This document shows positions 1 through 64,000 of a stretch of DNA of 64,000 nt, one piece after another. The stretch lies in the NCBI GenBank assembly GCA_937899785.1, contig CALCCG010000153.1:1-64000 (forward strand), read 5' to 3'. The DNA comes from an uncultured Erythrobacter sp. Lineage in GTDB: Bacteria > Pseudomonadota > Alphaproteobacteria > Sphingomonadales > Sphingomonadaceae. How positions within the stretch are numbered: position 1 is the first letter of the stretch; each line of letters starts with the position of its first letter. The position numbers and the translations under genes are program-made. The notes under the pieces were generated by a model. The model had not been told where the DNA came from, searched no databases, and worked only from the letters and a program-made list of their open reading frames with translations.

Positions 1-795
1 CAGGAATGCCTCGCCACCGCCAAGAAGGGGTATCGCACGCTTGTCACCACTTTGACCAAACGGATGGCCGAAGACTTGACCGAATTCATGCACGAGGCCG
101 GTGTGAAGGTCCGCTACATGCACTCTGATGTGGAGACGCTGGAGCGTATCGAGCTGATCCGCGATTTGCGCCTGGGTGTCTATGACGTGCTGGTGGGCAT
201 CAACCTGCTGCGCGAAGGGCTCGATATTCCCGAATGCGGGCTGGTCTGCATTCTCGATGCCGACAAAGAGGGCTTCCTGCGCTCAGAAACCTCGCTGGTC
301 CAAACCATCGGACGCGCCGCGCGCAATGTCGATGGCCGCGTCATCCTCTACGCCGACCGAGTGACGGGCAGCATGGAGCGCGCCATGGCGGAAACCGACC
401 GCCGCCGCGAAAAGCAGGAGGAATTCAACCAAGAGAACGGCATCACACCCACCACGATCAAGCGCGACATCGCCGATATTGTCGCCGACGCGGCCAGCAA
501 GGACGGCGTCACGGTCGAGATCGAAGACGAGGAGGTCAACAACCTCGTCGGCCACAATCTGCGGTCGTACATCGAAGACCTCGAGAAACGCATGCGCGAC
601 GCCGCCGCCAACCTCGAATTCGAAGAGGCGGGCCGGCTGCGCGATGAAATCCGGCGGTTGGAGAACGACGAACTCGGCCTGCCCGACGAAGCGAAGAAAG
701 CGCCGCGCGTGGGGCGTTCTAACGAGGGCAAACCGGGCACGCGCAAGACCCGCTATGGCAAGACGCGCTACAAGCGCATGGGCGGGAAGCCTTGA
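1..795 (+). CDS. uvrB: UvrABC system protein B, C-terminal part (5' end outside window)
   Basis: This is the 3' part of uvrB, the DNA-damage recognition helicase subunit of nucleotide excision repair, which loads onto lesions from UvrA and then binds UvrC. The frame is open from base 1, so the gene starts upstream. Visible are the second helicase lobe with motif V ([13 protein letters not shown]) and motif VI (QTIGRAARN), then a C-terminal UVR coiled-coil hairpin ([20 protein letters not shown]) that contacts UvrC. The basic Gly/Lys/Arg tail after the UVR domain is, as I recall, common in alphaproteobacterial UvrB. The downstream lipoprotein start overlaps the stop codon, so the two genes are probably cotranscribed. 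Confidence 0.97.
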
Positions 796-1316
796 GAACG
801 CTTACCCCTGCGCTGATTGCCCTCCTCGCCCTTACCGCCTGCAAGCCGCCGCCGGCCGATGCGGATATGGCGCGCGAGCTGCCAGAGGCCGCGCCGACTT
901 ACGCCTCCGAGCCGCTGCCCTCACCCAAAACCGAAGGTGCGGTGTGGGCGGTGAGCGCCAAGGATAAGAACCGCATCGTCTATGGCGTGCCGGGCGACCC
1001 CGCGCTGATGGCGCTTAGCTGCCTTTCAGACGAACGCCTTCCCCGCTTCCAGATCACCCGTATGAGCCCGGCGGACGAAGGCGCGGGCGCAATGCTCGCT
1101 TTCGTTGGCAATGGGCATATCGGGCGGCTCGAAGTCGACGCTACCGAGGTGCGCGGGCAGACCATCTGGCAGGGCGAAACTCTGGCGGCGGACGCGGCGC
1201 TCGAACCGCTCGCCGGGCCGCGCCAGCTCACCGCGACCATTCCGGGCGCTGGCATGGTCACGCTCAACCCCAGCGCATTGCCCATGGAATTTCTGCAGAA
1301 TTGCCGCGGTCGCTAA
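792..1316 (+). CDS. small putative lipoprotein of unknown function
   Basis: This encodes a 174-residue exported protein I do not recognise. The N-terminus is a short lipoprotein signal peptide ([17 protein letters not shown]) with the lipobox LTAC, so Cys17 should be lipidated. The rest is acidic with no membrane segment and two further cysteines (CLSDER and NCRGR near the end). The start is TTG, overlapping the uvrB stop as TTGA, which implies translational coupling. The 3' end overlaps the convergent dsbD-like gene by four bases. A role in the cell envelope follows only from the signal peptide. Confidence 0.75.
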
Positions 1317-3406
1317 CGCGGTCTCTTCGCCCGTTCGATCAGCGTGTCGGGCGTCAGGATTTGGGGGAGTTGCTCGGGTTCGCCAGCGCCCGGTTCGTAC
1401 CACAGATAGAGCGGCACACCCGCCGCGCCCTGCTCGGTCAGGAAGGCGGTGATGGCCTCGTCGCGCACGGTCCAGTCGCCGACGATCGCGACCACGCCCG
1501 CCTCCTCAAACGCCGCGCGCACGTCCTCGCGTTCGATCGCGACGCTTTCGTTGACCTTGCAGGTGACGCACCAGTCGGCGGTGAACCATAGAAAGACCGG
1601 CTTACCCTCAGAGAGTGTCACATTGTTCACTTCCATGACGCTGAATTCCCGAGGTTTCAGCAAAGATGCGGCGAGATCCTTGGACGGTCGTTCAAAGCTG
1701 GCGGGCAGCGCGACGGCCCCGAAAACGAGGAAGGGCGCGGCGACAAGGCCAAAGGCAGGCCACGCCATTTTGCTCGCGCGCTGCAGCTTGCCGACCACCC
1801 ACAGCGCCAGCACCACGCCGAACGTCATCACGAGCGCGAATATCGCAAAGCCTTGACCCCCCAATTGCGCGGTCAGCCAGACCAGCGCCAACGCCGTCAG
1901 CCCCATCGGGATCGCCATCACCGTGCGGAAGCGGTCCATCCACGCCCCCGGTCTGGGCAGACGGTTGCGCAAAGCGGGCACAAGGCCGAGCAGCAAGAAG
2001 GGCAGCGCCAGCCCCAGCCCCAGCATCGCAAACAGGACCAGCGCGAGCGGTGTGGGCAACAGCAAAGCGCCGCCCAAAGCCGCCGCCATGAACGGACCCG
2101 TGCAAGGCGTTGCGGCAAAGGCGGCGAGCAGCCCGGTGGCGAACGCCCCGCCCGCGCCTTTCCGCGCGCCCGACCCCGTGTCGATACTGGGCAGCTCAAA
2201 AACGCCGGCAAAGTTCGCGGTGATCGCCGCGGCCACCAGCAGCAGGACAACCACCACCGACGGTTCTTGCAGCTGGAACGCCCAACCCACCTGCTCGCCC
2301 GCCGCGCGCAAAGCGAGCATCAGCGCGCCAAGCGCGACACAGGCAAGGACGACGCCAACGGTGTAGGCGATCCCCTCGACCCGCGCCGCCGCTTCGCTTT
2401 CGCCCGCGCGGGCCAGCGACAGCGCTTTCAGACTAAGGATCGGGAACACGCACGGCATGATGTTGAGGATCAGCCCGCCGACCAACGCGCCCAGCGCCAG
2501 CGTCCAGAGCGGCGGAGTTATGTCGCCCGTTGGCCCGGCGATGATCTCGCCTCTGGCTGTCACTTCTCCTATCGCGGCGGCGAAGCGCACCCCGCTCTCG
2601 TCACCGAAAGAGAGAATGCCTTCAAGCGCCGCTGGCTGGGTATCGTCGAACTTGAGCGGGATTTCCGCGACCAACACGTCACCGTCGCGGCGGAAGGTCT
2701 GAGTGGCCGCGTAGTCAACCAGTTCGGTGTTTGCGACAAACACATGCGGGTCGGGAAGCGGCACGCTTTCGGGCAGTGGGATGGCGACACGCAAGGCGCT
2801 TGGCGTGAGCTCAAACGCGGCCTCGGCATCGAGCAGCGGCGCCACTTGCGCACGCCATTTGGGAAAGTCGCCCACGCCAATGCCCGCTTCCAGAATCGCG
2901 TCTTGGGGCACGCACACCCGGTCGGTGCAGGCGAGGAATTCGACATAGCCCGAAAGGCTCGGAACGCGCTCAATCACAGCATCCTCAGGCACCTGAACGG
3001 GGACAAGCACCGTGTATTCGCCCTCATAGATGTGGTTCATGAGGTCGCCGATCAGCAGCCGCTCTGGCACCGGATAAAGCGCTTCGCCCATCACCCAGCC
3101 TTCGGGCAGATCAAGCTCGACGCGCATCCCCTGCCCTGCATCGCCCGGGTTCGACCAATAGCCGTGCCATTCGGGCGCGCTGGGGGTGAAGCGCAGCGCC
3201 AGCGTCCATTCCTCGCCGGGCCTTGGCAGTTCCTGTGCGAGAAGTTCGACCGAAATATTTGCGTCGCCAAACAGCGCGGAACGCGGGTCTTCCTGCGCGC
3301 TGACCGGGCTCGCTCCAACCGTCGCCAACAGCGCGCTTGCGAGGCATGCAAACACCCATGCAGCAAAGTGTCCCGTCAAGCGGGGGAAGAATCTTGCGTC
3401 GGTCAC
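1313..3406 (-). CDS. dsbD: DsbD/ScsB-type thiol:disulfide interchange protein
   Basis: This is a membrane reductant conduit that moves electrons from cytoplasmic thioredoxin to periplasmic or secreted thiol proteins. It has three parts: a signal peptide ending near SAQ, an N-terminal periplasmic immunoglobulin-like domain with a cysteine pair (CTDRVCVP), a central membrane domain with the CcdA/DsbD redox helices (NIMPCVFPILSLK and ATPCTGPF), and a C-terminal thioredoxin domain with the active site WCVTCK. I chose the GTG at 3406 because it directly precedes a clean signal peptide (VTDARFFPRLTG...). A TTG at 3448 would add an unlikely leader. At 697 residues it is longer than E. coli DsbD and closer to ScsB-like proteins, so the exact subfamily is uncertain. 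Confidence 0.88.
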   Translation of the reverse strand: MTDARFFPRLTGHFAAWVFACLASALLATVGASPVSAQEDPRSALFGDANISVELLAQELPRPGEEWTLALRFTPSAPEWHGYWSNPGDAGQGMRVELDLPEGWVMGEALYPVPERLLIGDLMNHIYEGEYTVLVPVQVPEDAVIERVPSLSGYVEFLACTDRVCVPQDAILEAGIGVGDFPKWRAQVAPLLDAEAAFELTPSALRVAIPLPESVPLPDPHVFVANTELVDYAATQTFRRDGDVLVAEIPLKFDDTQPAALEGILSFGDESGVRFAAAIGEVTARGEIIAGPTGDITPPLWTLALGALVGGLILNIMPCVFPILSLKALSLARAGESEAAARVEGIAYTVGVVLACVALGALMLALRAAGEQVGWAFQLQEPSVVVVLLLVAAAITANFAGVFELPSIDTGSGARKGAGGAFATGLLAAFAATPCTGPFMAAALGGALLLPTPLALVLFAMLGLGLALPFLLLGLVPALRNRLPRPGAWMDRFRTVMAIPMGLTALALVWLTAQLGGQGFAIFALVMTFGVVLALWVVGKLQRASKMAWPAFGLVAAPFLVFGAVALPASFERPSKDLAASLLKPREFSVMEVNNVTLSEGKPVFLWFTADWCVTCKVNESVAIEREDVRAAFEEAGVVAIVGDWTVRDEAITAFLTEQGAAGVPLYLWYEPGAGEPEQLPQILTPDTLIERAKRPR

Positions 3407-3465
3407 GGCCAAGCCTCTAGAGCGGGTAACATGGTTTTCGCAATCCAAGCCGACAAGGTGACATC

Positions 3466-4689
3466 ATGAACGCCAACTCCGAAACCCGCGATCTGTTGAT
3501 CCTTGGCGGTGGCCTCGTTGGTATGGCGCTGGCCTTGGCGGCGGCGAAGAAAGGGATTTCAAGCCACGTCATCGACCGCGCCGATCCGGCGGAGCTGACC
3601 GCTGAAGGGTTCGACGATCGCGCCACCGCGATCTCGACCGCAAGCTGGCACATGTTCACCAATATCGGGATCGCGCCGGGGCTCGAGGCGTTCGCCTGCG
3701 ACATCGCCTCGATCGCGGTGACCGATCAGCAAAAGCCGGGCCGGATCGATTTCCAGCCCGAACCGCATGAAGGCACTTTGGGCCGCATGTTCCCCAACCG
3801 CCGCCTGCGTCTGGCGCTGTTCGAAGCCGCCGCTGAGGAGCCGCTGATCAACTGGGTATCCAAAGCTGACGTGACCGAACGCCAGCGCTCCGAATTTGGC
3901 GTTGCCGCGATCCTCGCAAGCGGTGAGAAGCTCAAGGGCCGCCTGATGGTCGCCGCCGAAGGGCGCGGATCGCCAACGCGCGAAGAAGCGGGCTTTACCC
4001 TCGCCAAATGGGATTACCAGCACCGCGCCGTGATCGCGGGCCTCACCCATTCCAAGCCGCACGACAACGTCGCCTGGGAAATCTTCTACCCGGCCGGCCC
4101 GTTTGCGCTGCTGCCGCTCAACGATGACGCGGACGGCACCCATCGCTCTTCGCTGGTGTGGACCGTGTCAGAGGAAGACGGCCGCGGCGTAATGAAGCTG
4201 GGCGACCGCGCGTTTCTGGCCGAGGTGCAAAAGCGCATGGGCGGCGTGCTGGGAGAGGTCACCAGCGTCGGCAACCGCTCAAGCTGGCCCTTGGGTTTTC
4301 ACCACACCGCCAAGATCATTGACGAGCGGCTCGCGCTGGTGGGCGATGCAGCGCATGGCATCCACCCGATTGCAGGACAGGGCCTCAATCTGGGTCTGCG
4401 CGACGCGGCGGCTTTGGTCGAAGTGCTCAGCGATGGCGCGCGGCTCGGGCTTGATCCAGGCGACGCGCAATTGCTCAAGCGCTATGAGAACTGGCGCGGC
4501 CTCGATAGCTTTATGGTGGCGCTGGCAACCGACGGCCTGACGCGCTTGTTTGGCGTGCCCGGCCCAGCGGCTTCGGCGATCCGGCGGCTCGGCATGGCCG
4601 GGGTGCAGCGCGCGGGTCTTTTGAAGACCTTCTTTATGGACGAAGCGCGCGGCGTATCGGGCGATTTGCCGGAGCTCTTGCGGGCGTAG
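3466..4689 (+). CDS. ubiH: UbiH/UbiF/COQ6-family FAD-dependent hydroxylase (ubiquinone biosynthesis)
   Basis: This 407-residue flavin monooxygenase of the UbiH/COQ6 family hydroxylates the aromatic ring during ubiquinone synthesis. The N-terminal dinucleotide-binding motif is LLILGGGLVGMALA (residues about 9-22). The family signature binding the FAD ribityl chain is LVGDAAHGIHPIAGQGLNLG near residue 290. The region FDDRATAIS near residue 50 also fits. Which ring position it modifies (UbiH, UbiF, UbiI or UbiL) cannot be told from the sequence. It diverges from the dsbD-like gene and is convergent with the mic60-like gene. Confidence 0.88.
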   Translation: MNANSETRDLLILGGGLVGMALALAAAKKGISSHVIDRADPAELTAEGFDDRATAISTASWHMFTNIGIAPGLEAFACDIASIAVTDQQKPGRIDFQPEPHEGTLGRMFPNRRLRLALFEAAAEEPLINWVSKADVTERQRSEFGVAAILASGEKLKGRLMVAAEGRGSPTREEAGFTLAKWDYQHRAVIAGLTHSKPHDNVAWEIFYPAGPFALLPLNDDADGTHRSSLVWTVSEEDGRGVMKLGDRAFLAEVQKRMGGVLGEVTSVGNRSSWPLGFHHTAKIIDERLALVGDAAHGIHPIAGQGLNLGLRDAAALVEVLSDGARLGLDPGDAQLLKRYENWRGLDSFMVALATDGLTRLFGVPGPAASAIRRLGMAGVQRAGLLKTFFMDEARGVSGDLPELLRA

Positions 4690-4696
4690 GCGCGCG

Positions 4697-4733
4697 GCGG
4701 GGCGAGCGGCCCGGGGCTTACTTCGCCCCTTCA
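4697..4733. terminator. possible shared stem-loop between convergent ubiH and mic60-like genes
   Basis: The convergent gap holds complementary arms GGGGCGA and TCGCCCC separated by about 17 bases. One arm enters the 3' end of the minus-strand gene. There is no clear T-run, so this is at best a weak bidirectional terminator. Confidence 0.3.
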
Positions 4734-5662
4734 ACCGGACTGGGCTGAGCCACGCGGTTGCCCGAGCCATCGCGCAAGCCCCGCTGATCGAGCACCGCAG
4801 CCGTTTCGATGTTCTCCAGCGCCTCCATCGCGGCGGCGAAACGTTCCGCATCGGCGATCCATGATTCGGCCCGCTCGGCGCCAGGAAGGCCCCGCACTTC
4901 CTCGATCGCGCTGCGGTATCGGCCTTGCTCCAAAGCGTAGCGCGCGCGTTCGAGCCGCCTCTCAGGCTGGCTTGATGGGGTCGATTTGCGCCGGATCACG
5001 AAGAGGTCACCCAGCTCTTCGGTAAAAGCTTCCCAGGATGGCCCCTCGCTGCGCTCCTGCAATTGCGGCCCCAACCCATCCAGCCGCGCCAAAAGCCCAT
5101 CGAGGCGGATCGGCGGATCGCTGCGCGAAAAGGCGATGATTGTGTTGACCGCGTTGGGGCGCTCATCGCCAAAGCGCAGCCGCAATTGATCCGCGAGATA
5201 GCCCAGCTCATCGCCGCGCTCGATCAGGCGGCGCGTGGCGAACGCGATCAGCAAAGCTTCTGCGCGAGCGGCGTTGCCCGCGGCTGCCTGTGATTGAATG
5301 TCGAGCCGGGTGAGCCGCTGCTCGGCGGCTGCGAGGCGCTGGTCCAGCCCACCTTGTTGCTCAGCCACGCGCGTCACCGCTTCGACCGCCTCTTCGGTGG
5401 TTTCCGCCTCTTCAAGCGCTTCCACAAGCGGCGTCGGAGTTGGAGAAATCTGAGCGCTGGGAGGGCCTTCAGGCGTCGGTGAAACCGCCGCCACCGGGTC
5501 CGAGCTCTGGGGTTCGGATATCTCCGAAGGGCCCGCATTGTGCCACACGACATACCCGACCAGCGCGCCGCCGACGAGAAAAGACGCCGCGGAGGCAAAC
5601 AGGGCGCCTCTCATCGATGAACTCTTGCGACGGCTGCCAAACTTCGATTCCATATCGGCCAT
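4718..5662 (-). CDS. Mic60 (mitofilin)-like inner membrane protein
   Basis: This 314-residue protein has one N-terminal membrane helix (ALFASAASFLVGGALVGYVV, residues about 20-40), a Pro/Ser/Thr-rich spacer, an Ala/Glu coiled coil (about residues 85-135) and a helical C-terminal part with the pattern ARYALEQGRYRSAIEEVRGL followed by a conserved-looking W in AESWIADAERF. This matches the alphaproteobacterial mitofilin/Mic60 family (the mitochondrial homologue shapes crista junctions), whose genes are known to sit beside hem genes. It lies downstream of hemC-hemD on the same strand. The assignment rests on architecture and context, because the family is poorly conserved. Confidence 0.65.
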   Translation of the reverse strand: MADMESKFGSRRKSSSMRGALFASAASFLVGGALVGYVVWHNAGPSEISEPQSSDPVAAVSPTPEGPPSAQISPTPTPLVEALEEAETTEEAVEAVTRVAEQQGGLDQRLAAAEQRLTRLDIQSQAAAGNAARAEALLIAFATRRLIERGDELGYLADQLRLRFGDERPNAVNTIIAFSRSDPPIRLDGLLARLDGLGPQLQERSEGPSWEAFTEELGDLFVIRRKSTPSSQPERRLERARYALEQGRYRSAIEEVRGLPGAERAESWIADAERFAAAMEALENIETAAVLDQRGLRDGSGNRVAQPSPVEGAK

Positions 5663-5761
5663 TGTCTCTTACTACGCCTCCGGGGACGCTTTAGGTCCCA
5701 CCTGAGGCGCGACGCTTCTCCCGCACAACACCCCGATGCGTGAGATACCCTTGCGCGCGCA

Positions 5762-6448
5762 CTATAGGCACAGCTCGCGTACCATGGCCAGCAGCGCCTC
5801 GTCGCTGGGCTCGCTTGCGATGTGGACAGCGTGCCACCCTTCGCCCGCCGGCTGAGCAATGCGCGGTCCCATGGCGGCCAGTGTGATGCGGCCTTTCTCA
5901 ACGCCCAACCGATTGCACTCGCTCACAAACTGACGTGTCATAGCGGCGGAATGGAGCAGCACGGTGATCGCGTCGTCCAACAGCTTTGCGGGTTTGTCGA
6001 GAAAGGAGCGCGGCTGGACGGCGTAGACCTGGATCGGCTCAAACGAAACACCTTCGGGCAGGACAAGATCGACATATTCGTTGCCCACAAGCCGCATATA
6101 ATGGATCGGCGCCTCGACCGCATCGATCACCGTTTGCAAGCCGCCTTTACCGGTGTGCGCCACGCTTAACCCCGCAGCGCGCGCTTCGCGAGCTGTGGCC
6201 TCACCCACGCAATGGACCGGAAGATGCGAAAGAAGGGCGAGTTTCTCCCCCCCAAGCCGCATCGCGCTGGCGCTGCCGATCAAGAGCGCGTCAAACCGCG
6301 TCAGAGAGGGCAACTCCCATTCCACCGCCGCCACGCGCGAAAGCGCGAAACCGTGCATGGTCAGCCCCATCTGGCGCCCAAGCGCCAGCGTTGAGGACAG
6401 CCCCGGCTCGGGCCGGATGGCAAGGACAGGCGCGCCGGGCCCGCTCAT
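5762..6448 (-). CDS. hemD: uroporphyrinogen-III synthase
   Basis: HemD cyclises hydroxymethylbilane to uroporphyrinogen III with inversion of ring D, the last common step before haem and corrinoid synthesis. The 228-residue length is slightly below the family norm. Recognisable elements are LAIRPEPG near the N-terminus, LIGSASAMR, the hinge-proximal VHCVGEATAREARAAGL, and the C-terminal LAAMGPRIAQPA, which resembles the usual 'cIG..ta' segment. HemD is weakly conserved, but the ATGA overlap with the upstream hemC gene makes the call secure. Confidence 0.88.
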   Translation of the reverse strand: MSGPGAPVLAIRPEPGLSSTLALGRQMGLTMHGFALSRVAAVEWELPSLTRFDALLIGSASAMRLGGEKLALLSHLPVHCVGEATAREARAAGLSVAHTGKGGLQTVIDAVEAPIHYMRLVGNEYVDLVLPEGVSFEPIQVYAVQPRSFLDKPAKLLDDAITVLLHSAAMTRQFVSECNRLGVEKGRITLAAMGPRIAQPAGEGWHAVHIASEPSDEALLAMVRELCL

Positions 6449-7383
6449 GCCCCGCGAAAATGCTCCGTCACCGCCGGGCTGGCGCGCGTAAGCAGCTCAT
6501 CGGCCAACGCTTCGACCTTGGCGTGATGGCCCGGAGCGAACTCCGTCTCGCCCTCAACCCGCTCAGCGCCGTCGGGGGAGAAGATCGCCGCGCGCATCGC
6601 CATGCCGCGCGCGCCACGCTCGCACAGGACCGCGACCGGCGAATGGCACGTTCCCCCGAGCGCCGCCAGAAGCGCACGTTCCGCCTCGAGCTCAGCGCGG
6701 GTTTCGGCGTGATCGAGCTGCGAGATGGCGCTCAATTCGGGGCATATGTCGGGCCGGCATTCGAGGACGATCACGCCCTGCGCGGCAGCCGGGATCCACG
6801 CATCGGTCTCTAGCGGAGCGCCCAGCTCGCTCTGGCCGAGCCGCTCCAGACCCGCCGACGCCAAGAATGTCACATCGGCCTCGCCGGCTTCAAGCTTACC
6901 AAGCCGAGTGGCGACGTTGCCTCGGAAGGTGACCACAGTGCAATCGGGCCGCAGGTTGAGGAGCTGCGCCGCACGGCGTGGCGCGCTGGTTCCGATCACC
7001 GATCCTGGCGCGATGCCGGCGATGCTGTCTGCGCCCACCAGGCTGTCACGCCGGTCCGCACGCGGCAGGCAGGCGGTGAAGGCAAACTCGCGCGGCCGGA
7101 TCGTCTCGACATCCTTGGCGGAGTGGACCGCAGCGTCGATCCGCCCCTCGGCAAGCCACACATCAAGCTCCTTGGTCCACAGCGCCTTGCCGCCAATCTC
7201 GGCCAGTGGGCGATCGAGCACCTTGTCCCCGCTGGCCATCACCGGGACCAGTTCGACCGCGTCCTGCGCCCAGCCATGCACCGCGCACAGTCGTTCACGC
7301 GTCTCGATCGCCTGCGCCATGGCAAGCGGCGAATTACGCGTCCCCAGACGGACTTTGACCGATCTATTCGGTTGATCACTCAT
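6445..7383 (-). CDS. hemC: porphobilinogen deaminase (hydroxymethylbilane synthase)
   Basis: HemC condenses four porphobilinogen units into hydroxymethylbilane on a covalently bound dipyrromethane cofactor. The start at 7383 gives 312 residues and is preceded by a GGAAGGGA ribosome binding site. The frame is open further upstream but that part has no family resemblance. Seen are VRLGTRNSPLAMAQA (substrate-binding Arg/Ser), SAKDVET, GTSAPRRAAQLL, FRGNVATRLGKL, and GGTCHSP carrying the cofactor-attachment cysteine. It overlaps hemD by four bases and diverges from tsaD. Confidence 0.96.
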   Translation of the reverse strand: MSDQPNRSVKVRLGTRNSPLAMAQAIETRERLCAVHGWAQDAVELVPVMASGDKVLDRPLAEIGGKALWTKELDVWLAEGRIDAAVHSAKDVETIRPREFAFTACLPRADRRDSLVGADSIAGIAPGSVIGTSAPRRAAQLLNLRPDCTVVTFRGNVATRLGKLEAGEADVTFLASAGLERLGQSELGAPLETDAWIPAAAQGVIVLECRPDICPELSAISQLDHAETRAELEAERALLAALGGTCHSPVAVLCERGARGMAMRAAIFSPDGAERVEGETEFAPGHHAKVEALADELLTRASPAVTEHFRGA

Positions 7384-7439
7384 GCATGTCCCTTCCCTCG
7401 CGCTTGCCCTAGCCCGCGCAAAGGTTAGATGGAAGCGGG
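7384..7439. promoter_or_regulatory. divergent promoter gap hemC / tsaD
   Basis: Only 56 bases separate the hemC and tsaD starts, so both promoters must sit here or overlap the coding ends. I see no convincing -35/-10 pair. The hemC ribosome binding site is the only clear element. Confidence 0.4.
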
Positions 7440-8504
7440 ATGGGATCACATGCGCACACCTTGGAAAGGCCCGCCCTGGTGCTGGGGATTGAATCGAGCT
7501 GCGACGAAACCGCGGTTGCGCTCGTGACGTCTGAGCGCGCGATCGTGGCTGAGAGGATCGCCAGCCAGGAGGCCGAACACGCGCCTTATGGCGGGGTGGT
7601 GCCCGAAATCGCCGCGCGCGCGCACGCTGAACGCCTCGCGCCGATGATCGAGGCGGTGTTGAGCGATGCAGGGATCGGCTTGGGCGACGTCGACGCGATT
7701 GCAGCAACCGCAGGGCCGGGGCTGATCGGCGGGGTGATGGTCGGCCTGGTAAGCGCCAAGGCGCTGGCGATGGCGAGCGACACGCGCTTGCTGGCGATCA
7801 ACCATCTGGAAGGCCACGCGCTTTCCCCGCGCCTGGCCGATGCTGCGCTTGGCTTTCCCTATTTGCTGCTGCTCGTCTCTGGTGGGCATTGCCAGATCCT
7901 GTTGGTCGAGGGTGTGGGCGAGTACCGCCGGCTTGCCACCACAATTGACGATGCCTTGGGCGAGGCCTTTGACAAGACCGCCAAGATTTTGGGGCTGGGC
8001 TATCCCGGTGGCCCTGCGGTCGAACGTCTGGCGCGCGACGGCGATGCGCGCGCGGTGCCGCTGCCGCGTCCTTTGAAGGGCTCAAAAGAACCCCATTTCA
8101 GCTTTGCCGGATTGAAGAGCGCCGTCCTGCGCGCGCACGAAAGCGGCGAGTATTCAGGCCCAGACATCGCCGCCAGCTTTCAGGCCGCTGCGATTGAGTG
8201 CCTGCTTGACCGGCTTGACCATGCTCTGGCCCGGATCGAGACCCCGCCCGCGCTTGTCGTTGCTGGCGGGGTTGCCGCAAACCTCGCCGTGCGCGAGGCG
8301 CTCGAAGCTTTGGCTGCGCGGCACAACATGCGCTTCACCGCGCCGCCTTTGAAACTGTGCACTGACAACGCCGCGATGATCGCCTGGGCGGGGTGCGAAA
8401 GGCTGCCCAGCGGCCAGAACGACCCGCTTGATTTTCGCGCGCGCCCGCGCTGGCCGCTTGATCCTGAGGCTGAGACCGTTCGCGGCGCCGGGGTGAAAGC
8501 GTGA
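7440..8504 (+). CDS. tsaD: tRNA N6-adenosine threonylcarbamoyltransferase
   Basis: TsaD transfers the threonylcarbamoyl group to A37 of ANN-decoding tRNAs (t6A). The protein is 354 residues, typical for the family. Diagnostic parts are [14 protein letters not shown] at the N-terminus, the metal-binding [51 protein letters not shown], and [13 protein letters not shown]. The gpsA start overlaps the stop as GTGA, so the pair is translationally coupled. This order is common in sphingomonads as far as I recall. Confidence 0.97.
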
Positions 8505-9490
8505 GCGCTCCAATCGGCGTTATTGGCGCGGGGGCGTGGGGCACCGCCTTGGCGCAAATGCTCAGCTCTGATGGGCACAGTGTCCTGCTATGGGCTTATG
8601 AGCCTGAACTGGTCGAGGCGATCAATTCCGAGCACCGCAACCCGCTCTACCTGCCCGACGCCGCGCTAAACCCGGCGATCCACGCAAGTCCCAGCCTCAG
8701 CGACTTCGCCGACCTCGACATCATTCTGGGCGTCACCCCGGCGCAGGTCCTGGGCTCGATTCTGCGCGATCTTCCAAAAGACCCGCGCGATCTTGTGCTG
8801 TGTTCCAAAGGGATCGAGGCGGGTACGGGACGGCTGATGAACGAAGTCGCCCACGCCGCCTGCCCGGGAAGCGCAATCGCCGTGCTTTCAGGCCCCACCT
8901 TTGCGCACGAGGTCGCGCAAGGGCTGCCGACCGCGGTGACGCTCGCCTGCTCGGGCGGCGAGGAGCAGTGGCAGCGCCTTTCGCCAGCCATCGCCCGGAC
9001 CACATTCCGGCCCTATTATTCCGACGACATCACCGGCGCCGAAGTGGGCGGAGCGATCAAGAACGTGCTCGCGATTGCCTGCGGTGTGGTCGAAGGGCTC
9101 GGCCTGGGGCAGAACGCGCGCGCGGCGCTGATCGCGCGGGGAATGGCGGAAATGCTGCGGTTTGGCAGCGCGCTTGGCGCCCGCCCGGAAACGCTTTCGG
9201 GCCTGTGCGGTATGGGCGATCTCGTGCTCACCTGCACTAGCCTATCCAGCCGCAATTTCTCGCTCGGAAAGGCGCTTGGCCAAGGCGCAAATGCCGCCGA
9301 TCTGATGGCCGACCGCCGCACCGTCGCCGAAGGCGCGCACAGCGCGCCCGCGCTGGCGGCCCTGGCGAAGGAGCGGAGCATCCGCATGCCGATCACCGCA
9401 GGCGTTGACGCGATCCTGAAAGGCGCGGCGCCCAAGGCGGTGGTCGCCGATCTCCTCGCGCGGCCGCTCAAGCCCGAGCGCGAGACCTGA
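8501..9490 (+). CDS. gpsA: NAD(P)H-dependent glycerol-3-phosphate dehydrogenase
   Basis: GpsA reduces dihydroxyacetone phosphate to sn-glycerol-3-phosphate for phospholipid synthesis. It is 329 residues. The N-terminal Rossmann motif is [13 protein letters not shown]. The substrate-binding catalytic lysine lies in [13 protein letters not shown], and [13 protein letters not shown] and [12 protein letters not shown] are family hallmarks. The GTG start overlaps the tsaD stop. Confidence 0.97.
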
Positions 9491-9492
9491 CG

Positions 9493-11082
9493 ATGAGCGC
9501 CAGCGACACAAGCGGAGACAGCGCGCCCCGAGAGGAATCCCATCAGGAGGATATGGCCACCCTTGCCAAAGGCGGGCGCACCAACACGATGGGCTTTGTG
9601 ATCCGGTTGATCGCGCGCATTCCCTTCATCCTGATTGCCACGCGTCTTTATGGCGCCGAAGCCCTCGGCCGATTTGCTTCGGCGCTGGTGCTGATCGAAG
9701 TGCTGGCGCTGGTGTGTTCGCTCGGCGAAAAGCGCGGGCTCGCGCAACGTCTCACGCAGGGCGGCGACGAACACGGCAACCCGCACGGGGAACCGGAGGT
9801 AAACCTGGTCTATGATGGCCTACTGCTGGCCTTACTGTGGTCGCTGATCGCCTGCTGCGTCCTGTATTTCTTTCCCGCTCCGATGTTCCCCAGCGGGATG
9901 AACAGCGAATACGATCTGTGGCTGATCGCCACGATCCCGGCCTTTGCGCTGACCGAGATCATGCTCGCGGCGCAAGCGTACAAATACGACATCGCCACCA
10001 CCGTGCGCACCCGCGCCATCGTTGAACCCTGGGTGATCAGCATCGCAGCGGGCGTCTTCTTCTACATCACGCCGTTGCGCGATTTCGGCCTCGCACTGGC
10101 CTTTATCGTCTCGATTTTTGCCGGGCTCATCACCGCCGCAATCCCGTTTTTTCGGACCTATGGCCTGCCCAGGGATTGGACCCCTTCGCTGCGCGCCATG
10201 TTTACCCAATCGAGCCGCGCCTTCCCCTTGATCGGCGCCGACGCGATAGAGCGCGGGACGCGGCTGCTTGATATCTTCATTCTGGGCCTTGTCGCCTCGC
10301 CAGTGGCGGTTGGTATCTATTACGCCGCCCAGCAAATCGCGAGCCTGCCGCAAAAGCTGAAAACCAGCTTTGAGCCGATCCTCTCGCCTGTCATCACGAA
10401 GAACCTCAAGAGTGGCAACCTTGCCGCCATTGCCGGGCAGGTGCGACAGGTGGGTTTCTGGATCATCGCCGTCCAACTTGCCATTGCGCTGGCGCTGGCC
10501 ATTCCCGGCGAAGCGGTGATGGGCTTGTGGGGGCCGGACTATGTTGCCGGCACGGCGGCGCTGGCCTTCCTGCTCGCCGCCGAGGTTGCCGCGTCCATGG
10601 CGGTCGTGTCCGAGAGCGTGCTGGTCTACATTGCCAAAAAGCGCAATCTGGCGATCTCCGTCTTTGTTCTGGGTTTGCAGGCCGCCCTGACCTTTGCTTG
10701 CATCGCCGGGATGGAGCGCTTTGCGACGCGCTATGGTCTTGATGTCGATGGCTTTGCCACGGCGGGCCCGGCGCTCGCTTTGTTCCTCGCGCTCGGCGTC
10801 TCCAGCCTCATTAAGGCGCTGATGCTCAAAACGCTGCTCAAAGCGCCGGTTTCCAATTGGCGCTGGGGGCTGGTCTGGGCGACGGGGCCCGCGGTTGTTG
10901 TAGGCTTTGCCTTCACCTCGTTGCCGCAATCGCTGGAATGGATTGAGCTTGTGATCGGGATCCCGGCCATTCTGGCGACCTACAGTCTTGTCCTGTGGCG
11001 GCGCGGTTTCAAAGAAGCCGATCGGGTGCTGTTCCGCAAAAATGTGGCGTCCGCCCCGGTCGCAGAGACTTCAGAACGGTAA
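9493..11082 (+). CDS. Wzx/MATE-like polysaccharide flippase
   Basis: This 529-residue polytopic membrane protein has about 12-14 hydrophobic segments and belongs to the polysaccharide transporter (PST/Wzx) superfamily, which flips undecaprenyl-linked glycans across the inner membrane. The N-terminal cytoplasmic leader is followed by TLAKGGRTNTMGFVIRLIAR and LYGAEALGRFASALVLIEV, a pattern typical of the family. It begins two bases after gpsA, so it is probably in the same operon. No glycosyltransferases are adjacent, so the substrate is unknown. Confidence 0.82.
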   Translation: MSASDTSGDSAPREESHQEDMATLAKGGRTNTMGFVIRLIARIPFILIATRLYGAEALGRFASALVLIEVLALVCSLGEKRGLAQRLTQGGDEHGNPHGEPEVNLVYDGLLLALLWSLIACCVLYFFPAPMFPSGMNSEYDLWLIATIPAFALTEIMLAAQAYKYDIATTVRTRAIVEPWVISIAAGVFFYITPLRDFGLALAFIVSIFAGLITAAIPFFRTYGLPRDWTPSLRAMFTQSSRAFPLIGADAIERGTRLLDIFILGLVASPVAVGIYYAAQQIASLPQKLKTSFEPILSPVITKNLKSGNLAAIAGQVRQVGFWIIAVQLAIALALAIPGEAVMGLWGPDYVAGTAALAFLLAAEVAASMAVVSESVLVYIAKKRNLAISVFVLGLQAALTFACIAGMERFATRYGLDVDGFATAGPALALFLALGVSSLIKALMLKTLLKAPVSNWRWGLVWATGPAVVVGFAFTSLPQSLEWIELVIGIPAILATYSLVLWRRGFKEADRVLFRKNVASAPVAETSER

Positions 11083-11322
11083 CAATCTCATAGGCTTGGT
11101 GCGCTTTTTCGCACCTAGCCCGCGCAAGATCAGGCGTTTTCGTTCGCAACTCATGCGCCGTTCATCGATGGAATCCGACGATTGGTCGCAAGGCCGAGAG
11201 GGTTTCCTTCAGCCTTGCTCCGCTTGGGGTGGCCAGCAAGCGTCGGGTGACAGGTAAGGTCCCGAAGCTCCCCCTAATGGCCGCCGCCGCATAAGCGCCT
11301 GCATATGGGGAAGGAGGACATA
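11083..11322. promoter_or_regulatory. intergenic region before the VWA lipoprotein gene
   Basis: This 240-base gap has no convincing gene. The last part contains an in-frame ATG at 11305, but a strong AAGGAGGA ribosome binding site at about 11310-11317 places the real start at 11323. No clear promoter is visible. Confidence 0.4.
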
Positions 11323-13092
11323 ATGCCGACGACCGAACATTCAGGAGAGTGGCCCGCAACGCCCGCCACAGGGTTTGGCCAAGACCCATCGCGGACCCGA
11401 AAATTCGCAATCCTTGGGATTGTCGCGCTGGGCCATGTCGCAGCGCTCGCCGCGTGCAGCACGGCGGACAACGCCACCACCGCGCAAAGCACCCAGGCCG
11501 CCGCAAGCGAAGAAAGCATGGCGACGATCAGCCTCGAAGAGGAGCCTGCGGCCGATCTCGCAATGGCCCCGCCGCCAGCCGCGCCGCCAGCCGCGCCGCG
11601 CGTTCAAGGCATTATCGCCCCCTCGATAAAAGGCGCGCCCGCTTACGAGAGTGCTCGGATCGCGGTGACACCCGTCCAGACCGCGCAAGACCCGGGCCGC
11701 GAGCGGTATGAAGGCGAAGACGTCTCTTCGGTCAAACTCACCCAGGTCGAGCCGGTCTCGACCTTCAGCGTGGACGTCGACACCGGCGCCTACGCCAACA
11801 CGCGCCGCTTCCTCAACCAAGGCCAGCTGCCCCCGCAAGCCGCGGTCCGCACTGAGGAGATGATCAACTATTTCCGCTACGATTACCCCAACCCGATCAG
11901 CACGCGTGTGCCTTTCAGCGTCACCACCGATTTCGCCAAGACGCCGTGGAACGAGAGCACCTATCTGATGCGCATCGGCCTGCGCGGCTACGATATTGAC
12001 CGCGCCGACAGGCCCGCAGCCAACCTTGTTTTTCTGATGGACGTGTCAGGCTCAATGAGCTCAGCCGACAAGTTGCCGCTGGTGAAGACGGCGCTGTCGG
12101 GCCTTGCTGGAGAGCTCGGGCCCAACGACACTGTCTCGATCGTCGTCTACGCTGGCGCGGCTGGCTTGGTGCTTGAGCCGACCAACGATGTGCGCAAGAT
12201 CCGCCGCGCGCTGGCTGATCTCGATGCGGGCGGGTCAACCGCGGGCGGCGCTGGGATCAAGCTGGCTTACAACATCGCCGAAGACAATTTCATCAAGGGC
12301 GGCGTCAACCGCGTGATCCTGGCGACCGATGGCGACTTCAACGTTGGCGTTTCGAACAAGGATGCGCTGGTCGAGATGATCGAGGCGAACCGCGATCGCG
12401 GCATCACGCTGACCACGCTCGGCTTTGGCCAGGGCAATTACAACGAAGCGATGATGGAGCAGATCGCCAATAAGGGGAACGGCAATTACGCCTATATCGA
12501 CAGCGCTCTCGAAGCCAAAAAGGTGCTGGGCGATGAGATGTCCTCAACCCTGTTCACCATCGCCAAGGATGTGAAGATCCAGGTCGAGTTCAACCCCGCC
12601 GTCATCAGCCAGTACCGTCTGGTGGGCTATGAGAACCGCGCGCTTCGCGAAGAGGACTTCAACAACGACAAGGTTGATGCTGGCGATATCGGCGCAGGCC
12701 ACCAGGTGACCGCGATCTACGAAGTGGTGCCAACCGGCCAGACCGGCTGGATCCCCAAGCGCCGCTACGAAGACCGTTTCCCCGCCGCTGCGACCAAGAA
12801 GTTCGCCGAGGCCGCGCATGTGAAGCTGCGCTACAAGCTGCCCGAGGGCACAACATCCAAGCTTTTGGACCGGGTGGTGAGCTACGAACAGCTGCGCCGC
12901 GCCAAGGCGCCGACCGGCGATTTTGCCTTTGCGGCTTCGGTCGCCGCGTTTGGTCAGCTCTTGCGCGGGGATGAGCTGATGCAGAGCTTTGACTTTGACG
13001 ATGTTAGCGAGCTCGCGGGACGGCAGGACAATTTCTGGCGGCAGGAATTCCTCCAGCTCAACGCCGTCGCGGCTGATATGAAAGGCGGTTGA
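11323..13092 (+). CDS. YfbK-like von Willebrand factor A domain lipoprotein
   Basis: This 589-residue envelope protein has a lipoprotein signal (FAILGIVALGHVAALAAC; lipobox LAAC), an Ala/Pro-rich linker (APPAAPPAAPR), a YfbK-type N-terminal domain (FSVDVDTGAYANTRRFLNQG ... EEMINYFRYDYP), a VWA domain with the MIDAS motif DVSGSMSSADK and the later ATDGDFNVG loop, and a C-terminal DUF3520-like domain (VSYEQLRRAKAPTGDFAFAA). VWA proteins bind partners through a metal; the partner here is unknown. The start follows an AAGGAGGA ribosome binding site. A strong terminator follows, so it is probably monocistronic. Confidence 0.85.
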   Translation: MPTTEHSGEWPATPATGFGQDPSRTRKFAILGIVALGHVAALAACSTADNATTAQSTQAAASEESMATISLEEEPAADLAMAPPPAAPPAAPRVQGIIAPSIKGAPAYESARIAVTPVQTAQDPGRERYEGEDVSSVKLTQVEPVSTFSVDVDTGAYANTRRFLNQGQLPPQAAVRTEEMINYFRYDYPNPISTRVPFSVTTDFAKTPWNESTYLMRIGLRGYDIDRADRPAANLVFLMDVSGSMSSADKLPLVKTALSGLAGELGPNDTVSIVVYAGAAGLVLEPTNDVRKIRRALADLDAGGSTAGGAGIKLAYNIAEDNFIKGGVNRVILATDGDFNVGVSNKDALVEMIEANRDRGITLTTLGFGQGNYNEAMMEQIANKGNGNYAYIDSALEAKKVLGDEMSSTLFTIAKDVKIQVEFNPAVISQYRLVGYENRALREEDFNNDKVDAGDIGAGHQVTAIYEVVPTGQTGWIPKRRYEDRFPAAATKKFAEAAHVKLRYKLPEGTTSKLLDRVVSYEQLRRAKAPTGDFAFAASVAAFGQLLRGDELMQSFDFDDVSELAGRQDNFWRQEFLQLNAVAADMKGG

Positions 13093-13130
13093 ACCGCGCG
13101 GGCAAAGCGTGCCCGCTTGCGCAAGACGAC

Positions 13131-13169
13131 GGGGCGGCGTGCCGGGTCTGGCACGACCGCCCCTTTGTT
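13131..13169 (+). terminator. strong rho-independent terminator
   Basis: A long GC-rich hairpin with arms GGGGCGGcGTGCC and GGCACgaCCGCCCC and a six-base loop is followed by TTTGTTCT. It lies 39 bases after the VWA gene. A smaller stem (GCGGGCA / TGCCCGC) lies just before it at about 13098-13116. Confidence 0.85.
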
Positions 13170-13300
13170 CTGGCGCCATCGTCGCGTGTTCCTCCCCACC
13201 TTCACCGGTTAATCTTCTGATCCACAATGGCGCTTGCACCGGACCAACGCGCTGCTAAACGGCGCGCGTTCCGCTTGTGATCGAAAGAGGTTTCCGCGCC

Positions 13301-13861
13301 ATGGATGGTTCCTTCAACGCCGCTATACCCTTTATCCTTATTGGCCTTGTCCTGTTGGTGCTTGGGGTCTGGCTGCTCATGCGGCTGGGGCAGTCGACCA
13401 CGGTGGTCCGCGATGACAGCCGCCCGGGCGATGTCCTGGACGAGGGCGCCGAACCCGCAAAGCGCAATCAAGCGCTGATCGACACTGCGCCCGCGGCGGC
13501 GAAGACACAGCCCGCCCCCGAACCAACGCCCGAACCAACGCCCGAACCAACGCCCGAACCAACGCCCGAACCAACCCCGGCGCCTGTGCCAACCGCCCCG
13601 TCTGAACCGCCAAGCGCCGCTCTGGACGACCTCTCACAGATCAAGGGGGTCGGCCCGAAGCTCGTCAAGCTGCTCAACAGCGAGGGCGTCACAAGCTTCG
13701 CGCAAATCGCGGCCTGGAGCGAGTCGGACATAGAGGCTGTCGACTCAAAGTTGGGCCAATTCAAGGGTCGCATCACGCGTGACCAGTGGGTAGATCAAGC
13801 CAAACTACTGATTTCCGGAGACAAATCTTCCTATTCCGAAAAATTCGGGAACAGTTCGTAA
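13301..13861 (+). CDS. membrane-anchored helix-hairpin-helix protein with Pro-rich linker
   Basis: This 186-residue protein has an N-terminal membrane helix (AAIPFILIGLVLLVLGVWLL), a Glu/Pro/Thr linker made of PEPT repeats, and a C-terminal helix-hairpin-helix domain (LDDLSQIKGVGPKLVKLLNS ... VTSFAQIAAW). That domain resembles those appended to some ribosomal L21 or NADH dehydrogenase-associated proteins in alphaproteobacteria, where it may bind nucleic acid or protein. I start it at the ATG at 13301, preceded by AAAGAGG; the frame opens upstream at a GTG (13277). The function is unknown. Confidence 0.7.
   Translation: MDGSFNAAIPFILIGLVLLVLGVWLLMRLGQSTTVVRDDSRPGDVLDEGAEPAKRNQALIDTAPAAAKTQPAPEPTPEPTPEPTPEPTPEPTPAPVPTAPSEPPSAALDDLSQIKGVGPKLVKLLNSEGVTSFAQIAAWSESDIEAVDSKLGQFKGRITRDQWVDQAKLLISGDKSSYSEKFGNSS
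13518..13577 (+). repeat. 12-base tandem repeat coding for a PEPT linker
   Basis: The unit CCGAACCAACGC occurs four times in perfect tandem, followed by a degenerate fifth copy. It encodes Pro-Glu-Pro-Thr repeats inside the helix-hairpin-helix gene. Unit number could change by slippage without changing frame. Confidence 0.9.
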
Positions 13862-13925
13862 AAATCCACAGGCGTAGACGTCAAATCTGTGTTACACTCC
13901 CGGGTGTCAAGCAGGGAGGATAGCG

Positions 13926-14294
13926 ATGGTGCAACGTATTCTGGTCGCCGAGGACGAGCCTGTCATTGCGTTCGATTTGTGCGATACCGTCGAAGAAGCG
14001 GGCTACGAAGTCGAAGGCCCGTATAGCGGCCTTTCGTCAGCGATGCTTGCTTCGAGGACCGACAAGCCGGACCTCGCCATTCTCGACATCACGCTCGACG
14101 ATGGCGAAGTGTTCCCGCTGGCCAAGCAATTGGAAGCGGATAATGTCCCGATCATCTTCCACTCTGGACGGCTGACGCGCGAACAGGTGGAGCAGCACTT
14201 CCCCAGGGCCACAACGCTCGCCAAGCCGTGCCCGCCGGCCGACATGCTCAGCGCGGTCAACGACGTGCTGGAAAGCGCCAAAGTCGGGGGCTGA
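13926..14294 (+). CDS. single-domain response regulator (receiver only)
   Basis: This 122-residue CheY-like receiver has no output domain. The acidic pocket is Glu9/Asp10/Glu11 in VAEDEPVIAFDL, the phosphoacceptor is Asp54 (LAILDITLDDGE), the switch residue is Ser80 (IIFHSG) and the conserved Lys is 100 (LAKPC). A GGGAGGA ribosome binding site lies a few bases upstream of ATG. No kinase is adjacent, so the partner is unknown. Sequences of this type occur in alphaproteobacterial phosphorelays. Confidence 0.88.
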   Translation: MVQRILVAEDEPVIAFDLCDTVEEAGYEVEGPYSGLSSAMLASRTDKPDLAILDITLDDGEVFPLAKQLEADNVPIIFHSGRLTREQVEQHFPRATTLAKPCPPADMLSAVNDVLESAKVGG

Positions 14295-14494
14295 CATTGC
14301 CCGGAAGGCTTGGTCGTCGGTCTCTTTGACGATCCCATTTCCATTTACACTGGTCCGGGCTTAAGGGCAGGCTGTCTTTGGCTCGCATGGCCTGTGGGAA
14401 GAACGCGGGTGACCGCGCGCGTCTGCGTGTGTATCGCTTGCGCGGTATCGCCATTCCTGCGACAGGCTAATCGATTGCATTAAGGAGCCCTTTC

Positions 14495-15724
14495 GTGAAC
14501 GCCCCGTTTAACGCACCCGCCAACGAAGCCCCCAATCCGAGCGCCGGGATCGTCCCGTTCAACTGGGAGGATCCGTTTGATCTGGAAACCCAGCTGACCG
14601 AGGATGAGCGGATGATCCGCGACGCGGCCCATGGCTTTGCGCAGAGCGAGCTGCAACCGCGCGTGATCGAGGCGTTTCGCAACGAGGTTTCTGCTCCTGA
14701 GCTGTTCCCGCTGATGGGGCAGGCAGGGATGCTGGGCGTCACCATTCCTGAGGAATATGGCGGTGTCGGCGCTTCCTATGTCGCCTATGGTCTGGTCGCG
14801 CGCGAAATTGAACGGGTTGACAGCGGCTATCGCTCGATGGCGAGCGTGCAGTCCAGCCTCGTCATGCACCCGATTAACGCCTACGGCTCTGAAGAGCAGA
14901 AGCGCAAATATCTGCCCGGCCTCGCCTCAGGCGATTTGATCGGATGCTTTGGCCTGACCGACCCCGCCGCTGGCAGCGCCCCGGCTGGCATGAAAACCTA
15001 CGCCCGGAAGGATGGCTCAGACTATGTCATCTCTGGCAGCAAGACCTGGATTTCCAACTCGCCCTTTGCCGATGTCTTCGTCGTCTGGGCCAAATCGGAA
15101 GAGCATGGCGGCGGCATTCGCGGCTTCATCCTTGAAAAGGGCATGGAAGGCCTGTCGGCTCCCAAGATCGAAGGCAAAATCAGCTTGCGCGCTTCGACCA
15201 CCGGCATGATCATGATGGACGAGGTCCGCGTTCCCGCCGAAAATCTGCTGCCGCATGTGCAGGGGCTTAAAGGGCCGTTTGGTTGCCTAAACCGCGCGCG
15301 TTATGGCATCAGCTGGGGCGCAATGGGAGCCGCAGAAATCTGCATGCACGCCGCGCGGCAATACGGATTGGATCGCAAGCAGTTCGGCCGCCCGCTCGCC
15401 GGAACGCAGCTCTATCAAAAGAAGCTCGCCGACATGCTGACCGATATCGCGCTCGGCCTGCAAGCCTCCTTGCGCGTGGGTCGCCTGATCGACGAACACC
15501 GCTTCAGCCCGGACATGATCAGCGTTGTGAAACGCAACAATGTCGGCAAGGCCTTGGATATCGCCCGCCAAGCGCGCGACATGCATGGCGGCAACGGCAT
15601 CTCCGAGGAATATCAGGTCATCCGCCACGCGGTGAACCTGGAGACGGTGAACACCTATGAAGGCACGCACGATGTCCACGCGCTGATACTGGGCCGAGGC
15701 ATTACGGGTATAGCCGCTTTTTGA
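14495..15724 (+). CDS. gcdH: glutaryl-CoA dehydrogenase
   Basis: GcdH is an FAD enzyme that oxidises and decarboxylates glutaryl-CoA to crotonyl-CoA in lysine/tryptophan and aromatic catabolism. It is 409 residues. The catalytic base lies in [20 protein letters not shown], which matches the GCDH-type signature (Glu in YEGT). [20 protein letters not shown] at the N-terminus and [12 protein letters not shown] also fit GCDH better than short- or medium-chain acyl-CoA dehydrogenases. The start is GTG with TAAGGAG upstream. It stands alone, flanked by gaps. Confidence 0.93.
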
Positions 15725-15925
15725 TCCGGGGGCCGGGTCACTACGGCTAGCGGCAGAGGAGCGGACATTCTGAAAGCGAGCCAGTTGTGGGCCAGTTGCG
15801 GAAGAATCTTACAAAGATTGAACCGAGAGGCGCGGCAGGCGTACTAAGCTTCGAGACGAAGGTAATCAAAGTTCGCCCTCGAACAGATTGAGCTCGAAGG
15901 CAGTGTTATTATGGAGAGTAAAGCG
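15725..15925. promoter_or_regulatory. intergenic region with a short palindrome before the TPR gene
   Basis: The gap contains a perfect inverted repeat, AATCTT-ACA-AAGATT, at 15805-15819, possibly an operator. It also has a short direct repeat (CCAGTTGTGGGCCAGTTGCGG) just before it. No gene is visible. Confidence 0.4.
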
Positions 15926-16852
15926 ATGACGAAAAGCTCCCAACCTGCAAGACTTGTGACTGCGCTTATGCTCGCAGGCGGCCTCATCGCTGCGCCGGTT
16001 TCGCTTGTGTCAGCGGCAGGCGGCGGCGGTGGTGCCGCTCCCAGTGCCAGTGGTCCGCAGTATGATCCTGCAGAAGAGTACCGTCAGGGTGTGGCCGCGT
16101 ACAGCGCAGGCGATTTTGATCAGGCCGTGCGCCATTTCAAGAAAGTCACCCGCGCGGCGCGCCGCAATGGTGAGGCGCATTATCTGCTTGGCCTCTCCTA
16201 CATGCAGACCGGAAATGTGAAGCGAGCGCGCAAATCGCTCGAAAACGCGGTGAAGTATGCACCTGACCGGATCGAGGCGAAACGCGATCTGGCCCTCGCT
16301 TATGTTGAGCTTGAGCGGATGGAAGATGCTCAGAAAATACTGGCGGAGCTGACTGCGCTGAATAAGCAGTGCGGCGGTTCGTGTGCAGACAACACGCTTC
16401 TTGAACAGTCTGTTGCCGCAGTGGAGAGCGCCATGGGAGGCCAAGCCCAAGCCAGCCTGGGGCCTTCGCTAAAAGCATTCGCTGATTTGAGCGCCAAGGA
16501 CGCGCTCTATTATCAGGCTGTCAGCGCGATCAACCGCGACGAGCTTGAAGAGGCACTGCGCCACCTTCGTAAGGCGGCATTGGCCTTTGGTCCTCACCCC
16601 GACATCCTAACCTATCAGGGTTTCGCCAATCGCAAACTTGGCCGGTTTGATGTAGCGCAAGCCTATTATGATCGCGCCCTCGCGGTTGCCCCCGATCACC
16701 TCGGCGCGCTTGAATATTATGGCGAATTGAAGGTCGAGCGCGGCGATATCGCGGGCGCCAAGGACAACCTCGCAAAGCTCGATGCGCTGTGCGACTTTGG
16801 TTGCTTCGAAGCTGAAGAACTGCGCACTTGGATCGAAAAAGCGCAGTCCTGA
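15926..16852 (+). CDS. secreted tetratricopeptide-repeat protein
   Basis: This 308-residue exported protein has a signal peptide (LVTALMLAGGLIAAPVSLVS) and at least four TPR-like helix pairs (AAYSAGDFDQAVRHFKKVTR, AHYLLGLSYMQTGNVKRARK, LTYQGFANRKLGRFDVAQAY and the last ALEYYGELKVERGDIAGAKD). It has two close cysteine pairs, CGGSC near the middle and CDFGC near the end, which may form disulfides. An ATG at 15911 is possible, but the one at 15926 has GGAGAG at good spacing. The next lipoprotein starts inside the 3' end of this gene, so the two are probably coupled. Confidence 0.8.
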   Translation: MTKSSQPARLVTALMLAGGLIAAPVSLVSAAGGGGGAAPSASGPQYDPAEEYRQGVAAYSAGDFDQAVRHFKKVTRAARRNGEAHYLLGLSYMQTGNVKRARKSLENAVKYAPDRIEAKRDLALAYVELERMEDAQKILAELTALNKQCGGSCADNTLLEQSVAAVESAMGGQAQASLGPSLKAFADLSAKDALYYQAVSAINRDELEEALRHLRKAALAFGPHPDILTYQGFANRKLGRFDVAQAYYDRALAVAPDHLGALEYYGELKVERGDIAGAKDNLAKLDALCDFGCFEAEELRTWIEKAQS

Positions 16853-17814
16853 TTGCTTCGAGTTGTGCCGCGCTTGGCCTTTCAGCGTGCGTAGCAAGCT
16901 CTTCGCAAGTCAATTTGCGTGAGACCGTCTGGCTCGCTGAAAGCGGGCGGTTGGAGGCGCTTTCGGTCGAACACTATGTCGACCGTGATTCGCTCTTTGC
17001 CGCCGCTTTGAACAGCGATCTGGCGCAGGGTTATGAATCAGAAGAGGCTTTGGGCCGCGATCTGCTGGCAGGCGAGTTTCTGTTCAAAGCGCCGCTCTTG
17101 CTAGGGGGTCAGGCGGCCAAGGCGGGCATGTCATGCCATTCATGCCATGTGAACGGGACGGATAATCCGCATTTTCTGTTTCCGGCCATCTCTGGCGAGC
17201 CAGGGACAGCCGATACGACACACAGCTTCTTCAGCAAGTCGCTGGGCAATAAGGTCTTTGACCCGGCCACAATCCCCGATCTCACCAAGGCCGGGAAAGT
17301 CTCTCACAGCATGGAAAGCGCCGAACTCGAGGCGTTCCTCACCACGATTGTCGTGGGCGAATTCTCAGGAGAAGCGATCTCGCCAAGCGTTATCGCTCCC
17401 ATGGCTGCTTATGTGAGGGCGCTTCGCGTTTGGGGCGGCAATCAAAAGGAGCTCAGCAGAGCGCGGAGCTTAGACAAGGACCTTAAAGACCTGCGAGCGA
17501 CCATTGACCAAGCGATACATCGGGCGAGCATCGAGGAGAGCGATGTCGCAGCGCTCCTCCTTTCGAGCGGACAGAGCCAAGTTCAAGTGATCCATGAGCG
17601 GCTGCAAAGGGTCAGCCACGAGGACCTGCGCCGTTGGCTTGTTGCTCGTTCGCGAGAGATGGGCGTCTTGCGGCAGAGATTAAGTGCACAAGAGACGGGG
17701 GTACGGAGAGATCTCGTCGCGCTGCGAGAGCGCTTGTCCTCCGGCCCAGACTTCACTCACGCTTCAGAAAACAGCCTCTACAACGCCAACGTGCTTGCCG
17801 ATACTCTCAAATAG
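16828..17814 (+). CDS. monohaem cytochrome c-like lipoprotein
   Basis: This 328-residue protein has a lipoprotein signal (MDRKSAVLIASSCAALGLSAC) and one c-type haem motif, CHSCH, near residue 108, followed by NGTDNPHFLFPAISGEPGT. The C-terminal third is charged and helical with no further CxxCH. It would be an outer- or inner-membrane-anchored periplasmic electron carrier or a haem-dependent enzyme, but I do not recognise a family. The start is TTG, 25 bases inside the TPR gene. No alternative start gives the lipobox. Confidence 0.7.
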   Translation: MDRKSAVLIASSCAALGLSACVASSSQVNLRETVWLAESGRLEALSVEHYVDRDSLFAAALNSDLAQGYESEEALGRDLLAGEFLFKAPLLLGGQAAKAGMSCHSCHVNGTDNPHFLFPAISGEPGTADTTHSFFSKSLGNKVFDPATIPDLTKAGKVSHSMESAELEAFLTTIVVGEFSGEAISPSVIAPMAAYVRALRVWGGNQKELSRARSLDKDLKDLRATIDQAIHRASIEESDVAALLLSSGQSQVQVIHERLQRVSHEDLRRWLVARSREMGVLRQRLSAQETGVRRDLVALRERLSSGPDFTHASENSLYNANVLADTLK

Positions 17815-18156
17815 GGTCGTCGATGTGGCCGTTTTGAGCCCGGCCTTGGAGTTTGTTCCCTCTCGACACTGTCAGCTCCCACCCCAAACTCCGTTGTTGC
17901 AGCCTTTGAGCGTGCCACTCGTAACGAGACATAGGAGTAGTTCCTGCTGAACCCCTCAGCTTCGCTCGCACAGTCGATAAAGGGAGCACTGTCCTACACG
18001 TCCGTGATCGGGCATAGGGGTGGGCATGATGATGTCTATCCCGCCCATTTTTTCGGCCCCGTCAGGCCCCTTGGGCGAGGTCGGTTTTCGACTTTTGGAC
18101 TGTGTAACATGTGGTCCATGTCTCGAGCGGAAAACGCCCATCAATGAGGCTCTTTC
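17815..18156. other. 342-base gap upstream of maiA
   Basis: I see no gene here. The last 75 bases contain a GC-rich stretch and a motif (18083-18117) that recurs upstream of the M14 peptidase gene. The maiA promoter must lie here. Confidence 0.5.
18083..18117 (+). repeat. repeated intergenic motif, copy 1 (upstream of maiA)
   Basis: The segment begins GGTTTTCGACTTTTGG and continues GACTGTGTAACATGTGG. A near copy at 48718-48752 shares GGTTTTC, the TTT-GACTGTGTAAC core and TGTG in the same order and spacing. It could be a regulator site, a promoter element or a small dispersed repeat. Confidence 0.55.
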
Positions 18157-18804
18157 ATGAAGCTCTACGGCTACTACCGCAGCTCCACCTCGTACCGCTT
18201 GCGCATCGCGCTGGAGCTGAAGGGGCTGACGTTCGAGAACGTGCCGGTGAACCTGCTCAAGACCGAGCAAAAGGACGAAGCCTTCACCGCGCGCAACCCG
18301 TTTGGTTCCGTGCCCTTGCTGGAAGACGATGGCCGCGATCGTGCGCAATCGATGGCGCTGCTCGAATGGCTGGAGGACGCCTATCCGGACGCCCCGCTGC
18401 TGCCGAGCGACGTGGAAGAGCGCTACACGGTGCGTGAGCTGACCTATGCGATCGCGACCGAGCTTCACGCGCCGCTCAACCTGCCGGTGCTTAAGTTCCT
18501 CAAATCCGAATACGACAAGACCCAGGACGAGATCGACGCCTGGTACCGCCACTGGCTCGCGCGCACGTTGGAGCCGGTGGAGACGCGCTTGGCGCAGCTT
18601 GGAACGGGCGATTTCCTCATGAGTGCGCCGGGGCTGTTCGAAGTGGTGCTGCTGCCCCAGGTCTACAACGCGCGGCGCTTTGCCTATGATTTCAGCGCGT
18701 CCCCGCGGATTGAGGCGATCGAGGCCGCGTGCCTTGCCCTGCCCGCCTTCCAGCGCGCGCATCCCGACAACCAAAACGACAATCCTCAAGGGGGAAATCC
18801 ATGA
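18157..18804 (+). CDS. maiA: maleylacetoacetate isomerase (zeta-class glutathione transferase)
   Basis: MaiA uses glutathione to isomerise maleylacetoacetate to fumarylacetoacetate in tyrosine/homogentisate degradation. The 215-residue protein starts MKLYGYYRSSTSYRLRIAL, with the zeta-class motif SSTSYRLRIAL that holds glutathione through Ser. NPFGSVPLLEDDG is the second glutathione-binding segment. The stop overlaps the fumarylacetoacetase start as ATGA. Other glutathione transferases look similar, but the pairing with an FAH-family gene supports this role. Confidence 0.9.
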   Translation: MKLYGYYRSSTSYRLRIALELKGLTFENVPVNLLKTEQKDEAFTARNPFGSVPLLEDDGRDRAQSMALLEWLEDAYPDAPLLPSDVEERYTVRELTYAIATELHAPLNLPVLKFLKSEYDKTQDEIDAWYRHWLARTLEPVETRLAQLGTGDFLMSAPGLFEVVLLPQVYNARRFAYDFSASPRIEAIEAACLALPAFQRAHPDNQNDNPQGGNP

Positions 18805-19811
18805 AGCTCGCCACACTCAACGATGGCACACGCGACGGCAAGCTGGTCGTCGTCTCCAAGGACCTAACGCGCTGCTGCGCGGCGGGCTATATCGCGCCGA
18901 CCATGCAGGCCGCGCTCGACGATTGGGAGCGCGTGGCGCCAGAGCTGGAATTGCTGGCGATCGATGTGGAGCATGAGGCGGTGCCGTGCGAACGCTTCCA
19001 CGAACGCCAGGCCCACTCGCCCCTGCCGCGCGCCTATCAATGGGCCGACGGCAGCGCCTACATCAACCACGTCGAACTGGTGAGGAAAGCGCGCGGGGCC
19101 GAAGTGCCCGACAGCTTCTACCATGATCCGTTGATGTATCAGGGGGGCTCGGACAGCTTCCTTCCGCCGCGCGCGGACATCCCACTGGGCGATGGGGCGT
19201 GGGGGTGCGACATGGAAGGCGAGATCGCGGTGATCACCGATGATGTTCCGATGGGCGTCAGCGCCGAGGACGCGGCGGATCACATCAAACTCGTCATGCT
19301 CGTGAACGATGTGAGCTTGCGCGGCCTCATCCCGGGAGAGCTCGCCAAGGGGTTTGGCTTCTTCCAATCCAAGCCCGCGAGCGCCTTCTCTCCGGTGGCG
19401 GTGACGCCCGATGAGCTAGGCGAGGCGTGGAAGGACAGCCTCGTCCATCGCCCACTCATGGTGGACTATAACGGAGAGCCGTTTGGCCGAGCCGAAGTGG
19501 GCGTGGACGCCACTTTCAACATGGCGCAGTTGGTGGCGCACGCGGCCAAGACCCGCAGCCTGGTGGCAGGGTCAATCATCGGCTCGGGCACGATCAGCAA
19601 CAAAGGCGCCGACGGTGGACCAGGCAAGCCCGTAAGCGAAGGCGGTCTGGGCTATTCGTGCATCGCCGAAATCCGCATGATCGAGACCATCGCCGACGGC
19701 GCGCCCAAGACCCGCTTCATGGCGCCCGGCGACACGGTCAAGATCGAGATGCGGGACGATGACAACCACTCGATCTTCGGCAGTATCGAGCAGACGGTGG
19801 TTGAGACCTGA
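18801..19811 (+). CDS. fahA: fumarylacetoacetate hydrolase family protein
   Basis: This protein cleaves fumarylacetoacetate to fumarate and acetoacetate, the last step of tyrosine degradation. It is 336 residues from an ATG preceded by GGGGGAAA. Metal-binding acidic residues lie in GCDMEGEIAVI and MLVNDVSLR, and AGSIIGSGTISNKG and FMAPGDTVKIEM are family segments. It is shorter than mammalian fumarylacetoacetase but typical of the bacterial maiA-linked form. The upstream steps (hpd, hmgA) are not in the window. Confidence 0.88.
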   Translation: MKLATLNDGTRDGKLVVVSKDLTRCCAAGYIAPTMQAALDDWERVAPELELLAIDVEHEAVPCERFHERQAHSPLPRAYQWADGSAYINHVELVRKARGAEVPDSFYHDPLMYQGGSDSFLPPRADIPLGDGAWGCDMEGEIAVITDDVPMGVSAEDAADHIKLVMLVNDVSLRGLIPGELAKGFGFFQSKPASAFSPVAVTPDELGEAWKDSLVHRPLMVDYNGEPFGRAEVGVDATFNMAQLVAHAAKTRSLVAGSIIGSGTISNKGADGGPGKPVSEGGLGYSCIAEIRMIETIADGAPKTRFMAPGDTVKIEMRDDDNHSIFGSIEQTVVET

Positions 19812-19841
19812 AAGCGGCAAGCCTTCGCTTTTGCGAGAGCT
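19812..19841. terminator. possible bidirectional stem-loop
   Basis: The 30-base convergent gap holds short arms AAAGCG and CGCTTT around a nine-base loop, followed by TT on the plus strand. It is a weak terminator candidate. Confidence 0.35.
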
Positions 19842-20225
19842 TTAGTCCATCATAGGTCCGTGAATCGCGCAAATCTTGTTGCCATCAAGATCGCGCAGAT
19901 AGGCGTTGTAGAACCTCCCAAACGGATTGACCCGGATGCCAGGTGGATCCTCAACCTGGATGCCTCCTGCCGCGACGCCGACCTTGGCGAACGCTTCCAC
20001 CGCCGCCGGATTCTCGGCCACAAATCCAACCGTCATCCCGTTGCCCGGCTCGGCGGCTTCGCCATTGGCTGGTCGACCGACCACAAAGTTGTTGAGCCCA
20101 TCACTGTAAAAGATCGCGCGTTCATTCTCGCCAGCGTAGCCGTACCCCAAGGTAGCCAGAACGTCGTCATAGAAGACCCGCGCCGCAGCAAGGTCATTTG
20201 TTCCTACCATTGAGTGACTTAGCAT
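19842..20225 (-). CDS. VOC-family (glyoxalase-like) protein
   Basis: This 127-residue single-domain vicinal oxygen chelate protein starts MLSHSMVGTNDLAAARVFYD and ends YNAYLRDLDGNKICAIHG, the usual betaalphabetabetabeta pair with metal-binding His/Glu positions. The ATG at 20225 has GGAG upstream. A TTG at 20270 overlapping the cupin stop would add an unlikely 15 residues. Members include glyoxalases, dioxygenases and resistance proteins, and the substrate here is unknown. It is the last gene of the alternative oxidase operon. Confidence 0.8.
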   Translation of the reverse strand: MLSHSMVGTNDLAAARVFYDDVLATLGYGYAGENERAIFYSDGLNNFVVGRPANGEAAEPGNGMTVGFVAENPAAVEAFAKVGVAAGGIQVEDPPGIRVNPFGRFYNAYLRDLDGNKICAIHGPMMD

Positions 20226-20266
20226 CGTGTATGCTCCATTTTGATCAGCCCTTTCGAGCGCGGCTT

Positions 20267-20635
20267 TCAAACCTCGATCGGCGCGAAGGCCGTCGCCGCA
20301 TCGCCGGTGTTGGGTGTGCCATCAGCGTCCATGACAAGAACCTTCACCTCGCCATGGCGCGCCCGGGGGCAATGCTCCGTCCCGCGCGGCACGACGATGA
20401 GTTCGCCCTGGGTCAGCGACACGGTGCGCTCGCGGAACTCAATCTCGAGCTCGCCCTCGATGACGAGGAAGAGCTCGTCCGTGTCGGGGTGCGCGTGCCA
20501 GTGAAAGTCCCCCTCGAGCTTGGCAAGACGCACTTCGTTGCCGTTGTAGCGCGCCGCCAGACGCGGGGCCCAATGGTCCGCAAAGGTCGCGAACGCGTCG
20601 GCAAGGCTGACCTTGGAAGGCACGGTTTGAGACAT
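20267..20635 (-). CDS. cupin-domain protein
   Basis: This 122-residue single cupin has a metal-binding motif 1, HWHAHPDTDELFLVIEGE, and a second motif around VVPRGTEHCPRARHGE. Small cupins of this type are dioxygenases, isomerases or sensors. It lies 56 bases downstream of the alternative oxidase on the same strand and just before a VOC gene, which suggests a shared response, possibly to redox or electrophile stress. Confidence 0.82.
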   Translation of the reverse strand: MSQTVPSKVSLADAFATFADHWAPRLAARYNGNEVRLAKLEGDFHWHAHPDTDELFLVIEGELEIEFRERTVSLTQGELIVVPRGTEHCPRARHGEVKVLVMDADGTPNTGDAATAFAPIEV

Positions 20636-20691
20636 GGCCAGAAACCTAGTGCAGGCCTCCTACACGGACAAGAGCGCGGCCTTTTACCCGA

Positions 20692-21384
20692 TCAGATGGC
20701 GCTCGCGTCCTTGATCGCTTCGTCCGCCTTGCGCGCGTCGAGGACGTCGACAAACCCGTGATTGACGTCGCGGTGCTCGGCCTCGTCCGCGCGCACCGCG
20801 ATGATCACGTCGCGAAGGCGCGCATTGGCCGGCAATTGCCAGTAGTCGATGGCGATCTGGGGAGCGGGCACGTTCTCGTGGCGTCCTGCATCAACCTCGG
20901 CCAAGTAGCCGGTATAGCTGATCACCGCTTCTTCTTCGAAGTAGCCGACCACACGATGCGCGGTGCGCGGTGCCAGAAGATAGAGGAAGAAATAAAAGTT
21001 GTAGAACACCATCTGCGTGATCGCGATCAGCGCGCGCTCGAACCCATTGGGCTGCGCGATCTCGATAAAGGTCATCAGATGCATCCGCTCGTTCTCGGCT
21101 TCGTCGAGGAGCGTGCGGATCCAGCCTTCGTCGTCGCGCATCGTGCGAAGGGCGGTAAGGTGCTGCCATAAACCGCCCACCATACCGGGAACCGCCGCCA
21201 CGGTTTCAAGCACGACGGCGCGGTGGCCGTAACGCTTGGCAAAGAAGGTATCGGCGACAGAGCGGAGCGCTTTCACGAAGGCGAAGGCCACCTTGTCGCT
21301 GGCGTTCTGAGGCTCGACATGGCGGTCGATAGTCGCGTCGGCGTTCACTTGCCGGACGAGCGGGCGGGGATCGATGTGTTTCAT
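20692..21384 (-). CDS. aox: alternative oxidase (diiron ubiquinol oxidase)
   Basis: This is a cyanide-insensitive quinol oxidase that reduces oxygen to water without pumping protons. It is 230 residues. All diiron ligand motifs of the family are present: [13 protein letters not shown] (Glu60), NERMHLMTF (Glu99 and His102), [10 protein letters not shown] (Glu150-152), and [10 protein letters not shown] (Glu201 and His204). The hydrophobic hairpin [19 protein letters not shown] fits the interfacial membrane-binding helix. The enzyme is best known from mitochondria, and a few alphaproteobacteria (for example Novosphingobium) have it. It heads a three-gene operon with a cupin and a VOC protein. 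Confidence 0.93.
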
Positions 21385-21536
21385 TTCGGGGGGTCACCCA
21401 AAGTGTGCGTGGCCCCTTCTACTCGACCCCGTGTCGAGCGCCCTGACCGCGCCTCTCTCGGCATGAATCATATAACGCCGAACGCGCCGATTTACCCGCG
21501 AAACGCGCGCACCAAATGTTCGATTTCACGCAACGA

Positions 21537-22619
21537 TTAGAAGCCTAGACTCTCAGCCACTGCAGAATTCACAATCTTCCCCGCGTGCACATTCAAACCC
21601 GGCGCCAGATGCGGATCCTCCTCGCACGCCTTCAACCCCTTGTTTGCCAAAGCCAAACCAAATGGCAGCGTCGCGTTGTTAAGCGCGTAACTCGACGTGT
21701 GCGGCACCGCGCCCGGCATATTGGCCACGCAGTAATGAATGATGTCATCGACCAGGTATGTCGGGTCCTCATGCGTCGTTGGCTTGGACGTTTCAAAGCA
21801 GCCGCCCTGATCAATCGCAACATCGACCAGAACCGCGCGGCGCTGCATCAGGCTCAGCATTGCGCGCGTGACCAACCTGGGGGCGCTTGCGCCGGGAACC
21901 AGGACCGCACCAATGACGATGTCCGCTTCAGCAATCGCCGTTTCGATCGTGCCGGAGTTGGCGTAAAGCGTCGTCGCGCGACCCTGAAACATCTCATCCA
22001 ATTGGCGCAAACGCGGGAGCGAGCGGTCAATGATCTTGACCACCGCGCCCAGCCCTACGGCCATACGCGCCGCCTGCGTTCCGACCACGCCGCCGCCGAT
22101 CACCGCAACGCGCGCGGGATGAACACCGGGCACCCCGCCCATCAGCACACCGCGACCGCCCTGCGGCGCGTGGCTGGCAATCGCAGCCGCCTCGATGCTC
22201 AGCCGCCCGGCCACCTCGCTCATCGGAGCGAGCAGTGGGAGCGAGCCATCAGGCGCGGTGACCGTCTCATACGCCACCGCTGAAACACCGCTTTGCATAA
22301 GTCCGCGCGCCTGGTCCGGATCGGGCGCCAAGTGCAGATAGGTGAACAAAATCTGCCCCTCACGAAGCTGCACCCATTCGCGCGGCTGCGGCTCCTTGAC
22401 CTTCACCACCATGTCCGCGCGCGCGAAGACTTCCTCGGCGCTGTCTACGATCTGGGCGCCGATGGCTTCGTAATCGGCGTCGGTTTTGCTGATCCCGATC
22501 CCGGCGTTTGTTTCGACGACCACCTGATGGCCGGCCCCGACATATTCGCGCGCGGATTCCGGAGTCAGGCCGACCCGGTATTCGTGGTTTTTGATTTCCT
22601 TGGGGACGCCGACCAGCAT
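21537..22619 (-). CDS. ald: alanine dehydrogenase
   Basis: Ald reversibly deaminates L-alanine to pyruvate and ammonium with NAD. The 360-residue protein has the typical N-terminus MLVGVPKEIKNHEYRVGLTP, a substrate-binding Lys/Arg region, DMVVKVKEPQ, and the NAD-binding VAVIGGGVVGTQAARMAVGLG. VLVDVAIDQGGCFETSKPTT is diagnostic for Ald. It diverges from an aldehyde dehydrogenase gene across a 141-base gap containing a long inverted repeat. Confidence 0.96.
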   Translation of the reverse strand: MLVGVPKEIKNHEYRVGLTPESAREYVGAGHQVVVETNAGIGISKTDADYEAIGAQIVDSAEEVFARADMVVKVKEPQPREWVQLREGQILFTYLHLAPDPDQARGLMQSGVSAVAYETVTAPDGSLPLLAPMSEVAGRLSIEAAAIASHAPQGGRGVLMGGVPGVHPARVAVIGGGVVGTQAARMAVGLGAVVKIIDRSLPRLRQLDEMFQGRATTLYANSGTIETAIAEADIVIGAVLVPGASAPRLVTRAMLSLMQRRAVLVDVAIDQGGCFETSKPTTHEDPTYLVDDIIHYCVANMPGAVPHTSSYALNNATLPFGLALANKGLKACEEDPHLAPGLNVHAGKIVNSAVAESLGF

Positions 22620-22676
22620 GATTCTCTCCTGCCATGGGAAGCACGGTCTACGCCTAAAGCGGGCGTAACAAAATTA

Positions 22677-22703
22677 CAATCGCAACACATATGGTTGCAA
22701 TTG
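22677..22703. promoter_or_regulatory. inverted repeat, likely operator between ald and aldehyde dehydrogenase
   Basis: The arms CAATCGCAAC and GTTGCAATTG (nine of ten paired) flank a seven-base centre. It sits 58 bases from both divergent starts. Many ald genes are controlled by Lrp/AsnC-family regulators that bind such sites, so this may be a shared operator. No such regulator is adjacent. Confidence 0.6.
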
Positions 22704-22760
22704 GAAATCCGCCTTTTGAGACCTATGGTGGAGGCCGAACACCGGCTGGGAGAAAGACAG

Positions 22761-24212
22761 ATGACCGCGTACCCTGACATCAAGATGCTGATCGATGGCG
22801 CGTGGGTGGCCGAAGGCGGCGAAGGCGCCATGCCGGTGGTGAACCCGGCCACCGAACAGGCGATAGCCGCGTGCCCCAAAGCCTCCAAGGAGCAACTCGA
22901 TGCGGCGCTGACGGCCGCGGACAAAGCGTTTGTCGGATGGGCGGCCACACCTGGGGCTGAGCGTCATCGCGTTATCCGCCGCGCCGCTGATCTGCTGCGC
23001 GAGCGCGCGGAGACCATCGCGCGCGTGGTCACACTGGAAATGGGCAAACCGCACGCGCAGGCTCTGGGTGAGACGTTGAACGCAGCCGACCTGATCGACT
23101 TCCTTGGTGAAGAGGCCAAACGCCAGGGCGGGCGGCTGGTGCCCGTTCGCGGTGCGCATCTGCTCGAACAGCGCGTCACGCAAGAGCCGATCGGCCCAGC
23201 GGCGCTCTTTACCCCGTGGAACTTTCCCATCAACCTCCCGGCCAAAAAGCTGGCGGGTGCGCTTGCGGCGGGGTGTTCGTGCATCCTTAAACCCGCCGAA
23301 ACCACGCCAGCCTCGGCGCAGTTGCTAGTTGAGTGCTTTGTCGACGCCGGAGTGCCGTCGGGCGCCATCAACCTGGTCTATGGCGACCCGGCGATGATTT
23401 CCGAGCACCTCATCACCGCACCCACCATCCGCAAAGTCAGCTTCACAGGCTCCACCGCAGTGGGCCGGCAATTGGGTGCGCTCGCCGCGCAGGGTCTGAA
23501 ACGCTTCACCGCCGAACTGGGCGGGCACGCACCGGTCATTGTTGGCGAGAGCGCGGATTTTGGGCGCACGGTCGCGGCGTGCGCGGCAACGAAGTTCCGC
23601 AACGCTGGACAGGTCTGCGTCAGTCCGACTCGCTTTCTGGTGGCGCGCGGTGTTTACGATCGATTTGTCAGCGAATTCTCGGCGCATGCGAGCGCCCTGA
23701 AAGTTGGCGATGCGAGCGCGGATGATGGCGTTGCGATGGGTCCACTGGCGCATCCCGGCCGCGTGGCGGCGATGGTCGATCTTGTTGGGTCGCTCGGCGG
23801 GGACAAAGGAGAGATCGTGACCGGCGGCTCTGCAATGGCTGGCGCTGGCAATTTCTTTGAACCCACGGTGATCGCCGCTCCGTCCGCAGACAGCCGCCTT
23901 ATGACCGAAGAACCCTTCGGCCCCATCGCGGGCATCGTTCCCTATGACGATATCGAAGAAGCGGTGCGGATTGCGAACTCGCTGCGCTATGGCTTGGCCT
24001 CGTACGCGTTCACCGGATCGCTCGACGAGAGCCACTATCTGGCCAAGGCTCTGCGCGCTGGAATGGTCGCGATAAACCACTTCGCTGTGGGATCGCCGGA
24101 AACCCCCTTTGGCGGGATCGGCGACAGCGGCTTCGGATCCGAAAGCGGAGTAGAAGGGTATCTTGGCTACACCGAAACCAAGCTGGTTACGGTCGCCAAA
24201 TCAACGGCCTAG
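22761..24212 (+). CDS. NAD(P)-dependent aldehyde dehydrogenase, succinate-semialdehyde dehydrogenase type
   Basis: This 483-residue enzyme oxidises an aldehyde to its acid. The start at 22761 follows GGGAGAAAG; the frame is open far upstream but without family similarity. Catalytic parts are FTPWNFPINLPAKK (cofactor), the general-base Glu in FTAELGGHAPVIV, and the nucleophile Cys in NAGQVCVSPTRFLV. The C-terminal NHFAVGSPETPFGGIGDSG resembles SSADH/GabD-type enzymes. The divergent ald gene suggests amino acid or GABA-linked carbon use, but the substrate is not certain. Confidence 0.88.
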   Translation: MTAYPDIKMLIDGAWVAEGGEGAMPVVNPATEQAIAACPKASKEQLDAALTAADKAFVGWAATPGAERHRVIRRAADLLRERAETIARVVTLEMGKPHAQALGETLNAADLIDFLGEEAKRQGGRLVPVRGAHLLEQRVTQEPIGPAALFTPWNFPINLPAKKLAGALAAGCSCILKPAETTPASAQLLVECFVDAGVPSGAINLVYGDPAMISEHLITAPTIRKVSFTGSTAVGRQLGALAAQGLKRFTAELGGHAPVIVGESADFGRTVAACAATKFRNAGQVCVSPTRFLVARGVYDRFVSEFSAHASALKVGDASADDGVAMGPLAHPGRVAAMVDLVGSLGGDKGEIVTGGSAMAGAGNFFEPTVIAAPSADSRLMTEEPFGPIAGIVPYDDIEEAVRIANSLRYGLASYAFTGSLDESHYLAKALRAGMVAINHFAVGSPETPFGGIGDSGFGSESGVEGYLGYTETKLVTVAKSTA

Positions 24213-24238
24213 TCAGAGTTGGCAGTCAGCGCTGAAAG

Positions 24239-24397
24239 TCAGCCCTGAATAAAACGCGCGACGCGGCTCCAAAGACTGCCACGTTTGGGCATGGGTCGGA
24301 TCCGTCCGTATCGAGCCTGGCGCGTAAATTCATCGCCAAAGCAAACTGTGCGGCCCATTGCGTCTGGCCCGCTCGAAACGAACGTTGGTTTTTCCAT
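24239..24397 (-). CDS. possible 52-residue protein
   Basis: This short frame starts MEKPTFVSSGPDAMGRTVCF and ends in a basic, Arg-rich segment (MPKRGSLWSRVARFIQG). A GGGGA sequence lies nine bases before the ATG. It fills the convergent gap between the aldehyde dehydrogenase and the 2-hydroxyacid dehydrogenase genes. I do not recognise it; it may be a genuine small gene or chance. Confidence 0.4.
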   Translation of the reverse strand: MEKPTFVSSGPDAMGRTVCFGDEFTRQARYGRIRPMPKRGSLWSRVARFIQG

Positions 24398-24515
24398 GTA
24401 TCGCGTCCCCGATTCGCGTTTGTTAGGCGGCCAAGCTAACAGAAAATCTGTGGAAAACGAGTTAAAATGGTGCACAGCAACAATTCTCGGCGCTCGGTCA
24501 TTCCATCCGTAGGGT

Positions 24516-25691
24516 TCAGACCCTTTGCGCCCCCGCTTCGCGCACCGCATCGAGCGTCGGATAACCGTTTACCGCCATTAACAAATCCGCCTCAGCCAGG
24601 ATTGAATTGAGCACAAAGGCGGCGCCCTCGGCCCCGCCCAGCGCCAGCCCGTAAGTGTAAGGTCGGCCAACCCCAACGGCGGTCGCTCCAAGCGCCAAGG
24701 CCTTGACGGCGTCCGAGCCGGACCGAACGCCGCTGTCAAACAGAACCGGCGTGTCGCCCGAAGCTTTGACAACATCTTCAAGCATGTCGATCGTCGAAAT
24801 CCCGCCATTGGCCTGCCGCCCGCCATGGTTTGAGCAGTAAACCGCATCGGCGCCACTATCGACCGCGCGGCGCGCGTCTTCGGGGTGGCAGATGCCTTTG
24901 AGGACAATCGGCATTTTGGTGATCGACTTGAACCACTCCATATCCTTCCAAGTCAGCACCTGGCCGAAGGTGGCAGCCCAGGTGAAGATGGCCGCTTTGG
25001 GATCCTCCTCCGGCGGCTTTTCAAGCAGCGATCGAAAAACGGGATCGGTGAAGTAGTTCTGCAGCACCTTGCCGCGCAATTGCGGAAAGTTGGACGCGTT
25101 GAGATCGCGTGGCCGCCAGCCCGTCACCCACGTGTCCAACGTCACCACCAGCGCGCTGTACCCGGCTGCCTCGGCCCGCGTGATCAGGCTTTCGGCGAGG
25201 CCTTTGTGTTTGGGCGTGTAGAGCTGGAAAAAGGCAGGCGTGTCGCCGCAGGCCTGTTTCACATCCTCAAGCGGATCGTTGGCCAGCGTGGAGGCGCAGA
25301 ACGGCACGCCGGTCTGCGCCGAAGCGCGAGCGGCGGCCATATCGCCATGGCGATCCTGCGAGGCTTCGCCGTTCAGCCCGATCGGCGCCATGAAGAGTGG
25401 CGTGGGATAGGTGTGGCCAAACAGCTCGATCGAGAGATCGCGTTCGGTGCAGTCGACCATCATGCGCGGCACCATGCCCCAGTGATGAAAGGCGCTGGAG
25501 TTGGAATCCTGCGTGTGCTCATCCCCACAGCCACCCGCGACATAATTGGTCAGCATCGGCCCCAGACCGTCGTGCGCGCGCGTCTCCAGAGTGGCAAAAT
25601 CGACCGGGAACTCGGGCAAGACGCCGTTCAATCCGGCGTTGTAAATCGCGTTCTGCATCCCGCCAAAATTGAGGCCTGATGTCTTGGTCAT
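24516..25691 (-). CDS. FMN-dependent alpha-hydroxy acid dehydrogenase / lactate 2-monooxygenase-like
   Basis: This 391-residue TIM-barrel flavoprotein oxidises 2-hydroxy acids. The catalytic His-Gly-Gly-Arg loop is SNHGGRQANG, FMN-binding parts are FMAPIGLNGEA and VLFDSGVRSGSDAVKALALG, and the lysine in PIVLKGICHPEDA matches the family. The segment VTLDTWVTGWRPRDLN, with a longer loop 4, resembles lactate monooxygenases and related proteins rather than membrane-bound LldD. The start is the ATG at 25691. Substrate identity is an inference. Confidence 0.85.
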   Translation of the reverse strand: MTKTSGLNFGGMQNAIYNAGLNGVLPEFPVDFATLETRAHDGLGPMLTNYVAGGCGDEHTQDSNSSAFHHWGMVPRMMVDCTERDLSIELFGHTYPTPLFMAPIGLNGEASQDRHGDMAAARASAQTGVPFCASTLANDPLEDVKQACGDTPAFFQLYTPKHKGLAESLITRAEAAGYSALVVTLDTWVTGWRPRDLNASNFPQLRGKVLQNYFTDPVFRSLLEKPPEEDPKAAIFTWAATFGQVLTWKDMEWFKSITKMPIVLKGICHPEDARRAVDSGADAVYCSNHGGRQANGGISTIDMLEDVVKASGDTPVLFDSGVRSGSDAVKALALGATAVGVGRPYTYGLALGGAEGAAFVLNSILAEADLLMAVNGYPTLDAVREAGAQRV

Positions 25692-25754
25692 GTCGCTCTC
25701 CCAAATCTGTGTTTGGGCAAGAGTGCGCAATGCACGTTGCGGGGGCAACCCCCT

Positions 25755-26102
25755 TTAGCGCGCGAGGCGCTGAAGGTGCGGTCGCACTTTGAGGAAAAGG
25801 ACATAGAGACGCTCAAGCGCCCTAAGGACAAAGCGATTGCGCGCCGCCAGACCAAGAACACGCAGAGCGGGTATCGCGCGCCACATCGCGGCAAAGGCGG
25901 CGGCTCCTGAGAGAACCTTGCCGTTCTCCTCGGCGTGAAATCGGGCGAGAAGCTCGCTCTGGTCGACCGGGCAGGATGGGTCGCTATCGCCCGACACGTC
26001 CACGAAGGCGATCGCCCCTGCGCTGTCGAGCCGCCGCATCAGCGCAATCTCGCGCAGGCAGAGCGGACAAGCGCCGTCATACCAGACTTTGACCTTGGAC
26101 AT
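25755..26102 (-). CDS. DCC-family thiol-disulfide oxidoreductase (DUF393)
   Basis: This 115-residue protein has the thioredoxin-like active site YDGACPLC at its N-terminus (MSKVKVWYDGACPLCLREI), the DxxCxxC signature of the DCC family. The C-terminus has a basic amphipathic helix (VLRALERLYVLFLKVR) that may associate with membrane. I use the ATG at 26102; a start at 26138 is possible. It lies 42 bases after speD on the same strand and may be the last gene of the SPFH/DUF350/polyamine operon. Confidence 0.82.
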   Translation of the reverse strand: MSKVKVWYDGACPLCLREIALMRRLDSAGAIAFVDVSGDSDPSCPVDQSELLARFHAEENGKVLSGAAAFAAMWRAIPALRVLGLAARNRFVLRALERLYVLFLKVRPHLQRLAR

Positions 26103-26144
26103 GTCCAAGATACGGGACGCGGGCGCAAAAGGTTCCACGCGCCG

Positions 26145-26492
26145 CTAGCGCGCCATGCGGCGGACCTCGATCTGGGCTGCGCCAAACGCCTCCTCGATCA
26201 CCGCGATCGCTGCATCGATCCGCGCCGCCCCGCACATAAAGATGTCAAGCGCAGCAAAGCCGGTTTCGGGCCAGGTGTGGATCGAGATGTGGCTTTCAGC
26301 GAGCATCAGGACTCCGGTGACGCCCATGTTCCTGCCAAAGTGGTGAAAGTGGGCTTGGAGTATCGTGGCGCCCGCCGCGCTGGCGGCTCTGCTCAAGACC
26401 GCTTCGAGATGGGCGGGTTCGTCAAGACGCGCCGCGCCGCGAACGTCAATGAGCGCGTGCGTCCCAACCCGGGTCAGGCTTCCCTCAGTCAT
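26145..26492 (-). CDS. speD: S-adenosylmethionine decarboxylase proenzyme
   Basis: SpeD decarboxylates S-adenosylmethionine to supply the aminopropyl donor for spermidine. The 115-residue proenzyme is of the short prokaryotic type (class 1B). Self-cleavage between Glu66 and Ser67 in ESHISIHTWPE creates the pyruvoyl group. His72 and Cys87 (FMCG) are the processing and proton-donor residues. It overlaps the upstream spermidine synthase by eight bases, so the two should be coupled and work as a pair. Confidence 0.93.
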   Translation of the reverse strand: MTEGSLTRVGTHALIDVRGAARLDEPAHLEAVLSRAASAAGATILQAHFHHFGRNMGVTGVLMLAESHISIHTWPETGFAALDIFMCGAARIDAAIAVIEEAFGAAQIEVRRMAR

Positions 26493-28062
26493 CGCCGTAA
26501 GCCCCCCATTCGCGGGTGAAGAGCTGCACGAGCGCTTGATTGTCCAGCCGGTTCACACCCGGTGCTGGCGCGCGCATGTCCTCCGGGAAAGCGCGCATGC
26601 GCTGCTCTTCGCTGGGGGTGAAATAGCGCAAACCTTCTGGCAAATCGCCCAAATCACCAAGCGTCGAGCGAGTGGCCAGCGTGAAGCCCCAATCGCCAAA
26701 GCTCGGTACATAGGTGTGATACGGTTGAACCGCGAAACCGGCAGCGGACAAGGTCGCGCCTATCATAGCGAAGCTCTTTGTGGACACGTAGGGCGCGGTG
26801 CTCTGGACACTCATAATCCCGGCAGGCGCAAGCAGCGCGCCCAGATTGCTATAGAATTCATAGCTGTAGAGGCGCCCAATCGAATAATTGGTCGGGTCGG
26901 GGAGGTCGACTAGGATCACGTCAAAGCGGCGGTTCGCGTCTCGCGCCCATGTAAAGGCGTCAGCGTTGACGACTTGGACGCGCGCGTCGCTGAACGCATC
27001 CTCGTTCAGGCGCCTTAGCGCGGGCGCCGTGCGAAAAAGCTCTGTGATCGAGGGGTCAAGATCGACCAGAGTCACGCCTGTGACCCGCTCCTCGCGCAGA
27101 ACCTCGCGCAAAGCGAGACCGTCTCCGCCGCCCAATATCAGCACCCTGTCAGGCGACGCCGACCGTGCCAGAGCCGGCCAGACAAGGCTTTCATGATAGC
27201 GGTACTCGTCGCGGCTTGAAAACTGCAGGTTGCCGTCCAGAAACAGGCGTATGTCGCCTTTGTTTTGGGTCAAGACGATGCGCTGGTACGGGCTCGACTG
27301 GGCGTAGATCAGCTTGTCGTTGTAGAGGCCCGCCTCCGATGCGCGTTGCAAGGCTTCGGATCCGATCGCTCCAGCAACCAAAAGACCGGCCACCGCGATG
27401 GCTGAGACACGCTCGGTCAAAAGCGATCGATCCCGGCGCAAACGAAAGACGAGCAGCAGCGCCACCAGAATATTGACAAAGCCAATCACGAAACCAGCCC
27501 GGATCAGGCCGACAAAGGGTACCAGCACCAGCGGAAACAGCAGCGAGGCGGCCAGCGCTCCGATATAGTCGTAGGTCAGCACGTTGGAGACCAAATCACC
27601 AAAGCTGAACTCATCCTTCAAAATGCGGATAAGGAGCGGGATTTCGAGCCCAACCAGAAAGCCGATCAACAGCACAAGGCCGTAGAGGATCGGACGAAAA
27701 TCATCGACCATCGGGAACAGCAAGAACAACGCCGCCGCCGATGTCCCGCCAATCAGCGCGATGATGATCTCAATCCGGATAAACCAGGCGAGCAGACGCC
27801 CTTCGATATAACGCGAGAACCAGCTGCCGATCCCCATCGCAAACAGATAGGTGCCGATGACGGTTGAAAACTGGGTGACGCTGTCGCCCAGAAGATAGGT
27901 CGCGATGGTGCCCGCAAGCAGCTCGTAGATCAGCCCGCAGGTCGCGACCACGAACACCGAAACCAGCAGGATCAGCGAGAGCCCTCGCGTCTCGGCGTCG
28001 CTGCCGGCCGGGCGCTTTGCGGTCACCCCCGCTGCCGCGGCAGCGGACGCGGTGTCAGCCAT
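26485..28062 (-). CDS. membrane-anchored spermidine synthase-like aminopropyltransferase
   Basis: This 525-residue protein joins about seven membrane helices (residues about 28-245, for example LSLILLVSVFVVATCGLIYE and GTYLFAMGIGSWFSRYIEG) to a cytoplasmic SpeE-like domain. The catalytic domain has YQRIVLTQ, LFLDGNLQFSSRDEYRYHE (polyamine pocket), the SAM-analogue motif VLILGGGDGLALREVL, the acidic loop VDLDPSI and LVDLPDPTNYSIGRLYS. It would transfer aminopropyl groups from decarboxylated SAM, made by the overlapping speD product. The substrate may be putrescine or something at the membrane. It overlaps DUF350 by eight bases. Confidence 0.88.
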   Translation of the reverse strand: MADTASAAAAAGVTAKRPAGSDAETRGLSLILLVSVFVVATCGLIYELLAGTIATYLLGDSVTQFSTVIGTYLFAMGIGSWFSRYIEGRLLAWFIRIEIIIALIGGTSAAALFLLFPMVDDFRPILYGLVLLIGFLVGLEIPLLIRILKDEFSFGDLVSNVLTYDYIGALAASLLFPLVLVPFVGLIRAGFVIGFVNILVALLLVFRLRRDRSLLTERVSAIAVAGLLVAGAIGSEALQRASEAGLYNDKLIYAQSSPYQRIVLTQNKGDIRLFLDGNLQFSSRDEYRYHESLVWPALARSASPDRVLILGGGDGLALREVLREERVTGVTLVDLDPSITELFRTAPALRRLNEDAFSDARVQVVNADAFTWARDANRRFDVILVDLPDPTNYSIGRLYSYEFYSNLGALLAPAGIMSVQSTAPYVSTKSFAMIGATLSAAGFAVQPYHTYVPSFGDWGFTLATRSTLGDLGDLPEGLRYFTPSEEQRMRAFPEDMRAPAPGVNRLDNQALVQLFTREWGAYGDD

Positions 28063-28264
28063 GGATAGCGGCGGCGATGATGATCGCGATCGAAAGCGCG
28101 CCCGCGCCTGCCAGCACCGCGACCGCAGTGTTGCGGTTGTCGATAATCTCCACGCGCAGCTTGGCCGGGGTTAGGATGTCGACAATCACGAAGGTGATCA
28201 GAAAAACGAAAATCCCCAGGAACGAATAGGCGAGGCTCGCCAGAAAGGTGTCGAGTGTGAGCAT
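28055..28264 (-). CDS. DUF350 membrane protein
   Basis: This 69-residue protein has two membrane helices (FLASLAYSFLGIFVFLITFV and the C-terminal AVAVLAGAGALSIAIIIAAA) around the conserved IVDILTPAKLRVEIIDNRNT, which fits one DUF350 hairpin (family often duplicated, as in E. coli YjfL). The ATG at 28264 has GGGGGAG upstream. An alternative start at 28321 overlaps the stop of the 46-residue gene as ATGA and would add 19 residues. It is coupled to the spermidine synthase gene. Confidence 0.85.
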   Translation of the reverse strand: MLTLDTFLASLAYSFLGIFVFLITFVIVDILTPAKLRVEIIDNRNTAVAVLAGAGALSIAIIIAAAIHG

Positions 28265-28317
28265 GGCTCCCCCAGATGCGGTTGCAAAAAAAGATATGAC
28301 GGTGATTCCAGAGTAGG

Positions 28318-28458
28318 TCATTTGTGTGTCGGCCCTCCCCCGCGCGAATAGATATTGCGCGCCTGGACGCCGTCGCCAAACGGCGAATAGCCATACCAGC
28401 TCGCCGTCGCGTGCAGGCCCACGCAGGCGACGCACCAGACTATGAACACTTTCATCAT
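28318..28458 (-). CDS. 46-residue hydrophobic microprotein
   Basis: This tiny frame begins MMKVFIVWCVACVGLHATAS, a membrane or signal-like helix with two cysteines, and continues with SWYGYSPFGDGVQARNIYSR to a basic tail. An AGGAG ribosome binding site lies at good spacing (28464-28468). It fits exactly between the DUF4178 and DUF350 genes of the operon, starting 15 bases after the former. It is a plausible real gene of unknown function; no family recognised. Confidence 0.6.
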   Translation of the reverse strand: MMKVFIVWCVACVGLHATASWYGYSPFGDGVQARNIYSRGGGPTHK

Positions 28459-28473
28459 TTTGGCGCTCCTGCC

Positions 28474-29790
28474 TTAGTCATCATCGTCCGCTCCATCATA
28501 ACCGCTTTGGCGCTTGCTCTCGAAATTTGCCGCGCGCAGGCCGATCCACACGACCGGACCGAACAGCGCGATGAGCAGCAAAACGAGATGCGAATTGAAG
28601 GTCCCGTTGGATCGCACCACAACCGTAACGGGTCGCCCCTGTCCACTGATCGCGAGCGGTGAGGGACTCGACTGCCGCGACGCCGCGCCGGGAAGCTCGT
28701 CTTCAGGCAGCAAAACTTCGGCGGTCAGGCGATAGGTTCCGGGCGGGACAGCGGAGATCTTGACCGTGCCGCGCCGGTCGTCTTCCTTCCAGTCACGCCC
28801 ATAATAATATTCGATCGGCTGGCTCGCGATGATCTCTTCATCGGTGGCCGTGTTGGTCAGCGTGTATTCGAGATACATCCAATTGTTGTCGCCCGGATCG
28901 CCACGCGCGGTGATCGTAAACGGACGCGCGCGCCCGGTCACGGTGAGCGTGCCCACATCAAAGCTTCGCGCAGATGTCGCCGGATTGGCGGTGAAGGCCT
29001 GGCTGCGTTCCTCACCCTCAAAGGACAGGAGGATCGAAACCAGGATAGCGGCGACAAAAGCAATCCCGGCGACCAGGGCAGAGGTCTTGAAGCCATCGCC
29101 ATACGGGTTGGGTTGGTGCGGTTGCGGGTAATAGCCGGTCTTGGGGAACTGCCCGGTGTCCTCGACACCAAAAGCCTTGGACACATCGGCCGAAGGGATG
29201 AACTCCTCCAGAGTCCAGTTGAACTCGTCGCCGGTCATCTCGCAGCTCAGCACGCGGCCCCCGCCGACATAGCTGGTCGATTTGACCTTGTCGCCTTTCT
29301 TGACCTGCCAGTAAAATTCGCCAATCGCGCGTTCGATCTTGCTTTCGGCTGGGTCGTAAATGCGTTTCATCCGATTGCCGGCGTACCGAAAGGCGCTTTG
29401 ATTGGGGTGTGCGGGCTGCGCGAGGATGGGTGTGCCTACGCTCCAGCCGCTGGCCTGGAGGACTAGCCAGCGATAGCCGTGATAGGGATTGAAAAGGAGA
29501 AACTCCTCCCACTGGTCCCAGCCGTCGTTCTTTTCGATGTTTCCGACGCAGACCCACTCTGTATCGTCGATCACCCCCTTGGTGCCCAGCGGAATGTGGA
29601 GCGCCTTGGCCGCTTCGACATGCTGCGCGATGAGGCGCGTCTCATCGCCCGAAAGATCAATCTCACTGCCGCAATACTGACAGACATGCTTGGTTGAATA
29701 GCCCGCGGCGTACAGATCAAATGCCCCCCCGCAGGACGGGCATTCAAGCGCCTTGGTCGAGGCGGCTTGCGGTGTTGCGGGCGCGTTCAC
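28474..29790 (-). CDS. DUF4178 protein with N-terminal zinc ribbon and two membrane helices
   Basis: This 438-residue protein begins with a zinc ribbon (Cys17-x2-Cys20 and Cys37-x2-Cys40, CPSC and CQYC), followed by a DUF4178 domain (TEWVCVGNIEKND ... EEFLLFNPYHGYRWLVLQ), then a membrane helix (TSALVAGIAFVAAILVSILL), a beta-rich extracytoplasmic domain and a second helix near the C-terminus (HLVLLLIALFGPVVWIGL). The tail is acidic. The GTG start overlaps the stop of the upstream DUF4178 gene. It looks like a membrane adaptor with a cytoplasmic sensor; biochemical function is unknown. Confidence 0.8.
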   Translation of the reverse strand: MNAPATPQAASTKALECPSCGGAFDLYAAGYSTKHVCQYCGSEIDLSGDETRLIAQHVEAAKALHIPLGTKGVIDDTEWVCVGNIEKNDGWDQWEEFLLFNPYHGYRWLVLQASGWSVGTPILAQPAHPNQSAFRYAGNRMKRIYDPAESKIERAIGEFYWQVKKGDKVKSTSYVGGGRVLSCEMTGDEFNWTLEEFIPSADVSKAFGVEDTGQFPKTGYYPQPHQPNPYGDGFKTSALVAGIAFVAAILVSILLSFEGEERSQAFTANPATSARSFDVGTLTVTGRARPFTITARGDPGDNNWMYLEYTLTNTATDEEIIASQPIEYYYGRDWKEDDRRGTVKISAVPPGTYRLTAEVLLPEDELPGAASRQSSPSPLAISGQGRPVTVVVRSNGTFNSHLVLLLIALFGPVVWIGLRAANFESKRQSGYDGADDDD

Positions 29791-30467
29791 CCGGCCACCT
29801 CAAAACTGGGCGCAGACCAGTGATCGAACCGGCGCAGATTGGCGGGCTCAAGATCGGCGAGAAGATAATACGACCCGCGCCAAAGACTGTGTCCATCGCG
29901 GTCCACCTGAAAGGTGACGACAGAGCCCTTTTTGGTGCGCAGATCGATGCTGAAACGCGGCTGATCGGCGGCGATGATATGCGGCAGCGAGCCTTCAACC
30001 GCGATACAGCGCACCGTCTTCGTATCAGCGAGGAAGTGAGGCGTGCCGTCGATCCAGATCTGTTCGCCCATCGCCTCGCGCCCCTTTTGATAGGCGCGTT
30101 CAAGGCTGGCGGCCTCTTCGGTGGTGGCCTCAACCTCTTTCATCACCATGTAACTGCCGGATTCCTCGGCGACCCAGAACGCCTCGCCGTTAGGAAATTG
30201 CAGCAGCCATTCGTTCCAAAAACCGCCATCATACGCCCAGCGTTCGCGCCCAACGATCTCTCCGCGCACGCCGCCCACACTCAGGCGCGTGCCGATCTGG
30301 ATCGGGCTGACATCAAAGGGGACCCGGCCAGCCTCGCCCACCTTGGAAAGCTGGTCGCCCGCTTTGCTGAGCAGCGAATGGCAAAAGCCGCACGTGACCA
30401 CCGGAAGGCCGGGTTCACCCGTGCCAATCAGTGCCCCGCAATTCGGGCAGTTCTGCTCTGGCTGCAT
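29787..30467 (-). CDS. small DUF4178 zinc-ribbon protein
   Basis: This 226-residue soluble protein has a zinc ribbon (Cys7, Cys10, Cys26, Cys29 in CPNC and CGFC) followed by one DUF4178-type beta domain (IGTRLSVGGVRGEIVGRERW ... GGFWNEWLLQFPNGEAFWVA). It lacks the membrane helices of the next gene and looks like its shorter paralogue. It lies 23 bases after the SPFH gene and overlaps the following gene by four bases. Function unknown. Confidence 0.8.
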   Translation of the reverse strand: MQPEQNCPNCGALIGTGEPGLPVVTCGFCHSLLSKAGDQLSKVGEAGRVPFDVSPIQIGTRLSVGGVRGEIVGRERWAYDGGFWNEWLLQFPNGEAFWVAEESGSYMVMKEVEATTEEAASLERAYQKGREAMGEQIWIDGTPHFLADTKTVRCIAVEGSLPHIIAADQPRFSIDLRTKKGSVVTFQVDRDGHSLWRGSYYLLADLEPANLRRFDHWSAPSFEVAG

Positions 30468-30490
30468 CCCTTTGGTCCCCCAGAGCTCGG

Positions 30491-31501
30491 CTACATGATT
30501 TTGGAAAGGAGTTGGGCTTTCTTCGCCTCGAACTCCTCCTGGCTAAGCGCGCCAGCCTTGTGCAGAGCGTGGAGTTTCTCAATGACCTTGATCGGATCCT
30601 CAGCCGGCGGTGCGCCGGGAGCCGGTGCGGGCGCTGCGCCGGTTGCGCCGGCGATCCCGCCCGTAAGGCCGCCCTGCATCACCTGACCCAGCGCCATCGC
30701 CGCCGCGACGCCCGCGCCCGCTCCCGCGACGCCACCCGAAGCCGCCATCGCTTCATCGAGCGAATCCGCCGCCTTGAAGGTCGCGTAATCCTGGAGGTTG
30801 CCGACCGCGCCCATCGAAGCGCGGTTGTCGATCGCCTCTTGCACCTTTTCCGGCAACGAAAGGCTTTCAACGAACAGGGTCGGTATAACGATGCCCCATT
30901 GATCGGTGGCGTTATCAGCGGCCTGTTGCAGCTCTTGGCTGAGCGCCGCCTGATCAGCGGCCATGTCAAGGAACGGCGTCTTGCCCGATCCGAGCAGCGC
31001 GGCCAGGCTGGTCGCGATGATCGAACGCATTTGCGCTTCCATATCGCTGATCCACAGCTGGTCGAGATTGGCGAAAGTGGTGTTGTAGAATTGATCAACA
31101 CTGCCAAGACGGAAGGAATAGGTGCCAAAGGCGCGGATGCGCACCGCGCCAAACTCCGGATCGCGCACCGTGATCGGCTGCGCGGTGCCCCACTTCAAGC
31201 CGGTGATTTCGCGCGTGGAGAAGAAGATCACGTCCGATTTGAACGGCGATTTGAAACCCTTGTCACAGTTTTCAAGCGAGGTGATGATCGGAAGCGTGTC
31301 GGTGTGCAGCTCGTACATGACGGGCTCAAAATGATCGGCCAGCGTGCCGTTGTTGAGAAACACCGCCTGCTGCCCTTCGCGCACGGTGAGCTTGGCCCCG
31401 TACTGGATTTCATTGTCCTCCATCGGCACCCGATAGGCGAGTTGCCCGGGACGCTCGTCCCACTCGATGATGTCAATGAACTGTTTGGAAAAGAAACCCA
31501 T
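30491..31501 (-). CDS. SPFH (band 7)-like protein with C-terminal SHOCT domain
   Basis: This 336-residue protein resembles the YdjI/virion-core-like branch of SPFH proteins. It begins MGFFSKQFIDIIEWDERPGQ, has an SPFH-like beta domain (GAKLTVREGQQAVFLNNGTL, ITVRDPEFGAVRIRAFGTYS), a helical region, an Ala/Gly-rich segment (residues about 245-295) and a SHOCT module (IEKLHALHKAGALSQEEFEA). SPFH proteins scaffold membrane microdomains. The ATG at 31501 has GGGGGA upstream. It appears to be the first gene of the operon that ends with the polyamine genes. Confidence 0.85.
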   Translation of the reverse strand: MGFFSKQFIDIIEWDERPGQLAYRVPMEDNEIQYGAKLTVREGQQAVFLNNGTLADHFEPVMYELHTDTLPIITSLENCDKGFKSPFKSDVIFFSTREITGLKWGTAQPITVRDPEFGAVRIRAFGTYSFRLGSVDQFYNTTFANLDQLWISDMEAQMRSIIATSLAALLGSGKTPFLDMAADQAALSQELQQAADNATDQWGIVIPTLFVESLSLPEKVQEAIDNRASMGAVGNLQDYATFKAADSLDEAMAASGGVAGAGAGVAAAMALGQVMQGGLTGGIAGATGAAPAPAPGAPPAEDPIKVIEKLHALHKAGALSQEEFEAKKAQLLSKIM

Positions 31502-31615
31502 TGTGTCCCCCAAAAGCTGGCTGCGTCTTGCGCCATTATGCACAGCACATGTTAAAGGGAACTGAGGGCGTATGCCAAGGGGGCGTTCGCGACAATCCGC
31601 GTCCTTGTCGCGTTT
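31502..31615. promoter_or_regulatory. gap holding the SPFH/polyamine operon promoter
   Basis: This 114-base gap between proA and the SPFH gene must carry the operon promoter. Read on the minus strand it has CATAAT about 45 bases upstream of the start as a possible -10. I cannot assign a -35. Confidence 0.3.
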
Positions 31616-32878
31616 TTAGGGCCGCGTCTGACCGTCTCCGCGTACAAGGTATTTGAAGCTGGTGAGCTGTTCGAGCCCGACCGGCCCGCGCGCGTGCATT
31701 TTGCCGGTGGCGATACCGATCTCAGCGCCCATCCCAAATTCGCCGCCATCAGCGAACTGGGTCGAAGTGTTGTGCAACACAATTGCGCTGTCGATCTCAG
31801 TCAAAAAGCGCCGCGCGGCGTGGGCGTCTTCAGTCAAGATAGCGTCGGTGTGATGGGATGAGTGCCGGGCCACAAAGTCGAGGGCTTCCTCAAGGCCGCT
31901 GACCACTTTGATCGAAGCGATCGCGTCAAGATATTCGGTGTCGAAATCCGCGGGCGCGGCGGGTTTGCCCCGCGCGTCGATAGCAACGCTGCGCGCGTCA
32001 CCACGAAACTCACAATCGGGCATGGCGTCAAGAATGGCGGGAATGGCTTGGCGGGCCAGGCTTTCATCAATGACAAGGCTTTCGGTAGCCCCGCAAATTC
32101 CGGTCCGGCGCAGCTTCGCGTTGCGGATGATCGGAACCGCCTTGGCCAGATCGGCGTCGGCGTGGACATAGGTGTGGCAATTGCCATCAAGATGCAAAAG
32201 CGTTGGCACCTTGGCCTGATCGCGCACCAACTCGGTGAGCCCGCGACCCCCGCGCGGAATGACCAGATCAATATGGTCAACCGCGCCAAGCAGCTCGGCC
32301 ACCGCTGCGCGCGCGGTGGTCTGCACGGTCTGCACAGCCTCCTTGGGCAAACCCGCCGCCGCCAGGCCCGCTTGCAGGCATTCGACGATCACGCGAGTGG
32401 AATGGCGGCTTTCCGACCCACCGCGCAAGATCACCGCATTGCCCGATTTCAAACACAAGCCGCTCGCGTCCGAGCCGACATTGGGCCGGGATTCGTAGAT
32501 CATGCCGATCACACCGATTGGCACTGCGACGCGCTCAATCCGCAAACCGTTGGGCCGCTCAAAGGTCGCGAGAACGCGCCCGACCGGATCGGGCAGGCGG
32601 GCGATGTCCTCCAGCGCGCTCGCCATCGCCTCGACACGCGCCGGATCAAGCATCAGCCGATCAATAAAGCTGTCCAGCTTTGCGCCCTGAACGCTCTCGA
32701 CATCTTTGGCGTTTGCCTCAACCAACGCCTCGCTAGCCGCCCGCATGGCTTGCGCAGCGGCGCAAAGCGCGGCGTTCCTTGTCTGCGAATCCGCCACCCG
32801 CAGCGCGCGCGAAGCGGCTTTGGCACGCTCGCCAAGCTGCGCGATGTGAATAGCGGGATCGAGGTTCTGGTCAGTCAT
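31616..32878 (-). CDS. proA: gamma-glutamyl phosphate reductase
   Basis: ProA reduces gamma-glutamyl phosphate to glutamate-5-semialdehyde in proline synthesis. It is 420 residues. Family segments include [20 protein letters not shown] (read from [12 protein letters not shown]), the nucleophile Cys in [14 protein letters not shown], and the C-terminal [20 protein letters not shown]. proB is not in the window. Confidence 0.96.
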
Positions 32879-33120
32879 GTCAGGCCTTCAAAAAGGTCTC
32901 CCATAGCGAACGCGGGCGTCAGCGCCGCTACGGAACCGGGCCACGGCGTTAGACGCATTCTTGCGCGCGAGCCACCACTTATCATCCAGATCGCTCAATC
33001 CCCGCAACGCTTTGCAACAAAAGAATTCCGCGAGCGCGCCGTTCCCCCTTGATCTTTGTCATATTCCCGGCATGACACCGCGCGTGGTTGGATGCCGAAA
33101 CCAATTTGGGAGCTGTACAC
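32879..33120. promoter_or_regulatory. divergent gap proA / acyl-CoA dehydrogenase pair
   Basis: No gene is visible in these 242 bases. A GGGAG ribosome binding site lies just before the plus-strand acyl-CoA dehydrogenase start. Confidence 0.4.
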
Positions 33121-34320
33121 ATGAACCTCGATTTCACCCCGGAAGAGCAGGCGTTTCGCGACGAAGTGCGCGCCTTTATCGAAGCCAACTATCCCAAGCA
33201 TCTCTTAGACGCTGGCATGCGCGAAGATCTCCCGCGTGAAGACTTTGTCGCGTGGCACAAGATTCTGGGCGAAAAAGGCTGGTCGGTGCCGGCGTGGCCA
33301 ACCGAGTATGGCGGAACGGGCTGGACGCCGACGCAGCGCTATATCTGGTCCGAAGAAAACGCGCGCGTCAACGCGATGATGCCGCTGCCTTTCGGCGTCT
33401 CGATGGTGGGCCCGGTGATCTATTCCTTCGGCAATGAGGAACAAAAGGCCAAATATCTACCCGGCATTCGCGATGGCAGCGTGTGGTGGTGTCAGGGCTA
33501 TTCAGAGCCGGGCGCGGGCTCAGACCTTGCCAGTCTTAAGACCACCGCAGTGCGCGATGGCGACCATTACATCATCAACGGCCAAAAGACCTGGACCACG
33601 CTTGCGCAATACGCGGATTGGGGCTTTTTCCTGTGCCGCACCAACCCCGACGCGCCCAAGCCGCAGCAAGGCATCAGCTTTATCCTGATCGACATGAAGA
33701 CGCCCGGCGTCGAAGTGAAGCCGATCCAATTGCTCGATGGCACACACGAAGTGAACGAAACCTGGCTCACCGATGTGCGCGTGCCGGTCGAAAACCGCAT
33801 CGGCGAAGAGAATATGGGATGGACCTACGCCAAGTTCCTGCTTGCGCATGAGCGCAGCGGAATTGCCGGGGTCGCGCGGTCCAAGCGCGGCGTTGAAAAA
33901 CTGCGCGATATTGCCGGCACGGAAACGCTCGACGGCGAACCGCTGATGGAAGACTTCGACTTTGCGCGCAAAGTCAGCCAGCTTGAGATTGATCTCGCAG
34001 CGCTTGAAATCACCGAACTGCGCACGCTGGCGGGTGAGCAGGCGGGCAAAGGGCCCGGCCCGGAAAGCTCGATCCTCAAGATCAAGGGCACCGAAATCCA
34101 GCAACGCCTGACCGAGCTCACGCTGGAGGCGGTGGGCAGCTATGGCACGCCCTATTACGGCAGCATCGCCAACGACACCGGATCGAATGAATATCCGATC
34201 GGTCCGGATTACGCGTCGCATTCAGCGGCGGCGTATTTCAACATGCGCAAGACCTCGATCTATGGCGGATCGAACGAAATTCAGCGCAACATCATCACCA
34301 AAATGATCCTCGGCCTTTAA
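33121..34320 (+). CDS. acyl-CoA dehydrogenase, first subunit of a pair
   Basis: This 399-residue flavoprotein has MNLDFTPEEQAFRDEVRAFI at the start, the FAD/substrate segments GYSEPGAGSDLASLKT and GQKTWTTLAQYAD, and a C-terminal IYGGSNEIQRNIITKMILG. The position of the Glu found in short/medium-chain enzymes (YEGT) is Gly here, as in many FadE-type proteins where the base lies elsewhere. A second, dissimilar acyl-CoA dehydrogenase follows 47 bases downstream, a layout known from heteromeric enzymes that act on CoA esters of ring or side-chain substrates. Confidence 0.88.
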   Translation: MNLDFTPEEQAFRDEVRAFIEANYPKHLLDAGMREDLPREDFVAWHKILGEKGWSVPAWPTEYGGTGWTPTQRYIWSEENARVNAMMPLPFGVSMVGPVIYSFGNEEQKAKYLPGIRDGSVWWCQGYSEPGAGSDLASLKTTAVRDGDHYIINGQKTWTTLAQYADWGFFLCRTNPDAPKPQQGISFILIDMKTPGVEVKPIQLLDGTHEVNETWLTDVRVPVENRIGEENMGWTYAKFLLAHERSGIAGVARSKRGVEKLRDIAGTETLDGEPLMEDFDFARKVSQLEIDLAALEITELRTLAGEQAGKGPGPESSILKIKGTEIQQRLTELTLEAVGSYGTPYYGSIANDTGSNEYPIGPDYASHSAAAYFNMRKTSIYGGSNEIQRNIITKMILGL

Positions 34321-34367
34321 GGCCGGGGACACCCAAAAAGAACACCCCTTTGGGAGGGACACACGAC

Positions 34368-35498
34368 GTGGATTTCAATTTCACCGAAGAACAGGACATG
34401 GTGCGCGATGGTCTTTCGCGCCTGGTGCGTGAACAATATGAGTGGGAAACGCGCCGCAAGGCGATCGCCAGCGAAGCGGGCTGGAGTCCGGATATCTGGG
34501 CGCAACTGGCCGAGCTGGGCATCCTCGGCATGCCGTTTAGCGAAGATGTCGGCGGCTTTGGCGGCGGTGCGGTGGACGCGATGGTCGTCATGGAAGAGTT
34601 CGGCAAAGGCCTGGTGATCGAGCCCTTCGTGCCCAGCGTGGTGTGCGCGGGCGGCTTTTTGAAGCACGCGGGCACTCCGGCTCAACAAGAAGAGCACATC
34701 TCCGCGATCATCAGCGGAGAGCGAGTTTTTGCCTTTGCCTACGCCGAGCCGAAGGGTCGCTATGACTACGCCGATCTCGAAACCACCGCGAAGAAGACGG
34801 GCGACGCCTACACCTTGAACGGCCATAAGGCGGTTGTGATCGGCGCGCCCTGGGCGAGCCATCTGATTGTCACCGCCCGCACCGCCGGTGAACGCCGCGA
34901 CAAGGAGGGTGTGAGCGTCTTCGTCGTCGACAAGTCGAGCGCGGGCGTGGTGACGCGCGATTACCAGACGGTGGATGGCCGCCGGGCTTCGGAAGTGTAT
35001 TTCGAAAATGTCTCGGTCCCGGCCGATGCGCTTATCGGGGAAGAAGGCGCTGCTTTGCCCCTGATTGAGCTCGTCACCGACGAAGCGATCGCTGCGCAAT
35101 GCGCCGAGGCGTGCGGCGCGATGAAAGTCGCTCACGCGCAAACGGTGGACTATTCGCGCCAACGCAAGCAGTTCGGCGTTCCGATCGGTTCGTTCCAGGT
35201 GCTCCAGCACCGTATGGTGGATATGTACACCGCTTACGAGACCGCCGTATCGCTCACCTATCTCGCGACGCTCAAGCTAGGCGAGCCCGAGAAGGAGCGC
35301 AAACGCCACGCATCCGCTGCGAAGGTGGGCGTCGGCCAATCGGCGCGCTTTATCGGTCAGGAGGCGGTGCAGATTCACGGTGGGAACGGCGTGACCGATG
35401 AATACGCGATCGGCCATTACTTCAAGCGTCTGACGATCTTTGAAGGCGAATTTGGCAACGTAGACCACCACATGAAGCGGCACGTCGCGCTGGGCTAG
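34368..35498 (+). CDS. acyl-CoA dehydrogenase, second subunit of a pair
   Basis: This 376-residue partner starts at a GTG (VDFNFTEEQDMVRDGLSRLV) ten bases after GGGAGG. It has MPFSEDVGGFGGGAVDAMVV, SRQRKQFGVPIGSFQVLQHR and EAVQIHGGNGVTDEYAIGHY. The C-terminal segment TIFEGEFGNVDHHMKR has Glu near the catalytic position. The AYAEPKGRYDYADLETTA region differs from the usual FAD-contacting SEPxAGSD motif, so FAD may be held mainly by the other subunit. Heteromer formation is an inference. Confidence 0.85.
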   Translation: MDFNFTEEQDMVRDGLSRLVREQYEWETRRKAIASEAGWSPDIWAQLAELGILGMPFSEDVGGFGGGAVDAMVVMEEFGKGLVIEPFVPSVVCAGGFLKHAGTPAQQEEHISAIISGERVFAFAYAEPKGRYDYADLETTAKKTGDAYTLNGHKAVVIGAPWASHLIVTARTAGERRDKEGVSVFVVDKSSAGVVTRDYQTVDGRRASEVYFENVSVPADALIGEEGAALPLIELVTDEAIAAQCAEACGAMKVAHAQTVDYSRQRKQFGVPIGSFQVLQHRMVDMYTAYETAVSLTYLATLKLGEPEKERKRHASAAKVGVGQSARFIGQEAVQIHGGNGVTDEYAIGHYFKRLTIFEGEFGNVDHHMKRHVALG

Positions 35499-35721
35499 GC
35501 CACGCTCACTTTATCTCCAGCCATTGGCATGAGGGCCGGCCCGGTTTTTTCGACAGACGTATAAGAGCGCGTCGGGAATTCGGGCTGGTCCAACACGCAT
35601 TTGAGCGCCCCTCTTGCGCCAGCGGGCGGTGCAATCGGGGGATTTGCGGGCTTTTCCCGATGCCGCCGCGTCGCTTTTGGTCTAGAAGTCCCGGCCTAAG
35701 AGCGGCAAGGGATGCCAACGC
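35499..35721. promoter_or_regulatory. gap upstream of the zwf-edd-glk operon
   Basis: The 223-base gap holds no gene. It should contain the operon promoter, but I see no distinct operator or terminator. Confidence 0.35.
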
Positions 35722-37176
35722 ATGACCCAGTTCACAGCGGACCGATTGCTCCTGTTCGGGGCAACGGGCGATCTCGCCCGGCGCAAGCTGCTCCCGTCGC
35801 TGTGCGCGCTCGACGCGGACGACCTGCTGCCGCACGACTTGCGGATCATTGCAACCGCGCGCAGCGAGCTTGATGATGCGTCCTACCGCGCGATGGCGCG
35901 CGCGGCCTTGGAGGAGCATCTGGCGCACGATCGCCGCACCACAATAGAGCGCTTTCTGGACCGGCTGACCTATCAGCCGCTGGACGCGACCACGCTTAAA
36001 GGCTTCACCGACCTCGCCGCTAAAGTGGGCACGCCAGCCAACGGATTGGCGATCTTTCTGTCCACCGCCCCCAGCCTCTTCGGGCCCACTATCGCGGGAT
36101 TGGAACACGCGGGGCTCACCGGGGAGAGAGCGCGGATCGGCCTTGAAAAGCCGCTGGGCAACGATCTGGCCTCCAGCTGCGCCATTAACGACGCGGTCGC
36201 CAGCGCCTTTCCCGAAGAGCGTATTTTTCGGATCGATCATTATCTTGGCAAAGAGACCGTCCAAAACCTGCTGGCGCTGCGCTTTGCCAATATCCTTTTC
36301 GAGCCGATCTGGAACTCAAACTACATCAGCCACGTCCAGATCACCGTCGCGGAGACCGTTGGCCTGGAAGGCCGCGTGGGCTTCTACGACGACGCGGGTG
36401 CCTTGCGCGACATGGTGCAAAACCACATGCTGCAATTGCTAAGCCTTGTGGCGATGGAACCGCCAACCAGCTTTGACGCAACCGCGGTGCGCGATGAAAA
36501 GGTCAAGGTTTTAAGAGCCCTGCGCCCCGCGCAGGCGAGCGAAACGGTAACCGGCCAGTACCGGGCGGGCGCGATCACCGGCGCGGCGGTGCCCGGCTAT
36601 GATGAAGAGCTGGGCAAGGAATCGGCCACCGAAACCTTCGTTGCGATCAAAGCCCATCTCGACAATTGGCGCTGGAAGGGTGTCCCGTTCTATCTGCGCA
36701 CGGGGAAGCGTCTGCCCGAACGCGTGACGGAAATTCTGGTGCAGTTCGCCGCTGTGCCGCACTCGATTTTCAACGCCAGACCCACCGCCCAGGCTCCGGC
36801 TATGCAGCCCAACCATCTCTTGATCGGAATCCAACCCGAAGAGAACATCACCCTGTCGCTGATGGCCAAGGTGCCGGGTCTGGATGAGGCGGGACTGGCC
36901 TTGCGCGAAGTGCCGCTGGCGATCGCTATGCCCGACGCGTTCTCCGAGACGCATCGGCGGATCGCATATGAGCGGCTCTTGCTTGACCTTGTTAAAGGCG
37001 ATCAGACGCTGTTCGTGCGCCGCGATGAGGTGGAAGCCCAATGGCATTGGATCGACGCCATCCGCGCGCAATGGGAGCAGCAGGCGCTCACTCCCAAAAG
37101 CTACACCGCGGGAAGCTGGGGCCCGAGCGCGGCGATTGCCCTTGCGGAACGCGACGGGGTAAGCTGGCATGAATAG
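35722..37176 (+). CDS. zwf: glucose-6-phosphate dehydrogenase
   Basis: Zwf oxidises glucose-6-phosphate to 6-phosphogluconolactone with NAD(P), feeding the Entner-Doudoroff pathway. It is 484 residues. The cofactor motif is [19 protein letters not shown] and the active-site signature is [19 protein letters not shown] (catalytic His in DHYLGKE). The stop region overlaps edd by eight bases, so the two are cotranscribed. Confidence 0.97.
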
Positions 37177-38977
37177 GCTCAACGATACGGTCCACCGCGT
37201 GACGCGGCGGATTGTCGAACGCTCGCGTCCGGGCCGCGGCGCCTATCTGGAGCTGATGGAGCGCGAGGCGGACCGCGCGCCAGAACACGCGGATGTCGCT
37301 TGCTCCAACCTCGCGCACGCTTTTGCCGGCGCGCAGCAGGATCAGGAGGCCATGAAGAACCGGCGCGGCCCTAATATCGGCATCGTCACGGCCTATAACG
37401 ACATGCTTTCCGCGCATCAGCCCTATGGCCGCTATCCCGATAGGCTCAAGATCTACGCGCGCGAAGTGGGCGCGACCGCGCAGGTCGCGGGCGGCGCGCC
37501 GGCTATGTGCGACGGCGTCACTCAGGGTGAAGATGGGATGGAATTGTCGCTGTTCAGCCGCGACACCATCGCAATGGCCACCAGCGTCGCGCTCAGCCAT
37601 CAAATGTATCAGGGCGTGGCCTGTCTCGGAATTTGCGACAAGATTGTGCCGGGCTTGCTGATCGGCGCGCTGCGATTTGGCCATTTGCCCGCTGTGTTTG
37701 TCCCCTCTGGCCCCATGCCCAGCGGCATCTCGAACAAGGAAAAGCAGGAGACGCGTCAGAAATACGCCGCCGGTGAAATCGACCGCGACGCTTTGCTTGA
37801 GAGCGAGCTTGGCAGCTACCATTCGCCGGGCACGTGCACGTTCTATGGCACCGCCAATTCCAACCAAATGCTGATGGAAATGATGGGCCTGCATATCCCC
37901 GGCGCAGCCTTTGTCACTCCGGGGAGCAAACTGCGGCAGGCGCTTGATCGCGCGGCGGTGCATCGTTTGGCGCAGCTTTCGGGCACGCGCGAGCGCGCTT
38001 TGGCCAGGGTGGTCGATGAAAAGGCGATCGTGAACGCGGTGGTCGGCCTGCTTGCAACCGGGGGCTCAACCAACCACGCGATCCATCTTCCCGCGATCGC
38101 GCGGGCCGCTGGCGTTGCAATCGACTGGGACGATATGGCTGAGCTGTCGGGCGTCGTCCCGCTGCTTGCGCGGGTCTATCCCAACGGATCGGGCGATGTG
38201 AACCAGTTCCACCGCGCGGGCGGAATGGGCTTTGTGATTGGCGAATTGCTCGACGCAGGCCTTGCGCACCCGGATATCGCAACCGTTTGGGAAAGCGGGT
38301 TCGCGGCTTACGCAGGCATGCCCGCGCTGGACGACGGGCAGAGCTTAGGCTGGGAAGAGACGGGCCCTTCGAAAGATGAAGCCATGCTGCGCTCCCTTGA
38401 TGGTCCGTTTCAGCCCGATGGCGGCATGCGCTTGCTGAAAGGCAATCTGGGGCGGGCCTGCTTTAAGTCTTCAGCGGTAGAGCGCGAACGCTGGTCGGTC
38501 GAAGCGCCCGCGCGCGTGTTCGACAATCAGAGCGATCTGATCGCCGCGTTCAAAGCGGACAGCCTCAACCGCGATTTCGTGGCGGTGGTGCGGTTTCAGG
38601 GCCCAAGCGCGAACGGCATGCCCGAACTGCACGCGCTTACCCCTTCGCTGGCCGTGCTCCAGGAACGCGGCCACAAGATCGCGCTGGTCACCGATGGCCG
38701 CATGTCCGGAGCGAGCGGCAAGGTGCCCGCCGCCATCCATTGCACGCCCGAAGCCAAGCGCGGCGGCGCCTTGGCGTTGCTGCGCGATGGCGACGTAATC
38801 AAAGTCTGCGCCAACACTGGCGAGCTTTCCACCAAGGCTGACCTTTCGCAGCGCCAGCCCGCCCCGACGCCGGAGCCCTCTTTGGGCGTGGGACGCGAGC
38901 TTTTTCGGATGATGCAATCCCATGTCGATGACGCGGAAAAGGGCGCCTCGGCCATGCTTGCAAGCGCCGGGTTATGA
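37169..38977 (+). CDS. edd: 6-phosphogluconate dehydratase
   Basis: Edd dehydrates 6-phosphogluconate to KDPG using an iron-sulfur cluster. It is 602 residues and of the IlvD/Edd family. Cysteines likely to bind the cluster lie in [12 protein letters not shown] and [36 protein letters not shown] is typical. [20 protein letters not shown] near the C-terminus distinguishes Edd/IlvD. It overlaps zwf and is followed five bases later by glk. Confidence 0.97.
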
Positions 38978-38981
38978 CATC

Positions 38982-39962
38982 ATGACCGCCGCAAGTGAGC
39001 TGGTTTCGGTCGATCTGGGCGGCACCCATGCGCGGTTTGCGATCGCGACGTTGGAGGCAGGCGGCGCGGTGTCCATTGGCGCTGTAACAAAGCTGCGCGT
39101 GGCCGATTACCCGGATTTCCCCGCCGCTTGGAAAACGTATTGCGACCGCGCGGAGCGCGCCGTTCCCCGCAATGTGGCGATGGCGGTGGCCGCGCCGGTC
39201 ACCCAGGATGTCATCGACTTTCCCAACAACGCTTGGACGCTCCACCCAGCGGAGCTCAAAGACACTCTGGGATTTGAACGCCTTGGGATCGTAAACGATT
39301 TCGAAGCCGTCGCGCACGCCGTCGCTTGCGCGCCCGAAGGCGCGCTTGCGCCACTGGCGGGTCCGCCGGCCGCTTTGCCAGAAAGCGGGACGATCAGCGT
39401 GCTGGGCCCGGGCACAGGGCTCGGCGTCGCGCACGTCTTCCGCGATAGTACAGGCGGCTACCGCGTCCAGGCCACCGAAGGCAGCCATGGTTCCTTTGCC
39501 CCGGTTGACGCGGTGGAGGACGCCCTTCTCGCGCGGCTGCGCACCCGCTTCGGACGCGTCTCGAACGAACGCGTTGCCTCGGGTCCCGCGATCACGGACA
39601 TCTACGCGACCCTCGCTGTTGACAGCGGGCAGCCCGCCCCATTGACCGACGCGATCGACATCTGGGACGCCGGTCTTGCCCAAACAGACGGGCTCGCCGC
39701 ACAGGCGGTGGAGCGGTTTTGCATTATCCTTGGTTCGGTCGCAGGCGACATCGCGCTCGCTCAGGGCGCGAGCGGCGTGGTTATCGCGGGAGGCCTGGGC
39801 TATCGGATGCGCGAAACGCTTTTGCGTTCGGGCTTTGCCGCGCGTTTCGTCGCGAAGGGCCGCTACACCGGCTATATGGAGAGCCTCCCGGTCAAAATCA
39901 TCACGCAGGCCGAACCCGGCCTAATCGGCGCCGCCGCCGCGTTCGCTCAAGTGCGCGCGTAA
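38982..39962 (+). CDS. glk: glucokinase
   Basis: Glk phosphorylates glucose with ATP. The 326-residue protein belongs to the bacterial glucokinase (ROK-unrelated) family: VDLGGTHARFAIATLEAGG (phosphate-binding), NDFEAVAHAV with the catalytic Asp, VLGPGTGLGVA, EGSHGSFAPVD, and SGVVIAGGLGYRM. The start at 38982 is four bases after the edd stop. The order zwf-edd-glk matches the Zymomonas operon; the aldolase gene eda is not present here. Confidence 0.95.
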   Translation: MTAASELVSVDLGGTHARFAIATLEAGGAVSIGAVTKLRVADYPDFPAAWKTYCDRAERAVPRNVAMAVAAPVTQDVIDFPNNAWTLHPAELKDTLGFERLGIVNDFEAVAHAVACAPEGALAPLAGPPAALPESGTISVLGPGTGLGVAHVFRDSTGGYRVQATEGSHGSFAPVDAVEDALLARLRTRFGRVSNERVASGPAITDIYATLAVDSGQPAPLTDAIDIWDAGLAQTDGLAAQAVERFCIILGSVAGDIALAQGASGVVIAGGLGYRMRETLLRSGFAARFVAKGRYTGYMESLPVKIITQAEPGLIGAAAAFAQVRA

Positions 39963-40015
39963 CCGCGCAAATGGCGGATTGTGAAGTGTTTTGAGCGCAG
40001 GCGCGCGGCCTACAC

Positions 40016-41029
40016 TTAAAGCTCGGCTTTGACTGGCGGTTCGGCGCCGCGCGCCAGGCGCTCACCCTTCCACAATCGGTGCAACCGGTCGCCCAGAATA
40101 TCTCCCGGGCCCGTGGCAAAACGCGGGTGGCCAAAATAGGTCATAACCTCGTGCTGACGCTCCAGAGCGCGTCGATCCTGCGCCACAACGGGCGCCAGAA
40201 ACAGACGGATCGCCGCCTGCTTGAGCCAGCCAGGAGCGATCCCCTTTGGCGTTGAAAACCGCGCGAAGGGGGTGAAGGTGCCATCGGTCGCGGGGGTGAA
40301 GATCGCCGTGACGCACAAGGTCAGTTTGTCCTTGCCCTCCCAGCGCGCCTGCACCGTCGCGGGCGTGTAATAGCGCGAGACGCTGCACTCGCGATCGCGC
40401 TCGAGGAAACGCGACATAAGACCCATATCCGGCTGCGTCTGCTTGATAGTCATATCAATCCCATCGCCGTGGCTGGTAACGACAAGATCGACGGGCAGCC
40501 GCTTATCGCGTCGGCGAATAAAACCATCGTGCAGATGGTTGGTGTGAAAGGGATCCATCACATTTTCGATCGCGTCGAACGCGCGGCCACGCCATGTCCC
40601 TTGCTGCCACCAGAAATGGTCGAGTTCGGGATTGCCGAAGTCGGGGGGAAGCGGCGGCTGCTCGGGAGCGGCGTCGGACAGCGTTGCGTAGATCGCCCCG
40701 TGCCCTTCCCACACCCGCAGGCTTTGAGCGCGCAGCCGCGTATCTTGCGCGGTTTCGGCGAGGCAGCCGGGCACCGACTGGCATGCGCCGTCCGGGTCAA
40801 ACCGCCACCCGTGATAGGGGCATTCCAACGCGCCCTCGCGCACGCGGCCTTCGGACAGCGGATAGTTGCGGTGCGGGCACCGATCGATCAGCGCGCCCAA
40901 ACCCGCCTCGCTGCGGAACAGCGCAACCGGCGTGTTGCACAGCGCGATTTTCCGAACCGAACCGCGCTTAACATCGCGCGACAAGGCGACCATGTGCCAG
41001 GCTTCTTGCACCGCATCGGGAAAGCTCAT
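40016..41029 (-). CDS. Rieske non-haem iron oxygenase
   Basis: This 337-residue protein has an N-terminal Rieske [2Fe-2S] site (CPHRNYPLSEG and CPYHGWRF, around residues 50-75) and a C-terminal oxygenase domain with the mononuclear iron ligands in ENVMDPFHTNHLHDG (His/His; third ligand an Asp further on). It resembles aromatic or pheophorbide-type oxygenases but the substrate is unknown. The start at 41029 overlaps the ATP-grasp gene by four bases. It is the last gene of the six-gene operon and probably tailors its product. No ferredoxin or reductase is adjacent. Confidence 0.88.
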   Translation of the reverse strand: MSFPDAVQEAWHMVALSRDVKRGSVRKIALCNTPVALFRSEAGLGALIDRCPHRNYPLSEGRVREGALECPYHGWRFDPDGACQSVPGCLAETAQDTRLRAQSLRVWEGHGAIYATLSDAAPEQPPLPPDFGNPELDHFWWQQGTWRGRAFDAIENVMDPFHTNHLHDGFIRRRDKRLPVDLVVTSHGDGIDMTIKQTQPDMGLMSRFLERDRECSVSRYYTPATVQARWEGKDKLTLCVTAIFTPATDGTFTPFARFSTPKGIAPGWLKQAAIRLFLAPVVAQDRRALERQHEVMTYFGHPRFATGPGDILGDRLHRLWKGERLARGAEPPVKAEL

Positions 41030-42189
41030 CGCTCCAGCTCCTCGCCATTCCATTCGATATCGCGCGTGGTGGCCGCATTTGTCGAGACGCCATGCCAGAC
41101 ACCGCTGAGCATAAAGCGAGCCGCGTCAACCAGCGCGCCAGCAAGGGGCTGACGGTCCGATGGACGCGCGATCACATCGCGTCCCGCGCGCCATTGCTCG
41201 CGCCAAGCGGTCCACTGTCCGCCGAAAAGCGCCTGTGGCAGACCAAACACCAGCATGGCTGGCCCAAGGTGAAGCGAGCCGCTTGCCTTGGCGGGCATAG
41301 GGATCCCATCCCCGATCGCGCGAGCGAAGTCTCCGCCTCCGGTCAGGAAGTGCGCGCCGCTCGTTGCACGCGGATTGCATTCGAGCAGCCAGTGCGAGCC
41401 AGCTTCATCGCGCATGACATCGCAGGCAAACTGGCCGTGGATCCCCGCCTTGCTGGCCAGAGTCTGCGCGATCGCGCGCAACGCCTCGCTTTCCTCCTTA
41501 GGCGTTGGCTCAAACGCGTAGCCCGCCCCTCCTTTAAGGCGCCAGGGTGATCGGTAGGCCGCAAAGGCCACCAGTCGGCCATGATAGGCTGCGGCATGAA
41601 AGCACGCCTCGTCGCCCCTGATAAGACGCTGGGCGAGCCAAGGCGCCTCAGGGGTTGCCCGTATAGAGCGCAGCGCCTTCGCTTCAGGCCCGATCAACGC
41701 GCTCTCGCCAAAGCGGCTGAAGCGCGGTTTGAACACCCACTCGCTCGACGCGTCAGCCAACTCTGCTAGGTCGTCTTGTGTGTCGATGGGGCGGCTTTCA
41801 GGGGCGTTCAACCCCCAACCTTGCGCGGTTTGGGCGAAGGCAAACTTGTCGTGAAGCGATCGCAGCGTTGCCAGGTCGGGCGCGAACAGCCGATCGCCCA
41901 AAGCCTCTCGCAACGGCTGAGCGGCGAGCCAATAGACCTCTTCACAGGTCGGCACGATCCGGTCGATCTGGTGCGCATCCGCCAGCCGTTCAATCCACGC
42001 TGCGAAGTCAGAAGGCCGCTGCCTTGGCGCGGGATAGGCATGGTGCTGCGCGCGCAAAGCCGACCAGCGCGCCATACGCGAGGGCACGCTGTCGGCCAGG
42101 TGCACCTCCCAGCCCGCATCCGCAAAATCGCGCGCTGTATCAAGCGCGACCGCCGCGCGGGCGCCTGTGATAAGGACCCGCCTAGCCAT
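41026..42189 (-). CDS. ATP-grasp ligase-like protein
   Basis: This 387-residue protein starts MARRVLITGARAAVALDTAR, a Rossmann-like N-terminus, followed by LHDKFAFAQTAQGWGLNAPE and FKPRFSRFG, and ends its catalytic part with HWLLECNPRATSGAHFLTGG, the Mg/ATP-binding Glu/Asn/Arg set of ATP-grasp enzymes. Such enzymes join a carboxylate to an amine, thiol or other nucleophile through an acyl phosphate. The acceptor is unknown. It overlaps the adenylating-enzyme gene by eight bases. I use the ATG at 42189. Confidence 0.83.
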   Translation of the reverse strand: MARRVLITGARAAVALDTARDFADAGWEVHLADSVPSRMARWSALRAQHHAYPAPRQRPSDFAAWIERLADAHQIDRIVPTCEEVYWLAAQPLREALGDRLFAPDLATLRSLHDKFAFAQTAQGWGLNAPESRPIDTQDDLAELADASSEWVFKPRFSRFGESALIGPEAKALRSIRATPEAPWLAQRLIRGDEACFHAAAYHGRLVAFAAYRSPWRLKGGAGYAFEPTPKEESEALRAIAQTLASKAGIHGQFACDVMRDEAGSHWLLECNPRATSGAHFLTGGGDFARAIGDGIPMPAKASGSLHLGPAMLVFGLPQALFGGQWTAWREQWRAGRDVIARPSDRQPLAGALVDAARFMLSGVWHGVSTNAATTRDIEWNGEELER

Positions 42190-43420
42190 TGGTCCACACC
42201 ACTCTGCGGCGCTTTGGCCCAGCCCAGGACGATAGATCGCGGACAAGGTCTACGGGCCGATCCGCCAAGCCGCGCAAAGCCGCGACGGCTTGGTCGCCAA
42301 GCGCATTGGAGCAGTGCGGCGACACGCGCACGGTCACCTCTTCACGGGTCGCCAGCGCCTGCCAGTCCTGCTGCGCTCCCAAGATCGGATCGAGCGCGCG
42401 AACCACATCGGCGGGCGTCACCGCCCTATCGCCAAAGCGCCAGATGTCGTTCACCCGTCCCTGAGGCGGCCGGATACCCCGTCCGGCGTAGCCGCACGCG
42501 CAGGGGTGAGGATCAAGTTCGAGAAAGTCGTCCCCGCGCACCCGCACGATCGGCTGGGTCGTGCGGCGCAGATCAGTGATGATCGGTCGAAACCCCTGTG
42601 TGCCGGGCACCGGCTCAAGCTCGATCTCAAGCGCGTGATCGTTGAGGTGGAGATGGCCATGCTCGCACTCCGCACCCAGAAAGCCTTCGGTGGCCTGATA
42701 GATGGAGCGCGGGCGGATTCCGAAATGCGCGGCAAGGAAGCGCGTTTCCGCCGGACTGATCGGCTCGCTGCCACAGAACAGATGGCGCAGCGAAGGCATC
42801 GTCCCGCCCGCTCTGGCAAAGGCCAGCAAGCGGTGCGGCGGCGCGATCAGGATGGTCGGCGCAAAGTCCTGCAGGCGCTCCAGCGTTTCGGATGGCTGGG
42901 CCTCAAGCGGAAAATGGGCAAAGGCGAAGCGACCACCTTGCGTCTCTTCGTAAAGCGCGTTGCTCGCCCGGAGATGCAGCGCAAGGCGCTGACGGCTGAG
43001 CAGAGCGCGCGCTGGCAAGAGCCGGGCAAGGCTTTGGCCGATATAGTCGGCGCGCTCGGCGGGGCTCGCGGCGAACAGGCCCCGTGCGCCACCGCCACTC
43101 CCGCTCGACCAACCAGCGCTGATGGCGCTGTCGACCTGTGCCGTTTCCCCGTGCTCAGCCGTATCGGCCAACGCACACAGTTCGGCCTGCGACAGCTTGA
43201 CGCTGTTCCAGGCGCCGTAATCGCCGCGCATCTGCGCTGGATCCGTGATCGCAAACCGCGCCAAAGGTTGCCCCGCACACGCCGCAAGCGCGGGGGTTTT
43301 GGCCAGCGCGGCCTGCAGGCTGCGCCACAAGTGGCTCCGCCCTGCGGCCAATCCACGCGCGCTGCGGCCCATAGCGCGCCGCGTGCGCAGCCAGGATAGG
43401 AAAGTCAGACTACGTGTCAT
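42182..43420 (-). CDS. F390-synthetase-like adenylate-forming enzyme
   Basis: This 412-residue protein belongs to the acyl-CoA ligase / coenzyme F390 synthetase-related branch of the adenylating superfamily. The phosphate-binding loop is SAGWSSGSGGGARGLF, and IYQATEGFLGAECEHG supplies the aromatic/Glu adenylate motif. A compact C-terminal domain contains GRVNDIWRFGDRAVTPADVV. It probably activates an acid as acyl-AMP. It is shorter than full acyl-CoA ligases. It overlaps the metallo-hydrolase gene by eleven bases. Confidence 0.83.
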   Translation of the reverse strand: MTRSLTFLSWLRTRRAMGRSARGLAAGRSHLWRSLQAALAKTPALAACAGQPLARFAITDPAQMRGDYGAWNSVKLSQAELCALADTAEHGETAQVDSAISAGWSSGSGGGARGLFAASPAERADYIGQSLARLLPARALLSRQRLALHLRASNALYEETQGGRFAFAHFPLEAQPSETLERLQDFAPTILIAPPHRLLAFARAGGTMPSLRHLFCGSEPISPAETRFLAAHFGIRPRSIYQATEGFLGAECEHGHLHLNDHALEIELEPVPGTQGFRPIITDLRRTTQPIVRVRGDDFLELDPHPCACGYAGRGIRPPQGRVNDIWRFGDRAVTPADVVRALDPILGAQQDWQALATREEVTVRVSPHCSNALGDQAVAALRGLADRPVDLVRDLSSWAGPKRRRVVWTNG

Positions 43421-44258
43421 CGCATTGGCAAAGCGACTTGACGCTCGCTCGACAATGCGATGGCAAGATCGCCAGATCGCCGTTGTTGCTCGCCGCTTCG
43501 CTCAACAGATTGAGCGTCGATCGATACGCCTTGGTGTTGCCCAAAAGCGCTGTGGTGATGCGCGGGGGCGCTCGGCGCTCTGTTATCGAGCGGCCGGACC
43601 ACACCGCGTCAGCGGCCAACAGCACGGGCTGGTCCTCTTGCGTTACGAAAGCCAGACCCCAATGGCCCACGCAATGCCCCGGCAACTCGACCGCCAAGAG
43701 GCGGCCATCGCCCAGAATATCGCGACCCTCTTCGAACGGGGCGAACGCGCTAGACAAGGTCTGAGCCGGCGCATCTTCAAAAAAGCGCGCGTTCGCGTCG
43801 GCTCGCTTGGGCACCAGCGCGGAAATCAAGCCCTGGCGCACGCGCCCGAACCGCCCGGGCTTGCGCAGCTCTGTCAGCCCGGCGCGCGCACAATAGACCG
43901 GCTTATCCGCGAGATGCCGCATGCCCGCGACGTGATCGCCGTGGAAATGCGAGATGATCGTGCCGGAAATCGATGTTTCGTCGATGGCGTGGGCGGCAAG
44001 CCATGCCAGCCACTCCTGCCCTTCATCAATCGCGACCGGTGTGGTCCAGCGATAAAGCCGCTCCGGAAAGGGCTTGGTCGCCTCAAAAAAGGCGGGGTCA
44101 TAGCCTGTGTCGAACAGGAACACGCCGCGCGTCGGGTGCTCGATAACACCGACCAGCGCGGGAAAATCCACCGAACACAAGCTCCCCCCGGCCATCGTCA
44201 TGACCTCCGGATGCCGGCACGAGCCCCGTTCGAGCCATCGAAAACCAACGCGGGTCAT
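43410..44258 (-). CDS. metallo-beta-lactamase-fold hydrolase
   Basis: This 282-residue protein has the zinc motif SHFHGDHVAG (HxHxDH), preceded by FLFDTGYDPAFFEATKPF and followed by LPGHCVGHWGLAF (His) and LLAADAVWSGR (bridging Asp). It is a hydrolase, perhaps a thioesterase or lactonase, of unknown substrate. The start at 44258 overlaps the epimerase stop as ATGA, so it is translationally coupled in the six-gene operon. Confidence 0.86.
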   Translation of the reverse strand: MTRVGFRWLERGSCRHPEVMTMAGGSLCSVDFPALVGVIEHPTRGVFLFDTGYDPAFFEATKPFPERLYRWTTPVAIDEGQEWLAWLAAHAIDETSISGTIISHFHGDHVAGMRHLADKPVYCARAGLTELRKPGRFGRVRQGLISALVPKRADANARFFEDAPAQTLSSAFAPFEEGRDILGDGRLLAVELPGHCVGHWGLAFVTQEDQPVLLAADAVWSGRSITERRAPPRITTALLGNTKAYRSTLNLLSEAASNNGDLAILPSHCRASVKSLCQCDDT

Positions 44259-45265
44259 GGGTTTCCTCCTTGCCCAGCTAGGGTGCGGGCTTGCTCGCAC
44301 AAGGTCTGCAACGCATCATGGCGCGGCGAATAGCCTAGGTCGCTGTGCGCGCGGGTAAGGTCAAAGCTTTGCGAAAACCCAAGCGTCGCCAAACTGTAGC
44401 GGGTAAGCAGCGGTTCCGCCTTTGCGCCAGCCGCCTTTGCGACCCGCTCCATCGCCTCGGCAAGAACCCTGGCCAGGCCAAGCGGGAGCGGGACAAGCCG
44501 GGGCTCTTTGCCAAGCGCCTGCGCCACCGCGCGGGCAACCGCTCGCACTTCGACCGGCTGGCCGCCCGAAATGTTGATCGCGCGGCCCGAAAGCGTCTGC
44601 GCGCGCTCCTCCGCCTCGCAGATCGCCCAGGCCGCGTCGCGCAGATCCGTCAGCTCAATCAGCGCCCTTCCCCCGCCCGGCAGAGGCAAGCGTTGGCGGC
44701 TGGCCAGATCGGCCAGGCGAGGCAGGATCACCCGGTCACCGGGCCCCACCAAAGCGCGCGGCCGTATGGCGCAGCACGCCAGGATCTCATCGCTTTGAGC
44801 AAGCACCGCTTGCTCCGCATCGCGCTTGGTTTGCGCGTACCAGTTGAGCGGTTTGGGATTGGGCGGATCGTCTTCGGTAAGGTCCGGCTGATGGTGAAGG
44901 CGCGCATAGATCGACGGCGACGAGACGAACACAAAGCGGCGCATGCCGGCCTCTCGCGCCGCAGCAAGCAGAGCCTCGGTGGCCTCGACATTGGCTGAGA
45001 CAAACGCCGCGCGCGGCCCCCAGCTGGCGGACAGGGCTGCGGCGTGGATGACGCTGTCGCACCCTTGCACAAGCGCTTTGAGGTCGGCTTTGGGGTGCTC
45101 AAGATCGCACGGCGCAAACGACGCGCCCAAAGCGGTGAGCGCCTCACCAGCGGCGGTGGATCGCCCACTTGCGCGGACCCGGTGGCCGCGTTCCAGCGCC
45201 TCTTGCACCAGGGCCTTGCCGAGACCGCCCGTCGCGCCGGTCACGAGGATGGATCGCCCGCTCAC
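44255..45265 (-). CDS. NAD-dependent epimerase/3-beta-HSD-like reductase (OleD-like)
   Basis: This 336-residue extended SDR has the cofactor motif ILVTGATGGLGKALVQEAL, the catalytic Tyr/Lys in NWYAQTKRDAEQAVL, and FVFVSSPSIY before it. It resembles 3-beta-hydroxysteroid dehydrogenase and OleD, which reduces a beta-keto acid made by OleA. Given the ketoacyl synthase just upstream, it probably reduces a beta-keto product. The GTG at 45265 overlaps the synthase stop as GTGA. Confidence 0.85.
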   Translation of the reverse strand: MSGRSILVTGATGGLGKALVQEALERGHRVRASGRSTAAGEALTALGASFAPCDLEHPKADLKALVQGCDSVIHAAALSASWGPRAAFVSANVEATEALLAAAREAGMRRFVFVSSPSIYARLHHQPDLTEDDPPNPKPLNWYAQTKRDAEQAVLAQSDEILACCAIRPRALVGPGDRVILPRLADLASRQRLPLPGGGRALIELTDLRDAAWAICEAEERAQTLSGRAINISGGQPVEVRAVARAVAQALGKEPRLVPLPLGLARVLAEAMERVAKAAGAKAEPLLTRYSLATLGFSQSFDLTRAHSDLGYSPRHDALQTLCEQARTLAGQGGNP

Positions 45266-46257
45266 AGCTTGATCACCATGGCGGTGGCGCTGATGCCCGC
45301 CGCCGTTCCGAGCAGAAGAACGGTGTCGCCTGGCCTCGCGCGTCCGCTTTCGAGCGCCTGCACCAAAGTGCAAGGGATCGAGGCCGCGATCTGGTTTCCA
45401 TTTGTGGCGAAAACGTCGACCACACGCTCACTCGCGGGTTCGAACAGCCGTTTCACATGCTCAACGCCGGGCGCGCTGGCCTGGTGGCAGATGACGCAAT
45501 CAATATCGTCCGCGCTGATCTCAGCGTCCTCAAGCGCGCGTTCGATGACACCGGGCAGCGCTTTGGCCGCCGCCTTGAAAATGCCGAACGCGTCCATCTC
45601 GAAGAAAGACCCCGCGACAAGCGCGTCATAGCCTTCGGTGACGCGCAGACGGGTGCCGCCCGCGCGCAATTGCGCCAGCGCGTTGTGTTCGCCATGGGTG
45701 ACGCTGGCCTGTGCCATCACGCCTTTGCTCGGGTCCTCGCTCGCCTCGATCGCGAAAGCTGCGGCGCCGTCGCCAAAAATGGATCGGATCTTGGGTTGTT
45801 CGGGATCAAGCCCGGCCGAGGCAATATCGCTCGCAAAGACCAGCGCCCGCCTCCACCGGCCTGCGGCCATCCCCATGGCGGCGACATCCAGCGCCGCGAG
45901 AAAGGAAAGGCAGGTCTGGTTGACGTCAAAACACACAGCGCCACTTGCGCTGAGGGCCAGACGATCCTGCACAAGCACTGCGGTTGAGGGGATCGGCTGT
46001 TCCATCACGCCGCATCCCCCGATGATGACATCGGGAGGCGTCTCATCCCAGCCCGCGCGCTCAAGCGCCACACGCGCCGCTGCGGCGGCCATCATTGATG
46101 TGGTTTCCTGCGGGTTGGCCACCGCGCGCGAAGCGATGCCAAACTGGCTGAACGTCCAGCCCTTTTCGTGGCCAAAGCGCGCGTCCATTTCGCATGACGG
46201 CAGAATGGTCTGCGGTCGATACAAGCCCCAGCCTGCGAGGGTGAAATTGCTAATCAC
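45262..46257 (-). CDS. beta-ketoacyl-ACP synthase III family (FabH/OleA-like)
   Basis: This 331-residue thiolase-fold enzyme condenses an acyl starter with a second acyl unit. The triad is Cys116 in FDVNQTCLSF, His258 in CVICHQAS, and Asn288 in TNGNQIAAS. SIFGDGAAAFAIEAS is also typical. It could be FabH-like (malonyl-ACP) or OleA-like (two acyl-CoAs). It leads the six-gene operon and lies 101 bases from the divergent TetR gene. Pathway function is not known. Confidence 0.88.
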   Translation of the reverse strand: MISNFTLAGWGLYRPQTILPSCEMDARFGHEKGWTFSQFGIASRAVANPQETTSMMAAAAARVALERAGWDETPPDVIIGGCGVMEQPIPSTAVLVQDRLALSASGAVCFDVNQTCLSFLAALDVAAMGMAAGRWRRALVFASDIASAGLDPEQPKIRSIFGDGAAAFAIEASEDPSKGVMAQASVTHGEHNALAQLRAGGTRLRVTEGYDALVAGSFFEMDAFGIFKAAAKALPGVIERALEDAEISADDIDCVICHQASAPGVEHVKRLFEPASERVVDVFATNGNQIAASIPCTLVQALESGRARPGDTVLLLGTAAGISATAMVIKL

Positions 46258-46299
46258 AAGGACCTCCTTGCCCGATTCGTCTAAGGAATGCCACTAAAC

Positions 46300-46316
46300 T
46301 ATACACTGTTCAATTA
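46300..46316. promoter_or_regulatory. operator-like site 1
   Basis: TATACACTGTTCAATTA has a short ACA-C-TGT palindrome at its centre and matches site 2 at 14 of 17 positions. Confidence 0.55.
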
Positions 46317-46321
46317 AAAAA

Positions 46322-46338
46322 TAGACAATGTTCAATTT
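46322..46338. promoter_or_regulatory. operator-like site 2
   Basis: TAGACAATGTTCAATTT has an ACA-A-TGT centre and sits two helical turns from site 1. Both lie upstream of the TetR start at 46359. Confidence 0.55.
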
Positions 46339-46358
46339 ATTTGATACCAACCCTTCTC

Positions 46359-46973
46359 ATGGGAAGACGATCGGACCACACGCCTGATGAGCTGCGCGAA
46401 TTGCTGATTTCCAGCGGGCACGCGCTGATGGCGGAGCGCGGCTTTGCCAAGTTTTCCGCCCGCGAGGCGGCGCGCCGTGCGGGCTATTCTGTCGGCACGA
46501 TCTATAATGTGTTTGGCAGCCTTGATGGCTATCTGATTGCACTCAACAGCCGCACGTTCTGGCAATGGGCCACCTGGCTAGAGGCCGCTTTGGAGCGCGC
46601 CCCGGCCGATCCGAGCGGTCGCACAGAAGCGCTGGTGCGCGCATACTTTGGCTTTGCCGAGGCCAACCGAAACATCTGGATGGCGATCTACGACCATCGG
46701 ATCGATCGCTCGATCGCAATCCCACCCGAAGACGAAGCCGCACGCGAAGCGCTAACCGGGATTGTCGACCGCGAAGTCGCCGCCACGCTCGGCGTGGGCC
46801 ACCATCCCGATACGCAGCGCCTGGTCCGCTCCTTGATTGCGACCGTGCACGGCCATTGCGCCCTTTGGCTCACCGGCAGTTACGCGTTGATGCGCGAAGA
46901 AGACCCTGCGGGCCAGGCCGTCGCGCGCGTGCACGAAGTCTTGCAGTCTCACAACGCGCTTGTGCCCGGTTGA
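46359..46973 (+). CDS. TetR/AcrR-family transcriptional regulator
   Basis: This 204-residue regulator has an N-terminal TetR helix-turn-helix (MAERGFAKFSAREAARRAGYSV, split across turns as FSAREAARRAGYS and GTIYNVFGSLDGY) and a C-terminal ligand-binding domain (LVRSLIATVHGHCALWLTGS) of the WHG type. I use the ATG at 46359 (MGRRSDHTPDEL). It diverges from the ketoacyl synthase operon and probably represses it, and itself, through the two AT-rich sites. Confidence 0.88.
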   Translation: MGRRSDHTPDELRELLISSGHALMAERGFAKFSAREAARRAGYSVGTIYNVFGSLDGYLIALNSRTFWQWATWLEAALERAPADPSGRTEALVRAYFGFAEANRNIWMAIYDHRIDRSIAIPPEDEAAREALTGIVDREVAATLGVGHHPDTQRLVRSLIATVHGHCALWLTGSYALMREEDPAGQAVARVHEVLQSHNALVPG

Positions 46974-47259
46974 AGCGCCCTCACCGTCTGACGCACACGC
47001 CGCGCCGCGATGACCACGCTAGCGCGCGGCCTCAGCGGCCAGTATGGCGCTGATCGCGGTGTCTTCCCGGCGCGCGTAATCGGAAATCCGCATCGGCGCG
47101 CTCAGCGACACGTCCGGTGGCCCCGCCGCAACTCCATAAATCACGTTGGGCCAAAAGCATCGGGCGAAGCTTTCGCAGCCATTTTCCCAGTCGTGATAAC
47201 CGGTCGAGACATAGATCGGCATCTCCGAACTCGAACAACTTGTATGAGTCTCTCGTATG
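46974..47259. other. gap before the YadA-like pseudogene
   Basis: No convincing intact gene is visible. On the minus strand a 67-codon frame at 47019-47222 (MPIYVSTGYHDWENGCESFA ... ISDYARREDTAISAILAAEA) could be the remnant of a protein cut off by the adhesin region, but support is weak. Confidence 0.3.
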
Positions 47260-48579
47260 CGGACGGGGTACCACCGCAACGGGTACTCGTGCGACAGCGC
47301 TAGGCGCTGACTAAACCGCGATAGGGACCGGTTCGACAGATGTCGGCGAAGACGTGTTGGGCGTGAACGCGCAAGCCGATGCGGTGCAGGCGATCGTCGC
47401 TGGGAACGCAGCAGAAGTGCTCCGAACTGATACTCTCGCCATTGGAACATCAGCGATCGCGTCGCTTGAGGGTGCCATTTCTATCGGCGGTTCTTCAGAG
47501 GCCACTCAATCATTCACCATCGCGATTGGCAGAAATAAGGACAATGATGGTGATGATGCGGTCGCAAGCACGTTTGACGCCATAGCCATCGGAGTTCAGG
47601 CGCTGTCAGGCGGCGAGTTCGCCACCGCTTTAGGACCTCGGGCAGGTGTCCTTTCAGACGCTGCAACCGCTACAGGCAGCCAGTCCGTTGCTGAGTCTTC
47701 AGCTACTGCGCTTGGCGTTGAGGCCACCGCCTTCGACTTTGGCTCCACGGCAGTGGGCGCTGTGACGAGCGCGACCTTACTTCGGCGGCTGTTGGCTTTG
47801 ACGCCACCTCTACTAGCGTATCCTCAATCGCGCTCGGCGAACAGGCGAATGCAACATCGACGTTGGCGGTAGCGCTCGGCGCTTCTTCCGAAGCATCAGC
47901 CGGGTGCGCCATCGCAATCGGCAGCGATGACGGCGAGGATGGTTTCAATGGTGCTTTGCCTACCGGCGAAGACGCCATTGCCGTTGGCACCGACACAGCT
48001 GCCACAGGCACGGGCGCCATTGCGGAGGGTTTGAGCGCGCTTTGCGCGGGCGCGACAACGACAAAGGACGACCAGGTGACTTTAGGCGGTGCGGGAAGCT
48101 CGGTGCGGATCGGCGACATCGACGCAAGCACCGACGCGCAGGTCGGCCCGGTCGATGTGGTGACGGTTGACGCCAATGGCACGCTGGGACGGCAAGCGGT
48201 GGCGACCGCGTCTTCGGTGGACAACATCCGCGTCTCGGTCGACGCGCTCGCTCAGGTCTCCGAGGCGCAGTTTGGCGCGCTCGAGAGCACGGTTGCGGCG
48301 CTTGACGGGCGGCTGACGGGGCTCGAATTCCAGCTCCAGGATATGGACGACGCTCTGACAGGGGGCATCGCCGCGGCCGCCGCGCTGGGCAGCGCAATCG
48401 CCATGCCGGACAAGGATTTTGTACTGGCCGGCAACCTCGCCACCTATAGCGGGCAGCAGGGCTACGCGCTCACCTTTGTCGGCCGCGCAAGCGAGAACTT
48501 CGCGCTCACAGCGGGCGTGGCGGGCAACACAGGCGATGGCGATTTGATCGCCCAAGCCGGATTTGCCTTCGGGTTCTGA
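47260..48579 (+). pseudogene. decayed YadA-like trimeric autotransporter adhesin
   Basis: The sequence codes for head-type repeats rich in Ala, Gly, Ser and Thr (ATGTRATALGA, TAIGTGSTDVGED, LAIGTSAIASLEGAISIGG, SATALGVEATA, IALGEQANATST). These are followed by a coiled-coil stalk (VDALAQVSEAQFGALESTVA) and a YadA-type outer-membrane anchor ending AQAGFAFGF. The frame is broken twice: a TAA at 47312-47314 inside a head repeat, and a frame change between about 47760 and 47785, after which the other frame continues the same repeat pattern. No signal peptide is found. It therefore looks inactivated and 5'-truncated, unless the frame change is a sequence error. Confidence 0.8.
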
Positions 48580-48903
48580 CGCTATCGGGGTGCGAACCGT
48601 TTTCCTACTCCTCCCGGGCTTGATAAGGCGCTTGGTGATCACGCTTACGCATGGCCTCGACAGACCGCATGCGCCCGCTGACCGCAGACCCCGCAACGAA
48701 GGCTGGTCGGGGAGTAGGTTTTCAAGCTTTAGACTGTGTAACCTGTGTCTCCAACACGCGCTCGTCCTTGAGCTGGTTGGAGACCCACTCTTCGCCCGGC
48801 GCGCGCAATTTGGCGGCGCGCACAGCCCCGATGAGCAAGCGGTGGAAGCGCGTCACCGTTTGGTCTAGGGTCTGGCTCTCTTCCAACCCAATCAGGAGCC
48901 GCA
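48580..48903. other. 324-base gap upstream of the M14 peptidase gene
   Basis: No gene is seen. It contains the second copy of the repeated motif (48718-48752) and presumably the promoter of the peptidase gene. Confidence 0.45.
48718..48752 (+). repeat. repeated intergenic motif, copy 2 (upstream of M14 peptidase)
   Basis: It begins GGTTTTCAAGCTTTAG and continues GACTGTGTAACCTGTGTC. It matches the maiA-upstream copy at about 18083-18117 in most positions, with the core GACTGTGTAAC identical. Confidence 0.55.
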
Positions 48904-51513
48904 ATGCTGCGCTGTGTCTATACCGCTTTCGTCACTGTGTGCCTGCCCGCTTGCCTTGCCGCTTTGGCACCGCCCGCGGCCGCCAAACAGGTCGAGTACT
49001 TTCAGGTCGAGGGGGTGACCTACGACTCGAGCGTGCCCGCCTTTGAAGATCAAGCGGGCTATGAAATTGGCGAAAGGCCAGTGCGCTACTTCGATATGAT
49101 CACCTATCTGCGGGGTCTGGCGGCCCGGTCCGACCGGATCAGCGTGGAGACCATAGGATACTCGCACGAACGCCGTCCGATCCTGACATTCACGGTTACC
49201 AGCGCGGCCAATCACGCTAATCTGGAAAGCATCCGCCAAACGCACCTTTCGAGGCTAAAGGGTGAGGCCGCCGCGGACGCAGCCCCGATGGTGCTGTGGA
49301 TCAATTGGGGCGTGCACGGCTCGGAGACCTCGTCGATGGATGGCGCGATCCCGCTCTTGTACCACTTCGCCGCTGCGCAAGGACCCGCAATCGAAGCGCA
49401 GCTCAACGATGCGGTGATGATCGTCACGGTGACCTTCAACCCGGACGGCCACGCGCGGCGGATCGACCACGTGGAGACCTTCTGGTCTTATGGTGAAAAC
49501 ACCGATCTCAACGACGCCGCGCATAGGCTGTGGACCGAGGCGCGCGTCAATCACTACTGGTTCGATCTCAACCGCCAATGGCTTCTGCTCACCCAGCCCG
49601 AAAGCCAGGCTTGGATTCGTCAGTGGCACAAGTGGAAGCCGATGGTGTCGGCTGACTATCACGAGATGGGCTCCGCTTCGCCTTACTACTTCCATCCAGG
49701 AGAAGAAAAACGCCGAAACCCGCTCATTCCGGAGCGCGCGCGCGAACTGACCCAAGGGATCGGCCAGCGCCACGCCGCCTTTATGGACAGCGAAGCGCGG
49801 CTCTACACAACCGAGGAGGGCTTCGATAACTTCTACATCGGCAAAGGCTCCACCTATCCTCAGATCAACGGATCGCTGGGCATTCTGTTCGAGGCCGGAG
49901 CAGCCCGCGGCGGCGCCGTTCTGACAGAACGGGGTCTCGTCGAAACGGCGGATAACGCGCGCACCCATTTCCGCACGGCGTTGACGACCATCCAGGGCTC
50001 GCTCGACCTGCGCGCCGAGATCACCGCCTATCAGCGCGACTTCTTCGCCGAAAACAGAAGACAACAAGGCGCAGGCGGCTGGGTTTTCACCGCCAAGGGA
50101 GATCCTGAGCGCGCCGCGCGCTTTGTGCGGCTGCTCAACTTGCACAATATCGCTGTGCGACGCCTCGCCCGCGACGTGACCGCAGACGGACGCACCTTCA
50201 GCGCGCAGGACAGCTATTACGTCCCCATGCAGCAGACCAACAATCGCATGATCCGCGGCATCTTTGAGCGCTTCACCGAGTTTGAAGAGAACATATTCTA
50301 CGATGTCTCGGGCTGGACGCTCCCACTCGCTTATGATCTCGAATACGCCCGGCTCTCAAGCAGCGCGAGCATCACAAGCCAACCGGCGCAAGGCCTTTTC
50401 CAAAGCGCTCCCGCCCCGAACCGCTCGGCCTACGGCTATGTGTTCGACTGGTCGCACAGCTTCGCGCCCAAAGCGCTCGGCCGCATCCTATCGCAAGACA
50501 TCATGGCCCGCGCCGCCATGGAAGAGACCGTGGTTTCAACCAGCGCTGGCAACGTGCCGTTTGGGCGCGGAGCGGTGTTTGTGCCACTCGCCCGCCAGAA
50601 GGCTTCGCCCAATGCCATCCACGCGATAATGGAGACCATCGCGCGCGAAGATGGTGTTCCGGTTTACGCCGCAACATCAGGCCTGACGCCGACGACGGGG
50701 CAGGACCTGGGTGCCTCGCGCATCTTCCGCTCGCTCAAGAAGCCGCGCGTTGTGCTCGCCTATGAGGGCGGACTTGCCCGTTACGATGTTGGCGAGGTGT
50801 GGTGGACACTCGACTATCGTCACCGCATACCGGTGACGATCGTGAAGAAGGCCGATCTGGGGTCGCTCGACTGGGATGAATACACCCATTTCGTGCTGGT
50901 TGGTGGGAATTCCACGCTCGATGAGAAGCTGACGAAATCGGTCAAAGGCTGGATCGAAAACGGTGGCACGCTGGTCGCCACCCGCAACGCCGCCGAGTGG
51001 GCGCAGAGCGCGATCCTTGGCCACGAAGACGCGGACGACACACCCGGACAGGAGCAAGAGGAGGCGGCCGAGACATCGCCTGAACGGTTGGACTTCGCCC
51101 AAATGGGCCTGCGCGACGCCGAACACGTGATCGGCGGCGCCATTTTCGCAACCGATCTCGACATCACCCACCCGCTGGGCTTTGGTTTCGCCGATCGCGA
51201 TCTGCCCGTCCATCGCAATGTCAGCTTTACGTTGATGCGTCCGGAAGGAGACCCCTATGCGGTGCCGGTCCAATACACCGAAGACCCGCTTTTGACGGGA
51301 TACGCCTCTCAGCGGCGACGCGATGAAATCGGCGGGACTCCTTCGGTTGTAGCGCAACGAATGAAGCGCGGCGCGGTGATACTGATGGCGGATAACCCCG
51401 TTTTCAGGGGCACATTTGCCGGCTCGGAAAAGTTGCTGATGAACGCGATATTCTTCTCAGGCCTGATTGACCGTCCGAGAGGCGACTATGAAGCGGTCGA
51501 CCAAGCGCAATGA
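48904..51513 (+). CDS. secreted M14-family zinc carboxypeptidase
   Basis: This 869-residue exported metallopeptidase has a signal peptide (VCLPACLAALAPPAAAK) and an M14 domain (about residues 55-340): zinc ligands His138 and Glu141 in WGVHGSETS, the substrate-binding NPDG (179-182) and DLNR (221-224), His253 in DYHEMG, and the catalytic-type Glu in LFEAGAARGG. A long C-terminal part (residues about 400-869) contains a class I amidotransferase-like beta region (FVLVGGNSTLDEKL). Large M14 proteins of this kind digest peptides in the periplasm or outside the cell. Confidence 0.9.
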   Translation: MLRCVYTAFVTVCLPACLAALAPPAAAKQVEYFQVEGVTYDSSVPAFEDQAGYEIGERPVRYFDMITYLRGLAARSDRISVETIGYSHERRPILTFTVTSAANHANLESIRQTHLSRLKGEAAADAAPMVLWINWGVHGSETSSMDGAIPLLYHFAAAQGPAIEAQLNDAVMIVTVTFNPDGHARRIDHVETFWSYGENTDLNDAAHRLWTEARVNHYWFDLNRQWLLLTQPESQAWIRQWHKWKPMVSADYHEMGSASPYYFHPGEEKRRNPLIPERARELTQGIGQRHAAFMDSEARLYTTEEGFDNFYIGKGSTYPQINGSLGILFEAGAARGGAVLTERGLVETADNARTHFRTALTTIQGSLDLRAEITAYQRDFFAENRRQQGAGGWVFTAKGDPERAARFVRLLNLHNIAVRRLARDVTADGRTFSAQDSYYVPMQQTNNRMIRGIFERFTEFEENIFYDVSGWTLPLAYDLEYARLSSSASITSQPAQGLFQSAPAPNRSAYGYVFDWSHSFAPKALGRILSQDIMARAAMEETVVSTSAGNVPFGRGAVFVPLARQKASPNAIHAIMETIAREDGVPVYAATSGLTPTTGQDLGASRIFRSLKKPRVVLAYEGGLARYDVGEVWWTLDYRHRIPVTIVKKADLGSLDWDEYTHFVLVGGNSTLDEKLTKSVKGWIENGGTLVATRNAAEWAQSAILGHEDADDTPGQEQEEAAETSPERLDFAQMGLRDAEHVIGGAIFATDLDITHPLGFGFADRDLPVHRNVSFTLMRPEGDPYAVPVQYTEDPLLTGYASQRRRDEIGGTPSVVAQRMKRGAVILMADNPVFRGTFAGSEKLLMNAIFFSGLIDRPRGDYEAVDQAQ

Positions 51514-51571
51514 TGATGGAGAGGGTGCACGCTGCGCAAATCCGTGAGTCCGGTGGGTCTTGAACGCTGGA

Positions 51572-52348
51572 TCATAGCCGCATCGGTTCGTCCCCATCGC
51601 CCTCCTCCGCGCGGAACAGAACAGCGGGCAGCACCGACATGGCAACGAGCAAACCGAAATAGACCGCTTCGGAAAACAGATTCATCATTTTTACTGCGAT
51701 TATCCCACCGATCATGACAACGTGAGCCAGCACCGCCCATATAAGGCTCGCAAGGATCTTTCGCCGACCGGCCGCCAAGCGCGTGTAAAACGCAAAGAGG
51801 CCGATCGGCAGGAAAAGGAAAACCGAAGTCGCCAGACCAGGATTGTACGAAGACGAAGCCAGCGCCGCGACAATGTGACTGATCGCGTTCACGACCATGA
51901 TGGCCGCCATACAAAAGAAAGGAAAGCTGCGCTCACGGGCAAACACGATCGCAAAGGCTCCAACCATCCAAACCAGCGAGGTGTTGATAACAAAAATCGC
52001 TTCAGGGCCGAGAAACTCAAGAGAATTCGGGGCTCCAACCGCCGTTTGAATGACGGAGTTAACATAGCCGTAAAAGGCGTACTGGGCTCCGGTCAGATCA
52101 ATCCAGTGCTCTTCGAACTGGTGCAGGATGTAAGCGCATAGCATGATCACGCTTAGGACTTGCGGATCGCGATAACCAGGGGTGCTGGGATCGCTTCGGG
52201 TCGCCAGGGCGACCAAAAGAAGAAAGGGGGCCATGAAGGTTCCCACTTTCATCCAATGCGGTACCAAGAAAGTGTGTTGGCCGACAGGAATCCATAGGAG
52301 CGAGAACGCTAGGATAAGCGCCACAAAAGCCTGTGTCCTTTGATTCAT
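51572..52348 (-). CDS. HXXEE-domain integral membrane protein
   Basis: This 258-residue protein has about seven hydrophobic helices. The motif LHQFEEHWID near residue 75 is the HxxEE signature, and a second histidine lies in NAISHIVAALA. The family is thought to be membrane-bound and possibly metal-dependent, with unknown function. The start at 52348 (MNQRTQAFVALILAFS) is supported over 52378. Neighbours do not clarify its role. Confidence 0.75.
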   Translation of the reverse strand: MNQRTQAFVALILAFSLLWIPVGQHTFLVPHWMKVGTFMAPFLLLVALATRSDPSTPGYRDPQVLSVIMLCAYILHQFEEHWIDLTGAQYAFYGYVNSVIQTAVGAPNSLEFLGPEAIFVINTSLVWMVGAFAIVFARERSFPFFCMAAIMVVNAISHIVAALASSSYNPGLATSVFLFLPIGLFAFYTRLAAGRRKILASLIWAVLAHVVMIGGIIAVKMMNLFSEAVYFGLLVAMSVLPAVLFRAEEGDGDEPMRL

Positions 52349-52446
52349 TTCACAACACCACCCTTCCGTACGAGACAAACCGCATCTGGCAGGATCAGGA
52401 CCCTCCCCATCACCGCAACGCGCCTGTGGTTCTCAATCGCACGCAC

Positions 52447-52857
52447 TTATTGCACTCGCGTCCAAATCTGGGTCTTGCAGATCAGGCCGCCCGCAATACA
52501 GCCTTTCACCTCCATCGTATCGTAATCCAGCGGCTTGACGGTCCCAGAAAATTCCTTGCCGATGTCGGCAACAAACGCTTTGCCCTTCCACACGCCTTTC
52601 TTACCTTCGCGAAACTTGCGAAGTATCTGTGTGCCGACGAGTTCGTCGGTTCCACCCTCCGCAGCATCGCGCTTGGCCTTCTCACTGGCCCAGACTACCG
52701 TCCCGCAACGCGTATCGTCACCGCAAGGGGTGATCTGAACGTGGACGCTGTTGGACTTGTTCTTCCAGGTGCCAAGGTCATCACGCGAAAGCTCCTCAGA
52801 TAAAGCAGGAACGCTTGCTCCGATAATCAGAAAGAGGCCGATGGCAAAAGGCTTCAT
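52447..52857 (-). CDS. exported DUF2147 protein
   Basis: This 136-residue protein has a signal peptide (MKPFAIGLFLIIGASVPALS) and a single DUF2147 domain: LGTWKNKSNSVHVQITPCGD, the CGDDTRCGTVVW cysteine pair, and MEVKGCIAGGLICKTQIWTR with a second pair. The domain is a small beta-barrel found in periplasmic proteins. Function unknown. Confidence 0.85.
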   Translation of the reverse strand: MKPFAIGLFLIIGASVPALSEELSRDDLGTWKNKSNSVHVQITPCGDDTRCGTVVWASEKAKRDAAEGGTDELVGTQILRKFREGKKGVWKGKAFVADIGKEFSGTVKPLDYDTMEVKGCIAGGLICKTQIWTRVQ

Positions 52858-52930
52858 ATCAACGCTCCGTTGGTTGATGAAAGGACTACAACTTCTTGCC
52901 GCTTTGAGACTCCCTCGAACTTGTGCTTCT

Positions 52931-53758
52931 TCAACTCATCTTTGGAAATTGGCCGCTCCGATAGGCCTCCTGGAAGGCGGCGACTTTGATGACGGAAGAC
53001 CCAACGAAGCTACCCGAAATGGCCGGCGGTGACGCAAACCGAGCCCCTCCCAGCACGATCAATCGGCATCCACCTTCGGTATCAATCAACTCCACGCCCT
53101 CCCCTTCGAGGATGACAAGCGTTTGCGGTTCCAGACTCCGGCCATCAAGCCTCGCTTCGCCCTCCAAGAGGTAGATGGCGCGCTCCTCGGCGTGCGCTTC
53201 GATGGGTACAACGCTGTCAGGAGCGCACACCAGATCGGCAAGGACCGTTTCACTGTAGGTGGTGGTCGGAGCGCGCAGGCCCCAGGCTGAACCAATCAAG
53301 GTTGTGACGCGCGCTCCAGGCAATTCGGCCGACGGCAGATCGGCAGCCCGGTGAATCTCAAAATCGGGCGCCATGTCTTCAAACCGCTCCGGAAGCGCGA
53401 TCCACATCTGGATAAAGTTGGCCGTATGGACCGGAGAGGGATGCTCCTGATCGGGGCGCTCTTCGTGTGTTATGCCGCCACCCGCCGTCATCAGCGCAAG
53501 ATCGCCGACCTCAATCCGCGCAGAGTTTCCCGCGCTGTCACGGTGGATCAAGGCGTCTGCGAGAAGATAGGTCAAGGTTGCAAGGCCCGCATGTGGGTGT
53601 TCGCCCACTCCATGGGCTTGCTGTCGATCAATCGACGTCGGACCGCCGTGGTCCATGAGGATGAAGGGGCCGACCATCATACGGTCGACGCTCGGCAGCG
53701 CGCGGCGCACTGGCAGCGGTCCCAACCGCGCAAGCCGTGGGCGAACAATTTCACGCAT
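52931..53758 (-). CDS. pirin family protein
   Basis: This 275-residue bicupin has the pirin metal site GEHPHAGLATLTYLL (two His) plus ITHEER (His/Glu), and a C-terminal cupin (AEERAIYLLEGEARLDGRSL). Bacterial pirins include quercetinases and redox-responsive regulators. The ATG at 53758 follows AGGAG. A GTG six bases earlier is less likely. It diverges from the SDR gene. Confidence 0.88.
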   Translation of the reverse strand: MREIVRPRLARLGPLPVRRALPSVDRMMVGPFILMDHGGPTSIDRQQAHGVGEHPHAGLATLTYLLADALIHRDSAGNSARIEVGDLALMTAGGGITHEERPDQEHPSPVHTANFIQMWIALPERFEDMAPDFEIHRAADLPSAELPGARVTTLIGSAWGLRAPTTTYSETVLADLVCAPDSVVPIEAHAEERAIYLLEGEARLDGRSLEPQTLVILEGEGVELIDTEGGCRLIVLGGARFASPPAISGSFVGSSVIKVAAFQEAYRSGQFPKMS

Positions 53759-54041
53759 GACCACTCCTGCGCAAGTCGGCGCCCTCGGACAAACGTTTGT
53801 TATTCGATGAAGCAGGAGTGCACACGCGGCGTCCCTCTAGGCCCCACTCTCTTTGAGCGTCCTTACCTAGTACCACGCAAAGTGCGCGTTGCGGTGTGTA
53901 GCATTTGATCACGTCCTGCGCGAGTGCGCGCATTGCAGATCCGTTGATCCTAGCGCACCCCATTTTGCGCGCGTAGTGTGCCCCTGCGCGCATTGAACTA
54001 AACCGATTGGAAGCCCAACATAAGGTCAAAGGGGAGCGGGA
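53759..54041. promoter_or_regulatory. divergent gap pirin / SDR with repeated GC motif
   Basis: Within 283 bases the sequence TGCGCGCATTG occurs twice (53925-53935 and 53985-53995, 60 bases apart), with a third related GTGCGCGTTG at 53882-53891. These may be binding sites for the nearby LysR regulator or another factor. No gene is convincing. Confidence 0.45.
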
Positions 54042-54896
54042 ATGGCGAATGGCCGCACAGCTGCAATTACAGGGTCAACCGGGGGCATTGGCACCGCTAT
54101 CGCAAGGGGCCTTGCCGAAGACGGATGGTCTCTTGTTTTAGTGAACCGCTCGCGGACCAAAGCTCTTGCTCAAAAAGAGGAGCTACAACGAGACTTTCCA
54201 ACCATTAGGATCCAGACCGTTCAGACCGACCTTATGGATCTCGAATCCATAAAAACGAGTTGCGATGAAATCGCGCAAATCACCGATCACATCGACGCGC
54301 TGTATTGCGTCGCCGGCGTGCTTACATCTCAAAGGACGCTGAGTGCGCAGGGGCATGAATCGCATTACGCCGTCAATGTGCTGGCGCCTTATGCGTTGAT
54401 CCGGAACCTCGCACCGCTCCTTACCCGCGCCGAAAGCGACGAACATGGTATGGTGGTCACCATGTCATCGAGCGCAATCAATCGGCCAAAGTTGGACACC
54501 TCGAGCCTCAGCGATCCGGCGTCCATTGGAGGATTGATGGGCGCCTACGCGCACACAAAACTCGCGATGACAGCGATGTGCGTACAGATGGCTCCTGAAC
54601 TGGAAGAGAGCGGCGTTCTCATCCGGGCAATCGACCCCGGTCCAACAAAGACATCGATGACGTCCGGCGGAGACGGAATGCCGATTGTGTTGCGGTGGCT
54701 GGTTCCGCTGCTCTTTGCAGATGCAAGCACCCAAGCCGCCAAGGTCATCAAAGCCGCCGATCCGGAGGGTTTGGATAAGCGCACGGGCGTCTTTGTAAGT
54801 TCGGGCCGCATCAAGCCCCTACCCTCGTCGATTGCCGAAGCCCCCGAAAGAGCGAAACTCATGGATACTATAGCCAGTGCTTACGCATCGAGTTGA
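54042..54896 (+). CDS. short-chain dehydrogenase/reductase
   Basis: This 284-residue SDR has the cofactor motif AAITGSTGGIGTAIARGLA, the structural CVAGVLTS (usually NNAG, here altered), VTMSSSAINR, and the catalytic Tyr/Lys in YAHTKLAMTAM. It resembles retinol-dehydrogenase-like SDRs. Substrate unknown. It is convergent with a LysR gene and lies in a region of lower GC than the left half of the window. Confidence 0.85.
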   Translation: MANGRTAAITGSTGGIGTAIARGLAEDGWSLVLVNRSRTKALAQKEELQRDFPTIRIQTVQTDLMDLESIKTSCDEIAQITDHIDALYCVAGVLTSQRTLSAQGHESHYAVNVLAPYALIRNLAPLLTRAESDEHGMVVTMSSSAINRPKLDTSSLSDPASIGGLMGAYAHTKLAMTAMCVQMAPELEESGVLIRAIDPGPTKTSMTSGGDGMPIVLRWLVPLLFADASTQAAKVIKAADPEGLDKRTGVFVSSGRIKPLPSSIAEAPERAKLMDTIASAYASS

Positions 54897-54943
54897 ATCG
54901 GGGCAGTTGAGGAAAAGCCGTCTGTAGGATCCATCCCAGGCGC

Positions 54944-55837
54944 TCAGCGCCCCATCATTGGCAAGACTTGCTCGTCTCTCAAGATGCTGAGAAAGGCCTG
55001 AATCTTCTCGTTCCTGTGTAGGTCGACATGAGTCACTTGCCAGCTATCGACCTTCCAAAAATTCGGACGCGGGTGGATTTCAACAAGGTGATCTACAGAT
55101 GGATGCCGATTGAGAGGCACGAAACCCGCCCCAACCCCATACTCGATAGCCGAAACAATCCGTTCCGCATCGCCAAACTCGACTTTCACCGCCTGCTTTG
55201 GGACGGTTTGCGCCAACCATCGGAGAAATGACTTCTTCTGAATAGCCGGATTGGCCGGCACTATGAAAGACATCTGCGAAAGATCAAAAGCACCATCAGA
55301 CATGCCAAGCTTTTCAAGATATGCCGGGGATGCGAACAGGCCAAACTCAACAGACTTGAAAGGAACGACGACGCTGTCGGGCTCTTGTGGCGGTGCACCG
55401 ACCCGAAAGGCAATATCCGCTTCGCCGTACTCCAGGCGCGCAATGGTATCGGTTGTGACCAGTTTGATGGTAACGTCCGGGAAGGCCGAAGAGAACGTGG
55501 CCACGGCTGGGAGCACCTCAGGAAGCAGCAACTCGAGCGTGGAGATAACGAGTTCTCCGGCCAACTTCGTCTGATCCCGGCGAGCAATGCGGTGCAGTTC
55601 CTGAAAGCCGGCTTCGGCAAGATCGGCAATGCGCAACATCTCCGCGCCAAACTCAGTTGGGGTAAAGCCCGTTTGCGAACGCAAGAAGAGCTTCGCTCCG
55701 TAAACTTCTTCAAGCAAGTTCACATGACGGGTGACCGTAGCGCGATGCACGCCAAGCTCTTCGGAAGCCGCACTTACGGTGCCAAGCCTAGCCACCGCAG
55801 CCGCCGTGCGAATTTCTTCCCAATGTCTCATTTTCAC
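54944..55837 (-). CDS. LysR-family transcriptional regulator A
   Basis: This 297-residue regulator has an N-terminal winged helix (EEIRTAAAVARLGTVSAASE, ELGVHRATVTRHVNLLEEVY) and a periplasmic-binding-like effector domain (ELVISTLELLLPEVLPAVAT). It is clearly similar to the second LysR at 60281-61261, sharing the segment around LGTVSAA and GVHRATV. The pair bracket the NTF2-like, AhpD-like and porin genes, and may control them. Confidence 0.9.
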   Translation of the reverse strand: MKMRHWEEIRTAAAVARLGTVSAASEELGVHRATVTRHVNLLEEVYGAKLFLRSQTGFTPTEFGAEMLRIADLAEAGFQELHRIARRDQTKLAGELVISTLELLLPEVLPAVATFSSAFPDVTIKLVTTDTIARLEYGEADIAFRVGAPPQEPDSVVVPFKSVEFGLFASPAYLEKLGMSDGAFDLSQMSFIVPANPAIQKKSFLRWLAQTVPKQAVKVEFGDAERIVSAIEYGVGAGFVPLNRHPSVDHLVEIHPRPNFWKVDSWQVTHVDLHRNEKIQAFLSILRDEQVLPMMGR

Positions 55838-55914
55838 TGGTCTTAGACCCTTGGGGTCCGCGCGGCTAGCGCGCGATAAGGCGGCACCTTGGCAATCGTC
55901 TCCCTTCTCGGGCT

Positions 55915-57825
55915 CTATAGGTCCATAGGATCGACCGGGTCCGTGCCAGCCTTAAGCTCGCTTGGATCATCGACGCCATCACCATCGGAATCAGCCTTAT
56001 AGGGATAGGTTCCCAAGCTAAGCTCCCGGTCATTCGGGATAGAGTCGCCGTCTATGTCGGAATCTTGCGCGTCCTCTATGCCGTCGCGATCTGTATCAGC
56101 CCAACGCGATCCGTCATTTGGGAAGCCATCGAAGGCGTCGTCCACACCGTCCCCGTCGCTATCAATCGCCAAGGGTGTGAACACCCCGTTCCATTCCGTG
56201 GCGGCGTCGGGCACCTTACCTATATTGACCTCCGAAATCAGCAAGTCATACAGCTGGCTCATATGGTGGGTTCGCTGCTCGCTCGGCAGGCCGAGATGAG
56301 GTCCCGGTTTCCATCCAAGAGGGCCCAGATGCCGCAGCGTCCAAGACATGCTGAGTTGATCCGTAACAACCACGACGGATTGCATCGAGGCTGAGAGCCA
56401 GGCTGTAACCACCGGTACCGCCAGTATCTCCTGCACTTCGCGATCCGAGTGATGGCGCCTCAATTCTTCGATATGCGCGGCGGTTACGCGCGAAGGGAGA
56501 CGGCCGGCATCGCGAACGAAGCGCAGAGCGGCCTTCATGGCAGGATCATCCTTCAAAAATTCAGAGCGCTCGAAGTCCATGAGCGAGCGAATATAGGCAA
56601 TAAGCGGCCCCTTCTCCTCCTCTGGAATCTCGTCATGAAAGGCATCAGCTTCGGTGTAGTCCCATATGCCAAAGGCTCCATGCGCCTGGCAGTGCACGCA
56701 TCCCGATGCGAGTTGATAAACGAAGAACAGCGACCAGATTTGTTTGTAGGTCATGGATCGTTCGGTTTGAAGGATGTATTCGTCCATCGCCAAAGTACCG
56801 AACGCCGACCCTCTGTCCCAATAAGTGTCGAACATGTTGCGAGCGCTGTACGGCGTGTCGGATGGAAGCGCTATGGGTCCGGCGTAATAGTCATAATCGT
56901 AGGCGCCGACATCGAACGGGGGTGTGTCCGGCGAAGGCTCATTGGCCTTTCTGGCATCATCGCTTTGCCATTTGAGGTAAGCGCTTGGAAACGCGTCAAA
57001 AGGTTGTTCAATACCATCGCGATCGCCGTCGAATGTTACGATCGGAACCCCGTAACCAGTTACAAAGTTTAGCCAATCGGTCTCAAACACCGGATCCACC
57101 GCACCCAGATCATCGCGCGCCCATGTCGCGTCTATTTCAGCCACCATTCCGCTTTGCGCATCACCCACAAGCGGGTTTGCGCGTTGCTCATCCGGCGACG
57201 TCGCGGCGTTGTGGCCGACGCTCCAGCCAACCGACGCGAGGTTCTTTGTCGCCCAGTCGACCGTCTCCTGATCGGTCACAATGGGTAGAACCGCATCATG
57301 GGTTGCCGATGCGTGATTGATCGCCCCAAGTTGCATCAACTCCGCAATGGTGCGATCGGTAAAGTTGGAGCGCAAAAGAGCGTGAAGATCACTGGATGAG
57401 GTGATCGGAAAGCGCCCCATGACCTCAATATAGGTGAAGGCGGCCTTGAGGCGAGGATCTTCTATGCCGTCGACATATCCAGGATCAAACACAGCGCGGA
57501 TCTCTTCCAGCGGCACTCCCATAAGCGACAGCTGGTAGGCGCTCCGGGCCGTATGGTGACCGCTGTCCGACAGGATCATCTGCCTCAAAGTGAGCTTCCA
57601 CTTCGTCAAGCTGGGCAGGTGTGCATCTCGGTGAATCATCACGTCTGCGGTGATCAAGCCCTCATAGAAATCGCGCAGGTTGCTGATGTCTATTTTGTGG
57701 CGATCATAAAAAGCCATTGCTTTGTCGGCAGCGGGAGGTGGTGGTGGGTCCTCTGCCTTGGCGATCGAGCCGCAAACCGAAACACCCACAAGCACTGTGG
57801 AGGCGAGAAAGTTCTTGAAGCGCAT
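55915..57825 (-). CDS. secreted AhpD-like protein with thrombospondin type-3-like calcium repeats
   Basis: This 636-residue exported protein has a signal peptide (ASTVLVGVSVCGSIAKAE) and two AhpD/CMD-like helical modules. The second module has the redox motif SGCVHCQAHGAFG; the first lacks both cysteines. Both end in a similar segment (LASVGWSVGHNAATSPDEQR and LGPLGWKPGPHLGLPSEQR), so the gene seems to have arisen by internal duplication. Acidic calcium-binding repeats (FDGDRDGIEQPFDAFPS between modules, then DSDGDGVDDAFDGFP, DTDRDGIEDAQDSDIDGDS, DSDGDGVDDPSELKAGTDP) follow. I know no protein with exactly this layout. It follows the NTF2-like gene by 14 bases. Confidence 0.7.
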   Translation of the reverse strand: MRFKNFLASTVLVGVSVCGSIAKAEDPPPPPAADKAMAFYDRHKIDISNLRDFYEGLITADVMIHRDAHLPSLTKWKLTLRQMILSDSGHHTARSAYQLSLMGVPLEEIRAVFDPGYVDGIEDPRLKAAFTYIEVMGRFPITSSSDLHALLRSNFTDRTIAELMQLGAINHASATHDAVLPIVTDQETVDWATKNLASVGWSVGHNAATSPDEQRANPLVGDAQSGMVAEIDATWARDDLGAVDPVFETDWLNFVTGYGVPIVTFDGDRDGIEQPFDAFPSAYLKWQSDDARKANEPSPDTPPFDVGAYDYDYYAGPIALPSDTPYSARNMFDTYWDRGSAFGTLAMDEYILQTERSMTYKQIWSLFFVYQLASGCVHCQAHGAFGIWDYTEADAFHDEIPEEEKGPLIAYIRSLMDFERSEFLKDDPAMKAALRFVRDAGRLPSRVTAAHIEELRRHHSDREVQEILAVPVVTAWLSASMQSVVVVTDQLSMSWTLRHLGPLGWKPGPHLGLPSEQRTHHMSQLYDLLISEVNIGKVPDAATEWNGVFTPLAIDSDGDGVDDAFDGFPNDGSRWADTDRDGIEDAQDSDIDGDSIPNDRELSLGTYPYKADSDGDGVDDPSELKAGTDPVDPMDL

Positions 57826-57839
57826 GGAAGCTTACTCCG

Positions 57840-58478
57840 TCACTTGGCCAGGAGGAACATGCCGTTGGGGTTCGGAGAATGAGACGGAACATTCTGAAGC
57901 ACATCCCAATGCTCCTCAAGAAGCCCGGTCTCTTCGTCAAAGCGATACATGTCGACCGCAGCGATACCCAGATCCCTTGGATCCCCAGTTTCGAGATTGC
58001 GGAAGTTCACATGAGCAAACGCATAGTTGCCGGACACGATCACGCGATGGATATCGATTTTGACTGGGTATTGTTCGGCTGAAGATCCAAACAGCTCAGC
58101 GAGCGGGGCACGGCCGTTGGGCAGGAACACGCTGTGCTGGATATATTCGTCGGAAATCAGACCCGAGAGGTTCTCATTCGTCGGACCCTCGATGAAGAGG
58201 TCATAAATCTCAATCACCCTTCGGGCGATCTCCAGCTCTTTCTCGGTCTCGGCAAGAATGTGCGTCTCAAAGCTCGCGGGAATGGAATTAGGGTAAATTG
58301 ATCCCTGCTCCCAAGCTCGAGTGGGAGGCGCGAAAGGATCGTTTTCTGATGCATCAGTCGTGGACTGAGTGGCCACTGTGACAGCGCTCGAATCAACCAG
58401 CTGAGCACTGGCAAAGGGTGACGATATAGCGAAGGCCAACAGCGCGGTCGCAATTGGCCCAACCAGCAAGTGTCTCAT
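57840..58478 (-). CDS. secreted NTF2-like (SnoaL-type) protein
   Basis: This 212-residue protein has a signal peptide (LVGPIATALLAFAISSPFAS) and a cone-shaped NTF2-like fold: EIARRVIEIYDLFIEGPTNE, LISDEYIQHSVFLPNGRAPL, VDMYRFDEETGLLEEHWDV. The segment ending EEHWDVLQNVP is typical of SnoaL-like polyketide-type proteins. It is only 14 bases from the AhpD-like gene, so they form an operon. Most SnoaL relatives are cytoplasmic; an exported one is unusual. Confidence 0.75.
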   Translation of the reverse strand: MRHLLVGPIATALLAFAISSPFASAQLVDSSAVTVATQSTTDASENDPFAPPTRAWEQGSIYPNSIPASFETHILAETEKELEIARRVIEIYDLFIEGPTNENLSGLISDEYIQHSVFLPNGRAPLAELFGSSAEQYPVKIDIHRVIVSGNYAFAHVNFRNLETGDPRDLGIAAVDMYRFDEETGLLEEHWDVLQNVPSHSPNPNGMFLLAK

Positions 58479-58708
58479 TACTTCTCTCCGCTCCACTGCA
58501 AAGCAAATGCGCCGCCAAAGCACGTCATTGCGAGGACAAGTCCTCATTCGTGCAAACGTAAGACGATAAGAAGCTAGCCGCCCCTTAGGCGGCGTTTAAG
58601 GGCCCCAAACGCACAGCAAGTGTGCGCCTTGCAGGCTTATTTGCGCCTGGAAACTATGCGACCAACCGGTGTCCGAGTTGCGAACTTTCAAAGGGGTTCT
58701 AGAAGGCC
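58479..58708. promoter_or_regulatory. divergent gap NTF2-like / porin with palindrome
   Basis: Between two divergent starts lies a perfect inverted repeat CGCACA-GCAAG-TGTGCG at 58610-58626. It may be the operator for one of the two LysR regulators. Confidence 0.45.
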
Positions 58709-60229
58709 ATGCGTGAGACCGTCTCGTCTCAATCACCCGTGCCAATGGTTCTTAAGCCACTCGCCTTCGCCACCAGGCGCAGCGCACAAAGCCGCAGCGC
58801 GAAGGTAGTTCTTGCCGCCACGGTCGCGTGTCTAATGACAGTTCCAGCCTCGGCGCAATCTCGCGACCAAGAAGTTGAAGCCCTTAAGGCGGAAGTTCGA
58901 GAACTTCGCACGCTCGTCGAACAACTTCTGAAGTCGCAGTCGTCGCCCGATGGCAATCAAGTGACTGGGCCGGCGGCCGCAACCGCGCCCACCGCGAACC
59001 CAACCGAAGAAGCAGCGATGGCCTCACCGGCGCCCGACCCACAGCGCAACGAGAAACCAGAGAACGAGGCGACCTCTACCCTGACGAGCATCCTTTCTGA
59101 CCGACAGCCCATTGGCCGTTTTCCCGACGACGCCTTTGTGACATCTGGCACCTTCGACCGTTCAATAACGGTACCAGGCACGCCTGGATCTTTTCGACTT
59201 GGGGGAGCGATTCAGGTCAACGCAAACTTCGATCCAGATAACCTGGGTTTTCAGCAGATCGGCACGCAGCCCACCATCCCGCTCAATGGAACAGTTGATG
59301 ACGGCTCGCGACAGTTCGCAATCCACGCGCGTCATAGCCGCATGAACTTCGATTACCGAGCGCCGACAGCACTCGGCCAGTTCCGGACTTTTGTCGAATT
59401 CGATTTCTTCGGAGACGGTGACGAGTTCACCAACGATTATGATCTGCGCTTGCGCCACGCCGCGGCCGAGCTTGGGCCTTGGAAGCTTGGCCAGTTCTGG
59501 TCCGGATTTGTGGATGTGTTCAACATACCCGAGACAGCTGATCCCGGTGGTCCTCTGGCTCAGCCCGTCCTACGAAATCCAGGTTTCTTCTATGTTGAGG
59601 GTGACTATGATGGTTCAAATTGGGGAATCGGGATCGAGAATCCAGCTGGCGATCTTGGCGGCAACACCGATCTGATCGCCTCAGAATCGGTGCCAAACAT
59701 TGTTGGCTTTGCAAAGCTGCAACGCGATTGGGGTCATCTAAGAATCGCTGGAATCGGACTGCAGCTGAAGTCCGACTCCGACTCCAAGTACACCGGCGGC
59801 GTCCATGTTTCCGGACGTATAAATACGCCTTTCACGGGGCATGAGCAGAACAACCTCGCGTTTGGCGCTCAAGTTGGGGAGGGGTTCGTCCACTACTTCT
59901 CATCCTTTGTCGGCGAACTGGACGGGACCATCGCCGACGATGGCGAAATCGATGCCACTGGTATTCTCGGAGCCTTTGTGGGGTACCAGCACTTCTGGAC
60001 CGATCGCTGGCGGTCAACAGTCACTGCAAGCCTCTTTGAACTGGATTCACCAGAAGGGACCGACCCGCTGTTCTACTCAGGCGGTGAACGCATCAGCGCC
60101 AACGTATTCTACACACCGATCAGCGGGGTCACGTTGGGTATCGAGGGGATATACAACACCATCGAGACTGTCGATGGATCAAAGGGCGATGGCGTGCGCA
60201 TTGAGTCGGTCGCTCGGTTCGATTTCTAA
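58709..60229 (+). CDS. DcaP-like trimeric outer-membrane porin
   Basis: This 506-residue exported protein has a signal peptide (VVLAATVACLMTVPASAQ), a short coiled coil (VEALKAEVRELRTLVEQLL), a Pro/Ala/Thr linker and a beta-barrel with aromatic-ended strands (DYDLRLRHAAAELGPWKLGQ; FVDVFNIPETADPGG), ending in Phe (VARFDF). This is the DcaP family, which moves small acids or nutrients across the outer membrane. The ATG at 58709 follows AGAAGG; 58745 is an alternative. It is divergent from the NTF2-AhpD operon. Confidence 0.82.
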   Translation: MRETVSSQSPVPMVLKPLAFATRRSAQSRSAKVVLAATVACLMTVPASAQSRDQEVEALKAEVRELRTLVEQLLKSQSSPDGNQVTGPAAATAPTANPTEEAAMASPAPDPQRNEKPENEATSTLTSILSDRQPIGRFPDDAFVTSGTFDRSITVPGTPGSFRLGGAIQVNANFDPDNLGFQQIGTQPTIPLNGTVDDGSRQFAIHARHSRMNFDYRAPTALGQFRTFVEFDFFGDGDEFTNDYDLRLRHAAAELGPWKLGQFWSGFVDVFNIPETADPGGPLAQPVLRNPGFFYVEGDYDGSNWGIGIENPAGDLGGNTDLIASESVPNIVGFAKLQRDWGHLRIAGIGLQLKSDSDSKYTGGVHVSGRINTPFTGHEQNNLAFGAQVGEGFVHYFSSFVGELDGTIADDGEIDATGILGAFVGYQHFWTDRWRSTVTASLFELDSPEGTDPLFYSGGERISANVFYTPISGVTLGIEGIYNTIETVDGSKGDGVRIESVARFDF

Positions 60230-60280
60230 CCTCCTATGTCGGGCAGCTGGATGAAATCGACGCCACAAAGATCGCTAGGG

Positions 60281-61261
60281 CTATAGGAATTGCGGCCGGG
60301 CCTTCGTAACCTCAAGGGATGCCCGTTTGGAGATCTCGGCCACGACTTGGAGGCCAAAAAGGCTTCGACGATCGGCAATCGATGTTGATACTGGAAGCTC
60401 TTTCAGATCAGTGAGGAACCCTTGCACTTTGGGTGTGCGGTGCACGTCCATATGGGTGACGATCCAAACCGGCACCTTCCAATCCGGCTGCGGTGGCAAA
60501 ACCTCAAACAACCAATCGACACTGTACCCGAGGAAGTAAGGAAGAAAGCCTGCTCCAACACCCGAAAGCACGGCATCATTTGCGCTTTGAATCGTCGAGG
60601 ACTTCAAGACAATCTGATCGCTGTCGATGTTGTTTTCGATCCACCGTTCAACAGCCGACCCGTAAACTTGTCTTTCACAGCGTACGAATCCGGCAAGGGC
60701 GCTTGCGCGCTTCTTGCCCGGCGGCTCGTCGCATAAACTTGCATGTTGGGGTAGCATCGATTGGAACAGCCCAATTGATAACTCGCCCAATGGTCGGACA
60801 ACGTAGTCCGGGTTTTGAGGTGGCGCACCGAGCGTTAGGGCAACATCGGCGTCACCGCATTCGAGTTTAAGGAGTTCGTCGCTCGGTCTGAAATGGACGG
60901 TGACGCTCGGATTGCGTTCGTTAAAGGCCCTTAGCGCTACAAAGACAAGATGGTCGAGCATTGCGGGACAAGAGACGACCAGTTCACCTTCCAGAACCCC
61001 CTCTTGACACCGCGCCTTCGCAATAAGCGACCGGAAGCTATTCTCAGACCGCTCGGCGATCTCGATCAGTGTGCTTCCAAGTTCTGTGGGCGAATAACCC
61101 TTAGTGTGACGTTGAAACAGCCTCGCCCCTAATTGGGACTCGAGGGCCTCCACGCGTCGCATGACCGTTGCGCGGTGGACCCCCATTGCATCCGCCGCCG
61201 CCGAGACTGTGCCCAATTTTCCGAGCACAAACGCCGTCCGAATTTCCGTCCAGTTCTCCAT
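60281..61261 (-). CDS. LysR-family transcriptional regulator B
   Basis: This 326-residue regulator is a paralogue of LysR A: MENWTEIRTAFVLGKLGTVS and AADAMGVHRATVMRRVEALE correspond position for position. The effector domain begins ELVVSCPAMLDHLVFVAL. It has a longer C-terminus. I use the ATG at 61261. It is convergent with the porin gene. Confidence 0.9.
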   Translation of the reverse strand: MENWTEIRTAFVLGKLGTVSAAADAMGVHRATVMRRVEALESQLGARLFQRHTKGYSPTELGSTLIEIAERSENSFRSLIAKARCQEGVLEGELVVSCPAMLDHLVFVALRAFNERNPSVTVHFRPSDELLKLECGDADVALTLGAPPQNPDYVVRPLGELSIGLFQSMLPQHASLCDEPPGKKRASALAGFVRCERQVYGSAVERWIENNIDSDQIVLKSSTIQSANDAVLSGVGAGFLPYFLGYSVDWLFEVLPPQPDWKVPVWIVTHMDVHRTPKVQGFLTDLKELPVSTSIADRRSLFGLQVVAEISKRASLEVTKARPQFL

Positions 61262-61474
61262 GACAGCTGATCCCTCTGCTGCAACGCCCAGCCTCTTAAC
61301 TGGCAAGCGGGAAACCAATTTTTCCCGACGCGGAATGGTGTCACACAATCGGCAGATCACCATTGATCTGGGTTAAGATATTCGGCGCGGCGTCGAGGGC
61401 TTGCAATTGCTTGGTCAGCCGATTGGGTCGGCAGCAACAGTTCAGTTTCGCTAACGAAAAGGCACGCCCGCAGT

Positions 61475-62080
61475 CTAGGAATCCTGATACGTCTTTAAGA
61501 AACGACTGAAACCTTCCGGAGTAACACCACAAAACTGGGCTATCAGCGTCTGCGGTGCCACCTCAAGAACCTGTGGGTGGCGCTCCTTTAGAAACTCATA
61601 GGACACGGCAAGGCGGTTGACACTCTTAACGTGCAGAATATCTATTTCGAACATGTGCTGCCGAAACATCTTATACCGCATGTAAAGACCCAGAACTTGG
61701 CCGTGAAACTGCTCTTGCTTCCACAAGTCGAGCGGAATCAGAACGCCTTTGACCGGTGAGACCGCAACCACGGAGTTCTCATTTGTTTGTCCCAAATGGG
61801 CGAATTCAAGAATGGCGCAAACGTCGGTGGGTTCGAAAAAGCGCGAAACGACTATTTGCCCCTCAGGCAGCAGGAACTGCCCGGCACAGATACCTTCGGC
61901 GACGAACAAGAGGCTGTCGCGTCGCGTGACGCCTGTGAACACCTCCTCGCGCTTACGATATGATACCTCCTCACACTGATCAGCAAACGCGCGCCAGTCA
62001 GCAGAAGGCACACGCACTCCGCTCGCTTCAACATCCTTCCAAAGGGCGGCCAAAGGCCCGGCAGACTGAGCGGTGGTCAT
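61475..62080 (-). CDS. Crp/Fnr-family transcriptional regulator
   Basis: This 201-residue protein has an N-terminal cyclic-nucleotide-binding-like beta roll (DSLLFVAEGICAGQFLLPEG, FFEPTDVCAILEFAHLGQT) and a C-terminal helix-turn-helix (VAPQTLIAQFCGVTPEGFSR). No N-terminal cysteine cluster as in Fnr is present in this start, so oxygen sensing through a 4Fe-4S cluster is unlikely. I use the ATG at 62080; an upstream start at 62167 would add a Cys-containing leader. It diverges from the TonB receptor gene across 0.9 kb. Confidence 0.8.
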   Translation of the reverse strand: MTTAQSAGPLAALWKDVEASGVRVPSADWRAFADQCEEVSYRKREEVFTGVTRRDSLLFVAEGICAGQFLLPEGQIVVSRFFEPTDVCAILEFAHLGQTNENSVVAVSPVKGVLIPLDLWKQEQFHGQVLGLYMRYKMFRQHMFEIDILHVKSVNRLAVSYEFLKERHPQVLEVAPQTLIAQFCGVTPEGFSRFLKTYQDS

Positions 62081-62991
62081 ACGGCGCTCGTGGGTTGCAA
62101 GGGGTTGCGCAGTGGGGACCGAGGAACAGCCTGAGCAAGATTGGCGGCCGCCGTGGTCAAGATCCAATGTGTTGAGGGTCCGCCGGTCGTCGAAGAATTG
62201 ACCGCACTCGATATCCTAGAAATCATTCGAAGCCGTCGCGCGCCAGCCGTGTGTTAGAGCTCATTTGCACGGAAGGGCATACCGCTGGCCGGGGCCTGCG
62301 CAATTCTCGAAACGCGCGGGTGGTGCGCGCTCATAGTACAGCTCACCCCATCGCATCTTCTGGCCTACCTACGTATTTTTGAGCTTTGAGAAGTCCAGAT
62401 TCGATCTATCGAAGTCCCAGAAATCGCCCGATCCAACACGAATGTTGTACGACGGATTTGCACCTGAGATCAGAGAGTCATGATGGTGAGATACGCTGAC
62501 GGCTGCGAGCGGTCTTGCCGAGATGCAAGAGCCCAATTGGGCAATCCTTCGCGCTTCCCTTCACGAGCGCTACCGCGCAAACAGATTCGGACAGCTTAAT
62601 CGCGCGCTCTGGGACTCCGGCTACTGTTGATTCGGTCGCATGAGCTGCGCCCAACAACGTATTTGACAAGACTGCAACCTTTAGATGTCAAATATATTAC
62701 AGTTTTCAATATATGAAAAAATATTTGAAATATATATTCTGGTAATCTTGCAACTTTGATCAATATAACTCTCACTGCTAATTTAATATGCAAAAATTTT
62801 TGTCATCTGAGACGCTTATAATTTCCCGACAAATATCTGTTAATGAGGAAATAATTCGATTTCATGTTTCAGAATTTGAAATTAACGTTGCAGTATTGCA
62901 AAATCTGACATGTTCTTGACCTTTGGCTGACGCCTAGCCCTCACATCACACTCATAAGCCCCCCCTGTTGGTTCATACACAGGGGGACATT
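62081..62991. other. 911-base gap with an AT-rich core before the TonB receptor
   Basis: I see no gene here. Bases about 62680-62900 are strongly AT-rich, unlike the flanks, and hold short inverted motifs such as TTGCAGTATTGCAA. It may be a regulatory region or acquired DNA. The last 15 bases carry the ribosome binding site GGGGGA. Confidence 0.5.
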
Positions 62992-64000
62992 GTGTCATAC
63001 TACTCAAGCACCACTCCATTGCGCGTCGCGCTCTTTGCTAGCGCGTGCCTCTTCGTAACGCCCGCTGCTCTTGCCCAGGGGCAGGACGATCAAGACACAG
63101 GCGACCAGAGGGCTGATTCCACCGCTGAGGGCGAGTCAAACGCGATCTTGGTCACCGCCACACCGATCCGCGACACGAACGAGGCATCGCTTCAGCTCAA
63201 GCGCGAATCGCTCAACGTGGTCGAGATTATCGCGTCGGACGCGATCGGCCGACTGCCCGACCAGAACCTCGCCGACACCTTGGGCCGCGTGCCTGGCCTC
63301 GCGATCGAGCGTGACCAAGGTCAAGCGCGTTTCATTAACTTTCGCGGTGCTCCGTTCCGGTTCACCAGCATCGCGTTCAACGGGATCGACGTACCGGGGG
63401 CCGAAGACGGCCGTATTCCACGCTTCGATTCCTTTCCTGCTTCAATCACCAGTGGGATCGAAGTCAACAAGGCGATCACCGCCAACATGCCCGGCGAGGC
63501 GGTGTCGGGCTTCATCAATGTGCAAACCGCTAGCCCGTTTGACCGCGACGGCATCTTCTTCTCTGCGGAAGGAGGCCTTGGCAATCAGGAACTGGGCGAT
63601 GTCCGCACTGAGCGCCTGAACGGACGTATCGGCTATTCCAACGATACGTTTGGTGTGCTGCTGTTTGGTTCGCGCAATCTGCGCGGCCGTATCACGGACA
63701 ACCGCGAGTACGAACTGACCGAGGGCCCGAACGGGGAGATTTTCCCGGACAACCTCGACTTCCGCTCCTATCGAGGCGAGCGCGAAGACCGCTCGTATGG
63801 CGGCGAGATCGGCATTCGTCCCAGCGACAGTCTCAACATCTACGCGCGCACTATCTTCAGCGAGTTCATCGACCGTGAAGAGCGCAACCAGTTTGACTTT
63901 GACATCGCTGACGGCGCCGCCACAACCGGCACGCCGTTCACCGCGGACACGGGCTACCAGCCGGTTGTGCTGGTCACCCGGCTGCTTGAAGACGGTGTCT
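62992..64000 (+). CDS. TonB-dependent outer-membrane receptor (5' part, runs off window)
   Basis: The frame starts at GTG 62992 (VSYYSSTTPLRVALFASACL), four bases after GGGGGA, and stays open to the window edge, so 336 residues are visible. A signal peptide ends near AALAQ. The plug domain follows: ILVTATPIRDTNEASLQLKR, IGRLPDQNLADTLGRVPGLA, FINFRGAPFRFTSIAFNGID, SGIEVNKAITANMPGEAVSG. The barrel begins near residue 190. Such receptors import iron complexes, vitamins or glycans in sphingomonads; the substrate is unknown. Confidence 0.93.
   Translation, partial: MSYYSSTTPLRVALFASACLFVTPAALAQGQDDQDTGDQRADSTAEGESNAILVTATPIRDTNEASLQLKRESLNVVEIIASDAIGRLPDQNLADTLGRVPGLAIERDQGQARFINFRGAPFRFTSIAFNGIDVPGAEDGRIPRFDSFPASITSGIEVNKAITANMPGEAVSGFINVQTASPFDRDGIFFSAEGGLGNQELGDVRTERLNGRIGYSNDTFGVLLFGSRNLRGRITDNREYELTEGPNGEIFPDNLDFRSYRGEREDRSYGGEIGIRPSDSLNIYARTIFSEFIDREERNQFDFDIADGAATTGTPFTADTGYQPVVLVTRLLEDGV

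Follow-up and report, generated by a model that had tools for sequence, protein, structure and literature searches.

A six-gene operon with a divergent TetR-family regulator

In the window, a stretch of 64,000 nt from an uncultured Erythrobacter sp., six enzyme genes lie on the minus strand between positions 40016 and 46257, with neighbours overlapping by 4-11 bp, and a gene for a TetR-family regulator is oriented divergently from them (Table 1). All open reading frames of the original prediction were found at their positions and belonged to the families named there. The start codons are likely starts that were chosen after comparison with relatives. For the SDR gene, this is a GTG one codon past the GCT tested at 45268, which gives a GTGA overlap with the stop codon of the KAS gene. 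For the TetR gene, the ATG at 46359 is more likely than the TTG at 46341, which is only 3 bp from an operator-like site.

Table 1. Genes and operator-like sites of the operon region, in window positions
Feature	Position	Strand	Details
TetR-family regulator, divergent	46359..46973	+	ATG start 46359; TTG 46341 possible
Operator-like site proximal to TetR	46319..46337	-	AATTGAACATTGTCTATTT; 22 bp from KAS-proximal site
Operator-like site proximal to KAS	46297..46315	-	AATTGAACAGTGTATAGTT
KAS III, CorB/MxnB-like	45262..46257	-	331 aa; GTG start 46257; C116/H258/N288; Ile89
SDR/epimerase-fold reductase, OleD-like	44255..45265	-	GATGGLG and YAQTK motifs; GTG start 45265
MBL-fold hydrolase, lactonase-like	43410..44258	-	282 aa; di-metal site complete; ATG start 44258, ATGA overlap
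PaaK/F390-synthetase-like adenylate-forming enzyme (AFE), TIGR02304 relative	42182..43420	-	412 aa; ATG start 43420, 11-bp overlap
ATP-grasp ligase, PRK06849-like	41026..42189	-	387 aa; ATG start 42189, 8-bp overlap
Rieske oxygenase, VanA-type C-terminal domain	40016..41029	-	337 aa; ATG start 41029, ATGA overlap

The catalytic motifs, which had been described as intact, were confirmed in the KAS, MBL, ATP-grasp and Rieske proteins. The KAS triad was kept in all 53 alignment rows, and the MBL residues H118, H120, D122, H123, H209, D231 and H282, comprising the HxHxDH motif and three more metal ligands, were present in 53/53 rows. E289, N291 and R293 of the ATP-grasp ligase were kept in 42/42 rows, and its predicted model resembled PurK, GAR synthetase and L-amino-acid ligase. 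The Rieske gene product contained both the CxH...CxxH and the DxxHxxxxH motifs.

Tandem operator-like sites accompany the regulator

The gap between the TetR and KAS genes contained two tandem operator-like sites, for which the number expected was 0.00 in 100 shuffles of the window. When up to two mismatches per site were allowed, two tandem sites were present in this gap in each of the 18 loci whose divergent TetR had 65% identity or more, including one in which the contig end cuts TetR (L102). Six-gene loci without an adjacent TetR had no such pair in 14 of 15 cases, the exception being L100, and three loci with a less similar TetR (L035, L106 and L107) had single or weaker sites. Vreelandella titanicae likewise has no TetR gene next to the cluster. 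With a stricter pattern, the 18 matches in 11 other genomes all fell in the TetR-KAS gap and nowhere else. These comparisons point to conserved candidate operators that are tied to the presence of TetR, and the operon is probably switch-controlled by its own regulator.

Searching the window's own genome with a 17-base pattern, two mismatches being allowed, found 10 matches compared to 2 for the reversed control. Eight of the 10 were elsewhere in the genome, so further targets of TetR are possible there. The only exact matches were the two known sites, and two others had one mismatch. The first of these was among hfq-, hflX- and mazG-like ORFs and the second near msrB-like and penicillin-binding-protein-like ORFs.

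The first four genes form a core that is found in other phyla

The expectation that gene order would be conserved across relatives was borne out: the six-gene order was the same in 27 of the 29 loci found in species genomes with the adenylating enzyme, and the core of KAS, SDR, MBL and AFE was present in 29/29. Together with the two operator-like sites against 0.00 expected, this indicates that the operon and its sites are more than chance, and a conserved biosynthetic-type operon is supported. The Halomonadaceae copies nested inside the sphingomonad copies, a branching that indicates transfer between classes.

Among 55 non-identical long loci, most of them chosen for strong KAS or AFE matches and hence a non-random sample, the core was complete in 52, with varying partners, in Pseudomonadota, Bacillota and Fusobacteriota. 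Ten of the 65 long loci had been left out as a repeat record or an essentially identical sequence, and L036 was left out of the counts. The three loci without the core were L075 and L076, which are weak PaaK-like matches, and L112, with AFE and ATP-grasp only. In the short loci around weak AFE matches, KAS, SDR and MBL genes were absent beside 29/29. The four-gene core occurred in Halomonas, Rhizobium, Paenibacillus and many E. coli strains.

Two sphingomonad loci (L098 and L032) kept TetR, the operator sites and the core and had neither the ATP-grasp nor the Rieske gene; a search for remnants of the two genes found none. The core without these genes was also present in Paracoccus, Ketogulonicigenium and E. 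coli. By gene content, a core of the first four genes can thus be separated from the ATP-grasp and Rieske genes, which are add-ons. In E. coli, the core is accompanied by genes for a fatty-acid hydroxylase and a desaturase, and in the Paracoccus version a sulfotransferase gene adjoins TetR. Because tailoring varies this widely, a single product class is uncertain.

Among flanking ORFs of at least 100 aa, no further conserved family exceeded 7 of 35 loci, and the most frequent families reflected local Halomonadaceae synteny. No small-ORF family (60-160 aa, within 5 kb) exceeded 6 of 35 loci. An ACP-type motif was found in 2 of 2053 small ORFs, and those two did not recur. Insertion of the cluster at a fixed site found no support: in two genomes (G306 and G030), the glucokinase relative and the cluster shared a contig at a distance of about 11-12 kb.

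The ketoacyl synthase is closest to CorB and MxnB

The KAS was closest to CorB and MxnB, with 219 and 217 bits compared to 190 for the best FabH. CorB and PDB entry 4v2p, which is labelled 'ketosynthase' in its record and which we take to be MxnB, were the top two PDB matches of the window KAS, the KAS family profile, the E. coli KAS and the Paenibacillus KAS, and the lead over the best FabH was 27-29, 14-20, 7-20 or 59-60 bits, depending on the comparison. The KAS may instead carry out FabH-like decarboxylative extension. Chains scoring about 89 bits against the KAS are presumably OleA, and a 'PQS biosynthetic enzyme', presumably PqsD, was among the matches with 75.7 bits.

Position 89, where OleA and PpyS have a catalytic Glu, was Ile in 40 and Leu in 13 of the 53 alignment rows, and the alignment placed Val here for CorB and Phe for FabH. 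The catalytic Glu is E117 in OleA and E105 in PpyS (PMC4578411), and CorB and MxnB have a hydrophobic residue instead (PMC4578411, PMC4901931). The window KAS was like CorB and MxnB in two respects: they are its nearest relatives by sequence, and its Glu position is taken by an aliphatic residue. These enzymes of corallopyronin and myxopyronin synthesis, which are its closest solved structures, are likewise free-standing KAS III enzymes with a Cys-His-Asn triad. However, they partner with carrier proteins of modular PKSs and form alpha-pyrones, whereas in the window a reductase follows the KAS, and genes for PKSs or carrier proteins were seen neither in the operon nor around it.

Relationship to the olefin pathway and to described families

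The best curated match of the SDR was OleD, with 196.9 bits against a family cut-off of 580, and the Paenibacillus SDR reached 241.2 bits. A likeness to the olefin pathway had been proposed, and it was upheld for the OleD-like reductase, as was the statement that OleB- and OleC-type partners are not there, since no homologues of these were found among the operon's genes. It did not extend to the KAS, which is nearer to CorB/MxnB than to OleA. Compared to OleABCD, the window has a KAS that is nearer to CorB, a PaaK-like adenylating enzyme and an MBL-fold hydrolase in place of the alpha/beta fold of OleB. We rejected membership in the oleABCD pathway, as the KAS lacks the OleA Glu and the other genes encode MBL-fold, PaaK-like, ATP-grasp and Rieske proteins. 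An OleD-like reductase, a KAS, an adenylate-forming enzyme and a hydrolase also come together in OleABCD and in lipstatin-type beta-lactone pathways (PMC7064751).

In its predicted model the MBL enzyme resembles lactonases, which were its first Foldseek matches, with a fold by which lactonase and thioesterase are inseparable; it was 16-20% identical to the twelve best-matching proteins of solved structure. It has the fold and metal site of 4-pyridoxolactonase and AHL lactonases but, unlike these, a genomic setting of neither vitamin B6 degradation nor quorum quenching. PaaK-like relatives of the AFE were found in the PDB. The NCBI families TIGR02304 (F390 synthetase-related), PRK07204 (KAS III) and PRK06849 (ATP-grasp) are homologous to the window proteins, and none of their descriptions gives a pathway. 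The E. coli and Paenibacillus AFEs exceeded the TIGR02304 cut-off and the Paenibacillus KAS that of PRK07204, whereas the window AFE and KAS were below these cut-offs, as was the ATP-grasp ligase for PRK06849, and represent a divergent branch.

That no described cluster with this exact set could be named agreed with our search of open-access full text for the cluster or its E. coli relative, which found none. In their passages on F390 synthetase, three of four articles (PMC9823363, PMC5467263, PMC5501837 and PMC2649909) mention just one such gene, and the other treats one that lies in fatty-acid gene clusters of two bacteria; the present gene set is described in none of these passages.

A proposed pathway and its alternatives

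The overlapping genes, the intact active sites, the conserved four-enzyme core and the conserved tandem sites together suggest a locally TetR-regulated pathway to a small specialised metabolite, an amide or acid built from acyl chains, whose chemistry we infer; we give this reading a probability of about 0.45. TetR would repress the operon, and a ligand, which may be an intermediate of the pathway, would lift the repression. The KAS would draw acyl thioesters from primary fatty-acid metabolism and condense either two such chains or one chain with a beta-ketoacyl unit, in the manner of CorB and MxnB. The OleD-like SDR would then reduce the new beta-ketone. From the lactone or thioester that results, the lactonase-like enzyme would release a hydroxy acid by hydrolysis, and the PaaK-like enzyme would re-activate this acid as an adenylate or thioester. 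In the six-gene version, the ATP-grasp ligase would make an amide bond to an amine or amino acid, and hydroxylation by the Rieske enzyme would use electrons from a reductase encoded elsewhere; both steps would be optional tailoring. The order proposed at first, in which the product is activated and joined to another molecule before it is oxygenated, is likewise tentative.

Alternatively, the pathway could begin with the activation of an aryl acid by the PaaK-like enzyme. In a PQS-like logic, which we consider a tentative second choice, this enzyme would activate an aryl or other small acid, the KAS would add malonyl and the SDR would reduce the beta-ketone, with the MBL enzyme as a thioesterase and the ATP-grasp and Rieske enzymes tailoring a small aromatic product. 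The PaaK-like relatives in the PDB, the presumed PqsD among the KAS matches and a triad intact as in FabH are consistent with this. However, FabH and PqsD are more distant from the KAS than CorB/MxnB are, the hydroxylase and desaturase genes of the E. coli version point to long chains, and the MBL matches were lactonases, with no PqsE among the 50 matches listed.

An analogue of the OleA-D-C-B route seems unlikely. Here the KAS would join two acyl chains and the SDR would yield a 2-alkyl-3-hydroxy acid, after which the PaaK-like enzyme would close a beta-lactone in the role of OleC and the MBL enzyme would open or decarboxylate it in that of OleB. The OleD match of the SDR, the lactonase-like MBL enzyme, the presence of an adenylate-forming enzyme and the joint travel of the four genes fit such a route, but the OleA Glu was absent in every row, the MBL relatives found were hydrolases, and a lactone synthetase activity of the PaaK-like enzyme is hypothetical. 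We find it slightly more doubtful still that the operon is catabolic, detoxifying or signal-processing and serves to break down an external compound with its lactonase, ligase and oxygenase. Bonds are made rather than broken by a KAS and an ATP-grasp ligase, and no further gene family was conserved beside the operon, against which stand the divergent TetR with a patchy distribution, an MBL enzyme near 4-pyridoxolactonase and AHL lactonases, and the often degradative nature of Rieske enzymes.

The core is an orphan quartet of near-constant composition in at least three phyla, and it may make one scaffold that is undescribed in the open-access literature searched. A reading that we consider unlikely makes the quartet a chain-joining pathway that is widespread and has gone unrecognised, an independent counterpart to OleABCD. 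Its beta-lactone would be made by a PaaK-like enzyme and opened or decarboxylated by one with a lactonase fold. If so, the scaffold would be decorated with modules that differ between bacteria, and about one in eight of the complete E. coli genomes would be among the carriers of the pathway. With a TetR of its own and defined operator-like sites, the compact version of Erythrobacter offers a simple system for finding the product, which would help to interpret the versions in E. coli, Rhizobium and Paenibacillus. The E. coli relative of the cluster was present in 671 of 5426 complete genomes, and in CFT073 it sits between the narI and tRNA-Tyr genes.

A predicted six-gene operon

The six minus-strand ORFs at 40016–46257 and the divergent plus-strand TetR gene were found at the coordinates of the original prediction. 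The window belongs to a 3.55-Mb draft assembly of 256 contigs which, judging by named relatives, is of the Erythrobacter group. Family scans assigned the ORFs to a KAS III ketosynthase (KAS), an OleD-like reductase (SDR), an MBL-fold hydrolase (MBL), an F390-synthetase-related adenylate-forming enzyme (AFE), a PRK06849-like ATP-grasp enzyme and a Rieske oxygenase. With starts adjusted by comparison with relatives, all junctions overlapped by 4 to 11 bp, which suggests a single translationally coupled operon.

Start and operator-like sites in the window
Feature	Position	Strand	Remark
SDR start	45265	minus	GTG, read off the sequence
Operator-like site	46297–46315	minus	copy of AATTGAACANTGTNTANTT
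Operator-like site	46319–46337	minus	copy of AATTGAACANTGTNTANTT

The four-gene core and its changing partners

The first four genes, KAS-SDR-MBL-AFE, were also found with other partners in the plasmid and E. coli collections. All four were present in 52 of 55 non-identical long loci, picked mostly for strong KAS or AFE matches, the exceptions being L075, L076 and L112; no KAS, SDR or MBL was found beside the weak AFE matches in 29 short loci with flanks of at most 1.5 kb per side. The partners were a divergent TetR and a sulfotransferase in Paracoccus and Ketogulonicigenium, GNAT, Rieske and ATP-grasp proteins in Shinella and Rhizobium, ATP-grasp and GNAT in Paenibacillus and Paraburkholderia, and ATP-grasp alone in Pontibacillus. 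The sulfotransferase gene adjoins the TetR gene and is divergent from the core (Paracoccus and Ketogulonicigenium loci L106, 7238–8284, and L107, 7274–8287). A Fusobacterium locus carried all four genes, differently ordered; its MBL match was weak, at 22% identity. In Pseudomonas sp. Leaf58 the four were dispersed over about 10 kb. On Pseudomonas jumbo plasmids, the core genes were scattered over ~10 kb in L109 (13971–27147), and L112 (8509–12097) had an AFE and an ATP-grasp relative only. The sphingomonad loci L098 (8066–12809) and L032 (7577–12283) retained TetR, operator-like sites and core, and no ATP-grasp or Rieske genes or remnants were found in them. Several core loci included a ~370-aa protein (L035, 7180–8328; L111, 13061–14161, annotated there as GNAT), which gave no hit to Pfam at an E threshold of 0.01 in these two loci.

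In E. coli, the core was accompanied by PAP2, a fatty-acid hydroxylase and a desaturase, and the query was covered to at least 80% in 671 of 5426 complete genomes, including CFT073 and JJ1887. The operon lies between narI and tRNA-Tyr genes in CFT073 (L110, 5741–12622; L114, 6001–12882), a location established for this one strain of the 671.

Distribution and transfer of the six-gene version

Counting the own genome each time, 12 of 396 order-level genomes and 3 of 61 close relatives had strong AFE matches (E < 1e-30), and 10 of 398 phylum-level genomes had a match exceeding 250 bits; the AFE distribution is thus patchy. The order TetR-KAS-SDR-MBL-AFE-ATP-grasp-Rieske was shared by 10 of the 12 sphingomonad-family loci fetched. 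Of the other two, L032 lacked the ATP-grasp and Rieske genes, and L035 was rearranged, with TetR co-directional with KAS. With the AFE alignment as query, 29 loci were recovered from species genomes, a set sharing some records with the other genomes scanned. Their hosts were Erythrobacter, Aurantiacibacter, Croceibacterium, Novosphingobium, Pacificimonas and Sphingopyxis and, unexpectedly, Halomonas, Vreelandella and Modicisalibacter. The first four genes were present in 29/29 and all six in 27/29. In a four-protein tree, built by a quick method without bootstrap and with long outgroup branches flagged, nine named Halomonadaceae rows and genome G467 clustered together (SH-aLRT 100) within the sphingomonad copies and joined the window's group with support of 99. 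We read this nesting as a single transfer from Alphaproteobacteria to Gammaproteobacteria.

Proposed chemistry and alternatives

Judging each step by family resemblance, the core enzymes probably link acyl units, reduce the beta-ketone formed, hydrolyse the product and then re-activate it; the six-gene variant would add amide formation and hydroxylation at one position. The main rivals are a PQS-like route, aryl-primed and malonyl-extended, and an Ole-like lactone route. The KAS family profile gave 219 bits for CorB, 217 for 4v2p, which we take to be MxnB, and 190 for the best FabH; chains that are presumably OleA scored about 89 bits. CorB and 4v2p were also the top two matches when the KAS sequences of the window, of E. 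coli and of Paenibacillus were searched singly, with a lead over FabH down to 7 bits for the E. coli KAS. The position aligned to the catalytic Glu of OleA and PpyS, Ile89 in the window, was Ile or Leu in all 53 aligned family members. According to PMC4578411, the catalytic base is E117 in OleA and E105 in PpyS, this position is Val94 in MxnB/CorB, and spontaneous deprotonation is suggested for the latter type. An OleA-type KAS was rejected because residue 89 is aliphatic instead of the catalytic Glu; like the Val94 described there, it is non-Glu, and the window KAS fits the CorB/MxnB type.

The MBL metal site was complete in 53/53 rows, and the first structural matches of its AlphaFold model (pLDDT 89.1) were 4-pyridoxolactonase and AHL lactonases. 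The AFE is PaaK-like with conserved motif residues. The ATP-grasp model (pLDDT 89.3) matched PurK, a carbamoyl-phosphate-synthase-like protein, GAR synthetase, an L-amino-acid ligase and PylC, consistent with a carboxylate-amine ligase. For the Rieske protein, the closest solved relatives were SxtT/SxtDIOX, with DdmC little behind, and the top curated family was SdmA, at a score far under its cut-off. Among the loci compared, neither a recurrent further gene family nor a recurrent carrier-protein-like small ORF was found beside the operon, so substrates and electrons are presumably supplied by the host.

No description of the operon or the quartet was found in full-text searches of an open-access library, and the component families are present in curated libraries, where the descriptions consulted name no pathway. 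We class the Erythrobacter operon as a new form of known KAS III-initiated pathways, and the quartet could well represent a separate class of pathway.

TetR and operator-like sites

AATTGAACANTGTNTANTT occurs twice in the TetR–KAS gap, at a spacing of 22 bp (0.00 expected in window shuffles). All 18 non-duplicate loci, window included, in which a divergent TetR neighbour shares at least 65% identity with that of the window (the L102 TetR being truncated by a contig end) had two such sites, with at most two mismatches each and 22–23 bp apart. Fifteen six-gene loci had no adjacent TetR: ten of Halomonadaceae type carried at most one site each, none was found in L092, L093, L094 and L104, and L100 alone had both. 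In loci with a TetR of 30–48% identity (L106, L107 and L035), the related sites were single or weaker. An 18-base pattern, allowed at most one mismatch, gave 18 matches across 11 further genomes, all placed by their coordinates in the TetR–KAS gap, and its reversed control gave 0. This confinement and the co-occurrence of sites and TetR make a local role via the putative operators likely. The window's own genome contains 10 matches to a 17-base pattern when at most two mismatches are tolerated, 8 of them outside the gap (control, 2), and further TetR targets there are possible.

Surroundings of the operon

Apparent Entner-Doudoroff genes, which resemble zwf, edd and glk, directly adjoin the operon at 35722–39962; in genomes G306 and G030, a glk relative lies ~11–12 kb off the cluster on the same contig. 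Two overlapping, repeat-bearing ORFs in different frames occupy 47354–48579, where a frameshift or sequencing error is possible, and we take their repeats to resemble trimeric autotransporter adhesin head repeats. Over the last 12 kb (52001–64000), the G+C content drops from about 0.58–0.67 to 0.55–0.58.
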